Source of the DNA: Tetraselmis striata
Taxonomy: Eukaryota > Chlorophyta > Chlorodendrophyceae > Chlorodendrales > Chlorodendraceae
NCBI GenBank assembly: GCA_006384855.1
Contig: VCJN01000945.1
Span: 265,954 to 329,953, forward strand
Direction of reading: 5' to 3'
DNA length: 64,000 nt
The notes beneath the pieces are model-generated. The model was not told the origin of the DNA. It saw nothing but the letters and a program-made list of their open reading frames with translations, and did not search any database. The position numbers and the translations under genes are program-made. Below, one piece after another: positions 1 to 64,000 of the stretch. How positions within the stretch are numbered: position 1 is the stretch's first letter; every line of letters begins with the position of its first letter.

Positions 1-154
1 TGTAAACGCGCGGGCTGCCAGGTAGGGGGGTTGGACCTGCTGGGCGTGTGCCTGCCGACTGCTAGTACATTGCTGGCTGCGCCCTCCGTCCCGCTGAGGC
101 CGCCCTGGCCATGATGCCCGCAGGAAACTCGGCCTCCGGCACGGGCGCCATCAC

Positions 155-1737
155 GTGCCAGGTGCCGGGCAGCGCCGGGAGAAGAGCTCCCCGGAACTGC
201 ACTCCTCCGACCTGGCGGTGCCTTCGCCCGCCCCCCCCCCCCCCCCCCCCCTCGCTATGTTGCAGGGCAGCCCCGCGCCCGCAGTCATTACTAGCCTCAG
301 CAAGTTTCAGTTTCGGGGAGCAGGAGGGCTGAGGGAGGCTGTGGTGGGACAGGCGGACAGCTCCGGGGAGGTAGAGGGCGCGGAAGCGGGGATAGACGCA
401 TGGAGGATCCGTGCGCGTGCAAACTGGCACAGGGGGTTCCGCGCGATTGGCAAGAAGGTGCGCCGCCGCCCTCGCCATGCGCTTGCGGGACGGCAGAGGG
501 GGGGGGGGGGGGGGCGCAGCTGCTGACCCGCCTGTGTGGTCAGGTGACGATGGACATGTTGGGCGTCACGAGAAAGTCCAAGACGCTGACGGAGGTCTTT
601 GCGTCCTTGATGGTGAGGCGCCGGGCCCCCTGGCCTGCCCCACTCCTGCCGTAGATCGCCGCCTCCCCCACACATTAAAAGAGCAGGGGAGAGGGAGGGG
701 GGGGGGGGGGGGGGGTCTCCCCGCTCCGTCCTCATTATCCGGCATCTCTAGAGCTGCGGGTGCCGGCGCACCTACAAGAAGCCCAGTATTACACGAGATT
801 ACTGCGTGCGCCGACTGCAAGCAGCACTTTCTTGTTATCAGGATGTGTTTGAATGTTCCTTGATGCTGGGCGGGCGAAACGCCGGCGCTCTTATATGTGA
901 GTACTTGGCGGTGCGTTGTCGTCCACAGCCAAAAAATCGCGCCTGGCTCCATGCAGCTCTGGCGGCATGCGTCACTGACGTCGTGGCTGCTTGTGAACGC
1001 GCGTTGCCATCAGCGGCCCGGCAGCTCCCTAGCCGACGTCGTGGAGAACAAGCGCAGCGGCATCCTGGACTCCTCTGTGCTGGAGAAGCCGCGGGAGGAC
1101 ACGGGGCGCCAACCGGTGCTGCTCATCCTGGGCGGCGGGATGGCCGCTGGCAAGAGTACCGTGCGGGAGATCATCGGCAAGAGTGACTTCTGGAGCAAGG
1201 TGCGCTTTCCCCCGCTGCGGCTGGACCACCTGCTGCCCCTGCGCAGCATGACGCTGACCACACCCGCCTCTCCTGCGCACCAGGTGGCTCCGGACGCGGT
1301 GGTGGTTGAGGCGGACGCGATCAAGGAGTGCGACCACCTCTTCCGCCACCTCAGGGGCGGGCGCACCAACTACCGGGACGACAAGGACGCCCGGAAGATC
1401 GCGCACGAGTACTCCACGCAGGTGTGCCCCCTTCCCCTCCTGCCGGGAAGGCTCATCCGCCAGCATCGGTCTGTGCATGTCAAGCGAGCACAGGGATCCC
1501 TCACGGGGCAACTCAACACCCCTTCCCTGCGCCGCCCCTGTCAGGCGGCGGAGGCCATCCTGGTGGCGGCCATCAACGAGCAAAAGGACGTCATCTTTGA
1601 CGGCACCATGACGTGGGCGCCCTTTGTGGAGCAGACCATCGCCATGGCACGGGACTTCGAGCACGCGTACGTGTGCGGCCCGGGCTACGTGCCCGCGCAG
1701 CCTGGCGGCACGGCGGGCGTGGAGCGGTGCGCCCCCC

Positions 1738-1770
<33 letters not shown>

Positions 1771-2704
1771 TGGTAGTGCTCATGCAGACACTTTGCCGCA
1801 TTGGGTGATGGATTCCGCTGGGCGTTTTCCGTACCCAGGTACTACGAGCCGCTACCCGAGAAGGAGCAGGAGACCTTCAGCAAGAGGCACTCGACCCGCA
1901 GGCCGTACCGCATTGAGATGGTGAGCGCGTGGATGGGCGGGGAGATGGCTGCTGCCGTGCTGTGTGTCTGTGTGGCACAGTGTAAAGTCCACAACAAATC
2001 TGCCACCACTACACTTTGGGTTTGCCGTAGTGTGCTATTGTTTTTGACCACGAAAGGATAAATCTACATGTATCTATCAGAGCAACCCACCAAACATGCA
2101 ACACTGAAGTCCCAAGTCGACGATGCTGCAAAGCAAAACAATAGGTTTTGGGCCCGCAAACAACCTTGTGAAATGGTACGGTACAGTTGTACTCGTGTGT
2201 GAGCAATGGCCCATGCGCACATGCGGCATTTTCTCCCCCCCCCCCGCCCCGCCCCGCCCCCCCCTCCATTTCCTCCCCTCTCCATCCCAAGTGCGGAATG
2301 TGCTATATTCATGACGATTTGTTCAGGTTGACATGTGTCAGGGTATCAGTTTAATGTTCCTGACGTCCCACATTAGTCTATGAGGGGCAGCGTACCGAGC
2401 GGTGTGATGTGTTCTGTGTTGCGGCTGACGGGCTGCGCACCTGCATGGCCAGATCGGCGTCACGTGCGACCCTGGGCTGGCGGTGTGCCGCGGCATCTGG
2501 CGCTGGCTCTCCGTCGGCCGCGGCGTGCCCATCAGCGCGCAGCTGCGCTCCCACCGCCTCTTCGCGGAGAACTTCGAGCGGTACACCAGGAAGGTGGACA
2601 GCGCAACGCTGTACTTCACCGGCGCGGCGCTCACCACGTTCAACAAGGGACACATGGACACCTCCCCGCAGGTCATCGCGCACTGCAGCTCCGCCACCAG
2701 GGTG

Positions 2705-2735
<31 letters not shown>

Positions 2736-3898
2736 CTTCTCCTTGCCTTTCCCTACTTCTGTTCTCACCTTGTACGAACCATGTATCGTAGCCGCCACGC
2801 TTTGGGCCTGCTGTTTGAACCACTGTTTTTGACTCCCTCACGGAAGAAATATGTGCGCTTCTTGTCTGGCTACTTATCACAATGCGTCACAGTGACAGCA
2901 ATAAGCAGGAACATTCCGACCCGATCGTGCAATGTACGCAACAAATCATCATGTTTGCGACCGGCGAGCCCAAAGAGATTTTATCATCGTACCGTATGCT
3001 AGTGCCGGTGCAAGTTATTCTCTGTGATTTCGGAGCATCTCGAGCCGCCGAGGGGTGTGGTTTCGGAGCATGTTGTGTGCCACCTGCATCCACTGCTCCG
3101 AAACCACACGCTGCTGGGTTAGATCCAATTTATTCCTACCGTGCTCCCACAATTTTAAAACCCTACCTTTACACCCTATACACCCTGTATACACCCTACC
3201 TATACACCCTGTACATCCGCCACCGCTGCGCCGCTGACGAATGGGCTCCACCACCACTGGATGCCCGCAGGATGAGCTGCTGCTGAACAACACCGCGTTC
3301 AACACCTTCAAGCAGCTGCGGATGCTCAACGAGCTTGCCGAGTCGCGCGAGACGCTCTTCAACTTCCCCGTGGCAGTGGCAGGTGGCCCGCTGGCCGGGC
3401 GCTACGAGGGGATGACGCGCGTGGCGGGCGCTGACAACGGCGCAGACGTACCGCGAGTGGTGGGCCGGGCGCATGCTGGCGGAGCGGAAGGCGAGAAGCA
3501 CTACATTCCGACGTCGGACCCGGCGCGAAAGCAGGTAACCCCCAGCCACCACCAGTGCTGTAACCCTGGAATTTTTAGGGTTTGAAACCCTGCATCCCTA
3601 AATCGTTTTATGATCCACTATGTCACAAAGTTTTTTCAGGATCCAAAACCCTATCAATCCTTCACAGCATCAGCAACCTTCCAAACCCTGAATCTTATTG
3701 GCAATTGTACCTCCGCAGGGCCTGCAAGCTGTGTTCCGGAAGCTGGACGCCGGGTTCTGGCAGCGGACCATCCTGCACACGGCGCCGAGTAGCCACCCCC
3801 TCTGTGGCAAGGAGGCAGCGGACATGTGTGTCATCGAGGAGGGGCCGGTGCGTGCGGCCCCCACCCGCTCGGGTGGCACGGGTAACTGCTCTGATTAG
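155..3898 (+). CDS. Zeta-toxin-fold P-loop kinase-like protein, multi-exon
   Basis: Likely exons: 155-457 (5' part uncertain; a poly-C intron may lie at about 214-263), 544-612, 1014-1199, 1284-1421, 1545-1672, 1839-1920, 2453-2701, 3271-3382, one around 3430-3534, and 3719-3898. The 1014-1199 exon has a Walker A motif (GGGMAAGKST) after a hydrophobic strand. The next exons carry an acidic substrate-side segment (VVVEADAIKE) and an IFDGT strand, as in zeta-toxin/AAA-type kinases of plants and algae that phosphorylate a small substrate; the substrate here is unknown. Splice phases agree through 3382. Between about 3434 and 3534 two good-looking stretches (YREWWAGRML, then EKHYIPTSDP) are in different frames, so a one-base indel or a missed splice is likely. 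In bacteria this fold is the toxin of epsilon/zeta systems; no antitoxin is seen here and a housekeeping role is more likely. An exon near 754-830 is possible. Confidence 0.75.
3046..3113. repeat. Inverted repeat / hairpin inside an intron
   Basis: TGGTTTCGGAGCA (about 3060) and its exact complement TGCTCCGAAACCA (about 3101) form a perfect 13-bp stem with a loop of about 28 bases. A degenerate third copy of the left arm lies just before. It sits in the 2702-3270 intron of the kinase-like gene. The right arm resembles a tRNA acceptor strand ending in CCA, and the same word recurs at 14774 and 15032. Confidence 0.6.
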
Positions 3899-6212
3899 TA
3901 GGGTTTGACCGCGTACACCCTAACCTTACATCAGTATCAGGGAATCGATGTATGGTCAGGATCGGCGGGACGATGGTGGATGAGCAGGAAGCATCCTTTC
4001 ATACATTGTTAAGATTATCTTGATATTTATCCCGCCAGCACTTGCTCAGGCGCATTGGATATTTACATGTACAGTACAGCTGAGGCCCTTATAGGCACAT
4101 CTGTTGGATATAAGCAGGCCCCAATTAGGTCCATTCATGCGTGCCGTCAATATCAGCCCCGACCGTCCTATACTGATATCCCATACATAAACTAAATAAT
4201 TCCGATATTGAATACACTCAGCCAATATTTTTTAGACGGATCAGCTCACCGGGTCAGCGTTGATCGATGTATTTCAGTTAGGCGTAATCAAAGTATCGGT
4301 GGTTGAACCTCATGCTGATTATCGGCGGTGGCAGTGAGACGCCCAGTTTTCGGACTGTGGCACTTAGCAGAGTGGGGGTCGCTGGGCTCACGTTGCATTG
4401 GGTCCCGGTGTCGCACTGACGCTCCGCGCTTGGTGTGTCCCCCTCCCCCCCCCCCAAGTCCCCCTTTCAGCTCCGCCAGCGATCCGCCGAACAGCCGGGA
4501 AGCCCCAGCATATATGCCCATCGGAGCGTGCCCGTCGTGCCTACGTTAACCTCCGCCGGAGGCAGCGGGACCCTACGATAGCACACAGGAGGGGCCGGGC
4601 TTTCCGCTGTCCGCACCCGCCCCCAGCGCTCAGCAGGGGGGGCGAGAAGGTCAGAGGCATACGGAAGCGGTCCAGCACCCAAACGGAACACGTGCCCCCC
4701 CCCCCCCCCCCCCCCCATTCCCTTCCCCCTTGGGTGGGGGGCGACTGTAAACTATTCAGCTTGTCCGTGTCGCCAATCGTTTGTCGCCATCCAGGCTGGC
4801 GTATTCGGGTTGCACTGCTGAGTCCGAGACCCGCTCGCCTTCCGCACTGTGACCCGCCATGCTGTGGCCGAGATGCCGGCACGTCAGTGGAGTTTCGCCA
4901 CGGCAGGAAATGTTGCCCCATGCGCTCCCCCCCCCCCCCCCCCCCCCGGCAAAACTCTCCCTCTGCCTGTTGTACCCTTTGCTCTACTCTGCTTTTTGTC
5001 TGACAGCACGCGCGCACATCGCCGCATCGTTGCACAATTGTGGTTTTGTTTAGCTGTTCATTAATCAGTGTATCCGATGCATCAGCCGGACTTTGCCATT
5101 GCTGGGCAGCTGAAGCCGGAGAAGCTGGCTGGGCCAAGCTCGATGCGAGGCGGGTGATGGCTGGTGTCGCTGGCGCCCGGGACCCTGATGGCGCAGTCTC
5201 GGATATCTGATGTATTTCGCCGGGCGTGTCGGTGCTGATAGTGATGGGTTCATGTCGCCGCCCTGAGCAGAGCGTGCCGTTGCCTCGGGACCCCGGGAAG
5301 CTGTCGTCTCGCCCGGGGCATCGTGCCATCGTACAGTTTAGACTGCCATTGGGTAGATGCCACGCGCCCGCGCCATTAGGTCGCCATCTCACGCAGGAAA
5401 CACCCCGCTCAACTGTTCTAGATCATGATCCATCCCGCAGCGCCAGTCTCGCGACTCCCCATACGCCCTCATCGGCAGCGCGTTAGCGCTAAACGTCGTC
5501 GTCGTGTCATGCTCGTCGTCGTGACTGCTGCTGCGACGCGTCTTCGTCGTTGTCGTCGCGCGCGTCGAGGCGGCGGAGGTCGCGTTTGTCGTGCTGTTGG
5601 TGCTTAATATGCTGGTACATATATACAATATACACTATATATATACCTCTGGCCGTCACTAATAGTCAGCATCATAAGTGAATAAATAACGTATGGGCAT
5701 GTGCATGTATGTATGCATGACATGTATGTATGTGTATGTGTGTATGTATGTTTATGATGTATGTATGTTGTATGCTGTATGTGTGTAGTCGCTATCTACA
5801 TGAAATTGTAGCAGCGCATACAATAATGATAATTACATTACTATTGTTCTATGTATAAAATTGATGAGAATATAATCGATTATTATATATAATATGACAA
5901 TAAAATATAATAATAGGCTGCTATATGTTATACATATTGTGGCAGCATATCATCAGCAGTATATATATGTGTTATAGTGTGTTCGGCGCCTGTTTTACTG
6001 CACCACATAGATCTGACGACGAGGAGCACGGGCAGTGGCGGCAGCACAGCAGGCAGCGGCAGCGCGAAGCCCGCGCGGCGCGAGCTCGCGCGTGGATGTC
6101 CCGATGTGACGACGTACTGCGCGTGCTATGGGTCGTCAGGTACTTGTGTCTACGTCATCGCATATATACTAATATTACTACCGGATGACCCATCACAGCA
6201 GAAGCCTATGTA
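3899..6212. other. Intergenic, no supported gene; poly-C tracts and simple repeats
   Basis: No open frame here has convincing coding character. Poly-C tracts lie at about 4439-4455, 4697-4715 and 4928-4946. Between 5640 and 5960 the DNA becomes AT-rich, with a TATG/TGTATG microsatellite at about 5700-5790. Confidence 0.5.
5700..5790. repeat. TGTATG/TATG microsatellite
   Basis: This is an imperfect run of TATG and TGTATG words, followed by AT-rich DNA to about 5960. Confidence 0.8.
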
Positions 6213-7689
6213 TACACCTCTCCACACAAGTCCGGGTCTTGGGGATTCAATTGACATGCACATACGTGGCTGCATTGAGGTTGTGCACGCGTGCATACAT
6301 GTTGCTGAGGGTAGCTAGGTAGTACGGCTTGGGAAAAATGCCGTGACGGCGTGCTACACCCAATATTGCCACGTGTGATAGCCGTTCAATCAGCACTTTC
6401 ACCTAGGCAAAAGTAGAGCGAGTGCCGCTAGCGCTACAAAATCACATATTGCGCCATCCATGTGAATATATAGCCATGGGACACACTGCCCCCGTACTCA
6501 TACCACACTGCTCTTGGTGTGAAATAGCTATCCATCATGAGTGTAGGGCATTGAAACTAGGATATTCAGGGTATGGCACAAGCCCACGGAACCAGCTACT
6601 ATCGAGCAAAATTACAGGGAAAATTACTGTGCTCGTCGCACGTGCGCGCATGAGAAGCTGTAAGGTTCTCGGTGCGGCCTCCTTGCCGTAGGGCTAAGCT
6701 TTCCCATAGTAGCGAGTGCTGGCTACACACCCATAGCACGTCACCGCGAGGCGGGTGGCTCTGGAATGGCGTGCACTGCAATGCTTCAATGCTGGTGGGA
6801 GAACTCACTGGTCATCTCTGTCGTCAACTCCAATCGTATAGATTCCCAATCCACCGCTTGCTGTATTTACATAGATATTACTTGACACGTAATTTCAATC
6901 GTGTACCTCTGCTCAGTCTGCACAGCGAACACCACATACTGCTGTGAAAGAATGGGGATCGGGCGTGGCGGCCGTGCGCATCACTCCAGGAGTCCCAATT
7001 AATATGAGGGGTCGGTGTGCGAGTACACCCGGCATACTGTCACGCCACCGGGTCTTGGGTATTGAGGCACACGTGCCGTGAAGTTTCACGCCCATGATGA
7101 GGCCACATGCCATTGCGAACGTTGCGTTTCGACCTATTTTTTCGTTTGCAGCCGAAACGTGCCTGCACTTGCCGAGAGCCCGGATATAAATGGAAGCTTC
7201 AGTAGAATTTAATGACATGTATTTCTGAATTTTGTGTGTAGTCCTTGCAACGGTATGAATATCCGCGTGTTGATAGGATACTCAAATAGGGTAGCACGGC
7301 AGTTGCGATGGTATTACCACACACCGTGCAGTGGCTTGCGCGTACATTGCCCCACAGCGCCCAACGTCATCCTCGCCCCTTTTCTAACATGTTTCCTCAA
7401 CCATTCATCGCCATCCAACCGCGCCATCTTCTATTCATGCGCGGTGGCACGTGTGGGCCACCAAGCCCAGTGTTGTGGAGTTAACTCGAAACGCCCCATG
7501 TGGCATTGTGACCACGCGTGTGGCGCAGCTGTTCGTTTCAGGGCTTGATCAACTCCTATGACGATAACGGGGTGATCATAAGGGTGCAGTAATATAGGGT
7601 TTCACGCATAAACCTGACATTCAGCTGTCCATCGATACATAACCTCCGATTTGGCAAAAAAAGGCCTCGGACTTATGTGGAGGGGTGTA
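6213..7689 (+). mobile_element. Non-autonomous TIR element, family 1 copy 1
   Basis: The left end begins TACACCTCTCCACACAAGT and the right end finishes with the complement of TACACCCCTCCACATAAGT. The same termini bound copies at 21171-22515 and 39314-40671. Subterminal sequence is also shared: the GGCTGCATTGAGG region near 6269 matches the right end of the 39314-40671 copy read on the other strand. No transposase frame is present. Target-site duplications are not clear. Confidence 0.65.
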
Positions 7690-8489
7690 CTATCGGTCAT
7701 GAGTGATGAGTACATCGTAGGACGACGATCGTTATTGTATTCCTTTCGGCCATCCGCTACAGCAATCCATAAAACGTACTGCACCATCGCTCGATGTCCG
7801 TTCACGCTCTTCATTGCGCCGCCGGGTTGCGGATGACATTTACCAATGCTGCTATTTGCTATTTTCACTTTGGTAACGTACACACCGCCGGCCACTGCCC
7901 CAACAAATGAGCTGCGCAAGATCTGACATCGCAAGGGGCTCTCCGATGTGTGTGCGCGCTTATGCTCAGCAGATGACCTAATTGGCAGTCTAGCTAGGTG
8001 TGCTAGAGAGGCAACGGACAACCTGCCGCTCCATTTATGGCTGTCCGTACGAAAATGGTGAAACTGTGATCGGAGATTATCATTCCGACAACACCACTTT
8101 CTGCCATGGGAAGCCCAGGAGAAGGCAGAGTCCGAGCAGGGAGGAGCCGTGCGATGCCGTGAGGGCTGTCAGTGGTGCGGCATTGCGCTGGGGACCCATC
8201 TGTCGGCAAGGGTAGTGATACAGGGAGCTGCCGGGCCGGAGTGCAGTGTGCGCCCATCCCCCCCCCCCCCCCCCCCCGCCGGGCCAGGCGGCACCATCAG
8301 CAAGGCGCCTCCGGCCTCAATCAGTCACGTTGGCAGACGCTGAAAATCCTTATGCCCCACCGCAAAATTCCCTGCATTTTTGCAAAAGGAATGAGACGGA
8401 TGAACGGCGGGGGGGGGGGGGGGGGGGGGGCATAGGAGGGGAGGAGGGGGTGCCCGTCCAGGGCCCGCCGCTGCTGATGCGCCCCCTTG
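7690..8489. other. Intergenic spacer with poly-C and poly-G tracts
   Basis: No gene is supported. A poly-C tract lies at about 8259-8277 and a poly-G tract at about 8409-8430, just beyond the 3' end of the minus-strand gene. Confidence 0.5.
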
Positions 8490-9819
8490 TCAGTTGCTCT
8501 TCGGCTTCCCGCCGTCCCCCGTCACCAGCTTCTGAATCGTGCTGGCAACGAGCTTCAGGTTGTCCACCATCTTCTGCGCGATCTTCTTCGCCATCTTGGT
8601 GAACCTGCCGGCGCGGCAGCCGGGCGGCTGGTCAGGCCCCGCGACCGGCTGTCATGCGCACGCCGGCGCAGAGTGCAGGGCGCTGCTGTGCCGTGCAGTG
8701 GTGAGAGGCGGGGGATGGCGCGTGAGCGTGGGCATGAGGCGTCATCGCGAGCTTACCGCGCTACAAAGTTCTCCATGTTCACGTCCCTGCCCGGCACTGG
8801 TGCGGGAGGGGGGGGGGGGGGGGGTCAGCAGCTGGGAGGCGGAATGCGACGGCAACCTCTCGCATAAGCCTGTAGCAGCCGCATGCAGAGGGGGCACAGG
8901 CGCAGCGCGGGTGGCGGCCCCACCAAAGTTCTTGCCCGGCGGAAATCGGCCCTCCTTCTCGGGCGCCCCGGAGCTGTCCAGGTCGTCGCGCCCTGCCAGG
9001 CGGCCGCACATCAGCAGGCGGCACGCCGCATCAACGCGACGCTCTCACAGCACAGGCCACAGTACCACACCGGCACTTTCACGAATATAGGCCAGGATGT
9101 CCAGCCCAATGGTGGAAAACAATTCGTTAATTTGTGGCCCGCAACCCCGAGTCGATCGTACAGCGCATCCCACCACAGCATGCGGCCATGCACCGCCCCG
9201 CGCTGCTGCCCCCCGCCGCCGCCGCATTGACACTCAGCATGCTATACTATCGGAGGCTCATAGTGGGAGCGGGCGCTCACCCACGGGCTCGCCCCCCATG
9301 CCCTCCTTCAGCAGCACCGGGCTCCCCTGCATCTCCCGCGACGAGATGATCTGCCAGCGAGCGCAGCAGCAGCGGCGACGCTTAGCACCTTAGCGGCGAC
9401 CGCTGAGCTCGGCGCAGCGGCATGCGCTGCAACGGCAGTGCGTCCGCTGGTACCTCCAGGCCCTCGCAGTAGGGCAGGTCGACCGAGTCGGCCCCCGGGC
9501 GCCGCGTCTTGCTGACGACCTTGCGATCGTTGACGGTATACACCGAGTAGCCAATGCACATGTACTGCGCGCCGGGCGGCATGGAACAGCAGAAAACTTG
9601 GTACGCGGTGGTGGATGCAGTTAGCGGTGGCGATTAGGGCAGAGGGGGGGGGGGGGGGGGGGGGGGGCTCGCCGGACTATCTGTGGCCACCGCGGACTGC
9701 TCACCTTGAAGTCCACCAGCCCGGGGAGCGGGTTGCGCATGTCCTCCTGCACCGTGCTTGGCCGTGTCCGGACCCCGACGCACATCTGCGCAGGCAAACG
9801 GGGATGAGAATGCGCGGAC

Positions 9820-9854
<35 letters not shown>

Positions 9855-10353
9855 TTCGCAGATGGCGGCAGGCATACGCAGGGGGTTGGGGGCGCACCGG
9901 CCCCTGCTGCCGGTCGTGCATGCTCTGGTTGAAGTAGAGAAACCCTAGGCAGCACCGGTTGTCGCCCTTGCGATCGCTCTCCGCGCTACCGGATTCAAGG
10001 ACAGGCGAGCTGCCGGGAGGCGGCCCGGCTGCGCCCTCAGCCGACGGCGCCTTGCTGCTGCTGCTGCTGCTGCTAGTGCTGGCGCTCTCGCTCAGGCAGG
10101 CGGAGGCGGCAGGGCGGGGCGATGGCCAGGTGGCGAGTGGTTGCAGCAGCCCTACCGGCCCTGGCCATGGACTCGTAAGCTCAGGCATCGCGGACCGACG
10201 CGGTGCGAGGTCTCGGTAGTGCTCTCCGGCCGCCTGAGGGTCGGCCGTCAGGGGGGCCATCGGCGGCGCCATCGCCCCCACCACGCAAGCGCTCAACGCG
10301 CCACCGGACGCATAGCCGACAAGCCGGCGAAATCCGGCAGCCGAAGCCGCCAT
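8490..10353 (-). CDS. Unrecognised eight-exon protein, possibly organelle-targeted
   Basis: Exons on the minus strand: 10353-9898, 9785-9705, 9564-9454, 9350-9281, 9205-9071, 8992-8924, 8796-8757 and 8604-8490. All have GT-AG junctions, and the phases fit to one reading frame of 358 codons with no internal stop. I do not recognise the family. The N-terminus (MAASAAGFRR, then a small hydrophobic stretch) looks like a transit peptide or membrane anchor. A Ser-rich low-complexity run follows at about residues 75-100. The middle is well ordered, with CLGFLYFNQS and YMCIGYSVYTVNDRK. The C-terminus is a Lys-rich amphipathic helix (ENFVARFTKMAKKIAQKM). Sense-strand poly-C tracts occupy four introns (plus-strand G runs near 8810, 9645 and 9825, and C-rich sequence near 9210). 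The acceptor of the 9205-9071 exon is the least certain. Confidence 0.8.
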
Positions 10354-11166
10354 TGCCGAAAGCCAGAAGCCTGAAGGTTGCTTCGCAAAGTAGGGGAGGT
10401 GAGACGGGTGCCTGGCGTATGGATGGTGCCGGGGACACTGACGACACAGTCTCGAGTGTCGCTGTGGTTGCTGTCGCTGTTCACTGAGCACGCATCGGTG
10501 TTGGGTTTGGGTACGCGAGCGCGCATCGGTGGTGCTGACGATGATTTTGTTTTTGTCGCCGTGATGAGCGAGATAGCGAGCAGCAGGACAGCCGGACCTT
10601 TCGTGGTCAGTGCCGGGTATTTTGATGGCAGTGTTTTAGACGGTGATCCAACAGTGTTGGAAATTTCGTCACTGGCCTTCAATTAGTCTTGCGAAATGCT
10701 TCGGCAATTTGCTTGATGACTATAACGGAGCGTCGCCTACCCAGGGCTTTCCGTAACTGGATTGCTGCCTAAACGGCCGTCGTAGAGACGCTGCAAGGGT
10801 TTCACTGGTGCCAGTCCTGTCCCGGGGGCGAAAACAAAAAAACAGCCGCTACCCCCTACCCCTGGTGTACCCTGGATATATTAATCCGTAAACCAAACCC
10901 ATCATCACTCTGTAGTGCGCATACGTTAGTTAGAGCACCGACGTAAAAAGTTTCATCACTCACCAGCAGCATGCAGCAGAGTTGCAGCAGCAGCAGCAGC
11001 AGCAGAACGCGTGCCGTTATTGCCTCGCACGGCGCGCGCGATAAGGTTTCCGGAACAACTACGATTTTAACCCGCCGTAGTCGCGCTACACCAGTACCTG
11101 CCCGGAAGGATTAGACCATCACAACTTGATTTCGAGTGCGCCCCCCCCCCCCCCCCCCCACCCTTT
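10354..11166. other. Intergenic / upstream region
   Basis: This lies upstream of the minus-strand eight-exon gene. It has a CAG-repeat run near 10985-11003 and a poly-C tract at about 11140-11159. No gene is supported. Confidence 0.4.
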
Positions 11167-11534
11167 TTGAGCGCTCCTTTTTCTCCTGCTGCATCGACAG
11201 GTACTACAAAGTATTGTCAAAATCCCTGCAAAAGATACAATTGGGCGGTCGCATCATTACTGTTGATGTCATGCAAGGACTACACATTGGCCGGAGATGA
11301 GCTATTGCCGCCTCATGGATTACATGATGCACAAGAGAGAACAATCATGAAGAAAAACTACAGCATGATTAGAGTGTGGAAGTGTGAACCCCTTGCCCTC
11401 CCGACCGAAGCCTAGTACCATACTATGGCTGTAGTGTAATGATGGATGCATGCTACTATGTCACTCTCGCAAATGCTCTTTGACAATGCGCATGGTTGTG
11501 TTGCGCCCGACGGGTGCCCTCGTTCGCCATGCCG

Positions 11535-11680
11535 CATGTTGGTCGCATGTTGGCTGTCGGTCAGCATGTTGGTCGCATGTTGGTTCCATGCATGTTGCTG
11601 GCTGTCGGTTGGCATGTTGGTCGCATGTTGCTCGCATGTTGGCTGTTGTTGAGATGTTGCTGATTGTTGCGAGGTTGCCG
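11535..11680. repeat. Degenerate GCATGTTGGTC minisatellite
   Basis: Words such as GCATGTTGGTCGCATGTTGG recur about ten times with variable spacers (CTGTCGGT, CCATGCATG). The six-frame translations over this stretch are repeat artefacts. Confidence 0.75.
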
Positions 11681-12553
11681 CCCTTTCTGGGTGTGCGCAT
11701 GGCCTCCTTGCTTTCGTTCGCCTGCCTCTTTGCTCCGACATTGTCGCGCAGCCGTACGAGCGGCTTGGCTCCCCTCCAAGTGCACACTGTTAAGTCATGC
11801 AACACAGTTGTCCACTGCATGGTCAAGGCCTGTCTGTAATTCATTGCATATGATTTGTGCCAGCACAGTTAGCAGCACACATAGAGGCATCAAACAAAGC
11901 CGCTATCTATATTGGCATGGTGAGTGTAATACCAGGCGTGCTACAGTCCCAGTTCGCCCTATAGTGTTTTTTCAGTACATCGGTACAAATCCACCGGCAT
12001 CGCACAATTATCGGTTGTCGCGATGCGTCTGGGCTCTACCTGCCGCGCCATTGCTGTAAATATCCCGCGGGTCGCGGCGCTGATCGCCGCAATGTGCCGG
12101 TTGTGGCGGTTCGCCGGCCTCGGCCGCGGTCTATCCGCCGATGCTGCTTTTATCTCGCCCGCCTGACCTCTTCCGGTAGGATCCCCAAGGATGGAGGGTA
12201 AAGGTGGGCACCCCCCCCCCCCCCCCCCCCCCAACTCCCCCACCCCGTCCGCGTGTCGTCGCTCCGTGGTATGCGGGCCGGTCTGGCTCGCCCGCGCGCC
12301 GCTTGTCTCCACAGCGCGCCTCGTCGCTGTAGCCGCCCGTCTAGGGTGATACCGAGGTGGGCGCCAGCTGACTCCTCCCCCTGCATATCTGCGACTCCCT
12401 TAGGGCACTCCGGCTCATGTCTCCTAGCCCCTGAGTCGTTGTCATGCCCCGCCTTCGCCCCCGAACGCCCGCCCCGCCTTCAAGTGCCGGGCTGCCGTCT
12501 CCTCGCGCTCACCGCCCTCGCCCGTTCTCACGGGGCGGCTGAGGGTTTCCCGG

Positions 12554-12913
12554 GTGTTCCGAACGGGTTGGCCGCAGGGCGCCGCCGAACACTATGTTGT
12601 ACTATGCATGGATTCGAGTGACTCACAGGTGGAACACATACGGCAGATGGTGGGGTACGCTGCTAGATATTCTGCAGGTCGGCCGCGGGCGGTCGTACCG
12701 AGGTACGAGGACGCGATTTTATTCCGAACAGCCTTCGCGAGTATAGGCTGCCCCCTCCGAGTCGTAGTACACACCCCCTTCCCACCCGTAGGCGGATCTC
12801 GGAGAGGTCGACGCAACGACGAGGTCGTAGATGAATCATTCTTAGCAGACCCCCCGTACATGGCTGTTGCACCCGCCCGCGGCGCCAGGAGGCGCTGCCG
12901 GGACTACGAGTAG
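12554..12913 (+). other. Open frame of unknown significance
   Basis: A 119-codon open frame with a mixed, non-repetitive composition (for example EDAILFRTAFASIGCPLRVVVH). No family is recognised and no flanking exons can be chained to it. It may be a remnant of a mobile element. Confidence 0.2.
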
Positions 12914-12989
12914 TATTTGAAAAGCCCCCCCTCAGGCTTCCCGGTCGTCGAAGGATCCAAGGATGACCCGCCACAACCGGCCAGCCCGC

Positions 12990-13418
12990 TCAGCCCCATG
13001 CTGCACCCAGCCAGGCACGGGTCGGAGGGGTTACCAGCGCCCACCACGTTGGGGTGGGGTGGTGCCGCCGCTGGGCATGCCGCACCCAAGATCCTCCGCT
13101 CATGGTGGGCCGCTGCCTGGCGGCGGGAGCCAACGCAATGCAATCTTGCGCGGTGTCGGCGGTGTTCTTTGGGACGCTCATGACGACAAAAGCGGCATCG
13201 TGAAGCGGCAGGGAGGCGGTGCCAAGAAAACGCAGAGTTGTCAACATATCCTCCGAGCATGTCGCCATCTTGCCGATCTCCGTCGCCTTCCTCCACAACG
13301 GCTTGAAGTGCTGCACGTTGTCCATGATGAATCTCACGCATACTAACAAAACGCCGCCAATCGGTTTTAAGGGCATGGTGGGGTGGCTGCTAATGTGAGA
13401 GCGGGTGTTGCGATGCAC
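12990..13418 (-). other. Possible exon or mobile-element remnant, unknown product
   Basis: The minus frame has plausible protein character from about 13375 to 13150 (NVQHFKPLWRKATEIGKMA, then LRFLGTASLPLHDAAFVV) before turning into low-quality sequence. No family is recognised. A second minus frame is also open here, so coding status is unsure. Confidence 0.25.
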
Positions 13419-13852
13419 AATGGCGGCCCGCGGCTAGGGTTTTGCGGCGGGTGTATCGAGTGAAGCCTCTAAAACCGACGTGGCGCCGCGAAGGATAGCG
13501 CGCACGCCTATGGGGCCAAGTACAACCGTACGCGTCGCTACGATTTCTCCAGTACAATACTAATAGTATTGTTTAGGATCCAACACCTTGTTTGCCGATT
13601 TCCGGTTTTACCCCCCCCCCCTTTTCTGAGGGAGGAAACGGCAGCTAACAAAACAAATCAAGATGTGATGTCCTTATGTATTTACCGTGTTCCAACAGTA
13701 TATCCCATATTTTAAAGTGACACACTACACAAAACTATGTAGTGCTCGGGAAAAATGCACACCGCTACTTGCGCGATGACGACGACGATAGACGATAGTC
13801 GCTCTTTAGTCAGATACCAGCATGAAGTACTCGTAGTACCCTTAATGCCGTC

Positions 13853-13920
13853 TGTCCGCTTGGTAGAGCGGTGGTCTCCGCCGACTCAGGAGGTCCCGGA
13901 TCGATTCCCGGAATTGTCAT
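13853..13920 (+). tRNA. tRNA-derived sequence (pseudogene or SINE head)
   Basis: An A-box-like TTGGTAGAGCGG with a good D-arm (CCGC/GCGG) is followed about 30 bases later by a B-box-like GATCGATTCCC. The acceptor strands do not pair well, the anticodon arm does not fold cleanly, and the T-loop starts with A instead of TT. It is therefore better read as a tRNA-derived relic than a working tRNA. Confidence 0.4.
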
Positions 13921-14734
13921 TTTAGGGTAATATCGACCGGGTCCGTGTCCGGATTTACTTCGTTGATGCATGAGCCCTTCGGGGTTCGTTCGAATGAGGC
14001 AACGGTCTAATGGTTGTGCTAGACCTACAAGTGCAGTTGGCGCACGAGGTCAAGTGTTGGGGCGGCTTCTGCCGATGACCTGGGCGAGCTTTAATTTTAC
14101 TTGTACGGCCTACAACGGAGCGCGGTGGCGGCTACTTGCGACAACCATGACGAAGATCCGCGGGACAAATCACACGGACGAAGAGCCGAGACACGGCATA
14201 TATCGCCAGCGGCACCAATTGACAGCGCGCCCTTGCCATGAGCTCCTACATCATAAGAGTTTGGTACCGCTGGTCGGCACCCGTAGTGTATTAGGATGTA
14301 TCGTTGGGTATCTTTGTAGACATGGCAATGTCGATGTTGACGTAATTCTTGACATGGCTTCCAAACAAAAATCCTAAATTTGAGATTGCTTACAAATTTA
14401 TTCCTGCATAGTTTTAGGTGCAAAGCCGACCAGTTGTCTTACAACCCGGCCGCACGAACCCGCTGATAAAAGTGCGTAGCGTGGAGCCCTCTGAAGCCAT
14501 GTTTTATTCTTTTGACCCAACTCAAGCCGCTCGAAAATCAGAAACATATCTACAATGGCCACAGGAGCCGGACCACGCACAGGTGCCAGCAACTTCTATC
14601 TACCGCCGGCCGATTCCTTCTACGTCATCTCAGCGGGATAGCCGGCCAAGTAAGGTCTCAAACGCGCTCTATTCACCGCCATCCTTGCCCGTGGCACGCT
14701 GTCCCGCAGTCGTGTTGCAAACAATGGTGCGTGC

Positions 14735-14790
14735 TGGTAACAAAGGCGTTTGACGTGTTGGGTTCGAATCCTGCTCCGAAACCACATTTC
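14735..14790 (+). repeat. tRNA 3'-half-like sequence with perfect B box
   Basis: GGGTTCGAATCCTGCTCCG is a consensus pol III B box in a T-arm context and is followed by AAACCA. A related copy at 15022-15043 reads GGTTCGAATTTATCTCCG and is again followed by AAACCAC. No matching acceptor 5' strand or A box is obvious, so these look like scattered fragments of a tRNA-derived repeat. Confidence 0.4.
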
Positions 14791-15049
14791 TCAAAGCATC
14801 CCGGCGGCAAATCGATAGCCCGTTTGCTAGTTGAATGTGCTGTACTATGTTCTCGCTACTCCACCAAGGATTGTACTACGCCCGCGCCACGAGCATGCAC
14901 TACGAGCATGCAACACACCGTCTCCATACACCGCTAATGGCATGCTCGCAAGTAGCGCCCACCGTCCAGCAACACATCACACGTTGCGCGCAATGTCGAC
15001 GTGCACGTTGGTTGCTTTGGTTCGAATTTATCTCCGAAACCACCGATAA

Positions 15050-17680
15050 TAAAACACGAGGCTGTCTTATTCGTTGCGCCGATGAGCTCGCCCGAACGGC
15101 GACATCATATACCCCGCTACCAAAATCGGCGGGCGGCGCCGTTGTGCTGGTACCCACGGTGCGCCCACGCCACTACATACCGCAGTCTCCACACCACCAC
15201 TGGTCGGGTGGCCGATGTGGAGTCTGTGCTGCAAACTGGTTTCGGAGTTGGCTGCGCTGTTGTTCCGCATCAGCACGGGCTGACTGCTAGCGATTGCCGG
15301 GATGCAGCAACGCGGAACTTTGCCCGCGCTACGGCAGCGCGCGCGCGCTCGCCACGCTACTGCACGACTTCGCCGTAATATGCCATGGCCATATAGTAGA
15401 CACTGCTATATGTCGGTACCCCATAGCGCTGGAATAACCGCCGCAACAGGGTCCGGCCGCCCGCCGTCGTCAGGCGATTATTGGCTTTTATATCGTCAGC
15501 ATCGCGACCTGCTGTCCTCGACCCGATACCGTCGGTAGTGTCCCGGTGCGCCCAACACGTAATGCCACGGATCCATTATAGTGCGGGCCCGACAACGCAA
15601 TCGGGCCTCGTACCATATGTTCATGTTGCAAGCAAACCTACAACATACATGCCGGGTTCCATGGCACCACATACTACGATGATGCTACTGCAACTGCCGC
15701 CACGCCGACAACATGTCGACATACACTACTCGCTACATCATTGACTGCAACTAGTCGCTACATTTACAAGCTCGACAACCTTGATGACAATGTATACATA
15801 CGACATACGATGCTACTGCTGACTGCTCGTCGCAACTTACATATAACAGCCCACAAATAATATCATTTGCCTGTCTTTCGACCATGTATGTTTCCGCACA
15901 GAACACTACCACCATAGTAATATGTATTGTGCGACCATTCATTGATTCACAGAAAAGGCAAATCAATAAAAAAGAATGACAATGATAAGCAGAGGGGTGG
16001 TGCAATGAGGCAGTAAGCCGTATTGCTGTCCGATCCTCGTGCGCCTTGCAGAATGCAATGCAAATGCAGGACAGCGGCAATAGAAAGCCGCCTCGCAATA
16101 ATGGGATAGATATTCGGACGGGTGCATAAATGTATGCAAACACGACGTTTATTATTACATGCGGATTCTACGTGTCTACGCCCGCCAGGCACTTAGGGCC
16201 GCCTCGCTCGCGATCATTCATCTATACTGGTTGCATAGTTCAGGCTAATCATCGACTCATGCCCGATCTCCTATTCCTTGTCAACATTCAGAATCGTCTC
16301 CGGCTCACGTGGCTGCGACATATGCATCACATATATGCTACTCTTACGATAGCTGGGCATCCTGCTCGTCCTTATCATTCAAGACGAGATGTGCCGCCTC
16401 CTCCACCCCCTCGAGCTTAAATACTGCTCGCTGATGACTCATTCACCCCGTCCGGCCTCTCGCGTTGCCCGTCATGCTTGTGCCGTTGTGCCGGCTATTG
16501 TGCGCGCTGCTCATCCCAGGTCTGCGCGCAGGTCCACGTCGTAGAGGACGGCGGGGAGGGAATGATAATATCGGCCGATGAGTCTTCGTTCTAGATCTAC
16601 CTACGACGCCGACTTGACGGGTGCAGCCGGCAGGATATCTTAGCGTCGACAGTTGCGGCACCAGTAGACAAATTGTAAACTTACGCGCGGTTGCGAGATC
16701 AAGTAACATAACATCGATTTGGCTACCAGCTTGCTCTCATGCAAAACTGCACATGGCACGAGCATGATTTATTCCCAACTGATAAACGCTACCCCCCCCC
16801 CCCCCCCTCCCCCCCGGCCCCCGCCCGCCATTTTTCGGCGGGATGCTGGGATGATGTATATTAAACATACACGCGTGCATTATGTAGCTCTTATAAGTTT
16901 CAAACAAATGTAGTGCCTCATGTGGGATATGCTTTTAATATTGTAAACTCACGCATTATTCAAGGGCTCGGAGAGCGTGTGCTCAATTTCGTGATGATTC
17001 AAGAACGATAAATGTAAATATCATAGCATGAGTAGACCTAGGAATAAAAGTATTCATGCTCAATGGACATGCTTAGTTATAATATGGTAATAATAATTCA
17101 CGCATGATTCAAGGGCATGGACATCGTGGACTTGATTCAAGAAAGATGAAGTGTATATCATAGCATGCGTAGACCTAGGGGAATCAATGAGGATGATCAT
17201 CCCAGTGCCTCAGTGCCCAGAGAATCCGTAATATTTCATGTTTGCGGCCCATGGTCCATATGATTTGGCGTAATTACACCAGACGTAACATATTGATAGA
17301 ACGTGTGAAACACTGCTCACCGTCTTAATGCTGCCGTGGCAACCATCGTGGCCACGAAGAAACCTACGACAATAGGACGATGGCCAAATCCTTGAGGGAC
17401 AACATACAATAAAGTATATATGTGCTGGCGGTGGCGCCTGGGCGTAGTGCTTTATTTGCACTGGGATCTACTGCTATGTTGTGTAGCGGCGCGCGGCCAA
17501 ATTTGTATTATTTAAACACCGCGCGTATTATACGTCACGTCACGTCACGTCACGTTGCACGTCACGTATATAATAATAGGGTACGAAATTATAATGATAA
17601 TCAAATAAAAACAAGCGTAAAATGATAAATGAATAATGATAATAAATAATAAACAATAAATAATGATAATAACGCGCGAG
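15050..17680. other. Gene-poor spacer
   Basis: No coding region is supported. The stretch contains a poly-C tract at about 16793-16807, near-duplicate segments around 16965-17045 and 17100-17180 (shared ATGATTCAAG and AGCATG-GTAGACCTAGG words), a (CACGT)n run at 17534-17570, and AT-rich TAATGATAA repeats from 17590 to 17672, directly before the YR retroelement. Confidence 0.5.
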
Positions 17681-17874
17681 ACTGTAGGGTTTCCTTGGGA
17701 GGAACGACCTAGGAAACCCTGGTTTTCGCAGCGCCGTCAGGGTTAAGTGACGACCCTGCCGGCCCGGTACGCCAGTACCGGCCGGCGCCGGTCCGGCGGC
17801 GCTCTTTAGCCGAGTATAAAGGGCGGCCGCGGACCGGGGGCGCCTTCAGTTGTTGGAAGGCACCCGACTATATT
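17681..17874 (+). repeat. Split direct repeat A1 with promoter
   Basis: It starts ACTGTAGGGTTTCC and is repeated as A2 at 20428-20621. It contains a TATA box (TATAAA at 17815-17820) about 20 bp before a GC-rich stretch and the CTTCAGTTGTTGG segment. Transcription of the element probably starts near its 3' end. Confidence 0.85.
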
Positions 17875-17970
17875 ATTGTCTTCTACGACTGGTACATTTT
17901 CGTTTATCTTCGACTACAAAAATTCAAATTTCTTCTGCGTTCTGTAGTGTGTTTGATCCCGGCACTCACC

Positions 17971-19020
17971 ATGACTCGCTCCGCGAGTACGTCTTGGGCG
18001 TGGCTCCTTGTCTCGCTTGTGGTGCTGTCGCCTTGCTTTCTCGTATCTGATTTAGTTGTAGACAAGTTTGAGCTCGTTTGGAACGAGTTACTTGAGTCTC
18101 GCAAAGCTCTTCGTGAGCAACTCGTTTCGCGCGAAAATCATCTCACTGTCCTAAGTGGCGACACTCTACCTGCATACGGGGTAGCTGAATCTCCCCCTCT
18201 CGTCGCCGCTAGACAGGCAGTAGCTGATACTTCTGCTGCTCTACTCCGTATCGAACGAGAGGTTGCTGAGCTTAGGCAGGCAGTCGCGTCGTCGAGCGGT
18301 CCGTCCACTTCGGCTTCAGCTTCGAAACGCGTCGGGGAGGGGGACGCCGACTACGACGGCAAGGGCAAGAGACCAGCTCAACCCGCAGCTGTGGAAGCTC
18401 CGTCTCGCACCATCCACGCACCCGAGGATGGCTGGCTGGACAAAGATGGTAAGGTTCACCGCCGCCATACCGCTGATGCTCGTATTCTTCAACGCGACCT
18501 AGACGACGTCTTCCAGATCTATGACCTTTTGGCTCCGGCGGAGGAGCCTCTGCGTGACTTGGCGGAGGATGGCACCGATCGTCCTGCTTCATCGCCAGCT
18601 TCGTCTGCGGAGCTGTTCAAGACGATTACCGCGGCGCTGGCATTGTGTACCACTGTGGCTCTTCGGATTAACAAGCGTGGCAAGAAGCTACATGTGGAGC
18701 ACGAGTACGGCGCGGAAGTCGCCAAGGAGTTCGATGCAGTGCACCCTCTCGGCGAGAAGGGCTCATCGGACTACAAGGAGTTGGAGAAGGCGATTGAGAA
18801 GGTCAAGGCCAAGAAACCTTCCTCTTCTTCTTCGCGCGAGAAGTCTTCTTCCTCTTCTCGCGAGCCCGAGTCTTTTCACCGTGGGAGCGACGACCGGAGG
18901 GAGGGCGGCCGTCGCGAAGAGAAGTCTCCTTCTGGTCGGTTTTCTACTGCGGACATCACCTGTTATCGCTGCCAGAGGAAGGGACACTTCAGTAGGGACT
19001 GCCCGAGTGCACGTCGATGA
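17971..19020 (+). CDS. Gag-like protein with CCHC zinc knuckle (YR retroelement)
   Basis: The open frame extends upstream to 17947, but the ATG at 17971 (MTRSASTSW) follows a better context. Its C-terminus carries a retroviral-type zinc knuckle, CYRCQRKGHFSRDC (C-x2-C-x4-H-x4-C), next to a Ser/Arg/Glu-rich basic tail. The centre is an alpha-helical region (FKTITAALALCTTVALRINK). The first 30 residues are oddly hydrophobic for a Gag (LLVSLVVLSPCFLVS) and could act as a membrane anchor. A homologous but frame-broken copy lies at 49473-50520 on the other strand. The frame is intact, and its inferred role is RNA packaging. Confidence 0.8.
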   Translation: MTRSASTSWAWLLVSLVVLSPCFLVSDLVVDKFELVWNELLESRKALREQLVSRENHLTVLSGDTLPAYGVAESPPLVAARQAVADTSAALLRIEREVAELRQAVASSSGPSTSASASKRVGEGDADYDGKGKRPAQPAAVEAPSRTIHAPEDGWLDKDGKVHRRHTADARILQRDLDDVFQIYDLLAPAEEPLRDLAEDGTDRPASSPASSAELFKTITAALALCTTVALRINKRGKKLHVEHEYGAEVAKEFDAVHPLGEKGSSDYKELEKAIEKVKAKKPSSSSSREKSSSSSREPESFHRGSDDRREGGRREEKSPSGRFSTADITCYRCQRKGHFSRDCPSARR

Positions 19021-19499
19021 AGCTGTGGAGTCTGCAATCCTCCTGGCCTGGCCAGTGATGGTGTATCATGTAGCTGCAGTTAGGCCTCCGGGCGACTGTT
19101 AGCCCTCCTCCGGGAGCTGAGCTCAGGCTCGTGTCATAGCAGCTCTGATCTCCTCAGGGAGAGTCACATGTTAGGTGGTGTATCTCCGAGAGATACCTCG
19201 TATGTAATACATATGATGTCCCTGCGATGCTGTGCTGCCCCTGGCAGTTGTCTCGGCATCTTTCCATAAGTTGGCCGGCGATGCATTCGTGTAAAGGGCG
19301 GCACACCCTGTGTGACGTTTCATATCTCCCGTTGTGTCGGAGCGATATTTAACTTGAAAATACTGTTATTTTCAGTTTCAGACGGTTCCGAGTTCAAACT
19401 CACTGTTTGATTCATGCAGCAGTCATCCAGGCTGCCTGCTGACCACTATGATGCTGTCTGTGGCGTTGGCATTTTGTGACGGTTTTAACGTCAGCTAAT

Positions 19500-20215
19500 T
19501 TTGAGCTTCCTCATGAGCCGACTATGGACGTCAATTCTCCCGTGGATTCGGCCGGTGTTATCCGTAAAGGCTAACAATTTTTGGGACAGCTTCTCTGAAT
19601 CAGTCAGAGACAGTCAAGTCAGAGATTGGGTCAGGCATGGCTACCGTATAAACTGAGCTGATGGTCCCGCACCACACAGTCATCTGCCAAATCACCCTTC
19701 CGCGCTGCTGCACCCCGATTTTATTGATGGGCAGATCGCTTTGTTGTTGCCACTGGGCCATGTCAGAGAAGAACCTATGCGTCATGTGCTGCTTCTTACA
19801 TCGGGTCTGAATGGAAAGGTAAATTCGACACTTGGCGAGTTCTATGCTTTGGGCTGTCTGATGCCCCCCGCTGCTTTTCTACAAGCCATGGGAGTTATGG
19901 TGCGACACTGGCGCAGTAAGGGCATCAAAATGCTTTGCTATCTGGATGACTGGCTGTGCATCTCTGACTCTGTCAGTAAAGCTCATAGTAGGTGCTTCCG
20001 CCGCCGCTAACGCAGACATCCCGCTCACTACATGGGGCTAGCATGGTGGTTGGAAGTCAATCTCTGCTCAGCTCCGCTATATGGGGCTGGATGAGGAGCA
20101 CGTGTTGTCCGTGTCGCGTTCGATCCTGTCACTTCATGAAGAGGACGAACTGGACGATAGTGACGGTGAGAGTTCATCATCCGACACTGACTCGGACACC
20201 TCCCGGGACACATCT
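19500..20215 (+). pseudogene. Remnant of DIRS-type reverse transcriptase
   Basis: The frame at 19741-20010 contains STLGEFYALGCLMPPAAFL and the active-site-like MLCYLDDWLCIS, the YxDD block of DIRS-group RTs. Upstream (19600-19790) lies the segment that in the 47238-50786 copy reads HVNKHLVYTLFRVESLSKLS. Most of the RT fingers/palm and all of the RNase H are missing and frames are broken, so the copy cannot make RT. Confidence 0.7.
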
Positions 20216-20364
20216 TAGGTCCCGTTCTAATGGCATTTCTATACCGTGCTGGTGGTGCCCGTTCCTGTGTTTGTTCCTGATTGAATATAATTCCATGTAT
20301 AATTTGACTCACATATGTCCGTGTACGGGCCCCGCCAGACCGGCCACTGTTCTTTCATCTGTTG

Positions 20365-21054
20365 GATCTTTCGGTCCCAGCCGACCCCGTACATTTTGAT
20401 GCAAATCTACGCTGTCTAGCTGCGAAAACTGTAGGGTTTCCTTGGGAGGAACGACCTAGGAAACCCTGGTTTTCGCAGCGCCGTCAGGGTTAAGTGACGA
20501 CCCTGCCGGCCCGGTACGCCAGTACCGGCCGGCGCCGGTCCGGCGGCGCCCTTTAGCCGAGTATAAAGGGCGGCCGCGGACCGGGGGCGCCTTCAGTTGT
20601 TGGAAGGCACCTGACTATATTGTCTCCCACCCACCCGCCCGGAGACAATTAGTTGCTTGTGTGGTACGTTTCCGGATGCTGCTCAATTTAGATTAGGGTT
20701 AGTGTGGTTAGTTGTGAAAGCACCTGAGGTGGGGAGGGAATATCATTTTGATATACGTCATCCCACAGGGGTGTTGCGTGTCCGATAAGCCCAAGTGCTG
20801 TAGCAATTAGTCAGGCCCTCCAAGCATGTTAGCCGTGATGAGAGGCCGAGAGCAGCATAGCGGAATGTACTGTCCTGATGAGCCACGTGATCGCTGGTGG
20901 CATGTAATTTACAGACACCGGCGGGGGCTCGGGACGCGCGGCGCCTTTCCGGACACCATCCGGTCTGGCGGCCCCGTACCAGTCGTGGATCTTTCGGTCC
21001 CAGCCGACCCCGTACATTTTGATGCAAAATCTACGCTGTCTAGCTGCGAAAACT
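20365..21054 (+). repeat. B1-A2 junction and B2 end of the YR element
   Basis: B1 (20365-20427, GATCTTTCGGTCCCAGCCGA...) abuts A2. B2 (20998-21052) repeats B1 and ends CTGCGAAAACT. Between A2 and B2 lies about 375 bp that has a counterpart in the minus-strand copy at 47313-47640. Confidence 0.85.
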
Positions 21055-21170
21055 ATACGCTGATCCGTCGTCGGTGATGAGTGATTTCTCTGTACACATA
21101 TAGTCGTTATATATAAAGTCGCTATATGCTAAATAACGGACATCCTGTTCGACCATATAGTACACCCCTC

Positions 21171-22515
21171 CACATAAGTTTGGGTTTTGAAGTTTTGTTC
21201 GACATGCGCATGTCATGTAGACAATACGGCGTGGGCAATTGCATGCAAGTGACTAAGGGCGAGGTCGACTTGGGAAAAAAGGGGGGCGCGCTCTAGGCCT
21301 AACCGTGCGACATGGCATGCGTCGTTCTGCGCCCCTCGAGAAATGGCAAATCAATGCGTGTAAAACTTGCACTGGAAAATAACAAGTTGCGCCATCCCTT
21401 CGTACGCATACATCCAACGCGCAAATCCACGCCGTACTGACATGCTGCCATCTTTAGTGTAAGGTTCACCTACAACATGTCTGTCTGGGGCACCAAGATT
21501 AGGTCACTAAGGGTATTGCACACGCCCTAAATTACAGTTTCACCACTACGTGGCGTGATTTTCGGCCAAAAATGGTGCTGTTATTGTTGCCTACTCACGC
21601 ATGAAAGGCTTATTGAGCCCTCCTTGGCTCAGGCGAGAGCGCATCAATGGGGGTCACGTGCACGCATGGCAATTGCGCCGAATCACAAGTAGAATGCCAC
21701 ATAGCAGCGCGCTATTAAATGCTCGAATATCAGCAAAAATAATAAGTTGAAAACCAGCACAATGTTGTTGGCCATCGAGGACATGGCTAGAGAGGGAGCA
21801 TGTGGCAAGTGTGCGCCGCCCGTGTGCATCTACATTCATAACACTGTCACACAAATGCGTATGAAGTAAGGGGACACACATACCGCAAAGCTACGCCCCC
21901 ATGTTGAGGCTGAGTGTTGCGAAATGATGCCGTGATTGATGTATTTTATGTTTATCGCTAGAAAGTGGTCAAAACGTGCAAATTGGGTGCTCAAAAACCG
22001 GAATTCACCTCAAGCGTTTGACGCGAGGATTTTTTTGCGCATTTTTTAGAATTTTTGGAGCACTCCCTGAGCCGCTATAAGCGTTTGAAGTCAAGGGGGT
22101 GTCGCTTGCAATGGGCAAACCTGCATTGGTCCTAGCACCCTCACACGCACGTGTGCCCACTCTGCCTTACGTGACTATGCCCACCCAAACCCACCCAACC
22201 CGCAAGCTACTATGTTTCCTCACACATCTACGGCCATTGCACCATACAATGCTCTATGCATGTGGGCCATCATATATGTGCCAATAACATGTATTGTTGT
22301 GCATCACTGCGTCATGCCCTTTGAGCGCCGCGCCAGATCGCAATACCCTATTCATAGGGTACTAGGTTATAGTTCAGACCCTATCAAGCAAAAGGTTTTA
22401 TAACAACCTAAAACATTCCCGGGTTCCAGCCCTAAAGCCCTACGTTTAGGTACCCTAGTATTTTTCATTTCATATTCAGCCCAAAAAGGACCCCAAACTT
22501 ATGTGGAGGGATGTA
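21171..22515 (+). mobile_element. Non-autonomous TIR element, family 1 copy 2
   Basis: The left end is TACACCCCTCCACATAAGT and the right end is the complement of TACATCCCTCCACATAAGT. Both continue with TTGGG-like sequence. Length is about 1.35 kb and no transposase frame is present. It lies about 115 bp beyond the YR retroelement. Confidence 0.7.
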
Positions 22516-22670
22516 GTTCTTATGTGACGATGTTCTAGAATAATAACCGTCCGTGATCATCAGCAGGTGCTGTATGTGAAGTATTTCAGTGAATACCAGT
22601 CATCAAGTCCGAGTCTCGTCGGCCGTGGGGCGTGAGGTAGCAGCATAATGCGGAATCGATGAAATTGCAC

Positions 22671-23040
22671 GCACACACACCCACACCCACACCCACACCC
22701 ACACCCACACCCACACCCACACCCACACCCACACCCACACCCACACCCACACCCCCACAAGCACACACACACCCACCCACCCACACACACCCAAACCCAC
22801 ACCCACCCACACGTACACCCACCCACACACACCCCCACACCCCCACACCCACACACCCACACACACACACCCATCCACACCCACACCCACACCCACACCC
22901 ACCCCCACCCCCACCCACACACACACACCCACACATACACCCACACCCACCCCCCCCCCCCCTTCCCCCCACACACCCACCCACCCACCCACACTCACAC
23001 CCACACCCACACCCACACCCACTCACCCCCACACACACAT
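22671..23040. repeat. (ACACCC)n microsatellite block
   Basis: About 75 bases of near-perfect ACACCC hexamers are followed by about 290 bases of degenerate ACCC/ACAC mixtures. All six reading frames are open through it, so every ORF here (HTHPHP or GVGVGV type) is an artefact. Confidence 0.95.
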
Positions 23041-24299
23041 ATGTACATTAAATAAGGCTCAATCATGAATGAACTTACTACCGCCCCAGTGTCGTTCTAG
23101 GATATCGTCAAGCCACCCCATGCCGGATGCGCGTGAGGGTGTACTGCTAGATATACGCCCCCTCTATACTACTTTTATATACATGCGCCCACCGTCGTAC
23201 AATAAGTAGTACGGGCCCGTAAATACGATGACAGCCCATTACGTCTGACGAGATGCTTGCTGGGGCCACCTTTTAAATGGGGGTGGCGCACGTCGTGGCG
23301 GCCAGAGGTACTAAGCACCATGGAGGTCATCAGGTTTGCTACTGCGCTTGAGTCACACGCATGTGTGAGTGATAGCATGTTCCACAACGACTCTGGGACG
23401 CTGAGTGGTCTCTTTGTCAGCAGCGCTGCGGGACGAAGACATATGTGCACGATGTTGCTGCTGGTATTGTAGGCAACAAATGATTGGTTCCGGAGCTTTG
23501 GCGGTGGGCCAGCCCGCGTGCTTAGCCACAATTCAGATGATGATATAGTCAGCTTACAGCACCTATGGAATCGAAATTTTCTTGTGCTACTTTCGCCCAG
23601 CGGCACGCCAGCACGAAAGGAACAGCGGTCATGTTGTTGCATTTGGGAGACTTGAAACGTGTCCGCACAGCGCAGCGTCTGCAGTAATGGCGCGCCCCAT
23701 CGGAACGCAGGAATGCTTTGATTGCTTGGCGGGCATCGACAGCACTGATACAGCACCGGGAGTCTCCTGGGACGAATTCATGGCAAGAATACCAACGACG
23801 CGAATTTTATCCAGGAGCAAAGACTACTTCTATATAGCGTTATATGCCTAGAATCTTAGAGTGTCGGTGTAGGCTACCCTACATACATGCAGAACAATGG
23901 TGGCAGATGCGGCTGCAATACTCATCAGCACGGGCGCCGCGCCACTCAATGACAAGGCCGCTCAGATGCACGCTTCCTAAGCGGGTGCGATGGCGCTGCG
24001 ATACCAGGCTCTCCCCAGGGCAAGTGCCGTGCGTGTAGGAAGAATTCACCTGTTTGTCTGATCATCGGAGAGCCATAAACTAATGAACACGTGAGCAGCT
24101 AAGTGATTGATCCGCACCGCCTGCATATTAGGTGTACACGGAGAGCACAATGCCCCCCCCCCCCCACCCCCCCGCGCGCGCGGCCATGTAGGGCTACTTG
24201 CGATCTACCAGCATGTTAATTTACACTCTGCACATAAACATGATCCAGAAGCAGCCTATGCTCTGGCGGGCAATGTCTACATCTATGGAGTGCATACAA
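23041..24299. other. Spacer with unassigned open frames
   Basis: Frames at 23175-23756 (-) and 23582-23851 (+) are open but overlap, match no family I know and have no splice partners. The plus frame has some protein character near its end (SWDEFMARIPTTRILSRSKDYF). The region lies downstream of the CYP38-like gene. Confidence 0.3.
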
Positions 24300-27200
24300 T
24301 TACTGCGCAACCTCCGTGACAGCGTCAGCGATCTGGAGGCTGGGGCCACCGTCGGGCACAACCAGGTTCTCCTGCCCCTTGATGACCTTGACATTGGTAA
24401 TCTTGTCCCCAAGCTGCGCGCACCAGATTGGGCAAGTGAGTCATAACCGATTGCGCCAGCAGAAAGAACACACGAGAGCTGCAAGCACAGCTACACAGGT
24501 TGGGGGCGCAGCCGTACCGAGCAGTCTGTCAGGAGGTCTTGGCCCTCGGTGATGTACCCGAAAACTGCGTAGCGCCCATCCAGGAGGTTGGCGCCGGATG
24601 GGGTGAGCTCTGACTCCTTCAGCAGGAAGAACACCTGGCTCGAGCCCTGCGGGTGCGCATCGAACAAGCCGGTCTCAGGGCGCGCACATGCTAAGAAAGC
24701 ACGAGACACACAATACATCCAACCCCGCGCATAATGGGTTTGGAGTCCCGCACCGAGTTGGGGTCGTTCTCACTGCGCGCCATGGCGAGCGTGCCAAAGG
24801 CATTGAAGGGTAGGATGGGCAGGTCCTGGAACCTGCAAAGGACCGCCACAAGAAAAGGTTCACGCGCATGCCTTGTGCGCACTGCGCCGAGTGTAGCAAC
24901 CAGTGCCTTAGCTGCGACTGGGGCACGTCGCTGCCGCTACCTGCCCAGGTCCTCCAGGGTGTCCTCGTATGTCGGGTCGCTATCTCCAGCTACCAGCACC
25001 TCAAACGGGATGGTACGTGTCTCCTTTGTCCTGGGGTCCACAAAGCCGACAGCCTGGCGGAAGGGGCAGGAGGGGCGCGGCATCCATGAATCCCCTCATC
25101 CAGGAGCACAGCGACATCGCAGGGCACAGGGCATGGCATCCTGCGCGATGTCGTACGTACCGGGCCATCCGGGTCCCCGGTCTGCACCACAAATCCATCG
25201 GCGCGCTGAATCTCCTGCCGATGTTGCCACAGGCCGGCGATCAGTGCAAGTGCAGAATCAGCCCCAAGTCGCCGCAGCACAGCTACGGCACCAAGCGAGG
25301 GGGTGGCGGTGGGGGTGGGGGGGGGGGGGGGGGGGGGGGTTAGGACGAAAGCTGGATGCACGCGCACCATGCCATTGTAGAACCCGCGGTTGACGAGGTC
25401 CATGAAGTTGCCTGCCGTGACGGGCGCACTGTAGCCGTCCAGCACAATGATCATGGTACCCCTGTTGGGACACACACACACACACACACGCACACACACA
25501 CACACGCACACGCACACGCGTAAGGCCTTCCTGCTACATCTCAGATCATGCAGCTTGAGGCAGCCTGAGGCAGCTTATACACGGAACTGTTTAGGGTTAT
25601 TACCCTGGCAGATTGTCCTTAGCCTTGTTGAACTTCAGATCCATCTGCAGAGTGGCTCGGCCCTGGCACAACCATAGGATTGCTATCAGTGGCACAGGTG
25701 GCGACGATGCCCTCCACGGCAGCACACGTTGGGTCGCCACACGCGCCCCACCTTGAGCTGCGGCAGGCCAGCATATGCGTCCGGGACGGCAAACGGGAAG
25801 CCATCCACCATGGCCTCCTCCACCGCTCCCACCGCATCCAGGCACTTCTGCTGGATGATGGGCACCTGAAGCACCCGCATTGCCCGTGGTGTCAGCACAC
25901 ATCGCCCGCAATGTGCTCACTGCCCACAGGCAGGCTCTGCCCCTGGAGGATATTCCTGAAGCAGCGCCATCCCGAGTCCCCACAGAGCCCCACAGTACTA
26001 TCCCGAGATAGGGGGCGACGTCACCTCCTGCTTGTCTTGGTTCTCAAGGACCGTGTCAAACTCAGACAGGGCGCTGGAGAGATTCACCAAAGCCAACAGG
26101 CCGTCATCCTGCCGCCGGCCACAAGCGCGGTTAGCCAGAAGACAGTATTTGCTAGCAGTCGACGAGCGTCGTCGGCGCTGGTGTATGCGAGGTAGTGTTG
26201 ATAAGTACATACCGCCTTGGATTTGGCAAATGCGCTGACTATTTCAGACTTCTTGTCCTTCAGTATCTGCTCAGACTTCCTCACAGACCGCGCCACGGGG
26301 CCCAGGGACTTGCTGCCGGGGATGCGCAGCGCCTCAGAAATGCTCTCAAGCTCCCGCTGCACAGCAGTGAGGCCACGAGTCAGCAGGGCTCCATGAAGGC
26401 AATGCAACGGGCGCGCATGCGGATTGGAGCATCGCCTTGCCTGAATCGCACGAATGGGTTTATTGTTAATGGGCAGCGCATCGCGCAGGAGAGCCTTGGC
26501 ATTTTTGGTAGGGTCTCCGTTTGGCAGGTTGGTCTTCTGCCCGACGGCCTCCGCCTGTGGCATGGCCTGTGTGCATGCAGCAGAGCGGGCGATGTTCATT
26601 ATCAAAGACGGGACAATGTATGGATTCGAAGACTCAGGCTTGCCAATGGATCACATTGAAATGCCCCTACTGTCTCCAAGCTTAACTTGACAGTGATCCC
26701 TGTTGGCGCGCCCTCCCCCCCCCCCCCCCCCCCCCCGCCCACTTCCCCACCCCACCCCCCGCTGGGCTCCAGGGCAAACCTGATCAGGGAGCATAATTGT
26801 CGCTGGCATGGCAACGGTCGCTGCTGCCGCTACGGCTACCATACCCTGCTGCAGGACCTTCGTCACCTGCGACGACAAACGACATCAGCCAACACGCATT
26901 GCCGGCAACATCACTGCCATAAGCATCCAGCAACCTGGAGAGGGGTGCTGAAAGTATGGGCGAGTAGGCATCAGCGACTCTCGCAGTATCAGGTCGAGGC
27001 AGGGTGGTACAGAGCGTAGATACCCCCCCGCTGGATGGATCGAGGCAGCGATTCAACGCCGATTCTGTGGGCGGTGAAATGTGCTGCCGCCCACATCAAG
27101 TGATGCCCTGTATCTATGCCCGCTACAGTGTTCAGCACGCAGGCGACCAAGCAGGCTGCCAAGGGCGGAATAGAAGGCAAGATGCCCACACGGCTGTAGT

Positions 27201-27370
27201 ACCTTGACTGCCATGGTAGTCTCATTTTCCTGCTTTGCAGCCCGGCATATGACAGAGCGCGGAGCAGGCGCAGCCCTGCACCGGCTTGCACGAGAGAGCC
27301 GACCGCCGTTGGAGACGCTGCCCCGCTCGGAAGCAGCAGGCGCTCTCACAAAAGAGGTGGAGTAGGACAT
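24300..27370 (-). CDS. CYP38: Thylakoid-lumen cyclophilin-type PPIase, CYP38/TLP40-like
   Basis: Thirteen exons, minus strand: 27370-27203, 26866-26780, about 26554-26441, 26356-26213, 26108-26025, 25865-25752, 25662-25604, 25461-25368, 25214-25161, 25053-24941, 24832-24754, 24646-24518 and 24413-24300. All phases fit, giving 450 codons plus stop, close to plant CYP38. The first exon is a Ser/Arg-rich plastid transit peptide. The second ([12 protein letters not shown]) is the hydrophobic lumen-targeting segment. The helical N-domain follows ([14 protein letters not shown]...), then the cyclophilin-like barrel with [42 protein letters not shown] and [11 protein letters not shown]. In plants this protein helps assemble photosystem II and has little or no PPIase activity. 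The exon 3 donor appears to be GC rather than GT. Introns contain poly-C/G tracts and a CA repeat. Confidence 0.95.
25468..25520. repeat. CA/CG-CA dinucleotide repeat in a CYP38 intron
   Basis: An ACAC run with a few CG interruptions lies in the intron between exons 7 and 8, just upstream of the exon 8 acceptor on the minus strand. Confidence 0.9.
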
Positions 27371-28790
27371 GGCGGCGTGTACACTGCGGGATAAATCGAA
27401 GAGGCGCGTGCCAGGTTTCAGAAGCTACGGACTGTCCGATGCGGCAGGCGTACTGAGGCAGGAAGTGCGCAGCTGCGAGGTGGCGAGGGTGAGATGGCTC
27501 CGCCATCAAACACAAGCAAACATCGTCAGGCAGCATTCCGCCTGATCGCTGCGGATAAGCTGGGCTGCTGGCGCCGCTTGCACTGCTGCCAGATGGCATC
27601 GGATTCATGCCAGCGAGGATCCAACAGCGGCGTGACAGCTTGCCACGACCCACAAGATTGTCTTTCCTGGCATCTCGTAAGTTGAGGCACAACATACTTA
27701 GCGGTGTTGTTGCAGTGACCCGTGCGGCCGTGCGCTGCGCGCGAGTTCATCGTCCGCGCGCGCGACACGAGGCCTACTACAGGGGCTACGACGACAAGCG
27801 TCCCGGGGTCGGGGGCGGGGGGGAACTTCGAGCGTTGTACGAAGCTACGAAGTACCCGCACTGATGATGCTGGCGACGCCATCAGCATATATCCTTGGTA
27901 CGAGTACTGACACCAAAAAAATTTTGCAGGATCCTGGCAAGATGCCGCCTGTAATAAAAGCAACATGGAAATCGCTAGGTTCAACGATTGCATGCGGGAT
28001 CATCTCTGGCGGGAAAGCCATTCAGCGACGGCAGTGGCAGTCAACAGCATAATAAAGGATGACCACTATCCATAAAGTCAGATGATACGATTAAGTAAAG
28101 AATTAATTCGCCGCTGCGGCGCCACTTCCATATAGCGACTACGTTTTCAACACGTCAAAAGGAATAATGATTTTGAACCCAGCAGTACTACTCATCCACT
28201 CTCATATTAATGGTGATGCGCGTCGAGATATATTGAGATGCAATATCATTGGTCGCATGCCTGTCGAGTGTGAGATTGCATTTCATGGTCTGAAATGATT
28301 TCACAACGTATTTAGTGACCACAGTTCGTTACATCAGCACAACGTCCAGTGACATGTCTGCAACCTCGGTGGAGAAACTACATCTATACTACTCACATGG
28401 CAGCAATTCATCTTGGCATTCATCATCCTTTGGCAGATGAAACCGCTGTGCTCACAGCCTTTGGCAGACCGCTGTGCTCACAGCAGTTTTGATGTTTTGT
28501 TGAGTGTCCTTGAGTACCCCAACACCGGCTGAGGAGCAGTGCGTCCCTGCTCTACCCGCCACGGTGTTTAAAACCACCCTTTCTTGCCGGGTTTTGGCTC
28601 GGATTCTTCTTTCTTCCCTGGGAGATGCTTCTTCACCTTCCCAACCTGATCCCGCACAACATTATATCCATCGCCAATGGCACCACGTACTTGCTCGCCA
28701 TACTCACTCCTGTACACGCACGCAGACCATCAGCTCCTCCAAGCCACTTTGCATCTTCGCAACGACATGCGGAATATATCAATACAACCC
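27371..28790. other. Spacer between CYP38-like and septin genes
   Basis: This holds the promoter side of the CYP38-like gene and the 3' side of the septin gene. Open frames at 27526-27993 (-) and 28504-28974 (+) show no recognisable domain; the second is partly antisense to the septin's last exon. A short GCAGACCGCTGTGCTCACAG-type duplication occurs at 28437-28485. Confidence 0.4.
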
Positions 28791-31150
28791 TCATTGCCAG
28801 CTGTCACAGTGTAACTGGGTGTACCTGTACGCGACCACGCCCGCTACTCCGACAATGCCCACAACCAGCACCTTGGCCACAACCTTCCGCACAAAGCGCA
28901 TAGGCCGGGCGTTTGTTGAGCATCTCAACACGCCACTTCTCAAACCTGCGTTCAAAGCCAATCCAGATACATAAATGACATAGATTGCGCTGGAGGCCAT
29001 GCCACTGGTGAGAGGCACTCAGGCGCAGTACCTGGCGCGCTTGGTCGCTGCAATCTCCTCTGACGCCTCTTGGAACAGCAATGACCTCAGGTTCAGGAGG
29101 TCACTGTGGTCAGGATTGAATGCCTCGCTCATGCCCCACTTGTACTGTCGCTCCGGCCAGTACAGAGGCGGATCCTGAGAAACCACAGGCGCATGTTCAG
29201 CCCCCGGAATGAGTGGATGGTGCCTCCGAGGTACTGCACCAAGTACACCGGGACGACCTAGTACCTGTTTCGCCTTCTCCATGTTGACGTCATTTGACGC
29301 CACCACAAGAAACGGAGGCATCATGTACATCCCGTTGTTCATCTGAACTCCCGCACGCTGAAGGGTCTCGTCCTCAAACGTGAACACATTCACCGGCCCT
29401 GTTGCAATCGTCCCATCCATGGAATGAGGAGTCATTGCCACAGTAAATCGCAGCCACTGCTTGAGATATGGTGCAGGGAAGCTACAGGAATGCCCCACAC
29501 CGGATGCAACAAGGCAAGGCGAATGGCTGCATACCCTTCAAACCAACAAGAGTCGGGTTCATGAGGCGGTTGAAGACGTTGTGGCGATGTACTGCGGCTT
29601 CCCGAATAGTCATGGTATCTGCTTTCGTGATGACCGGCACGATTGGGACCACTTTCCCGAGCTCGTGCATGTAGCGGACATCCACGTTCCGCAGACGATG
29701 AGGGGGGAGACAGAAAATGCACAAATCGACGCGAGGGTCTTCCACCTGCCACGTATGCACACTTGCAGGATTAGATCATCGCCGGGTTCCGACCGTTTGC
29801 AGCACTGGTTGAGTTGCGGAAATCAGGCTACACACCGCAGACATGTCGACTCCACGCTTCCGATCCTGCTCAATATTCAGCCACTTCATATTGCACTTCT
29901 CAACGAAGTTCTGGAGGTCATGTCACACATTCGAGGGCTTCAGATCATGTACAACTAGGATGAGAATGCAGACAGTTTGAGAGGGCAGGAGGCATACATG
30001 GGATACATGTGAAGGCGGGGATGTAGTTGCAAGCTGGGGGGGGGGGGGGGGGGGGCGTACTGTCATTTTAGTAATGTTGTTCATGATGTTGAGGTCGTCC
30101 CCATACCCTGGAGTGTCCTGCACCCTGCAAATCAATGGATTCCAGTGAGTGGCGCGCACTGTGCCTGGCAAATACACCCCTGCAGAGATTGCAGGCTAGG
30201 CGCATAGGTACCTGTACACCCAGGTGACTCGGTCAGCCTCATCCTCCCAGATGAGCGTGGAGCACAATGACTCGGGGTTCTTGACAAAATCGTCCACACT
30301 TGTCTCCGAGCCATCATGCAGCTGCAGCTTCTCACCAGGCCCTGAGTGTCACACAGTGTCAGGATTCTGCCAACGATGTACGGATCGATGGATTGCGAGT
30401 GGGCAAACAGTGCGGGGCAAGTGCGCCGAGTACGTGCCCGGCGCGAGTACCTGACAGCAGAGTGCGAATCAGCGTGGTTTTTCCCCAGACCGGAATCGCC
30501 GACGACAAGAATCTTAACATAGCGCTTGGTCCACAGCTTGGTAGGCCTAGGTCTCTGAACAATTCAAGTTGTGCCAGGGTTGCGCGCATGGACATGGAAC
30601 TGTCAGACTTGTTGCAATTGGACAGACATAATGAGTCTTGTCATATATCAGGGCGCCGCCGAGCATTGGCACCACCACAATGCCCCAGTACATGCGCGTG
30701 GCGAGAACTAACCTGAGGCCCGAGAAGCGCCGACTGCTGTGTGGCCATGTCAACTGTTGCACAGGAGATACTGCCCCGTCAGCGAGTACAAGCAGCCATT
30801 CAGGTCAAAGCGTATTCACAGGATCTTTGCCATGCACATCCTCGCATAGCTTGCACATATCAAAAGGGTACATGTACCTTTGGGAGCAGTCAGCGCTGAG
30901 TCCTTGATATCGGTCTTGGAAGTGTCGTTCACCACAGGGAGACTGGCAGCGTCTCCCTGGCCCTCGCTGCTGGGGCCATACAACGCGGAGCCCCAGTGTC
31001 AGCCCGTGTTTTGGGTCCCATCGCACTGACGCTGCCTGTCCGCACCCCCCCCCCCCCCCCCTCTCCCACAACACTCCCGGCCCTCCTGGCCTTCATGGTC
31101 TCCCAGGTGGGCAGGTGGCGGCCGTCAGCACGAGAACGGTGAAAGCTCAA
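28791..31150 (-). CDS. Septin GTPase with C-terminal hydrophobic tail
   Basis: Supported exons, minus strand: ...-30878, about 30757-30710, 30554-30451, 30341-30212, 30124-30061, 29910-29836, 29745-29535, 29398-29265, 29174-29032 and 28945-28791. The 5' end, near 31000-31150, is unresolved. Septin hallmarks are the P-loop (KILVVGDSGLGK), the G3 DTPGYGD, the G4 region PIVPVITKADTMTIREA, and the septin element around PERQYKWGMSEAFNPDHSDLLNLRSLL in outline. Septins form membrane-bound filaments. Two frame breaks are seen. In the P-loop exon an A5 run (plus-strand T5 at 30478-30482) is one base too long for GKTT, and exon phases fit only if one base is removed. In the last exon the first part (RFEKWRVEMLNKRP) and the hydrophobic tail (VLVVGIVGVAGVVAY) are in different frames. 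Either assembly errors or recent decay would explain this. Confidence 0.88.
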
Positions 31151-31879
31151 AAGCGAGAGGGACGGGGGCCGATACTACTTCGCCACCAGCTGGATGGGAT
31201 ATCGAAGCTAGCACAACCAACTTGTTGGCCAGCTGTATGTTCGTTCGCGCACAGTGCCCGGCCACGTTTTAGACATACGAGTAGAAGCGTCGGCAGCCGC
31301 AACGGGCTCCCCGACCTAAACAACCGACCGCTGGCGAACGCGACGGAGGATTGTGCTACGGCACGACCTCATCATAACGGCGGACCCCCGCACACGAGTG
31401 CGTGAATCGTCTACACAAGATGGGTGTAAACAGGCAGCCGCTTCACGCAGCAGGACCAAAAGACGCTGGGGTAACCACGCCAACGGCAGCAGCCCGAACC
31501 GCCGTGCCAATCGGACGAGAGTTAAACTAAGGGCTGATGTAGAGTGGCGGCTACGCGCAACACTGAATCCGCTGACGGCGATTGACTACCTGGCAGGGTA
31601 CAGCTTCATAGCCAGCAGGAGCAAGGCTTTGCACGTTGCGGCCCGACTACGGAGCGCCGAGCTGCGCAACGACTGAGTGGGTGATCAGGTACACGGATTG
31701 GGACCGAGGGGACAGCACGGTAGGTTTTCAAGCTTGATCTGAGCGCCGCTGCGACCAGCAGTCTCTACCTGTAGTTGTCAGGAGGCGCGCGCGAACGCCT
31801 TAACGGTAGTATCGATACAGCACCGCCACCGTACCAGTAGCGACCTACCTACCTGTACCTAGCGGTTTTATGTTCTTGG
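31151..31879. other. Spacer, nothing supported
   Basis: Open frames are short and overlap on both strands. No domain, repeat or RNA is recognised. Confidence 0.4.
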
Positions 31880-32990
31880 TTTTATTTTTTGACGTTTCAA
31901 AGTTGAGTCTGGTTTTGCCAAAACAAGTTGCGCAGGTTTTACACAAACAAGAGCCGAAAATGACGGGAAGGTTAGGTAGTGAAAGCGTGGAGGGAGAACG
32001 GAGTCAGAGGGGGCGCTGCGTGTAACGCAGCGAAATTGTAAGATGGCAGACTCAGCTATTTTGGCTGCTTTTATGTCTACTCGTGCTACACCCAAGGGGG
32101 GCGCAACGACAGGTGCCTAGTAACCCGTACCACTGAGCACTAGTGAGAAGCACCGTAGCCGAATAAGTGGTTAGGCAAATAAGGAGGAAACCCCATAATC
32201 AAGTTTAGAACATTTCAAAATTGAGTATGATTTTGCCAGTGATGAGCGAACGTAGAGAGCGATAGATTGACGGAGAAGGGTAGCGCCAGGTCATGACGGG
32301 AGCACCGGGAAGGCCACCGCTGCGGAGTCTTGTTGGACTTGGAAGTGACGGAGGGGCGCGATGTGACCGAAGGAGAACCACGCGCCATGCGAATGCTAGG
32401 CGAAATAAGGAAGGACGTTGGGGTCGATGTAGTCCAGAACGAAGTCGGAGTTAGTGGCCCAGCCGCCTTAGAAGCGCGAATGTGTGACAGTGGAGTTCCG
32501 ATGGCGTTAGCGGCAGATGCTGCTCCCTTCCGGGAGCTGTGTGAGCTCCATGAGTGCCGGCGCGGGGGGAGGGGGCGGGGGGGGGGGGGGGGGGCAGCAC
32601 GGACAAGACGAGTGGCCCTAGAGAGCCAGTCCGACATTGTGGCGGCAGTCCAAGACTTGGAATGCTCGCTCGGGGTGACCGCCCATAAGTTTGTTTCGGC
32701 CAAGGCGACAGGGGCCAAGGGGCAGATTGTACGTGCGTGCTGGTCGATGGAGATTGTAAGTGGTGCAGGAGACGCGCAATGCGGGGTGCTCCAACACTGG
32801 AAGAAGCAATACGCACAGGTCGTCGGGGCCGCTCCCACCGACGCGGCCCTTCTCGTGGTACATCTGCAGGGTAATGTTGTAGTGGTCGGCATGCACGTCC
32901 CGCACTCGGCAGGACACGCCAGTAAGTCCCATGGCAAAGAACATAAAGTTGACAACCGAGGCCCCGAGGGCTCGGAAGTCGTACTGGTGT
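31880..32990 (-). mobile_element. Old truncated relative of the Gag+YR element
   Basis: Read on the minus strand, 32950-32280 holds broken frames matching the YR of the 44020 element (GLTGVSCRVRDVHADHYNIT, then PDDLCVLLLP). B1 follows (about 32270-32213, GGCAAAATCATACTCAATTTTG), then an A2 copy (about 32213-32030, with GATTATGGGGTTTCC and ACATAAAAGCAGCC), then B2 near 31920-31893 (GGCAAAACCAGACTCAACTT). Many substitutions and a poly-G tract at 32577-32594 interrupt the YR. This copy shows the complete B1-A2-B2 end that the younger element lacks. Confidence 0.75.
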
Positions 32991-33162
32991 GATTTACAAA
33001 AAGGGCAGTTCCCCAGAATTAGAAAATCAACACAGCGAGCCGCCTAAAAGCGGCCCGCATCCCGTACGTATCACCGGTGTGAATTACAAAAAAGGTAGTT
33101 CCCCATAATTAGAAAATCAACACAGCAAGCCGCCTAAAAGCGGCCCGCATCCCGCATAAAGC
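32983..33162. repeat. Two tandem copies of a 90-bp unit
   Basis: GTGATTTACAAAAAGGGCAG at about 32989 recurs with a few changes at 33079, followed by matching AAAATCAACACAGC and CGCCTAAAAGCGGCCCGCATCC. The unit contains a small palindrome (GCCGC...GCGGC). A fragment, AAAAGCGGCCCGCA, also occurs at 40785. Confidence 0.85.
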
Positions 33163-33458
33163 GGGATGGATGAGTGATGCGCACACGGTTCAGAGTCCGG
33201 GCCACGCGTGCACGTGTGTGTGTGGGTGATCCTCGGACGTGCTGTGCAGCTTCAACAACGGGATGGCAGACGAAGTTGCGCCGTCTGAGGAGGCAGCGAG
33301 CGCGCTCTCGAGCGGCCACCAAGCTCAGGACCCCGAGGAAATCTCTTGCAAGGCCTCCTGGTGAGCCCGGGTGGTGCACCGAGTGCCCCGCGATGAGAGG
33401 GCACCCCGATCCGCAGCCAAGCATGCGATACCACGCACTGTGCGGCGCGCCCCCTTGC

Positions 33459-33815
33459 TCACCTCACCCACTGTGCCGATCGCGCGAAGACCATGCCCGT
33501 GTACTCCGACATGTCCAGGATGTCTCGACGAGGATCCTTCTGTCCGGGTTCCTTGTTGTGCCCCGCTGCATCCCGCGCAGCCAACCCCCGTTGTATGTCG
33601 CCCAACAGGGAGCGCTCAAACCGATCCACAGTCATGGCCCGGGGCACTGCAGTGTACTTGACCCCGTACCGCAGAGTCGGAAGTCGTACTACTGGTACGC
33701 TAGCCTCCCAGACTGTCTCGTAATTATACTGTAATGGCCATAATCGCGGAATGGGCTTGTAATCGCGGTATATTCCGTGTAATCGCCACTTTTCTGCTAG
33801 GCTCGGTAGTCGCAA
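33459..33815 (-). other. Possible exon of an unrecognised minus-strand gene
   Basis: The frame reads like real protein (TLRYGVKYTAVPRAMTVDRF, then ERSLLGDIQRGLAARDAAG) with GC-rich third positions. It ends near a good donor (GTGAGG at about 33466-33471). An acceptor near 33690 is possible. Minus frames at 33134-33424 could hold a downstream exon. No family is recognised. Confidence 0.35.
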
Positions 33816-34085
33816 TGAAGTGCCCGGCTCGCCTGCATTCCGTAATTGCTACCAATAGCATGTTTTTCGATCCCCATAGTACATTGGGCCCACATCGCGC
33901 CTCGCGTGGTTACCCGTAATCCTTGGGACTTCCGCCACGCTGTACTTTAACGCCTCACAATAAGCTCCGTGACGACTCGCAACGGCCACTGTACTACCAT
34001 GCATCGCGGCACCATCGCCGGAGCGCCAGTGACTACCGACCCCCGCCGCTGCGAGCCGCCGGCGCCGAGCGAGTAGTGGTGTGCC

Positions 34086-35281
34086 ATGGGGCGTCGCAAC
34101 TCCAAGCGCCGTATTCCTGAGGGCAAGGAAGGCTGGACGCCTACGGAGGGGAGGTAGAGGTGACCAAGAAAATGCGCTGCTGCGCGTGTGGCGCCTGCTT
34201 CACGAAGACTATGTTCTACGACAAGCACAGCTGGGCGTGCGCCCAACCGCCCCCGTCCACCGCCATTCCTGTCGCAGCCGGTGGTGATGGCGTCTTGCGG
34301 TAGCAGCTGCACTGTACAGCCGTCGCCCCGCTGCTCCGTCCGGACCCGGTCAGACCGAAACACGGGGCGAGCCGCCGGGCGCATCGATACCGCCGCCGCC
34401 GTCATCGCCCCCGCCGCCTCTCCGCCGCTCTCGTCTCCCCGAAATGAATCAGCGAGCCTCGCAGCCAGCGGCGGGGAGGGGCGTTCATTGTCGTCTGATG
34501 GTGGCCGGGGAGCAAGCATGGCAGCGCATGAGATGATTGCCGAACTTCACGTGGGCATTGTCATAACCAAGACGTTCGGGACGCGGGGGAGCTTTCTCGG
34601 CCATGTAGTCTCCTACCCCCCTCCCCATGTTGCCCTTGCTCCCTGATGTCCCGTTACACCTGCCATAGGCCCACCGCCGACCCGTGAGGGCCACCCGTGT
34701 GTATCATCCAACACCCGGGTCGTCGGCTGGAGATGGGATAACGAGGACGCATACCCGGCTGATACGGAGCTGGTGATGAAGGTGATTTCCGACGACGGCG
34801 ACTCGGAAGAGCTAGCTGAGTCGAAGATACAACTTACCTCTATACTTGACGATTGAGTAGCTGAGCGATTTCACTCGCAGGTTGCCTCAAGGCGCCATTA
34901 ACGCCCTACCGGTGGTGCGCCCCTTGCGCACCCACCGACGGTGCATAGTTATTGGCTTATTAGGGGTGAGGGTCTCGCACTGGCCACGTGTAAACGATGA
35001 TTTGATATGCTTCATCCTTATTACACGCGCATTCGTTTAGATGCTTGCGTGCTTGCACTTGACAGGAGCTACGCGAACTTCTCGACGCCGATAGCGACGC
35101 CGAAGGCATTGTCGCGGGGTTAGTGGAAGGCAACCCCCGTGACGAAAGCCGCAGCGACATCGGCGGAGAAGGAGACGATGTTGTGCGGTATGACTTCGTT
35201 TCAGTACCGGGACCTCAGCCGCCGTACAGCAAGGCGCCTAAGCCGCCCCCGCCAACTGGGCGGCCTGCGCAGAGGCGCTGA
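34086..35281 (+). pseudogene. Fragmented zinc-finger / Tudor-like protein gene candidate
   Basis: Pieces in one orientation but three frames: a basic start (MGRRNSKRRIPEGKEGW) at 34086; a C-x2-C-x12-H-x3-C finger (CCACGACFTKTMFYDKHSWAC in outline) at about 34172-34235; a chromo/Tudor-like strand (HVGIVITKTFGTRGSFLGHV) at about 34540-34606; its likely partner SDDGDSEELAE at about 34790-34822; and an acidic open stretch without ATG, 35066-35281 (ELRELLDADSDAEG... to GRPAQRR and stop). The first frame change falls at a G run (34147-34152), where one more G would join the start to the finger. It could be one gene with introns and assembly indels, or a decayed one. The function is unknown; chromatin or nucleic-acid binding is a guess from the motifs. 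Confidence 0.4.
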
Positions 35282-35359
35282 ACAAGTGTTGTCAAGGAAC
35301 GGGCACACTCGAGGTGGCATGGAAGCGCGCATGTGAAATAGGGCTCGACCCCCCTAACA

Positions 35360-35420
35360 TCTAGTGAACCCCCCCCCCCCCCCTCCCCCCCTCCCCCCCC
35401 GGCCCCGTGCCCCCCCTCTA
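35360..35420. repeat. Polypyrimidine (poly-C) tract
   Basis: C runs are broken by single T residues, ending in GGCCCC. It is non-coding. Confidence 0.9.
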
Positions 35421-35574
35421 CCCCTCATTTAGTCAGAATCTGAACTCAGGTCATAGATCATAATCTTAACCCAACTTGTTGATTCCGGGTATATACGCAA
35501 CTTTCTACTACCATATGAACCGCCTACTGCGTGCCCTGCTGCGCGTTGTTTACATACCCTGCTGCGTGTTGGCG

Positions 35575-35725
35575 GCCCGCTGCCCCGGCCGCACGGCGCA
35601 TTGGCGCCCCGCTGCCCCCGGCCGCGGCGCGTTGGCGCCATCTTCCCCGGTCGCGGCGCGTTGGCGCCCCGCTGCCCCCGGCCGCGGCGCGTTGGCGCCC
35701 CGCTGCCCCGGCCGCGCTAGCAAAG
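35575..35725. repeat. GC-rich minisatellite of about 30 bp
   Basis: About five copies of CCGCTGCCCCCGGCCGCGG followed by CGCGTTGGCGC lie in tandem. The frame through it (PGRGALAPR repeats) is therefore probably not a gene. Confidence 0.85.
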
Positions 35726-36893
35726 GAAATGCGGCTGTGAAATCGACGGACATGAGTCGATTTACCTCTTATCTGCGGTCGAAAATAATTTGTTATGATC
35801 GTTGATTATGATTAATGAGGTTGTTGGCTGCACTACCCCCGCAGGTACAACATGTATCACTAGTGCAAGATAGGGGAGGGGACATCATTCCTGGCCACGT
35901 CTGTATCGTACACCAGGACGGAAGGATGGAAGCGCAACTTCTGGATTAAGGCAGCTCCCCCCCCTCCACGCCCGACTTCAAACTGCGCACACACACGTGC
36001 ACGTTGTGCATAAGAAGCCCGAAACATGCATGTGGTGTTCAGGCACAATACATGGGACGAGCAATGGGTGCCAACTTATGAATATGGCAAGTATGCCGTA
36101 CTGCACATTGGGGAGAAACTGTGATGCTTCTATGCTGATCCGGACATAGTGACAGACCAACACCTATCCAAGTTTGACATGTTCTCACATGATGTGGGGC
36201 AGTATGCGTGGTGCACATATAATACAATGACCCTGCACTACTAGCTGAATTTCCGATTGAGTTTTGTAAATGCAATCGATCAAAGTTCTGCTGCCTAGCA
36301 ATTCCGCCCAGCGGCCCGGCGCCGCTGATGCCCACCGCCCAAATAAACCTAGCCCCCTTGCTTGGCAACTTGAGTCGACGGCGTTTTTAAAACAGCCCCT
36401 TAAGGGAGTCTGCTAGGTACGAGGGACTGCAAGGGGAGGTGACATCGTTGGGATAGTCATAGGGGTAAGGCTTGCCAAACTGGTACACAATGCGAAAGTT
36501 ACATCACTTCTGCGTGCTGCTACTTGCTACTTTACTGGCTACAGTCATGCAACTATGCCTCATCTAAACCTTTAAGCACTTTGGCTGATGGCCCGACTAT
36601 GCCTTATCTGTCCGCAGTCCATTCTCCCAAGGGGGGATGGAGCTTCTCCTTGGCTGGTCTCACTGCAAAATTTCAGAACTCGTTCAGCATAGAACAAGAT
36701 CTTGGATGCCGGTATTTATCTGCCCATTGCATGATGGGAGTCAGTACGGAGGCCGCTGGCCCGGTGGCCTCGTCCACGCCTCATGGCATGTTTGGGTACG
36801 ACAGGAAGGCTGCCCTGAGTGTTGCATCTGTAATTGTTGGGTGCGGATAATCGGGGACGATGCCACCAGCCACGTGGGTTTCCCAATTCTTGG

Positions 36894-37083
36894 CAGTCTA
36901 TTTCAGTATGCGCACATTGGTCGCCGTGTCAGGAGGATGGTTCATGTACAACCTGTACATGGAGTAGCGGGAAAGTATGGCCGTAGCCGCGAGCGCCATT
37001 GCCGTAAACAACTTGAACTGGTCGACCATAGCTTCCCGCAGCTTCGGTTTTCCTAGTGGGTCCTTCTCGATGCACACTTCCAC
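36894..37083 (-). other. Possible terminal exon of a small membrane protein
   Basis: The minus frame has a helix with a hydrophobic centre (FKLFTAMALAATAIL) and ends TNVRILK and stop at 36896. A candidate acceptor (CACTAG) lies at about 37053-37058. Directly upstream sits the TIR element at 37083-37565, which may have separated this exon from the rest of its gene. Family unknown. Confidence 0.35.
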
Positions 37084-37565
37084 ACACCGGTTCGCGTAGG
37101 TACTCGTTTCTTAAGACCGTAAACGGGTCTCAAATCCGAGATGTGTAGCTGGCAACGCTTTTTGGCTACGTGGCACGCGCTACGTGCGTAATAATAGCAC
37201 GTGACCGCTCGCGCTCCTCCCCCATCATCCCGCCGCCAGCCCCAACCCTGCCCATGACACACAAAACGAGGCACCTGAATGCCACCATATGCCTACCTCA
37301 GCGCGTTGCTACCGCGGTATGCGCGTGATGGTGCCGGCCGGTGTGTTCGATTGGCATCGGTGGGGTGGGAGGGATGGGTTGGCGAGACGGGTTGTCACGT
37401 GGGCTCTGAGTTTTCATCAAATGACGTTATATTTGACTGCATCAACCGGATACTAATCACTATTCGCACTCGTTTCGGTAGTTGCATCTCAGGATTGTGA
37501 CCCCGCTATACACAGCTTAAACCCCGGGAGGATTTCATTTAGCGAGTACCCGGGGAACCGGTGTG
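37083..37565 (+). mobile_element. Non-autonomous TIR element, family 2 copy 1
   Basis: The element is 483 bp with inverted ends CACACCGGTTC...GGTACTCG. A second copy in opposite orientation lies at 52503-52981 and is similar over its whole length, including CGTGGCACGCGCTACGTGCG and AAATGACGTTATATTTGACT. There is no coding capacity. The target duplication is unclear. Confidence 0.8.
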
Positions 37566-37934
37566 CATGGCGCGGTACAGCGAATCCCGCGCTGCAGCGA
37601 GCCATGTACCGTCGACTTCGCTATTAAACATGTCTCCATCAGAAACCCGGGTATAATCGTCCGGCGCGTCGAAGATGACGAATCTCCAGCTCGGGAGAGC
37701 CTCTGCCCCAACGGTGTTGATGCCCGGCCATGTCTGTTCTTTGTCGAGAGAGGTATACGTGTTGGTGTCGCTCCTGCGGGTTGTAAATCACCCAGGCTCG
37801 ATATGGATGCACACCCTCACGACCAATTGCCGGTGGAGATAACGGCTGAACTTCCTATCTTGCGCTGGGGGCAGCTGGTTGACCATACTAAACGAGGCGA
37901 GGAACCGTGGATGGTGGGTAACGCTGGGCGATGA
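37563..37934 (+). other. Open frame of unknown significance
   Basis: A 123-codon frame with acceptable composition (HVSIRNPGIIVRRVEDDE, then EITAELPILRWGQL). It has no recognised domain and no clear splice partners. Confidence 0.25.
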
Positions 37935-38372
37935 TGCCGGCGTTGGATAGGTGCCTCTTGAGTACCTGGATTTGGGTTCGATACTGGTAGCTGGGAGAGG
38001 CCGACAATTTTGCTGCACCGTGTGGCAACCGGCCTCTTGCGGCACTACAAGCCGTTTGGCAGCCCCGTCGCATAGTAGGGATAGCCTGTCGCTTGTCTCA
38101 TTACTGTTTAGGCTTGTAGTGCATACGCGTACCGTCGAATTACAAGCTCATTACGGGACCCTTTCTTGTTTAGGGGTAATTTCGAGCGAAGTACGAGCTT
38201 GGAGCACGTCTGTGTCAAATGAGGACACATATGTCCTCATTTACATGCTAAATACGGTCGCCATACGGGATATGGCTCAGGCTTGAACACAATTTCGCGG
38301 ATATTACGCTATGAATACGCAGCAAGCCGGGTACTCGCACTACATTACTGCTACGAATTGCGCTATATAATA

Positions 38373-39282
38373 CAGTGACACTACCCCTATGGCCATATAG
38401 ACCTATAGTGAACCTGCCCCTATAGTAGACCGGGGGGGAGGGGGGGGGGGGGGGGGGAGGGGGGGGGGGGGGACGCTTAACACCGTGTAAGCTACCCCTA
38501 TAGTAGTGAACAATTGCTATAGTGAACCTACCCCTATGTTAAACGGGGGAGGGGGGGGGGGGGTTCCCCCCCGAATGGGGGTCCCTACCTCTATAGTGAA
38601 CCACCAGTACTTGACAGTATAAAGAGCTACGGCTGCGGTTATGGGCTTATGGCGTGCGCGGCGGCTCTAAGTGTAAAGAACTGTACTGTACTGTAACAAC
38701 GTTGGCGGCACATATTCGCTGCATGCACAGTCGGTGCTGCCACCATAACAACGCAACCCTCGCCACCATGGCGAAATCCGCTCAGCGCTGCTGCTATGGC
38801 ATGCACGACGTAGTTGCCGCCAGAGGAGAGCCCGGCGGGCCAGAGCTGAAAGAGTGTGGTGTAGCGGGTTGTACCACACTGCTGCACCACGTGTGGCGTC
38901 GTGTGCCAGGCGGGGGAATACGAGCGAGGCCAATTTTCCCGTCGAAGTACAGTGATGTGCTAATGGGTAGAAAGGGTGCAACCCACGGATGACAACCCCC
39001 ATCCCTCTCCGGGTTGGGGTGCTGTTTGATGTAACACAGGAAAGGGTTCCCAATGTGTTTTAAGGGCAGTCGCTTGCCCCAGCACCACAAGGATATCCGC
39101 ATGTCCTACCTTCACAATGAAAATCCTACCCCTATAGTGAACATTTCACTGTAGAGGTAGGCTATCAAAAAGTTACAGTGAATAACTCCTTAGTGAACCT
39201 ACCCCTATAGTGAACAAAGGGGGGGGCGGGGGCGGGGGGGGGGGGGGGGGGAGCGTATATTCACTATAGGGTAGTGTCACTG
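38373..39282. mobile_element. pogo-like non-autonomous DNA transposon
   Basis: The ends are CAGTGACACTACCCC and GGGTAGTGTCACTG, flanked by TA on both sides (38371-38372 and 39283-39284), as for Tc1/mariner and pogo elements. Subterminal regions on both sides repeat CCTATAGTGAAC several times, mixed with poly-G tracts at 38430-38472, 38549-38562 and 39217-39251. The interior has a 112-codon plus frame (38654-38992) with scattered Cys/His pairs but no DDE transposase. Confidence 0.75.
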
Positions 39283-39313
39283 TATACAGTTATATACTAT
39301 ATTATTAACATAC

Positions 39314-40671
39314 TACACCCCTCCATATAGGTCGCAGACCCCTTTCTCGCCGAATCCGAGCGTACAAATATTAGGGCAGCTGAATCTATGTTTTATGACC
39401 TGATATCCTGGAATATGGCACATTTATGCTCAGCCTTTACCACCATAGGGTGTAAGCAACCCCTTTGGCCCTAACAAGCAAGTGTCCTACACGAGTGGCA
39501 CTTGCGCCACACTAAGCGTTTCCAGTACCCCCACAACAACGGCGGTTGGTGCCCCGCACGTCCCATCACGCATGCATGCATAGACCATTGCATGGTGGGA
39601 TGGCCATGGGTGGGCGAGAAAACATGTCAGCAAAGAGGCTAGGGTGTTTTTGCTTGGGGTGGGGCCATGGTGGGGTGCGCCCGTGCTCGATGCGGCGTGA
39701 TAGCATCGCCAGTGCAGTGCCGCCTTGTGGTGCAACTCTCAAACTCGCGGTATCGCTCAGTGCGTTGCGAGGAAACGTCAGAAAATTTTCATATAAATAC
39801 CAATAAAAACTACGCGAGCAGGGCTACAAATTCCACACCTGCAGCACGGTCATCCGAGCCCATTTAGGCATTTTTCGAATTTTTGGAAATAAAATGTCGA
39901 AATCTGACGTCCCTGTCAGCGTGTGGTCAACATGTTGGCGTGAAACTTTACTTCAAGGGGATCTCAAAACCTGATACACGGTGGCGGGACAGTGTGTTGT
40001 GTGTACTTGTGCACGGAATACTCATACTTGGCACATACCCCCCTTTAGCGATGCGTACGGCCGCCATGTTGGATCCCCTCTTTCACAACATTATTTCCAC
40101 CAGCATCGACGCATTAAGGTGCACGCCATTGCCACCCCACTGGGCTCACCATGGCGCGCTATGAGCATGCGGTCATGCACTGTTATAGAAAAGCTTTGGC
40201 TTGCGGCAAGGAGGCCGCAAGAACCTCCCGCCTGCGCGTGCAACGATCACAACCGCGTTTAGTCCATGATTTTGGCCATGAACCATCGTCATCGACACGT
40301 AGGGCTTGGTCCAGGTCGTGAATGACCTAATTTCAATGCCCTGCGTGTATGGTGGATAGTGATCATACCAAAGGTGATGTGGTATGAGTACGGGGGCTGT
40401 GGTGCCCCATGCCTATTTGTGCACACGAGTGGCGCAATTTGTGGTTTTGAAGCGCCAGCGCATGAAGCCCTGCTTTTGCATGAATGAAAGCGTTGACGGC
40501 AATGGCCCCAGCGTGGCAATATGGGGTGTATCGCGCCATCGCGGCATTCCGGCCCCCCAGCCGTACGACCCTGAGTAACCCGCATGCACTCGCGCACGGC
40601 CTCAGTGCAGCCGCGCATGGGCATGTGGATCAAATTCGCAAACCCCATACTTATGTGGAGGAGTGCATGTA
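39314..40671 (-). mobile_element. Non-autonomous TIR element, family 1 copy 3 (inverted)
   Basis: The left end is TACACCCCTCCATATAGGT and the right end carries CTTATGTGGAGGAG. Its right end on the minus strand (GGCTGCACTGAGGC, TACGGCTGGG) aligns with the left end of the 6213-7689 copy, so the orientation is reversed. There is no transposase. Confidence 0.7.
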
Positions 40672-41464
40672 GTAATATATTATTTTAAAATTAAGAGATA
40701 TATTATATTACAAAATATTATAATATATTATACATTTATATATAATAATTCGCAGTACTGGGAGATCAACATAAGCTAGTGTTGATAAAAGCGGCCCGCA
40801 GCCCATACCGCAGGTACTGGCACTAGTAATGTTGTACTGTCGGGCGTTGCAGAATACGTATGGAGAATGATGGTAAAAAAGTGGCAAAACACGGCTAGGG
40901 CAGGCCCGCCATTTTTGCCATCTACGCGCTAGTATGTATATATCGCATAATCGCTCGAACTGCTGACGGATGTGGATACTGCATTACTGTACTTCAAGTC
41001 GTCAGGACAGCATGCAAGTGGTGCATAGCTACGAATTCTGGTTAGGATTATAAGTAGGTGCCACTGCTGCCACACGTGTATTTGTGCAGTTGATTGAGCA
41101 GGCCCAATGTTGTCGATGCAGGTTAGAAGTGCTACATTAGAAGCACATTCGACATCAGAAAATGCGAAGCACATGCATCGTGCTTCAAGAAGTCCATACC
41201 AGCAGAAGAAGGTTTGTGTCATACTACTAAAATTTACGTTACACGCTGCTCCAATGGAGGATACCACGTCAAAGTGCCTAAAACATGGCTTTAAGCCTAT
41301 CAGTACACCATGCATTATTCATGGGCAGGCAGAGCGTGTTTCGATAATAATTATGTTTGGAATACATAACTTCCTGTGCGTGTAGAATTGGTGCACCGTT
41401 GCAAAAAATGCTTGTGGAAATGGTACTAAGCTGCTCATCACGCAAGGACGCACTCGTAATTGGC
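40672..41464. other. AT-rich spacer downstream of SHMT
   Basis: TATAATATATTA-rich DNA at 40673-40750, then sequence that probably includes the 3' UTR of the minus-strand SHMT gene. The minus frame 40929-41315 has no recognisable domain. Confidence 0.4.
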
Positions 41465-43024
41465 TTAATACCCAGAGTCCAGGCCAGGCATGGGGAAACC
41501 ACCGGCGAAGCCCTCGACCTCCTCCCGCAGGGCCTTGATGTCCTCACGCGCCTCACCCTCGCTGGCCATGTAGGCCTTGAAGTCAGCAAGCTTACCAGGT
41601 GCAGGAGTAGCCGCCTTGCAAGCCTGGGCAATCTCGATGCCGCGGTGGATCAGATCGCCAACGCGGCGGAAGTCATCCTCGTCAAAGCCTCGGGTGGTCA
41701 GGGCAGGAGTACCAATACGGATGCCACCAGGATTCATGGCGCTCTTGTCACCGGGAACCGAGTTCTTGTTGAGCGTAATGCTGACCAGATCCAAGATGAT
41801 CTGCACACGCGACCCGTCCACGCCAGAGGGCTTCAGATCAACCAGCATCAAGTGGTTATCGGTACCGCCCGATACAAGGCTGTACCCATGGCCAATGAGC
41901 TGATCTGCCAGAGCCTTCGCATTCTTCACAATCTGCTGCTGGTAGTCCATGAACTCTGGGGCCGTTGCCATCTTGAGTGCAACAGCAAGGCCAGAAATGG
42001 TGTGGTTGTGTGGGCCACCCTGCAGCGCCTGTGATACAAATACCAAGACTCACTTGAGTACACTTGCATATATGATCTTAACAGCGCAGACATCATGCAA
42101 GTTTCTTCTCTGAACTTACTGGGAACACAGCCTGGTTGATCTGGTCCATCAACTCAGCCCTGCCGAAAATCATGCCGCCGCGAGGACCGCGCAGTGACTT
42201 GTGGGTGGTGGTGGTCACAACATCGGCATACTCAAAGGGGTTGGTGCCAATATTTGCCGCCACGAGCCCGGAGATGTGTGCCATGTCTGCCATCAAGTAG
42301 GCACCAACAGAGTCCGCAATCTTGCGCATGCGGGCGTAGTCGATGTCACGAGGGTAGGCGGACGCGCCAGCGATGATGAGCTTTGGCCTGAACAGGGCGG
42401 CGCTCTTCTCCAGCGCATCGTAGTCAATGATGCCTGTGGACTCATCTAGGCGGTAGGGCATCGACTCAAAGAACACAGACGTCGCTGAGACCCTCTTCTT
42501 GGGGGTCTGGAACCCGTGAGTCAGATGGCCGCCATGAGGCAGATCCAGGCCCATAATGCGGTCATGAGGCTGCAGTAGGGCTGTGTAGACTGCCAGGTTG
42601 GCAGGAGAACCAGACAGAGCCTGCACATTCACGCCCCACTCATCCGGGCTCAGGCCATATGCGGCCAGAGCGCGCTTCTGGCACAGGAGCTCCGCCTGAT
42701 CAATGTACTTGTTGCCGCCATAGTAGCGGGCATTTGGAAGACCCTCAGAGTACTTGTTGGTCATGCAGGATCCAACGCAAGTCATGACCGCCTTGGAAGT
42801 GAAGTTCTCGGAAGCAATAAGCTCCAGCTCATGAATCTGTGAAATACGGTTTTACTTCAGACTGATACCTGCATCTTTATACATTTTCGATACTACGGGG
42901 GCATATGGTAGTTACAGGCCCACTTGCGCAACTGTGCTAGCCGCACCTGGCGGTGCTTCTCTTGGCGAATAATCTCAGCAACCTCAGGGTCCATGTCAGC
43001 AAGCTCCAGGTCTTCTTGGAACAT
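41465..43024 (-). CDS. SHMT: Serine hydroxymethyltransferase
   Basis: Three exons, minus strand: 43032-42947 (ATG at 43024-43022), 42836-42120 and 42028-41465. Junctions are GT-AG and phases agree, for about 452 residues, near the usual 470. Family blocks are clear: [29 protein letters not shown], the PLP-lysine motif [14 protein letters not shown], and [14 protein letters not shown]. The enzyme interconverts serine and glycine with tetrahydrofolate and serves one-carbon metabolism and photorespiration. The first exon has an AG acceptor just upstream of its ATG (43033-43034), so an upstream exon carrying a transit peptide or a 5' UTR may exist. None is recognisable between 43040 and 44019. 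With the start used here the protein would be cytosolic. Confidence 0.95.
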
Positions 43025-43034
43025 CTTCTTTCCT

Positions 43035-44019
43035 AAAAAGTGGTATGAAGGGAGACTTTAGAGGAATGCATTCCGACTTTCAACACGCTCCGACACCCGG
43101 CACTGACAACGACGAAGGGAAGAGGGCGGGTGGACCAAACGCAGCGGTGAATATGTCGGTGAACAGCGAGGTGCCGGTCCGCGAAGGACCTGACAACGAC
43201 GAAGCGTTCGTGGGCAGGCTTCGATCCTGGGAATTATCCACGGAGGATGGGACTCCCAGCGAGGTGCCGGTCCGCGAGCACGTCGCTCGGCAACTAAGGC
43301 GCAACGTCACCTGTAACAGGTGGTGGTGCGAGTCCCCCCCCCCCCCCCAGGAATACAGCGCGAGACAAGGGACAAGTGAGCGCTATGGAAGTTCAAATTC
43401 TCAACAGAGCAGCCTCGCGAGACGAACCCGACGCAGGTGTGTGGAAGCAGAATCGGGGCGGCGGCGGGAGGGCGGGGGGGGGGGTGACCTGAGGCAGTGG
43501 AAGGAGGCTCCGCCAGGGCGGAGCAGAGGCCAGAGCGACGGGCTGCGCGGATGCTGGGCGGGCAGGTCATGCGGGTCACCCTCGCAGGGCGAACGCGGCT
43601 GGTGCAGCTGGCCGCCGCCACGTTGCCGCCGGCCACCACTGCTGCAGAATGCACAGCCGCCATAGTGTACAACCCTCAGGGTCTCGGAACCGATGCCGGT
43701 GTGGTGGTGGTCCTGCAACAGAGGTTGCAAGAGACCTGACGTGTGGGCGGGAGGGAGGGAGTGATCAGGAGGCGTGACAGGCCGTGAACAAGTAGCGCAG
43801 CTCAGCGCCGTTCCGGAAAGAGAAACCTACCTCTTGCAGCCTCGTTTGCAGCTGGTGGGGTGGGGCGGCGTGATCGGCTGAGGCTCGGCACGTTGCGGCG
43901 TGAGGGGGCGTGACGGGGTCACATATGGCGCGTGGCGTGGCGTGCCACGTAAGCAGTTTATTTTGGTTCGCGACGGACGCGCGCTTTCGCGCGCGCGTCG
44001 CCACGGCGGTTCCGTAGTC
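43035..44019. other. Upstream region of SHMT
   Basis: The plus frame at 43045-43665 contains a doubled EVPVRE segment (GAGGTGCCGGTCCGCGA at about 43170 and 43261), a short direct repeat, plus poly-C (43333-43347) and poly-G (43475-43483) tracts. It does not look like a gene. Confidence 0.4.
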
Positions 44020-44206
44020 TGATCTAAACTAGTTTATGGGGTTTCCATCCTTGACCTAACCGCTTTTCAGCTACAAGTGCTGCGCAGTGGTACGGGAACT
44101 AGTAACTGTTGTTGCGCCCTTGTTGGGTGCAGCACGAGTAGACATAAAAGCAGCCAGAACAGCTGAGCCTGCCATCTTCCAGTTTTCGCTGCGTTCCACG
44201 CAGCGC
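44020..44206 (+). repeat. Direct repeat A1 of the Gag+YR element
   Basis: It starts TGATCTAAACTAG and ends TTCCACGCAGCGC, and is repeated at 46936-47122. It holds a TATA-like ACATAAAAG (about 44143) and probably the promoter. Confidence 0.9.
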
Positions 44207-44318
44207 TGTAAAAACTGTCTCGTAACCCGTTGCGAGCAAGGTCACCCCAGGTTGTTCAAGACCACACCCGGCTCGCCACCCGAGTGTGATATTCTCGTCC
44301 GTACGTCCGTGCGTTACT

Positions 44319-45194
44319 ATGTCAGATGGAGAAGAACCCGTCGCTGAGCCGACGCTGCAGTCGCTGAACGCAGATATGAGGGCCCAGTCTTCATTACTGC
44401 GAGAGCTGGCTACAGCTGTGGCACAATTGACGGTTCGTGATCGCGTTGTTGATGGAGAAGGGGCACATGGCTCCGGCTCAGGGCAACGCTTCGCGAGACA
44501 GCCGACAGGCAGCGGGGGAGCCGCAGAGCGCCCCGACTTGCTAGAGCTAGCCCAGAGCGGCCGTGTCGGAGCAAAATCCGTGAGTGCCGAGGATGATTAC
44601 CTCGCGGTGCCAGAGCTACTGCAGAGAGCAGAGTCTGGTTACGAGGCCGTTCGACCGGTCAGCCGAGTGCCTGGACTTTTCCCTTTGAGCACCGACCTAA
44701 CGAACGAGTACCTCAAGCAGGATGACCGGCGTCTGCCGGCCCAGGAGGAGTACTTGTGGATGTCGTGTTTCGGGGCCCACATGGCCGCCCTTTTCGTGGC
44801 GCTCGACGAGCTACTGCCCTACGTCCCTTCCAGCAACCAGGACTTCACCCCCTACCTCGCGAGAGCCCGGAACCACGCCGAGGCCATCGACAAGGCGTTT
44901 CGGTTTCGTTTGGCCTTCCTACGGAAGCTCAATGAGATCAAGCGTGTGCACGGTGACCAAGGTGTTCTGGATGTGCTGCGAGCTCAGCATTTTCAGCCTG
45001 CTTCGGAGCATCTGGGTTCCGCGATCTTTGGAGACCTCATGCGGGACTACGAGCGTCGTGTTTTCGAGGCGACCGTTGCCAGCAGCGCCAAGGCGACCGC
45101 TACTTCTCGAGTGGCGGCTGCAGCTGCAGGTCGCGGGCGTGGGCGAGGACGTGGCGGCGGACGTGGACGTGGCCGCGAAGGTGAGCACGAGTGA
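44319..45194 (+). CDS. Gag-like protein of YR element
   Basis: The ATG at 44319 (MSDGEEPVAEP) is preferred over 44286. An N-terminal coiled-coil-like segment (LNADMRAQSSLLRELATAV) is followed by a helical core from about residue 100 to 250 (YLWMSCFGAHMAALFVALDE) and a C-terminal RGRGRGRGGGRGRG nucleic-acid-binding tail. There is no CCHC knuckle, unlike the 17971 Gag. The frame is intact. Position before the YR and directly after A1 suggests the element's structural protein; the assignment is by context and tail, not by homology I can name. Confidence 0.7.
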   Translation: MSDGEEPVAEPTLQSLNADMRAQSSLLRELATAVAQLTVRDRVVDGEGAHGSGSGQRFARQPTGSGGAAERPDLLELAQSGRVGAKSVSAEDDYLAVPELLQRAESGYEAVRPVSRVPGLFPLSTDLTNEYLKQDDRRLPAQEEYLWMSCFGAHMAALFVALDELLPYVPSSNQDFTPYLARARNHAEAIDKAFRFRLAFLRKLNEIKRVHGDQGVLDVLRAQHFQPASEHLGSAIFGDLMRDYERRVFEATVASSAKATATSRVAAAAAGRGRGRGRGGGRGRGREGEHE

Positions 45195-45230
45195 CGGTGT
45201 GGGGCGCCGTCCGTCGGAGCTGCAGGAGCC

Positions 45231-46856
45231 TTGCGAGGCCACCTTTCGGTGACCGCCGCAAGGCGCACCCTTGCAGCTCAACGACGGGATGAGCGCCCCG
45301 TGTCAGGACCTGACCCCCCCACCTTACAGACTTCATTTAGACCTTCCTCGGTGCGGCGCTTCTTACAGCTACAGCCGAGTGCGGCTCAACCATCCGCACA
45401 CCTGCACATGGCGGCTCAACCATCCGCTTTTCTTACAACCCCATCTCTGCGTTCGTCGGTTGTTACACTACGAGTTACAACCGGTTCGCAACGACCAAGT
45501 TTCGCGCGTGTACATTACGCACGGGACAGGCGCTATGAGCGCGCAGGGCGCGCGGGGCGGCCCTCCTACCTGAACCTAGCCCCGCAAACCCGTACTGGAG
45601 CTACTGCAAACCCGTCCAGCAACTACCGGCCAACCGCCGGGAACCTAACCGCTGCTGCCGAGTACTTTGCGAACAGTAGCCGTCCCGGTGGCACTCTGTC
45701 AGTAAAACGACGCACTTACGTAATCGACGAGCCCGCAGCTATCGCTCCGTGGGCTGCGTCACTGCGATCCCGACTACAGGACGCGTTCGGCTCAGACGAG
45801 CTAGGCCAGCGGACGCTCGACCTGCTCTCCAGCTCCCTCAGCGCTCAGACCCTCAAGAGCTACGCCGGCAGGTTGGCTCAGTTCGCTGAGTTCTGCCACG
45901 ACTCCGAGAACATCAGCCCGCTAGAGGCGACTACTGCTACTGTTGTTCGGTACGTTGCCTGGATCGGAGAGCGAGGGCATATCGCAGCTAAGTCGCTGCA
46001 GCCCTATCTGTCTGCTATCAACACCTTCTTCGAGCTGCACAACCTCGTCCCGATCGCCAAGGACAGCCTACACCTCACTTCGGCAAGACGTGGGTTAATG
46101 TTACGTCCGCGTCGACTGGACGCTGCCCCCTTGCGTGTCCCTCTGCCTGCGGATGTAGCTTACCGCTTCGTCTCAAAGGCCGAGCTAATTGTGTCTGCTC
46201 CTTACCCAGAGTCCCACCTCGACTACCGAGCCCTCTTGGCCTCGGTTGTCAACTTCCTGTTCTTTGCCAGGGGCCTTACTGGCGTCTCCTGTCGAGTGCA
46301 AGATGTGCATGTCGACACCTACAACATCACCTTGCAGATCTACCGCGAGAAGGGTCGCGCCGGCCGGCGGGGACCTGACGACCTGCGCGTACTTCTCCTT
46401 CCAGTGTCCGAGCACCCTCGAGTGGCACGTCTCTTGCGCTACTTCATCGACAACGTCCAGTCTGTCCCACTGGTTACTGTTGGCTTGGCTACCTCCAACT
46501 TCTGGGCTGTCAATGTGGCTGAGCAGTCGAAACCTTGGACTGCTACTACGATGTCAGACTGGTTGTCTACAGCAGTCAACCTAGTCAACGCTGCCCCCCC
46601 TGCTGGCACTTCCTGGACTTCACACAGTCTACGCAAGGGCGCAGCCTCTGCAGCAAACGCCATTGGAGCGCCACTGTCCCACATCCGCTACCAGGGCGGT
46701 TGGGCCACTAACTCTGATGTCGTTCTGGACTACATCGACCCCAACGTTCTTCCTTCTCCTGGCGCGTGGTTCTTCTTTGGACACATCGCCCCTCTCCGCC
46801 ACTTCCAAGTCCAACAGGACTCCGCAGCGGTGGCCTTCCCAGTGCCTCCTTCATGA
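45231..46856 (+). CDS. Tyrosine recombinase (integrase)
   Basis: A 541-codon frame whose true start is probably one of the Met codons after the first 50 residues. A SAM-like N-domain (SLSAQTLKSYAGRLAQFAEF) is followed by the catalytic core: Arg355 in TGVSCRVQDV, His465-x-x-Arg468 in SHSLRKGAASAA, Trp491 in YQGGW, and nucleophile Tyr501 in LDYIDP. That is the full R-H-R-W-Y set, so the enzyme looks active. It would cut and rejoin a circular copy at the split repeats. Family: YR of DIRS/PAT/Ngaro/Crypton type. A decayed homologue lies at 32280-32950 (-). Confidence 0.9.
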   Translation: MRGHLSVTAARRTLAAQRRDERPVSGPDPPTLQTSFRPSSVRRFLQLQPSAAQPSAHLHMAAQPSAFLTTPSLRSSVVTLRVTTGSQRPSFARVHYARDRRYERAGRAGRPSYLNLAPQTRTGATANPSSNYRPTAGNLTAAAEYFANSSRPGGTLSVKRRTYVIDEPAAIAPWAASLRSRLQDAFGSDELGQRTLDLLSSSLSAQTLKSYAGRLAQFAEFCHDSENISPLEATTATVVRYVAWIGERGHIAAKSLQPYLSAINTFFELHNLVPIAKDSLHLTSARRGLMLRPRRLDAAPLRVPLPADVAYRFVSKAELIVSAPYPESHLDYRALLASVVNFLFFARGLTGVSCRVQDVHVDTYNITLQIYREKGRAGRRGPDDLRVLLLPVSEHPRVARLLRYFIDNVQSVPLVTVGLATSNFWAVNVAEQSKPWTATTMSDWLSTAVNLVNAAPPAGTSWTSHSLRKGAASAANAIGAPLSHIRYQGGWATNSDVVLDYIDPNVLPSPGAWFFFGHIAPLRHFQVQQDSAAVAFPVPPS

Positions 46857-46935
46857 CTTGGCGCTACCCCTTCTCCGTCAATCCACCGCTCTCTCCGTTC
46901 GCTCAAGACTGGCAAAACCAGACTCAACTTTGAAA

Positions 46936-47122
46936 TGATCTAAACTAGTTTATGGGGTTTCCATCCTTGACCTAACCGCTTTTCAGCTACAAGTGCTGCG
47001 CAGTGGTACGGGAACTAGTAACTGTTGTTGCGCCCTTGTTGGGTGCAGCACGAGTAGACATAAAAGCAGCCAGAACAGCTGAGCCTGCCATCTTCCAGTT
47101 TTCGCTGCGTTCCACGCAGCGC
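46936..47122 (+). repeat. Direct repeat A2 of the Gag+YR element
   Basis: It reads as identical to 44020-44206. It lies directly after B1 and is followed by CCCCCCTGACTCC, which matches the 31880-32990 relative for a further 85 bp or so. Confidence 0.9.
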
Positions 47123-48489
47123 CCCCCTGACTCCGTTTTCCCTCCACGCTTTTCGCTAAACCTTCCTGCCAATTTCGGCTCTTGACCGTGTAAAACAGCC
47201 TGCGCGACATTCAATACAGTATTATTTATAGGTATTCAGGGTTTTATTCGCAGCTATAGACAGCGTAGATTTTGCATCAAAATGTACGCGGGGTCGGCTG
47301 GGACCAAAAGATCCACGACTGGTACGGGGCCGCCAGGCCGGATGGTGTCCGGAAAGGCGCCGCGCGTCCCGAGCCCCCGCCGGTAGTGTTGTAAATTACA
47401 TGCCACCAGCGATCACGTGGCTCATCGGGACAGTACATTCCGCTATGCTGCTCTCGGCCTCTCATCACGGCTAAGATGCTGGGAAAGTCTGACTAATTGC
47501 TGCCGCACCTGGGCTTATCGGACACGCAACACCCCTGTGGGATGACGTATATCAAATGATATTCACTCCCAACCTCAGGTGCTTTCGCAACTAACCAGAC
47601 TATCCCTAATCTAAATCGAGCAGCATCCGGAAACGTACCACACAAGCGAATAATTGTCTCCGGGCGGGTGGGTGGGAGACAATATAGTCGGGTGCCTTCC
47701 AACAACTGAAGGTGCCCCCGGTCCGCGGCCGCCCTTTATACTCGGATAAAGGGCGCCGCCGGACCGGCGCCGGCCGGTCCTGGCGTACCGGGCCGGCAGG
47801 GTCGTCACTTAACCCTGACGGCGCTGCGAAAACCAGGGTTTCCTGGGTCGTTCCTCCCAAGGAAACCCTACAGTTTTCGCAGCTAGACAACGTAGATTTT
47901 GCATCAAAATGTACGGGGTCGGCTGGGACCAAAAGATCCAACAGATGAAAGAACAGTGGCCGGTCTGGCGGGGCCCGTACGCGGACATATGTGAGCCAAA
48001 CTATACAGGGAATTATACTCAATCAGGAACAAACACCGGAACATGGCATCACCAGCACGGTATAAAATTGCCACTAGAACGGGACCTACGTTGCGTCCCG
48101 GGAGGTATCCCAGTCAGTGTCGGATGGTGAACTGTCACTGTCACTATTGTCCAGTTCGTCCTCTTCTGCAAGTGACAGGATCGCACGCGACGCGGACAGA
48201 CCGTGCTCCTCATCCAGCCCCATATAGCGGAGCTGAGCAGAGGTTGACTTCCAGCCACCATGCTGGCCCCATGTAGTGAGCGGGATGTCTGCGTTAGCGG
48301 CGGCGGAAGCACCTACTATGTGCCTTACTGACAGAGCCAGAGATGAGCAGCCAGTCATCCAGATAGCAGAGCATCCTGAGGCCCCTACTGCGCCAGTGTC
48401 GCACCAGAACTCCCATGACTTTAGAAAAGCAGCGGGGGGCATCAGACAGCTCAAAGCATAGAACTCGCCAAGTGTAGAATTTTCCTCTC

Positions 48490-48957
48490 CATTCAGACCC
48501 ACTGAAAGGAGCAGCTGAGTCATGGAGGCGGACATGGTAATAGCCCTGAGTCAGATCTATGCTGGTCGCCGGGAATCACCAGGTCTGACAACTTAGATAA
48601 CGACTCCACCCTGAAGAGAGTGTAAACCAAGTGTTTGTTGACATGACGCTGATCGCAGATCAGCCTGAGTCCACCATGGGGTTTGGGGACCACACCTAAA
48701 GGGTTCAGCACCACAAGACGCATAGGTTCTTCTTTGATATGGCCCAGCGGCAACAGCAAAGCGATCTGCCCATCAATAAAATCGGGGTGCTGCAGCGCGG
48801 AAGGGTGGTTCGGCAGATGACTAGGTGGTGCGGGACCATCAACCCAGTTCATACGGTAGCCATGCCTGACCCAATCTCTGACCTGACTATCTCCGACTGA
48901 TTCAGTGAAGCTGTCCCAAAATTGCCAGCCTTTACAGATAACACCGGCCGATTCCAC
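48490..48957 (-). pseudogene. Remnant of DIRS-type reverse transcriptase
   Basis: The minus frame reads DGQIALLLPLGHIKEEPMRL, then VVPKPHGGLRLICDQRHVNK, typical of the N-terminal part of DIRS-group RT (the PKP..G.R...D.R.VN block). The YLDDW block further on (about 48330-48370) is out of frame in this copy. RNase H is missing. Confidence 0.7.
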
Positions 48958-49472
48958 AGGAGAATTGACGTCGGCTCATGAGGAAGCTCAAAATTAGCTG
49001 ACGTTAAAACCGTCACAAAATGCCAACGCCACAGACAGCATCATAGTGGTCAGCAAGCAGCCTGGATGACTGCTGCATGAATCAAACAGTGAGTTTGAAC
49101 TCGAAATCGTCTGAAACTGAAAATAACAATATTTTCGAATTAAATATCGCTCCGACACAACGGGAGATATGAATCGTCACACAGGGTGTGCCGCTCTTTA
49201 CACGAATGCATCGCCGACCAACTTATGGAAAGTTGCAGAGGCAACTGCCCGGGGCAGCACATAGTCGCAGGGGACATCATATGTATTACATACGAGGTAT
49301 CTCTTGGAGATACGCCACCTAACATGTGACCCTCCCTGAGGAGATCAGAGCTGCTATGACACGAGCATGAGCTCAGCTCCCGGAGGAGGGCTAACAGCTG
49401 CCCGGAGGCCTAACTGCAGCTACAGGAAACACCATCACTGGCCAGGCCAGGAGGATTGTTGACTCCACGGCT

Positions 49473-50523
49473 TCAGCGACGTGCACTTGGGCAGTCCCTA
49501 CTGAAGTGTCCCTTCCTCTGGCAGCGGTAGCAGGTGATGTCCGCAGCAATCGACCGACCAGAAGAAGACTTCTCCTCGCGACGGCCCCCCTCCCTCCGGT
49601 TGTCGCTCCCACGGCGAAAAGACTCGGGCTCGCGAGAAGGGGAAGAAGGCTTCGCGCGCGAAGAAGAAAAGGAAGGTTTCTTGGCCTTGACCTTCTCAAT
49701 CGCCTTCTTCAACTCCTTGTAGTCCGCTGAGCCCTTCTCGCCGAGAGGGTCCACTGCATCGAACTCCTTGGCGACTTCCGCGCCGTACTCGTGCTCCACA
49801 TGTAGCTTCTTGCCACGCTTGTTAATCCGAAGAGCCAGAGTGGTACACGATGCCAGCGCCGCAGTAATCGTCTTGAACAGCTCCGCAGACGAAGCTGGCG
49901 ATGAAGCAGGAAGATCGGTGCCGTCCTCCACCAAGTCACGCAGAGGCTCCTCCGCCGGTGCCAAAAGGTCATAGATCTGGAAGACGTCGTCTAGGTCGCG
50001 TTGAAGAATACGAGCATCAGCGGTATGGCGGCGGTGAACCATACCTTCATTATCCAGCCAGCCATCCTCGGGTGCGTAGATGGTGCGAGACGGTGCTTCC
50101 ACAGTCGGAGGTTGAGCTTGTCTCTTGCCCTTGCGGTCGTAGTCGGCGTCCCCCTCCGCAACGCGTTTCGAAGCGGTAGCCGAAGTGGACGGACCGCTCG
50201 ACAACGCGACTGCCTGCCTAAGCTCAGAAACCTCTCGTTCGATACGGAGTAGAGCAGCAGAGGTATCAGCTACTGCCTGTCTAGCGGCGACGAGAGAGAG
50301 AGAGATTCAGCTACCCCGTCTGCAGGTAGAGAGTCGCCACCTAGGACAGTGAGATGACTTTCGCGCGTAACGAGTTGCTCACGAAGAGCTTTACGGGAGT
50401 CTAGTAACTCGTTCCAAACGAGTTCAAACTTCTCTACTGCTAAAACAGAGACGAGAAAGCATGGCGACAGCACCACGAGCGAGACAAAGAGCTACGCCCA
50501 AGACGTACTCGCGGAGCGAGCCA
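49473..50523 (-). pseudogene. Frame-broken Gag with CCHC knuckle
   Basis: Homologue of the 17971-19020 gag. The C-terminal 243 codons are open (49473-50204) and end with the same zinc knuckle. The N-terminal part lies in other frames (50270-50476 and 50424-50642), separated by an indel near 50290, a GA repeat. Confidence 0.8.
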
Positions 50524-50827
50524 TGGTGAGTGCCGGGATCAAACACACTACAAAACGCAGAAGAAATTTGAATTTTTGTAGTCGAAGATAAACGAAAATG
50601 TACCAGTCGTAGAAGACAATATAGTCGGGTGCCTTCCAACAACTGAAGGTGCCCCCGGTCCGCGGCCGCCCTTTATACTCGGATAAAGGACGCCGCCGGA
50701 CCGGCGCCGGCAGGGTCGTCACTTAACCCTGACGGCGCTGCGAAAACCAGGGTTTCCTAGGTCGTTCCTCCCAAGGAAACCCTACAGTTTTTATGTATGT
50801 TTTTGCAGGCACGGTGGAGACTAGGGT

Positions 50828-50935
50828 TGGGCTGCAGTATCTACTGCACTGCAGGCTGCAGAAACTGCAGCCTGCAGTTAAGCTACTGCACTACTGCAGC
50901 CTGCAGTATTTCCCGAAAAGGGGCTGCAGTGCAGA
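50828..50935. repeat. Cluster of CTGCAG palindromes
   Basis: Within about 108 bases, CTGCAG or CTGCACTGCAG-type words occur about ten times, with inverted pairs such as GCTGCAGAAACTGCAGC. The segment could fold into several hairpins. It sits directly outside the A1 end of the minus-strand YR element. Confidence 0.8.
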
Positions 50936-51186
50936 TACCCAAAGTGCCATGAATCTCACTGGATAACGTTTGGATGGCGCCCGCCAATGATAATAAGCCG
51001 TATATGGCGACGGTTCCGGCGGTCGGAGCGCTGCGGATAGCACCGTACTCGCCCGTACCATAACATGTCGCCGCATCGGGGCATACACCAGTAGACCACA
51101 CACACCAGCCGAACCTATCCTCACTTCACGCTCACCCAGCCCGTGTTGGCAAGCCCAACTTGGACAAGCAACAGCCCGTCGGCAAG

Positions 51187-52447
51187 ATGGTTGCAACCCG
51201 CAGTCAGGCCAGCAGAAAAGCACAGGTAGCGACTGCCCACGCCAATCAGTCGGCGGAACAGCGGGAGGACGCATATTACCTAACTGACGAGGAGGAGGGT
51301 GAGGCGTATGTGGCCATCATGGCCGATTCCCAGCCAGCCCCCTCACCCCAGCCAGGACCCCGCGGCCTTGCATGACAGCGGAACCTGCAAGGCCACTGAT
51401 CCCACAGCGGTGACCCACCCGAGCAACATCCTTTACGGTGTAACCGGCCGGTCACGCTGCATGCCCAAGGCAGCCGAGGAGGCGCCGACGGGCGCGAGCA
51501 TTCCCACACCATCGGGGCTGCCGCCGTGCGCGCGGCCCGGGACGCCCGCGTGTTTTGCCGCGTTCCGTGACCACCGACCCCGGGTCCCGCATGGAGCAAC
51601 CCGATTGGATGGCAACGCGTGAGCATTGGCGCACCGTCCGCATGGCTTTGAACCCGCATTTGGCCCGCTCAACGCCCCGCAATCGTTTGGGCCGGCTGTC
51701 GAGCAGCCGCAACCCATGGACCGGGACACTATTGACGCGCGGCAGCAACAATTGTGTCAGCATTGGCGCACAGCGTTGCAACATCTGAGTGTGTCCCAAG
51801 TGAGTATGACGCTCTTGTTTTCGGGGGACACATCGGCGGCCGCTGGCGCCGGTCGCTGGCGCGAGGCGCTGGTGGAGGTGCTGAACGGCAGCTTGGATGA
51901 GTATCACGTGGCATGCCGCGCGGCATTGGATAATGCACTCAAGCGGTTTTTAGGCACTGCCCAGCTCAGCGCGTGGCAGACTTCCGCTATCAGGATTTGC
52001 ACGCTATGTTCCGGCATGGTGTTGGGAGCGTGTTGGGCGTCAATTTGGAGGAGCGGCGGCCCTCGCCCATCGTGACGGCGCCGCAGCCATACAGCATGAC
52101 CACCGATACGGCGCATGCAGCAGGCGGGCACCATGCGCCATGCAGGACAGCTAGACACATGTGAGCGCGCGGATCCGCCGACGCTGCCGCCTGCTGTAGG
52201 GGACAGTTCCGTAAATGGGCAGTCTGTAATTTCGGGCCGCCGCTGTTTGGCCGACACGGACCCCGAATTGCAACAGCTTAGGCAATCGCAGTCTGAGTAT
52301 TTCAATAAGCTGGCCGCGGAGGGTTTTCGCCGACCCGGCATGGCCCTTGTTGACATGCGTTATCCAACGAAGCGTCGATTTTTCGGCGGTGAGCTTTATT
52401 GCCGTACGGGTACCCGTATAGTGCGGATCGGGCCTATAGGTGCATGA
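51187..52447 (+). pseudogene. Gag-like region of gypsy element
   Basis: Three partly overlapping frames: 51187-51375 (MVATRSQASRKAQVATAHAN, acidic end), 51626-52030 (RWREALVEVLNGSLDEYHVA, then FLGTAQLSAWQTSA) and 52115-52447 (ELQQLRQSQSEYFNKLAAEG). They are helical, without a zinc knuckle. Position before the protease supports Gag. Frames are broken at about 51376 and 52030-52115. Confidence 0.5.
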
Positions 52448-52502
52448 CTAAAGCGCTCATCTACTGGCATGTACTACTAAGTACTATAATACACCCGCCC
52501 GC

Positions 52503-52981
52503 CACACCGGTTCCCCGGGTACTCGCAAAATGAAATCCTCCCGGGGTTTAAGCTGTGTATAGCGGGGTCACAATCCTGAGATGCAACTACCGAAACGAGC
52601 GCGAATTGTGATTAGTATCCGGTTGATACAGTCAAATATAACGTCATTTGATGAAAACTCAGAGCCCACGTAACCACCCGTCTCGCCAACCCATCCCGCC
52701 CCACCGATGCCAATCGAACACACCGTCCGGAACCATCACGCGCATACCGCGGTAGCAGCGCGCTAACGTAGGCATATGGTGGCGTTCAGGTGCCTCGTCT
52801 TGTGTGTCGCGGGCAGGTATGGGGCTGGCGGCGGGATGATGAGGGAGGAGCGCGAGCGGTCACGTGCTATTATTACGCACGTAGCGCGTGCCACGTTGCC
52901 AAAAAGAGTTGCCAGCTATACATCTCGGATTTGAGACCCGTTTTCGGTCTTCAGAAACGAGTACCTACGCGAACCGGTGTG
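52503..52981 (-). mobile_element. Non-autonomous TIR element, family 2 copy 2
   Basis: Inverted copy of 37083-37565, with ends CACACCGGTTCCCC and GCGAACCGGTGTG. It is flanked by CCCGCCCGC on the left and GCCCGCCCGC on the right, which may be a target duplication or simply a local repeat. It separates the gag and protease parts of the gypsy element, so it inserted later. A repeated CTACTAAGTACTATAAT word brackets it at 52476 and 53132. Confidence 0.8.
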
Positions 52982-53353
52982 GCCCGCCCGCCCGCCCGCC
53001 CCCAGTTCTTAATTGCACAGCCGTCCGATTACGATCCCACGGTTGGGAGGTATTGGTACTCGCTACTCGCTGCTGGTAATGGAAAAAATGGTACTCGCTA
53101 GTCGTCACAACCGCTTATCTACTGACATATTCTACTAAGTACTATAATCCGGTGGAGCTGCCGCTCGAAACGCTGCGCTAGATGACTTCTATGCAAGCCA
53201 CACGCGAGTTCCTAGTCGCTACTCCAAAGCGCTGGCAATGCAATTCATGGAACTGTAGGCCAGTGATATAGAACCCGTTGCTTTACAATTTTCTGAAAAA
53301 TCGACGCATCGCTGATTCAACTGTCAAGTTACTTCATATACACCACTATCCAT

Positions 53354-53690
53354 GTGGCGGGCGTGTCGTGCCGGACTAGCTTGCTTGACAGTGGCGCGGA
53401 CATGGTCGGCTTGAACCACCGGCTGTATGACCGCATTGTGGCCCATCATGGGCGAGAGTGCCGCACATGGCTTATTTCCATGTCATGCATCCATCCCGGG
53501 GCGTCGTTGGAAACCCTTATCCTGGAGCCGTTGCCCATACGCCTCAACCATCAGACCTCGTGGGAGGTCAGCGTTGTCTGGCCAAAGTTCGCAGTGTTGG
53601 ACAACCCGGACCTGCCATATCTCCTTGTAGACTTGTCCATGATGCACGCGCTGCAGATTGTGCTGCACCCGTCGCGCATGGAGGCATATC
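53354..53690 (+). pseudogene. Retroviral-type aspartic protease
   Basis: The frame contains SLLDSGADMVGL, the flap-fold protease active-site block (D-S-G in place of D-T-G), followed by about 90 residues of plausible strand sequence ending LPYLLVDLSMMHAL, which fits the second psi-loop (LLG/LVD-type end). It is open through 53944 but becomes low quality after about 53750, where a poly-G tract lies. Confidence 0.65.
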
Positions 53691-54129
53691 ATCTGATCTG
53701 TCCTGGCGCAGCCGCGCACGGAGAGCGAGCTATTGTACCCCTGCAAGATGCCGGGCAGACCATGCACACGCGAGCCAAGGGCCGTGTCGTTGCGTTGTAC
53801 CCATCCCCGCAGCCGACGGCTGGTTTTGGGGGGGGGGGGGGGGGGGGAGTGACGCGGCCACCCAAGCAAACCAGGCAGGCCAGCCGAAGGCTACATGCGA
53901 TAGCACCGCACCCTTTTTTTCGCTTCCCGTTGAGGTCGAGTTGAGCAAATGCTGCATGATGCGGCAGCCGGTTGAGAGCCAAGGTGCGTCATGCGTGGGC
54001 ACTGGCCGCATGCCAACCTACGATGAGCAACGGCGGGCGGTGCTAGACAGCGGTCGCGAGCTGCCACGAACGGCCTGGTCCAAGCTGACTTGGACGCTGT
54101 GGGCGCCCTGCCGCACACAGACCCGGATA

Positions 54130-55240
54130 AGTGTTTTGTCCTGCCGTTAGATACGGCAAGGCAGGAGCACTGCATGTGCTCAGTGGATATAGCGGCATGG
54201 GGACAGTAATGTGTAAAGCTGTCCAGGATGGTATGCACATTGGCAACTTGCAGCTCATTGAGGTTAACCCCGCCCGATCGTCGAGAGGACCTCCGCAAGC
54301 AGTTGCAGTGGGTGCATGAGCTGTGGCCCGACCGCATGCCGGAGCGCGTTGCGCGGCACGCGTTTGACCTCGGTGAGGCAATAGGGCATGACATCACACA
54401 TCTAACCGCTGAGCTGGTGTTGAACCACATGGGGCATGTAGACGCGGTGACAATGGAGCCACCGTTTTCGGGTCTGTCGCCGCTAGGTATGCAATTGGGG
54501 GTGTAGGGCGCCCGCACAGGCACGGTCGTGCCACTGCTAGCTGCCCTAAATGACCTGCAATACTTGATGGCCAAGCGGCGCGGGTGTGTTGATTGAGCAA
54601 TCGCTCCGGCGCAGTTCGGCTATCTATTTGATCGAGAACGTCAAAAAGCCACCGGACGGACGACGTAGCCCCAAGGTGGATCAAGCATTAGATTTTTTGA
54701 ACCGCGTGCTAGGCCACCCCAACATGCACAAGCCTCATTTGTGTGGTGACGTCACGCTGAGAGAGGCGTGCTGGTGGACCAACATGTTCACCAGCGACTG
54801 TTACGATAGGGTGGAGTGGGAGTTCCACAGAGCCCCACCTATATATGCTGCTGGCTGAGATAGTGGCAGAAGAGTCGACAGGCAGACTGCAACCACAGAT
54901 TCCCACTAGGGCCAGACCCTATACCATGCTAGGTGGTCTCAATGAGGACGGGCAGACCATGAGGGTGCTGCCCAAGTTCCATGCTCGCGTGGACACTGTA
55001 ACACAGATCCACGATCATGATGGACAGCCCGGTGCCGGCATGTTGCATGTCGTCGGCTCTCGGCCGCCAAAGTACGTGCCCACACCTGCACGGATCGGGA
55101 GCGGTGCCATAGCGCACCGCCGGGGTTCTACACGAGAGCTTATTTGGGTCGAACTCAGAGCCGACAAGTGCATGCCATCGGCAACGTGTGCGCAAGCACA
55201 TCGGTGTCGGTCATGCTGAGGATCGCGGTAGCATGGGCTC
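54130..55240 (+). pseudogene. Cytosine-C5 DNA methyltransferase-like domain inside gypsy pol
   Basis: C5-methyltransferase motifs appear in order. Motif I: HVLSGYSGMGT (54170-54205), AdoMet loop. Motif II: LIEVNP (54253-54270), acidic ribose binder. Motif IV: AVTMEPPFSGLSPLG (54445-54486), where the catalytic PPC reads PPF; codon 54465-54467 is TTT, one change from TGT. Motif VI: IYLIENV (54622-54642). Then an R-x5-W-T-N block (REACWWTNMF, 54763-54792). Motif IX/X: SRQVHAIGNVCASTS (55159-55203), open back to APPGFYTRAYLG. Motifs lie in different frames, with stops at 54504 and 54593, so this copy is dead. Spacing between IV, VI and the W-N block recalls DNMT3-like enzymes. Retrotransposon-borne cytosine methyltransferases are known from a few lineages. 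Confidence 0.8.
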
Positions 55241-55326
55241 ATCAACGTCGCTGGGAGAGCTACATTGCCACCCTCGGTTTGACGTAGCCTGCCGAGCGCG
55301 CCGCCGTTCATGTCGCTGAGCACCAT

Positions 55327-55620
55327 TTGCAGCATGCAATGCGGCAGAGGGTCGAGGCCGAGTTGGACCTGCACGGGTCAGCCATGCATGAGCTGGCCCT
55401 GCTTTTCCAGAAAAAGCGGCGGGGTAAGACCCGGCAGCTGATGGGTGTCAAACTGATGAGTATAGCCAGGCAGCGGAGGCTGCGTCAGGCTGCGACTCGA
55501 CGCCGTAAGGCTGAACGCAAAGCCGCCAAGGCTCGTAAGAAGGCTGCGCGGCAGCAGCGTGGGCTGAGGTGGGCACAGCGGGACCCCAAGGTGACCCAGC
55601 GGGCGCCGTCAAGGCACGAC
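55327..55620 (+). pseudogene. Lys/Arg-rich linker between methyltransferase and RT
   Basis: A strongly basic stretch (RRLRQAATRRRKAERKAAKA, then RKKAARQQRG) in an open frame, placed between the methyltransferase-like and RT regions. It may be a nucleic-acid-binding or nuclear-localisation segment. Confidence 0.5.
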
Positions 55621-55739
55621 CGTATCCCCAACGCAAAGCTGGTTTACTCTCTCTTTTTGGTGGCTACATCACGGACCATGACCCAGGGAACTATGCATGG
55701 GGCCTGCATGACATGCGGGCGGTCAACCATAAGCCCGTA

Positions 55740-57011
55740 ACGTTTGGAATGAGCTCACCGATCAGAACCCTTTGTTTCCAAAGCAATACCACCTAGCTAA
55801 ACGTGAGCAAGATTTTGCTGAGGAATAAGTCAAGGAGTTGGAAAAGCGCGGCTGGTCAAGGAGATCAAGAGCCCATGGGCGGCGCCGGTCGTGGTCGCGC
55901 CCAAGAAGGATGAGTCGGGAGCATGAGATGACCTGCGGTATGCCATAGACTACCGCGGTCTAAATGCCAAGACAGTTAGAGATCAATACCCCGCACATGT
56001 GGCGGAGGAGATCCTAGCTAAGATGGATGATGCAGCAATTTTCAGTTGCTGTGATGCTTTAAAAGCTTTCCACCAGTGTGCTGTCGATGCGTCCGTGCAA
56101 CCGTGCATGGCGTTTCACGCCGGCAACCGCCTTATGACATGGCAGAAAAACAGCGTGGCATGGTGGCAGGGAGTTGTTGATGATGCGCTGGTGGGCATAC
56201 CCTATGCCGCAGCCTTCGCCGATGACATCATGATATGGAGTGCCGACAATGAGGCCGAGCATATCCGCCGGGTTGGTGAGGTGCTCGAGGCCTTAAAGGC
56301 AAATGGTGTGCAGCTCAGTCCCAAGAAATGCCATTTGGGCATGAGGCAGGTTGAGTTTTTAGCGCATGTAGTCAGCAAGGATGGTGTGGAGCCCATGTGG
56401 TCTAAGGTAGGGACTGTCAACAGCCTCCCTGAACCCAAAAACTGTCAGAATTGCGCAGTTTTCTGGGCATGGCAACTTATTCCTGCCGGTTTTTGCCACA
56501 CTACTCCCTCGTCAAAAAGCCGTTGACCGATCTAACCAAGAAGGACGTACCCTACACATGGGGGGCGGTCCATGTTCATGCATTTAATGACATCAAGCAG
56601 TTGCTGACCAGTGCGCCCGTGTTGCGCAACCCGGATTGGAGTAAGCCGTTCACCCTACACATTGATTGGAGTAAAATTGGGGTGGGCGTGTGCTTGTCGC
56701 AGACGGACGATGACGGTGTGGAATATGCCATCGCGTTTCTGTCCCGCATGAACAGTAATGGTAACATCAATGGTAAGAGCAATGGCAACCCGTTATTGGC
56801 TGGGGGCGTCAAGTTTACGCTGATCTGCGACAACAAGGCTATGGAGTGGCTGCGTTCGACAGCCAGGCTGCGCAGCAAGATTGCGCGCTGGAGCCTAATC
56901 CTAGCCGAATATGAATTTGACATCAAGCACCGGCCAGGGAAGGACAACACTGTCCCTGATCTGCTGAGCCGTACGTCAGCCCCGGCCCCAAGCAACCGTC
57001 GCGGTAGCTAG
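55740..57011 (+). pseudogene. Ty3/gypsy reverse transcriptase and RNase H
   Basis: RT blocks: SPWAAPVVVAPKKDESG (with frame breaks, about 55868-55920), LRYAIDYRGLNAKTV (55933), FSCCDALKAFHQ (motif A, 56040-56076) and AAFADDIMIWS (motif C, 56208-56240). The segment between A and C is shorter than usual. The frame changes at about 56450, where SFLGMATYSCRFLPHYS begins the connection. RNase H follows: TLHIDWSKIGVGVCLSQ, FTLICDNKAMEWL, and the end block FDIKHRPGKDNTVPDLLSR. A stop at 55924-55926 and several indels make it non-functional. Confidence 0.85.
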
Positions 57012-57098
57012 GCATGTGCCTATATATCCACTCGCTATATATCTCCTATATATCCGACTGGCGGTCGTGCCGCAGTTGCGCGTGACGCAGCGGCAACT

Positions 57099-58088
57099 GT
57101 GATGGCGGGTTTCTCTGACGCCCTCCTCGAGTGGACTAGCCGAGACATTTGGTCCAGCCCGATAGCCGTGCAGTTCGCGGAGGGTGAGCTTAACCGTAAC
57201 GCACTAACGAACAAACTATGGCATGCGTTGCATCGGAAATGTCGCCGCTATCAATGCAGCAATCACAAACTGTGGCGTTTAGTGGGCAAGTATGGCAACC
57301 TCCGATTGGAGGCGCCGCCCCCGGAGGAGCGGGCTGACATTGTCATGCGCACGCATCATAAGATTGGGCATTTGTGTAGGGACCGCACCTATCACATGGT
57401 GTCGCGTCATTACTTCTGGCCGGGCATGCACGCGCAAGTGGCCGAGGTGCTGAAATATTGCCGTGAGTGCGACCGCGTGAGGGCCACATTCAGCATGAAG
57501 CACGATAGGCTAAAACCTATGCCCTTGTTTGGGCTGTTCTATAGGTTCGGGATGGATTCGGCATGCCCGTTGCGTTCGAGCAAGGAAGGACACACCCACG
57601 TGTTGGTTGTTGTTGAGCATTTCAGCAAATGGGTGGACCTAGTCCCCATTAACTCCTTGAACCCTGATGTGATAGCCAAGGCGTTCACGGAGCGGGTGTT
57701 GGCGCGGTACGGCGCACCTGTCGAGGTGGTCACTGACAACGGTCAGGAATACCATGGGCAGTTTGCGGCCCTGTTGAAGCAGCACGGCATTGATCAGGTC
57801 GAGATTCCGCTTGGACATCCGCTGTCCAATGGTATGAGTGAGCGTATCGTCAGGGTGCTGAAGGAGGCTCTTAGGAAATTTGTTATGGCTATGGGCAGCT
57901 TCCACTGGGACCAGTGGCTGCCAGTCATAGAGTTCGGCTATCGTATGTCACAGCAGAAGAGCACGGGGTTCAGCCCCTACTTTTTGCTGTACGGCCGCAC
58001 ACCGATGAGCCCCTCCCAAGTTCGATCGATGATCGACGAACCGGTAGACGTGGAGGACCTTGCAGCCATGCTGGAGTTGATATCCTAG
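57099..58088 (+). CDS. Ty3/gypsy integrase (intact frame)
   Basis: A 329-codon frame without internal stops. An N-terminal HHCC zinc finger (HHKIGHLCRDRTYHM, then CRECDR) is followed by the catalytic core with Asp153 (GMDSACP), Asp213 (VVTDNGQEY) and Glu248 (NGMSERIV), giving the D,D-35-E spacing. The GPY/F-like segment (GFSPYFLLYGRTPM) follows. It stops at 58088 (TAG); the reading continues in another frame toward the PHD finger. The core looks complete even though the upstream pol is broken. Confidence 0.85.
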   Translation: MMAGFSDALLEWTSRDIWSSPIAVQFAEGELNRNALTNKLWHALHRKCRRYQCSNHKLWRLVGKYGNLRLEAPPPEERADIVMRTHHKIGHLCRDRTYHMVSRHYFWPGMHAQVAEVLKYCRECDRVRATFSMKHDRLKPMPLFGLFYRFGMDSACPLRSSKEGHTHVLVVVEHFSKWVDLVPINSLNPDVIAKAFTERVLARYGAPVEVVTDNGQEYHGQFAALLKQHGIDQVEIPLGHPLSNGMSERIVRVLKEALRKFVMAMGSFHWDQWLPVIEFGYRMSQQKSTGFSPYFLLYGRTPMSPSQVRSMIDEPVDVEDLAAMLELIS

Positions 58089-58264
58089 CGGGCCGGTCAG
58101 ATCCAGGCTGCCGTGCCTACGGCCTTTGAGCATGCATTGGCCGCGCAGCACCGCGATGTCATCCGTTTCCGGAAGGTGCGGCGAGGCGATGTTCAGCCGC
58201 GTACGCACAGGTTTGAGTGGGCGCTTACTTGTATTGCGCGTAGCCGCCCATCAACACATTTGGC

Positions 58265-58620
58265 GTGAAGACCACCCGCACCATTCTGCGCGTGGCCAAG
58301 GTGTACTCCACCGGGTGGCTCGACCTAGCGGGAGCGGGAGCAGACGCCCGCGAAATCACCGTGCAGAGTGAGCAGTGTGCTCCGTGCAATCTGTTTAACC
58401 TGATCCCTGCCCGCCGTGGCCCCGCACCTGAGGGCCATGCGTGTCAGGCGTGCGGCAGCAACAGTACGGCCGCGCCAATGGTGGTATGTAACAAGTGTGG
58501 CCAGCCGTGGCACACTTCCTACCACCCAACCGGGGTGGCCAATGTGGACCCAACGAGGAGTGGATCTGCAACACATGCCAGCCGGGACTGCCAGCTTCCA
58601 GCATGCCAGCTGCTGTCACG
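58265..58620 (+). pseudogene. PHD-finger module after integrase
   Basis: The frame contains GHACQACGSNSTAAPMVVC, then NKCGQPWHTSYHPTG, matching the first five ligands of a PHD finger (C-x2-C-x11-C-x2-C-x4-H). The last Cys pair (WICNTCQPG) is present at about 58560-58590, but one base out of frame. PHD fingers bind histone H3 tails. At the C-terminus of an integrase this would direct insertion to marked chromatin. A poly-G tract follows at 58638-58652. Confidence 0.7.
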
Positions 58621-58839
58621 ATGTTCCACAGCTACGGGGGGGGGGGGGGGGGGTAATACCATTTATGGCAGCATCCCCACTTTTTCCTTTTTCTTCGACT
58701 ACACTACGACAATTGTCATCGCGTGCGCGAGCGCCAGCGCGGAATGCGCGCGCATCGTACATCGCGCACGGCGGTACGGTGCAACTACGGGCTCCGTGTT
58801 TCCAGCACGTACGGGGCCCAAGCCACGGGTGTCGTAGCT

Positions 58840-60382
58840 CTACCGCTGCTCCATACATGAGTTCTACAAGCCATGACATGTGACGGCAAGGTGACTAGCC
58901 TGCGGATGCATCAGTGCCAGTCGGTACCTGTTTGTCCTGCAGTCACCAAGGATTGCCATGACGCCAGAGCCGGACAAGCCAAGACGACGTGACGATGATA
59001 GATGACATAGCTGGTGTTAGTACTTTATAGTATTTCAGTGATTACGCGCGCGAAGCCGTACGAGGGATAACAGCCATGTATCCCCGATGCGCGACGCGTT
59101 GCGAAGCATGTTTTGCAGTGTTGATGTTGACTTGTAGTATGTTATGACTTGGTCTAAAAAGAATCGTCACGAGGCCAGTGCGTGCGCCAGTACGCGCGCA
59201 CCGCACGGCTGAACTGGACGATATATAAGCGGGGCAGCTTATCGATCCAGTAGCCTTTTGTCTCTTGTTGACCCGCGAACTACCCTACAGCAGCTGTTGA
59301 CACTCATGACTTGGCAAGCACCCCGCTGCCCCCACCACTGTTTGTGACAATAATGGCATACTCTGTACGGGTACTGTATGATCGTAGCATCATTCATGTA
59401 CGAGTACCTGCTGCTGTATCGTATGTGTGCGCGCGTGTGTCACGCGCCACAATACGAGTACTGGTGGATGATGAATCATGAGATGAGTCCTACTGGTACC
59501 GGTACACTGTTCAGTAGAAGTTACGGGATAATACGCATGTGCGTACCCGTAGCGGGCATATATGTGTAATGCACCTGCCTCTGTAACATCAGTTGTATAC
59601 TTGTGTATAAACTGATGTGTCAACTACATGTGCGGAGGTCTCTAAGCGACGACCTCATGTTCGACACTTCAAGGCACGACTCTCCACGGTGACGCGCTTA
59701 GCAGTGCGCGTGCCGCTTGGTGGTGGCTAGCTGTGAGCTAGCCATACGCATAAATAGCGGCGGGTGGTGACAACGTTGTAACCATTGTTTCTTTCTTCTC
59801 TATTGCCTCTGTGTTTTCACGCCAGTCTTGCCTTTTGCGCGTGTGAGGGGCGAGACTGCCGCACTGGTCTCGGAGCTGTTGTTGCGCTCCTTATTCTAGC
59901 TTCCACTGCTCAACCTGCGATACCTCGACTGAGCAGTTCGACATGTCTGAGTCGATGACTTCTGCTGGCAAAAGCCGAGAGTAACTGCTCAACGAGGAAA
60001 GTTCAGTCGACATGTCGACTACTAAGGAAGGTCGCACGCTCTAGTCATATATCGCACCTAGCTGCACCAGTAGTTGCTGTACTGGACTGAACAGTAATTT
60101 AACCTATTTTGCGCCGTGGAATTCATTTTGCACCGTAGGGTTTGTTTATACCCTAGTTCCCGGGTTTACTATCAGTACTTAAGACTCACTGGTGATGTAG
60201 CTTGGGTTTGTAGACCTTGGGTGCAGTGCAGCATTCAACAGCATGAAGGCCAGCCGCGACGCATATCCAATGTTGGTTTTGGAGCATTTTGTCCAAAATG
60301 GGACAAGATGAGGCAATGAAATCAATATTTATTGTGATTATTACATCCAGCGGCTAGCTAGCCACAAGACGTTGCTGATAGT
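58840..60382. other. Spacer with promoter-like segments
   Basis: No gene is supported. Two TATA-like segments, ATATATAAGCGGGGC (about 59220) and CATAAATAGCGGC (about 59749), are each followed by pyrimidine-rich transcription-start-like sequence. They may belong to a solo LTR or a lost element. Short frames starting at 59943 (MSESMTSAGKSRE) and 60012 are too short to call. Confidence 0.35.
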
Positions 60383-63300
60383 TTATTCGTTGAGCATCCC
60401 CAACTCGAGCAAGTCCTTCTTCGTGGCTGCGTTAAACTTGACGACTCCGCCGGGTTTGCGTTGCGCTGGGGTGGTTGACATGACGTGGACGCAGTTGTTT
60501 CGTGGCTGGCTGATTTGCCACCCAGTTTGCGCATATGTCTTCACGACTTGGACGCTTTTACCGTACCACTTCTTTCTGACCATGGTGCCGTCCTCGTTGA
60601 ACACCTCTCGACTTCCCGACGCGTCGTGGATGGCCTTCGCGTACGATAGGGGGACGGCTTCAACAAGCTTCCAAGGAAGCGTCAGGCACTTCTCCCAGCT
60701 TGTGTCAACTGGCTTCTTCCCTCCTTTTGTCTGCGCGTACAACCATAGGGGCATGAGGGGTTTGCCCTTTGCATCGGCATGGAAGGGCTCGTATACGGCC
60801 ACGGTCAACGTGTCTTCGGTAGTCTCGCGCGACTTCACAAGCCCGATGACGAATCTCGACTCCCAATCACCAAGAGTTTCAGGACACTTGTCTTCCTCAT
60901 GCACCTAACGATGACCAAGACCGCGAGCTATGTTAGTCCCGAGCGAGACGCCACGCCATTTTTGTCCCAGCTGGGACAAAATAACAAGCAAGGTAGAAGA
61001 ACCAAATTGTTTTGTCCCGTAGAGGACAAAAATGACAAACAATGGGACTCACATCGGAGACGTCGATGACAACGAGGTTCGAGCCCTTTGCATCGCTGGG
61101 CGATGTGTTGTCATGAAGCCTCTCCTTGGCGCCGGCGTGAACTCCCCGGAAGGCGCTGTCATCTTGAAGCACTTGAGCACGAACCTCGGCTTCCACGCGA
61201 GCGGCTTCGGCATTGTTGAGGTCTGCGTTGGTAGCCATCGTGTGACGTGCCTCAGCAGGCGCGGTCTGCCCGTGCCCGCGCAAGAAGTCGTCAACTTCCT
61301 CTTTCCGTTGCGGCCAGAACCCGGAGAAAGCTGCCGAAGGAGCAGTTTGCATCTCATCCAAGTCGTCGAGCAGATTCTTCCAGCTCTCGCGCTCGACTGG
61401 GGAGAAGTGCCACTGGACCGCAAGGTCCGTGATGTACGACCTGACCTTCTTGAAATCATCCAAGTACCTCTGGACCTTCACCGCGTCGGGCTTCTTTTTG
61501 TCGCAGAGAGCGTACAAAAGGGGCCGGCCCGCACGAATCTCGGGCGTCCCAGTTGGCGCGCTCTTCAAGATATGCACGGGCTCAAAAAGCGGTGTGTTGG
61601 ACCACAAGGCGGTGCGCAACGAGCCGCCAGACGCGGCGGCGTCGTCACGGGTGAACTCGAATTTGTGCGGCTTACTGATGTCCTGAATGTGGTCTTGGAA
61701 ATGGGGCCTTAACCACTCAGAGAAGTCGAGGGAGAATGAGAGCTCAGCAATCTCCGGAGTGGGCGAGAATGCCTTCGCCACCAAGTCAAGAAAGGCCTCG
61801 ATTGTGTAGGCGGAGCTGCGAGATAGCGAAAGACTGATGCGGCTGAAGATCTGGTCAGCCCGTTCGTGAGTGTGCCCGACAGGCAAGAAGACCAAATGAA
61901 TGACGTCGCAGATGCCGATAGACACAAGCCAATTGCAGAGGGCCGCCACGTTCCTATTCTTGTTCTCCCTGACGGTGTTGTCCATCTGGATTCTGATGTA
62001 CGGAATCTTTCTACCACGGTGTTGAATCTCCTGCATCGCAAACCAGATTTCATCAGTCCAGGGCTACTGGACAACCACGGCGAACCTATCGGGAGGCTAA
62101 CGAGCTCACCTTCATGATCGTGATCCATATCAGAGTGCACGTCGTGGACGAATCGTGGGGGATGGTGTTGGTGTAGTAGTAGATGTCGTCCGGGCGGTAT
62201 CCGTCGTACTTCACACAGGTGAGGTGGTACTTGAGGAGCATGTCGGGCTTCACAGTCTTGGGGATGCGAACCCAGTGAGGCAGCAGGGTCTTCGCGGAGT
62301 CCATGCTATCAATTTCGAAGAAGAAGAAGTTTCCATGGCCAAGGCGCGACTGGAAGACGGCGTTGTTCAGATCCCTTCGTTCCTGGCGCACTCTCTCGAG
62401 GTGTACCTTCTGCTCAGCTCTGACCTGACGCCTCACCAGCTGTTGATGTTGACGGTGCACTTGACGTTCCTCTGGCGTCATGTCCTTTGTGCAAATCTCG
62501 CGAGCTTGGTCTCTGAGTGCTTTGCCCGCCGCGCATATGGGACAGTGGCTGAATCGCTTCACCTTCGGCGTGGTGACATCCGGGAAGTCTTCCTTCCAAG
62601 TCCGGCGGAAAGTGTCGAACGATGCGAGCTTCACTTCGCTCTCGGTAGCCAAATCTACAAAGGGGCAGGGGCATGATAGGTCGGTATACAAATAAGGTCT
62701 CAGACTGCGAGACAGAAAAGTTCGGTCTAAAGTGGGTCGAAATAATTATATCGGTAGTGGGTGAATAATCCTGTAATCAGCATGGCGAAACAATCTGTCA
62801 TCAGTGTGACGAAACGGTATGTCAGTAGTGGGACAAAACCGTCTCTCAGCAGTGGGACAAGACGTTCTCTCTGCAGGGGGACGATATCGGCTAATTATGT
62901 GGGAGAAATACTTATGTGGTCGGTGGGACGAAACGGTATGCCATGAGCGGTGCGAAACGTTCTGTCATCAGCGGGACGAAATCGGTCCGGCGTCGGTGGG
63001 ACTAAACGTTCTGGCGATAGCGGGACGAAACGGTTTGTCATCAGCGGGACGAAACGGTATGTCATCAGCGGGACGAAACGGTTTGTCATCAGTGGGACGA
63101 AACGGTATGCCATGAGCGGTGCGAAACGGTCTGTCATCAGCGGGACAAAACGATTTGTCATCAGCGGGACAAAACGGTTTGTCATCAGCGGGACGAAACG
63201 GTTTGTCATCAGCGGGACGAAACGGTTTGTCATCAGTGGGACGAAACGGTTTGTCATCAGTGGGACGAAACGGTTTGTCATCAGCGGGACAAAAACGGTA

Positions 63301-64000
63301 TGTAATTATCGGGACAAAACGGTCTGTCATCAGTGGGACAAAACGGTCTGTCATCAGTGGGACAAAACGGTTTGTCATCAGCGGGACGAAACGGTTTGTC
63401 ATGAGCGGGACGAAACGGTATGTCATCAGTGGGAAAAAATGGGCCTCACCGCGGAGAATGGCGTTGTCGTCCTCGGCCCACGACTTGTAGTAGTAGTAGA
63501 CGCAAATCTTGGTCATCCAGGGAGGTAGGTGCTTCTTGAAGGTCTCGCTGTTTCCGTCATGAAAAGGCATGATCTCGACGTGACCGAGGTCATCCGAGAA
63601 GAAGTGCTCGAGAAACATGCGCACATGCTCCCTCGGTCCGGATTGTCTGCTCTCGTATTGCTTGCGCTGCCTGATGTACGTGGGTTCGTTATCCACCACC
63701 GACCGCTGGATCACGAGACGTCTGTGTTTCGAGACCTGATGCAAGGCCTCCCACGCACGCCCACACGTGTAGATGGGGCCGCGATGATCGAAAGATCGCA
63801 AGTAGCCACCGTGATCGAACATGTAATCGAACTTGTCGGATGCCGACTCGTAGCCACCCCTGAGAACCTGAGCGAGCCGGTCAAAGGAGCGGTTCTGATT
63901 GCCCGAGTATACGGTCAACGCACGGTCCAACACGGCATCAACGAGGGCCTCTCCGCACTGTGTGTATAGCTTGTGCACGCACTTGCGCGAAACAGCATGA
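60383..64000 (-). CDS. DUF7869-type transposase-like protein, 5' end beyond the window
   Basis: Exons, minus strand: 64000-63450 (open to the edge), 62654-62110, 62063-61053 and 60904-60383, with GT-AG junctions and matching phases; at least about 740 codons are visible. Exon 2 has a CPIC Cys pair and an RNase-H-like first acidic site (FFFFEIDSMDSAKTLLPHW). Exon 3 has QMDNTVRENKNR and then PVGHTHERADQIFSRIS. This D...DNTxxENKN...GHTHxxxDxxFS pattern is what I know as the DUF7869 family, which resembles DDE/RNase-H-fold transposases and is widespread in algae and animals. A basic coiled-coil (EERQVHRQHQQLVRRQVRAE) lies between. The 62655-63449 intron is mostly a 24-bp minisatellite. Whether this is a host gene or a mobile element is unclear. 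Confidence 0.8.
60960..61031. repeat. Palindrome pair with GGGACAAAA arms
   Basis: A perfect 22-bp palindrome with arms TTTTGTCCCAG/CTGGGACAAAA at 60960-60981 and a near-palindrome TTTTGTCCCG...GGACAAAA at 61011-61030 lie in the last intron of the DUF7869-type gene. The arm resembles the minisatellite word GGGACGAAA and a similar pair at 60288-60305. Confidence 0.8.
62785..63440. repeat. 24-bp minisatellite in an intron
   Basis: Unit GGGACGAAACGGTTTGTCAT + CAGC, about 27 copies, near-perfect from 63000 to 63420 and degenerate to the left. As 24 is a multiple of 3, frames stay open on both strands (SGTKRFVI on plus, FVPLMTNR on minus), and the minus frame continues directly from the upstream exon. 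Confidence 0.95.

Follow-up and report, generated by a model that had tools for sequence, protein, structure and literature searches.

A cytosine methyltransferase domain in the pol polyprotein of Ty3/gypsy retrotransposons of the green alga Tetraselmis striata, with homologues in copia and DIRS-like elements

The marine alga Tetraselmis striata harbours a lineage of Ty3/gypsy retrotransposons with split terminal repeats, in which the pol polyprotein is ordered protease, C5-cytosine methyltransferase (DNMT), reverse transcriptase (RT), RNase H, integrase and PHD finger. As judged from alignments and profile searches, most RT places of two gypsy groups are preceded by a DNMT, a third group has it in intact form, and homologous domains are found in copia and DIRS-like elements of this genome. 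The explanation that best accounts for the whole, and that we consider probable, is that the DNMT methylates the element's own cDNA while the PHD finger tethers the integrase; both the activity and the role are what we infer.

Results

The window, by which we mean the whole 64,000-nt stretch of contig VCJN01000945.1 that was analysed, contains an element with the protease, RT, RNase H and integrase in the order of a Ty3/gypsy LTR retrotransposon (Table 1). The original prediction had placed a C5-methyltransferase segment between its protease and RT, and this was borne out via intact relatives. The intact domain of one of these, L010, was aligned to the window by tblastn over residues 4-407, in three frames and with a best E-value of 2e-102, a similarity far above chance. 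Motifs I, IV and VI were located as predicted; the stretch AIGNVCASTS, which had been called motif IX, is one that we take to be motif X. Neither six separate pieces of the window DNMT nor one 387-aa read-through of it matched PF00145, and a PDB search with the read-through gave one unrelated match only (E 0.83). However, the relatives do match: all seven domains of an alignment did so at E <= 0.5 (best 2.8e-13), and the anticipated Pfam relationship, silent in the window, is thus found in the family.

Table 1. Parts of the Ty3/gypsy copy, in window coordinates.
Feature	Position	Strand	Basis or remark
Gag-side coding region, upstream of protease	51138..52363	+	83-91% identity with L026, L027, L028
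Nested MITE-like insertion with 20-bp inverted repeats close to its ends	52364..53338	.	about 975 bp, upstream of protease
Aspartic protease (LLDSGAD)	53339..53941	+	aligns with protease part of P0001
C5-cytosine DNA methyltransferase domain, frameshifted pseudogene	54069..55284	+	tblastn with intact L010 domain; alignment
Motif I SGYSGMGT	54182..54205	+	frame translation
Motif IV PPFSGLSPLG	54459..54488	+	PPCQDLSPLG in intact relative L010
Motif VI LIENV	54628..54642	+	translation and alignment
Motif VIII region WWTNMF	54772..54789	+	translation and alignment
Motif X AIGNVCASTSVSVM	55174..55215	+	translation and alignment
Basic Lys/Arg-rich linker, DNMT to RT	55288..55600	+	translation; by eye resembles later stretch of P0001
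Reverse transcriptase	55927..56523	+	PF00078 (RVT_1) E 9.4e-13
RNase H	56433..57008	+	PF17919 (RT_RNaseH_2) E 1.4e-18
Integrase (H2C2 + rve)	57012..58085	+	PF17921 E 1e-14, PF00665 E 7e-11
PHD finger, broken, end of pol	58442..58519	+	PF00628 E 0.002, below cut-off
B1 repeat	58654..58711	+	second copy at L019 9463-9521, L027 7790-7840
Truncated A2 repeat	58712..59344	+	homology to L019, L027, L028 ends at 59344

As read from its layout and decay, the window copy is a dead member of the split-repeat Ty3/gypsy lineage of Tetraselmis. Its DNMT shows about five frame changes (by reading), several stops and PPFSG in place of PPCQD in motif IV. A Pfam scan of the protease-like ORF (53297-53941) returned no match. 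A second copy, L019, is 97% identical over 53339-55604 and has in common with the window the PPF, one stop, the frameshifts, the insertion at 52364 and an upstream junction with a DIRS-like copy. The nested insertion is bounded by inverted repeats at 52365-52384 and 53295-53314 and holds a further insert (52503-52981) that is kin to window 37083-37565; L019 has the insertion without the further insert, and the site is empty in L020, L026, L027 and L028, of which L020, L027 and L028 keep PPC. Loss of the motif IV cysteine in both the window and L019 is what might be seen if the DNMT were a passenger free of selection, a piece of a gene that a few elements had picked up and carried along, a reading that we regard as very improbable. 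Given the shared insertion and junction, the loss is better explained by duplication of one dead copy than by independent spread of a Cys-less subfamily.

Elsewhere in the window are DIRS-type remnants at 17681-21050 and 47247-50791, two inverted copies about 92-93% identical with CCHC gag ORFs, and another at 44286-46856 with a 541-aa ORF that is tyrosine recombinase-like by eye. A minus-strand ORF at 60933-62036 carries DUF7869 (E 2.5e-36) and is perhaps transposon-derived, and an imperfect tandem repeat array at 62772-63443 encodes short repeated peptides in both directions.

A search of 5.8 billion proteins yielded only two members of the family, both gene models of T. striata (P0001 and P0002); a search padded for longer proteins gave nothing at E <= 0.1, and no relative of P0001 was found in viral contigs. 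P0001, which reaches 97% identity with the assembly, comprises the protease and the N-terminal half of the DNMT, with EPPCQDLSPLG, and scores E 0.086 against PF00145 and 2.5e-4 against phrog_363 ('DNA methyltransferase'). P0002, as a model only, has the protease without the DNMT, which is either truly lost or hidden in an intron of the prediction. PDB searches gave nothing at E <= 5 for P0001 and nothing at E <= 1 for the gypsy copy L009.

The genome searched was the window's own assembly (224 Mb, 2903 contigs). PF00145 recognised 123 stretches in it, all above cut-off; by manual count, 39 lie within open frames of at least 1000 aa. The union of several search lists, with overlapping fragments dropped and 12 rows at 26-31% identity moved between lists, amounts to at least 404 merged places, fragments included: at least 165 gypsy and at least 240 others, the latter counted without regard to superfamily, one pair merging. 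Such numbers, together with a DNMT and a PHD finger in one polyprotein, as expected of a chromatin-directed writer and reader, would suit an enzyme whose target is host chromatin, at or close to integration sites or across the genome; it would then shape the methylome of the host or silence competitors instead of methylating the element's own cDNA. The discussion of PMC5890265, in the part available, raises this for Symbiodinium, and CpG in the window is not depleted, which speaks against it here; we hold it to be unlikely, though worth keeping in mind.

The gypsy copies fall into groups A (the window's), B and G3, with at least 16, 72 and 77 merged places, respectively, fragments included. 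Several group-B copies have one open frame of 2953-2970 aa, and the expectation that intact copies would retain both PPC and a single pol frame was confirmed in this group. L009, the copy scanned, encodes the protease, DNMT, RT, RNase H, integrase and PHD finger; its protease (E 0.039, a weak match), DNMT (0.015) and PHD (PF00628, 8e-5) matches are below Pfam cut-offs, and the scan matched no gag domain. Its DNMT motifs, in the only 2953-2970-aa frame read through the DNMT, are AEPPCQDVSSMG, VIENV, WWTNTF and AIGNVCAPTSVSV. In group A, L010 retains an intact DNMT frame (PF00145 E 0.0018, under the curated cut-off) and has lost RT to integrase.

Family members were also predicted to keep the segment upstream of RT, and they do. 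A DNMT lies at most 6 kb upstream in 61/70 group-B RT places, with fragment rows of one place merged and two RT rows below 65% identity excluded (C2372 and the window), and in 45 of 47 G3 places, three tandem RT stretches on C1805 sharing one DNMT; positions were judged by distance and side. The nine group-B and two G3 places with no detected DNMT come from searches that score best candidates only, and the nine are a further point for a passenger. G3 had seemed a DNMT-free sister, as PF00145 and a group-B query were blank up to 8 kb upstream of all 47 RT places. However, reading 1.9 kb of one place revealed a divergent DNMT, which when used as the query gave the count of 45; these DNMTs were first missed because only best candidates are scored.

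A plain LTR-internal-LTR structure with a short target duplication is expected of Ty3/gypsy elements. Both ends were inspected in eight group-B copies. Seven of these are instead arranged A (about 1054 bp), coding region, B (about 66 bp), A, B, and six of the eight are flanked by a 4-bp target duplication (CTTG, CAAC, CTAT, ACTC, AAGT, CACA), none being found at C2425 and C2330. The two A repeats are 99.4-100% identical in seven copies; the group-B insertions are therefore recent, and some related copies appear to have been active recently. When ten loci were aligned against themselves, the same A-coding-B-A-B order emerged for two of group A: L010, where 874 bp are repeated at 99.5% and 45 bp at 100%, and L021, where 838 bp are repeated at 97.9%. 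The eighth group-B copy (G000:C2330:17279-28819) is arranged A-A-internal-B, a layout that may come from a circular intermediate or recombination.

The DNMT extends beyond gypsy elements. Five of the PF00145 stretches were retrieved (L045-L049). L045, L046 and L048, three of three scanned, are Ty1/copia elements carrying it (RVT_2 E 2.9e-65, 3e-45 and 2.5e-36), and L049 is 92% identical to L045 in the DNMT. L047, ordered RVT_1, PCIF1_WW, DNMT, RNase_H, is by its domain order DIRS-like, and through the PCIF1_WW domain may have an adenine methyltransferase beside the C5 enzyme; its region 1501-4500 (G000:C2687) has four places at 91-100% identity. The DNMT follows the protease in gypsy elements, lies between RT and RNase H in L047, and precedes Pol_BBD, and by eye also the protease motif, in copia. 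L045-L048 match PF00145 above cut-off, while the gypsy A and B domains alone fall below, and motif I of these two groups is unorthodox. The domains of all three kinds of element are homologous; a profile built without gypsy sequences recovers the DNMTs of the three gypsy groups with E-values no higher than 8e-27. Occurrence in three gypsy groups and in copia and DIRS-like elements argues against a passenger. We hypothesise, tentatively and at somewhat less than even chance, that one DNMT module moved between gypsy, copia and DIRS-like elements within one green-algal lineage, to three sites in pol, because methylation of its own cDNA is of advantage to any retrotransposon in this host. If so, cytosine methylation would serve the retrotransposons of this genome as a common entry pass, to which the gypsy line has added a PHD reader.

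Standalone C5-methyltransferase pieces of the assembly scored 1-13.5 bits against the retrotransposon DNMT profile (L050, L051, L054); one 92-aa piece, L055, scores 26.9 bits (E 1.2e-7), so that a host gene could conceivably have been the donor. Six standalone places (G000:C1993, C776, C1647, C2337, C355 and C1455, the last being L050) have 325-aa open frames with similar PF00145 scores; L050, the one of the six read, is unlike the retrotransposon DNMTs, and these places are possibly of viral or other mobile-element origin.

Regarding class, a seven-member profile searched against solved C5-methyltransferases matched DNMT3A (4.9e-11), DNMT2 (1.4e-10) and HhaI (1.2e-7). Among PDB sequences matched by the G3 domain alone, 27/37 were DNMT3 (best E 9e-4); the gypsy-only profile placed HhaI (4e-5) ahead of DNMT3 (0.03), L045 alone favoured HaeIII and DNMT2, and L047 alone HhaI and DNMT3A alike. 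Kinship with DNMT3 is therefore possible, the link being weak for groups A and B. The closeness of DNMT2 to DNMT3 in the profile search would also be compatible with methylation of RNA, or with a domain that binds nucleic acid or has a structural role in the particle, DNA methylation not being the selected function. This is distinctly unlikely in our view, since Pro-Cys of motif IV and ENV of motif VI are invariant in the seven aligned domains; the window copy and L019 have PPF.

Selection was gauged by NG86 dN/dS of the DNMT. The deeper comparisons gave low values of 0.12-0.26: a copia pair (0.19), C663-C2193 and A-B (both 0.26), and L010 against an L020 piece (0.15) and a 73-codon window piece (0.12). 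L020 against a window piece gave 0.35. Several dS values are close to saturation, and two further comparisons had infinite dS. The young pair L010/L024, at 0.46, leans towards a passenger, but the low deeper values and conserved catalytic residues point the other way; in one copia pair dN/dS was 0.55 downstream of the DNMT and 0.19 within it.

CpG observed/expected is 0.93 in the window, 0.95 in its element and 0.97 in the L009 ORF (0.81-0.99 over ten stretches). Between copies (15 pairs), CpG change was 0.05-0.34 against 0.065-0.24 for a GpC control, and exceeded it in 14 pairs, for which the ranges were 0.17-0.34 and 0.14-0.24, a modest excess. A CpG self-mutation signature is thus weak: heavy self-methylation followed by deamination is not seen, CpG being undepleted and its change only modestly above GpC. 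This absence of strong CpG decay is a second point for an RNA or structural role.

Discussion

Retrotransposons are normally targets of cytosine methylation. We favour as an explanation that the DNMT would be cut out of the polyprotein inside the particle and, once freed, would methylate the cDNA of its element ahead of integration; the new copy might then pass as host DNA or escape a defence directed at cytosine. The PHD finger would tether the integrase to a histone mark, on the model of the chromodomains of chromoviruses. In chromodomain Ty3/gypsy elements too, a chromatin-reader domain follows the integrase; here it is a PHD finger and not a chromodomain.

Retrotransposon DNMTs were previously known from dinoflagellates and charophytes, in LINE, DIRS and gypsy elements, and the DIRS class methylates CG de novo in yeast, as given in the available sections of PMC5890265. 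The same sections report no detected yeast methylation for the LINE and Klebsormidium gypsy DNMTs, which would suit an RNA or structural role, although the authors call this inconclusive and the activity of DIRS-class relatives on DNA argues against it. The original prediction understated the case, as the same DNMT family is also in copia and DIRS-like elements here.

Compared by description only, KnitGypsy-Dnmt3 of Klebsormidium nitens resembles the Tetraselmis gypsy elements in its C5-methyltransferase inside pol, its A-coding-B-A-B layout and its purifying selection; it differs in its charophyte host and in being a DNMT3 by the authors' tree, and the sections available mention no PHD finger and no sharing with copia or DIRS (PMC5890265). 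SymbioDIRS-Dnmt3 and SymbioLINE-Dnmt of Symbiodinium are alike in that hundreds of retrotransposon DNMTs occur per genome, and L047 resembles the DIRS class; they are unlike in their dinoflagellate host and in being LINE and DIRS rather than gypsy and copia, Symbiodinium copia lacking a DNMT according to the authors in those sections (PMC5890265). DNMT3s in 'LTR Copia and DIRS' are mentioned in PMC12344493, citing the 2018 streptophyte/dinoflagellate paper, which describes gypsy, so that true copia may not be meant; Tetraselmis is absent from its main text as far as available. Excerpts of other papers report Tetraselmis DNMT5/6 genes (PMC9998398) and review accessory domains (PMC6338049). Among titles and abstract openings, in a scope that excluded subscription journals and bioRxiv, we found no report of a Tetraselmis retrotransposon methyltransferase. 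Three things look new: the chlorophyte host, the sharing of one DNMT family by three superfamilies within a genome, and the combination of a DNMT with a PHD finger in one polyprotein.

In summary, these data extend the phenomenon to chlorophytes and suggest that DNMTs move between element types. Moreover, with at least 404 DNMT places spread over three or more superfamilies, and near-identical recent copies, what a retrotransposon gains from methylating DNA becomes testable in a marine alga.
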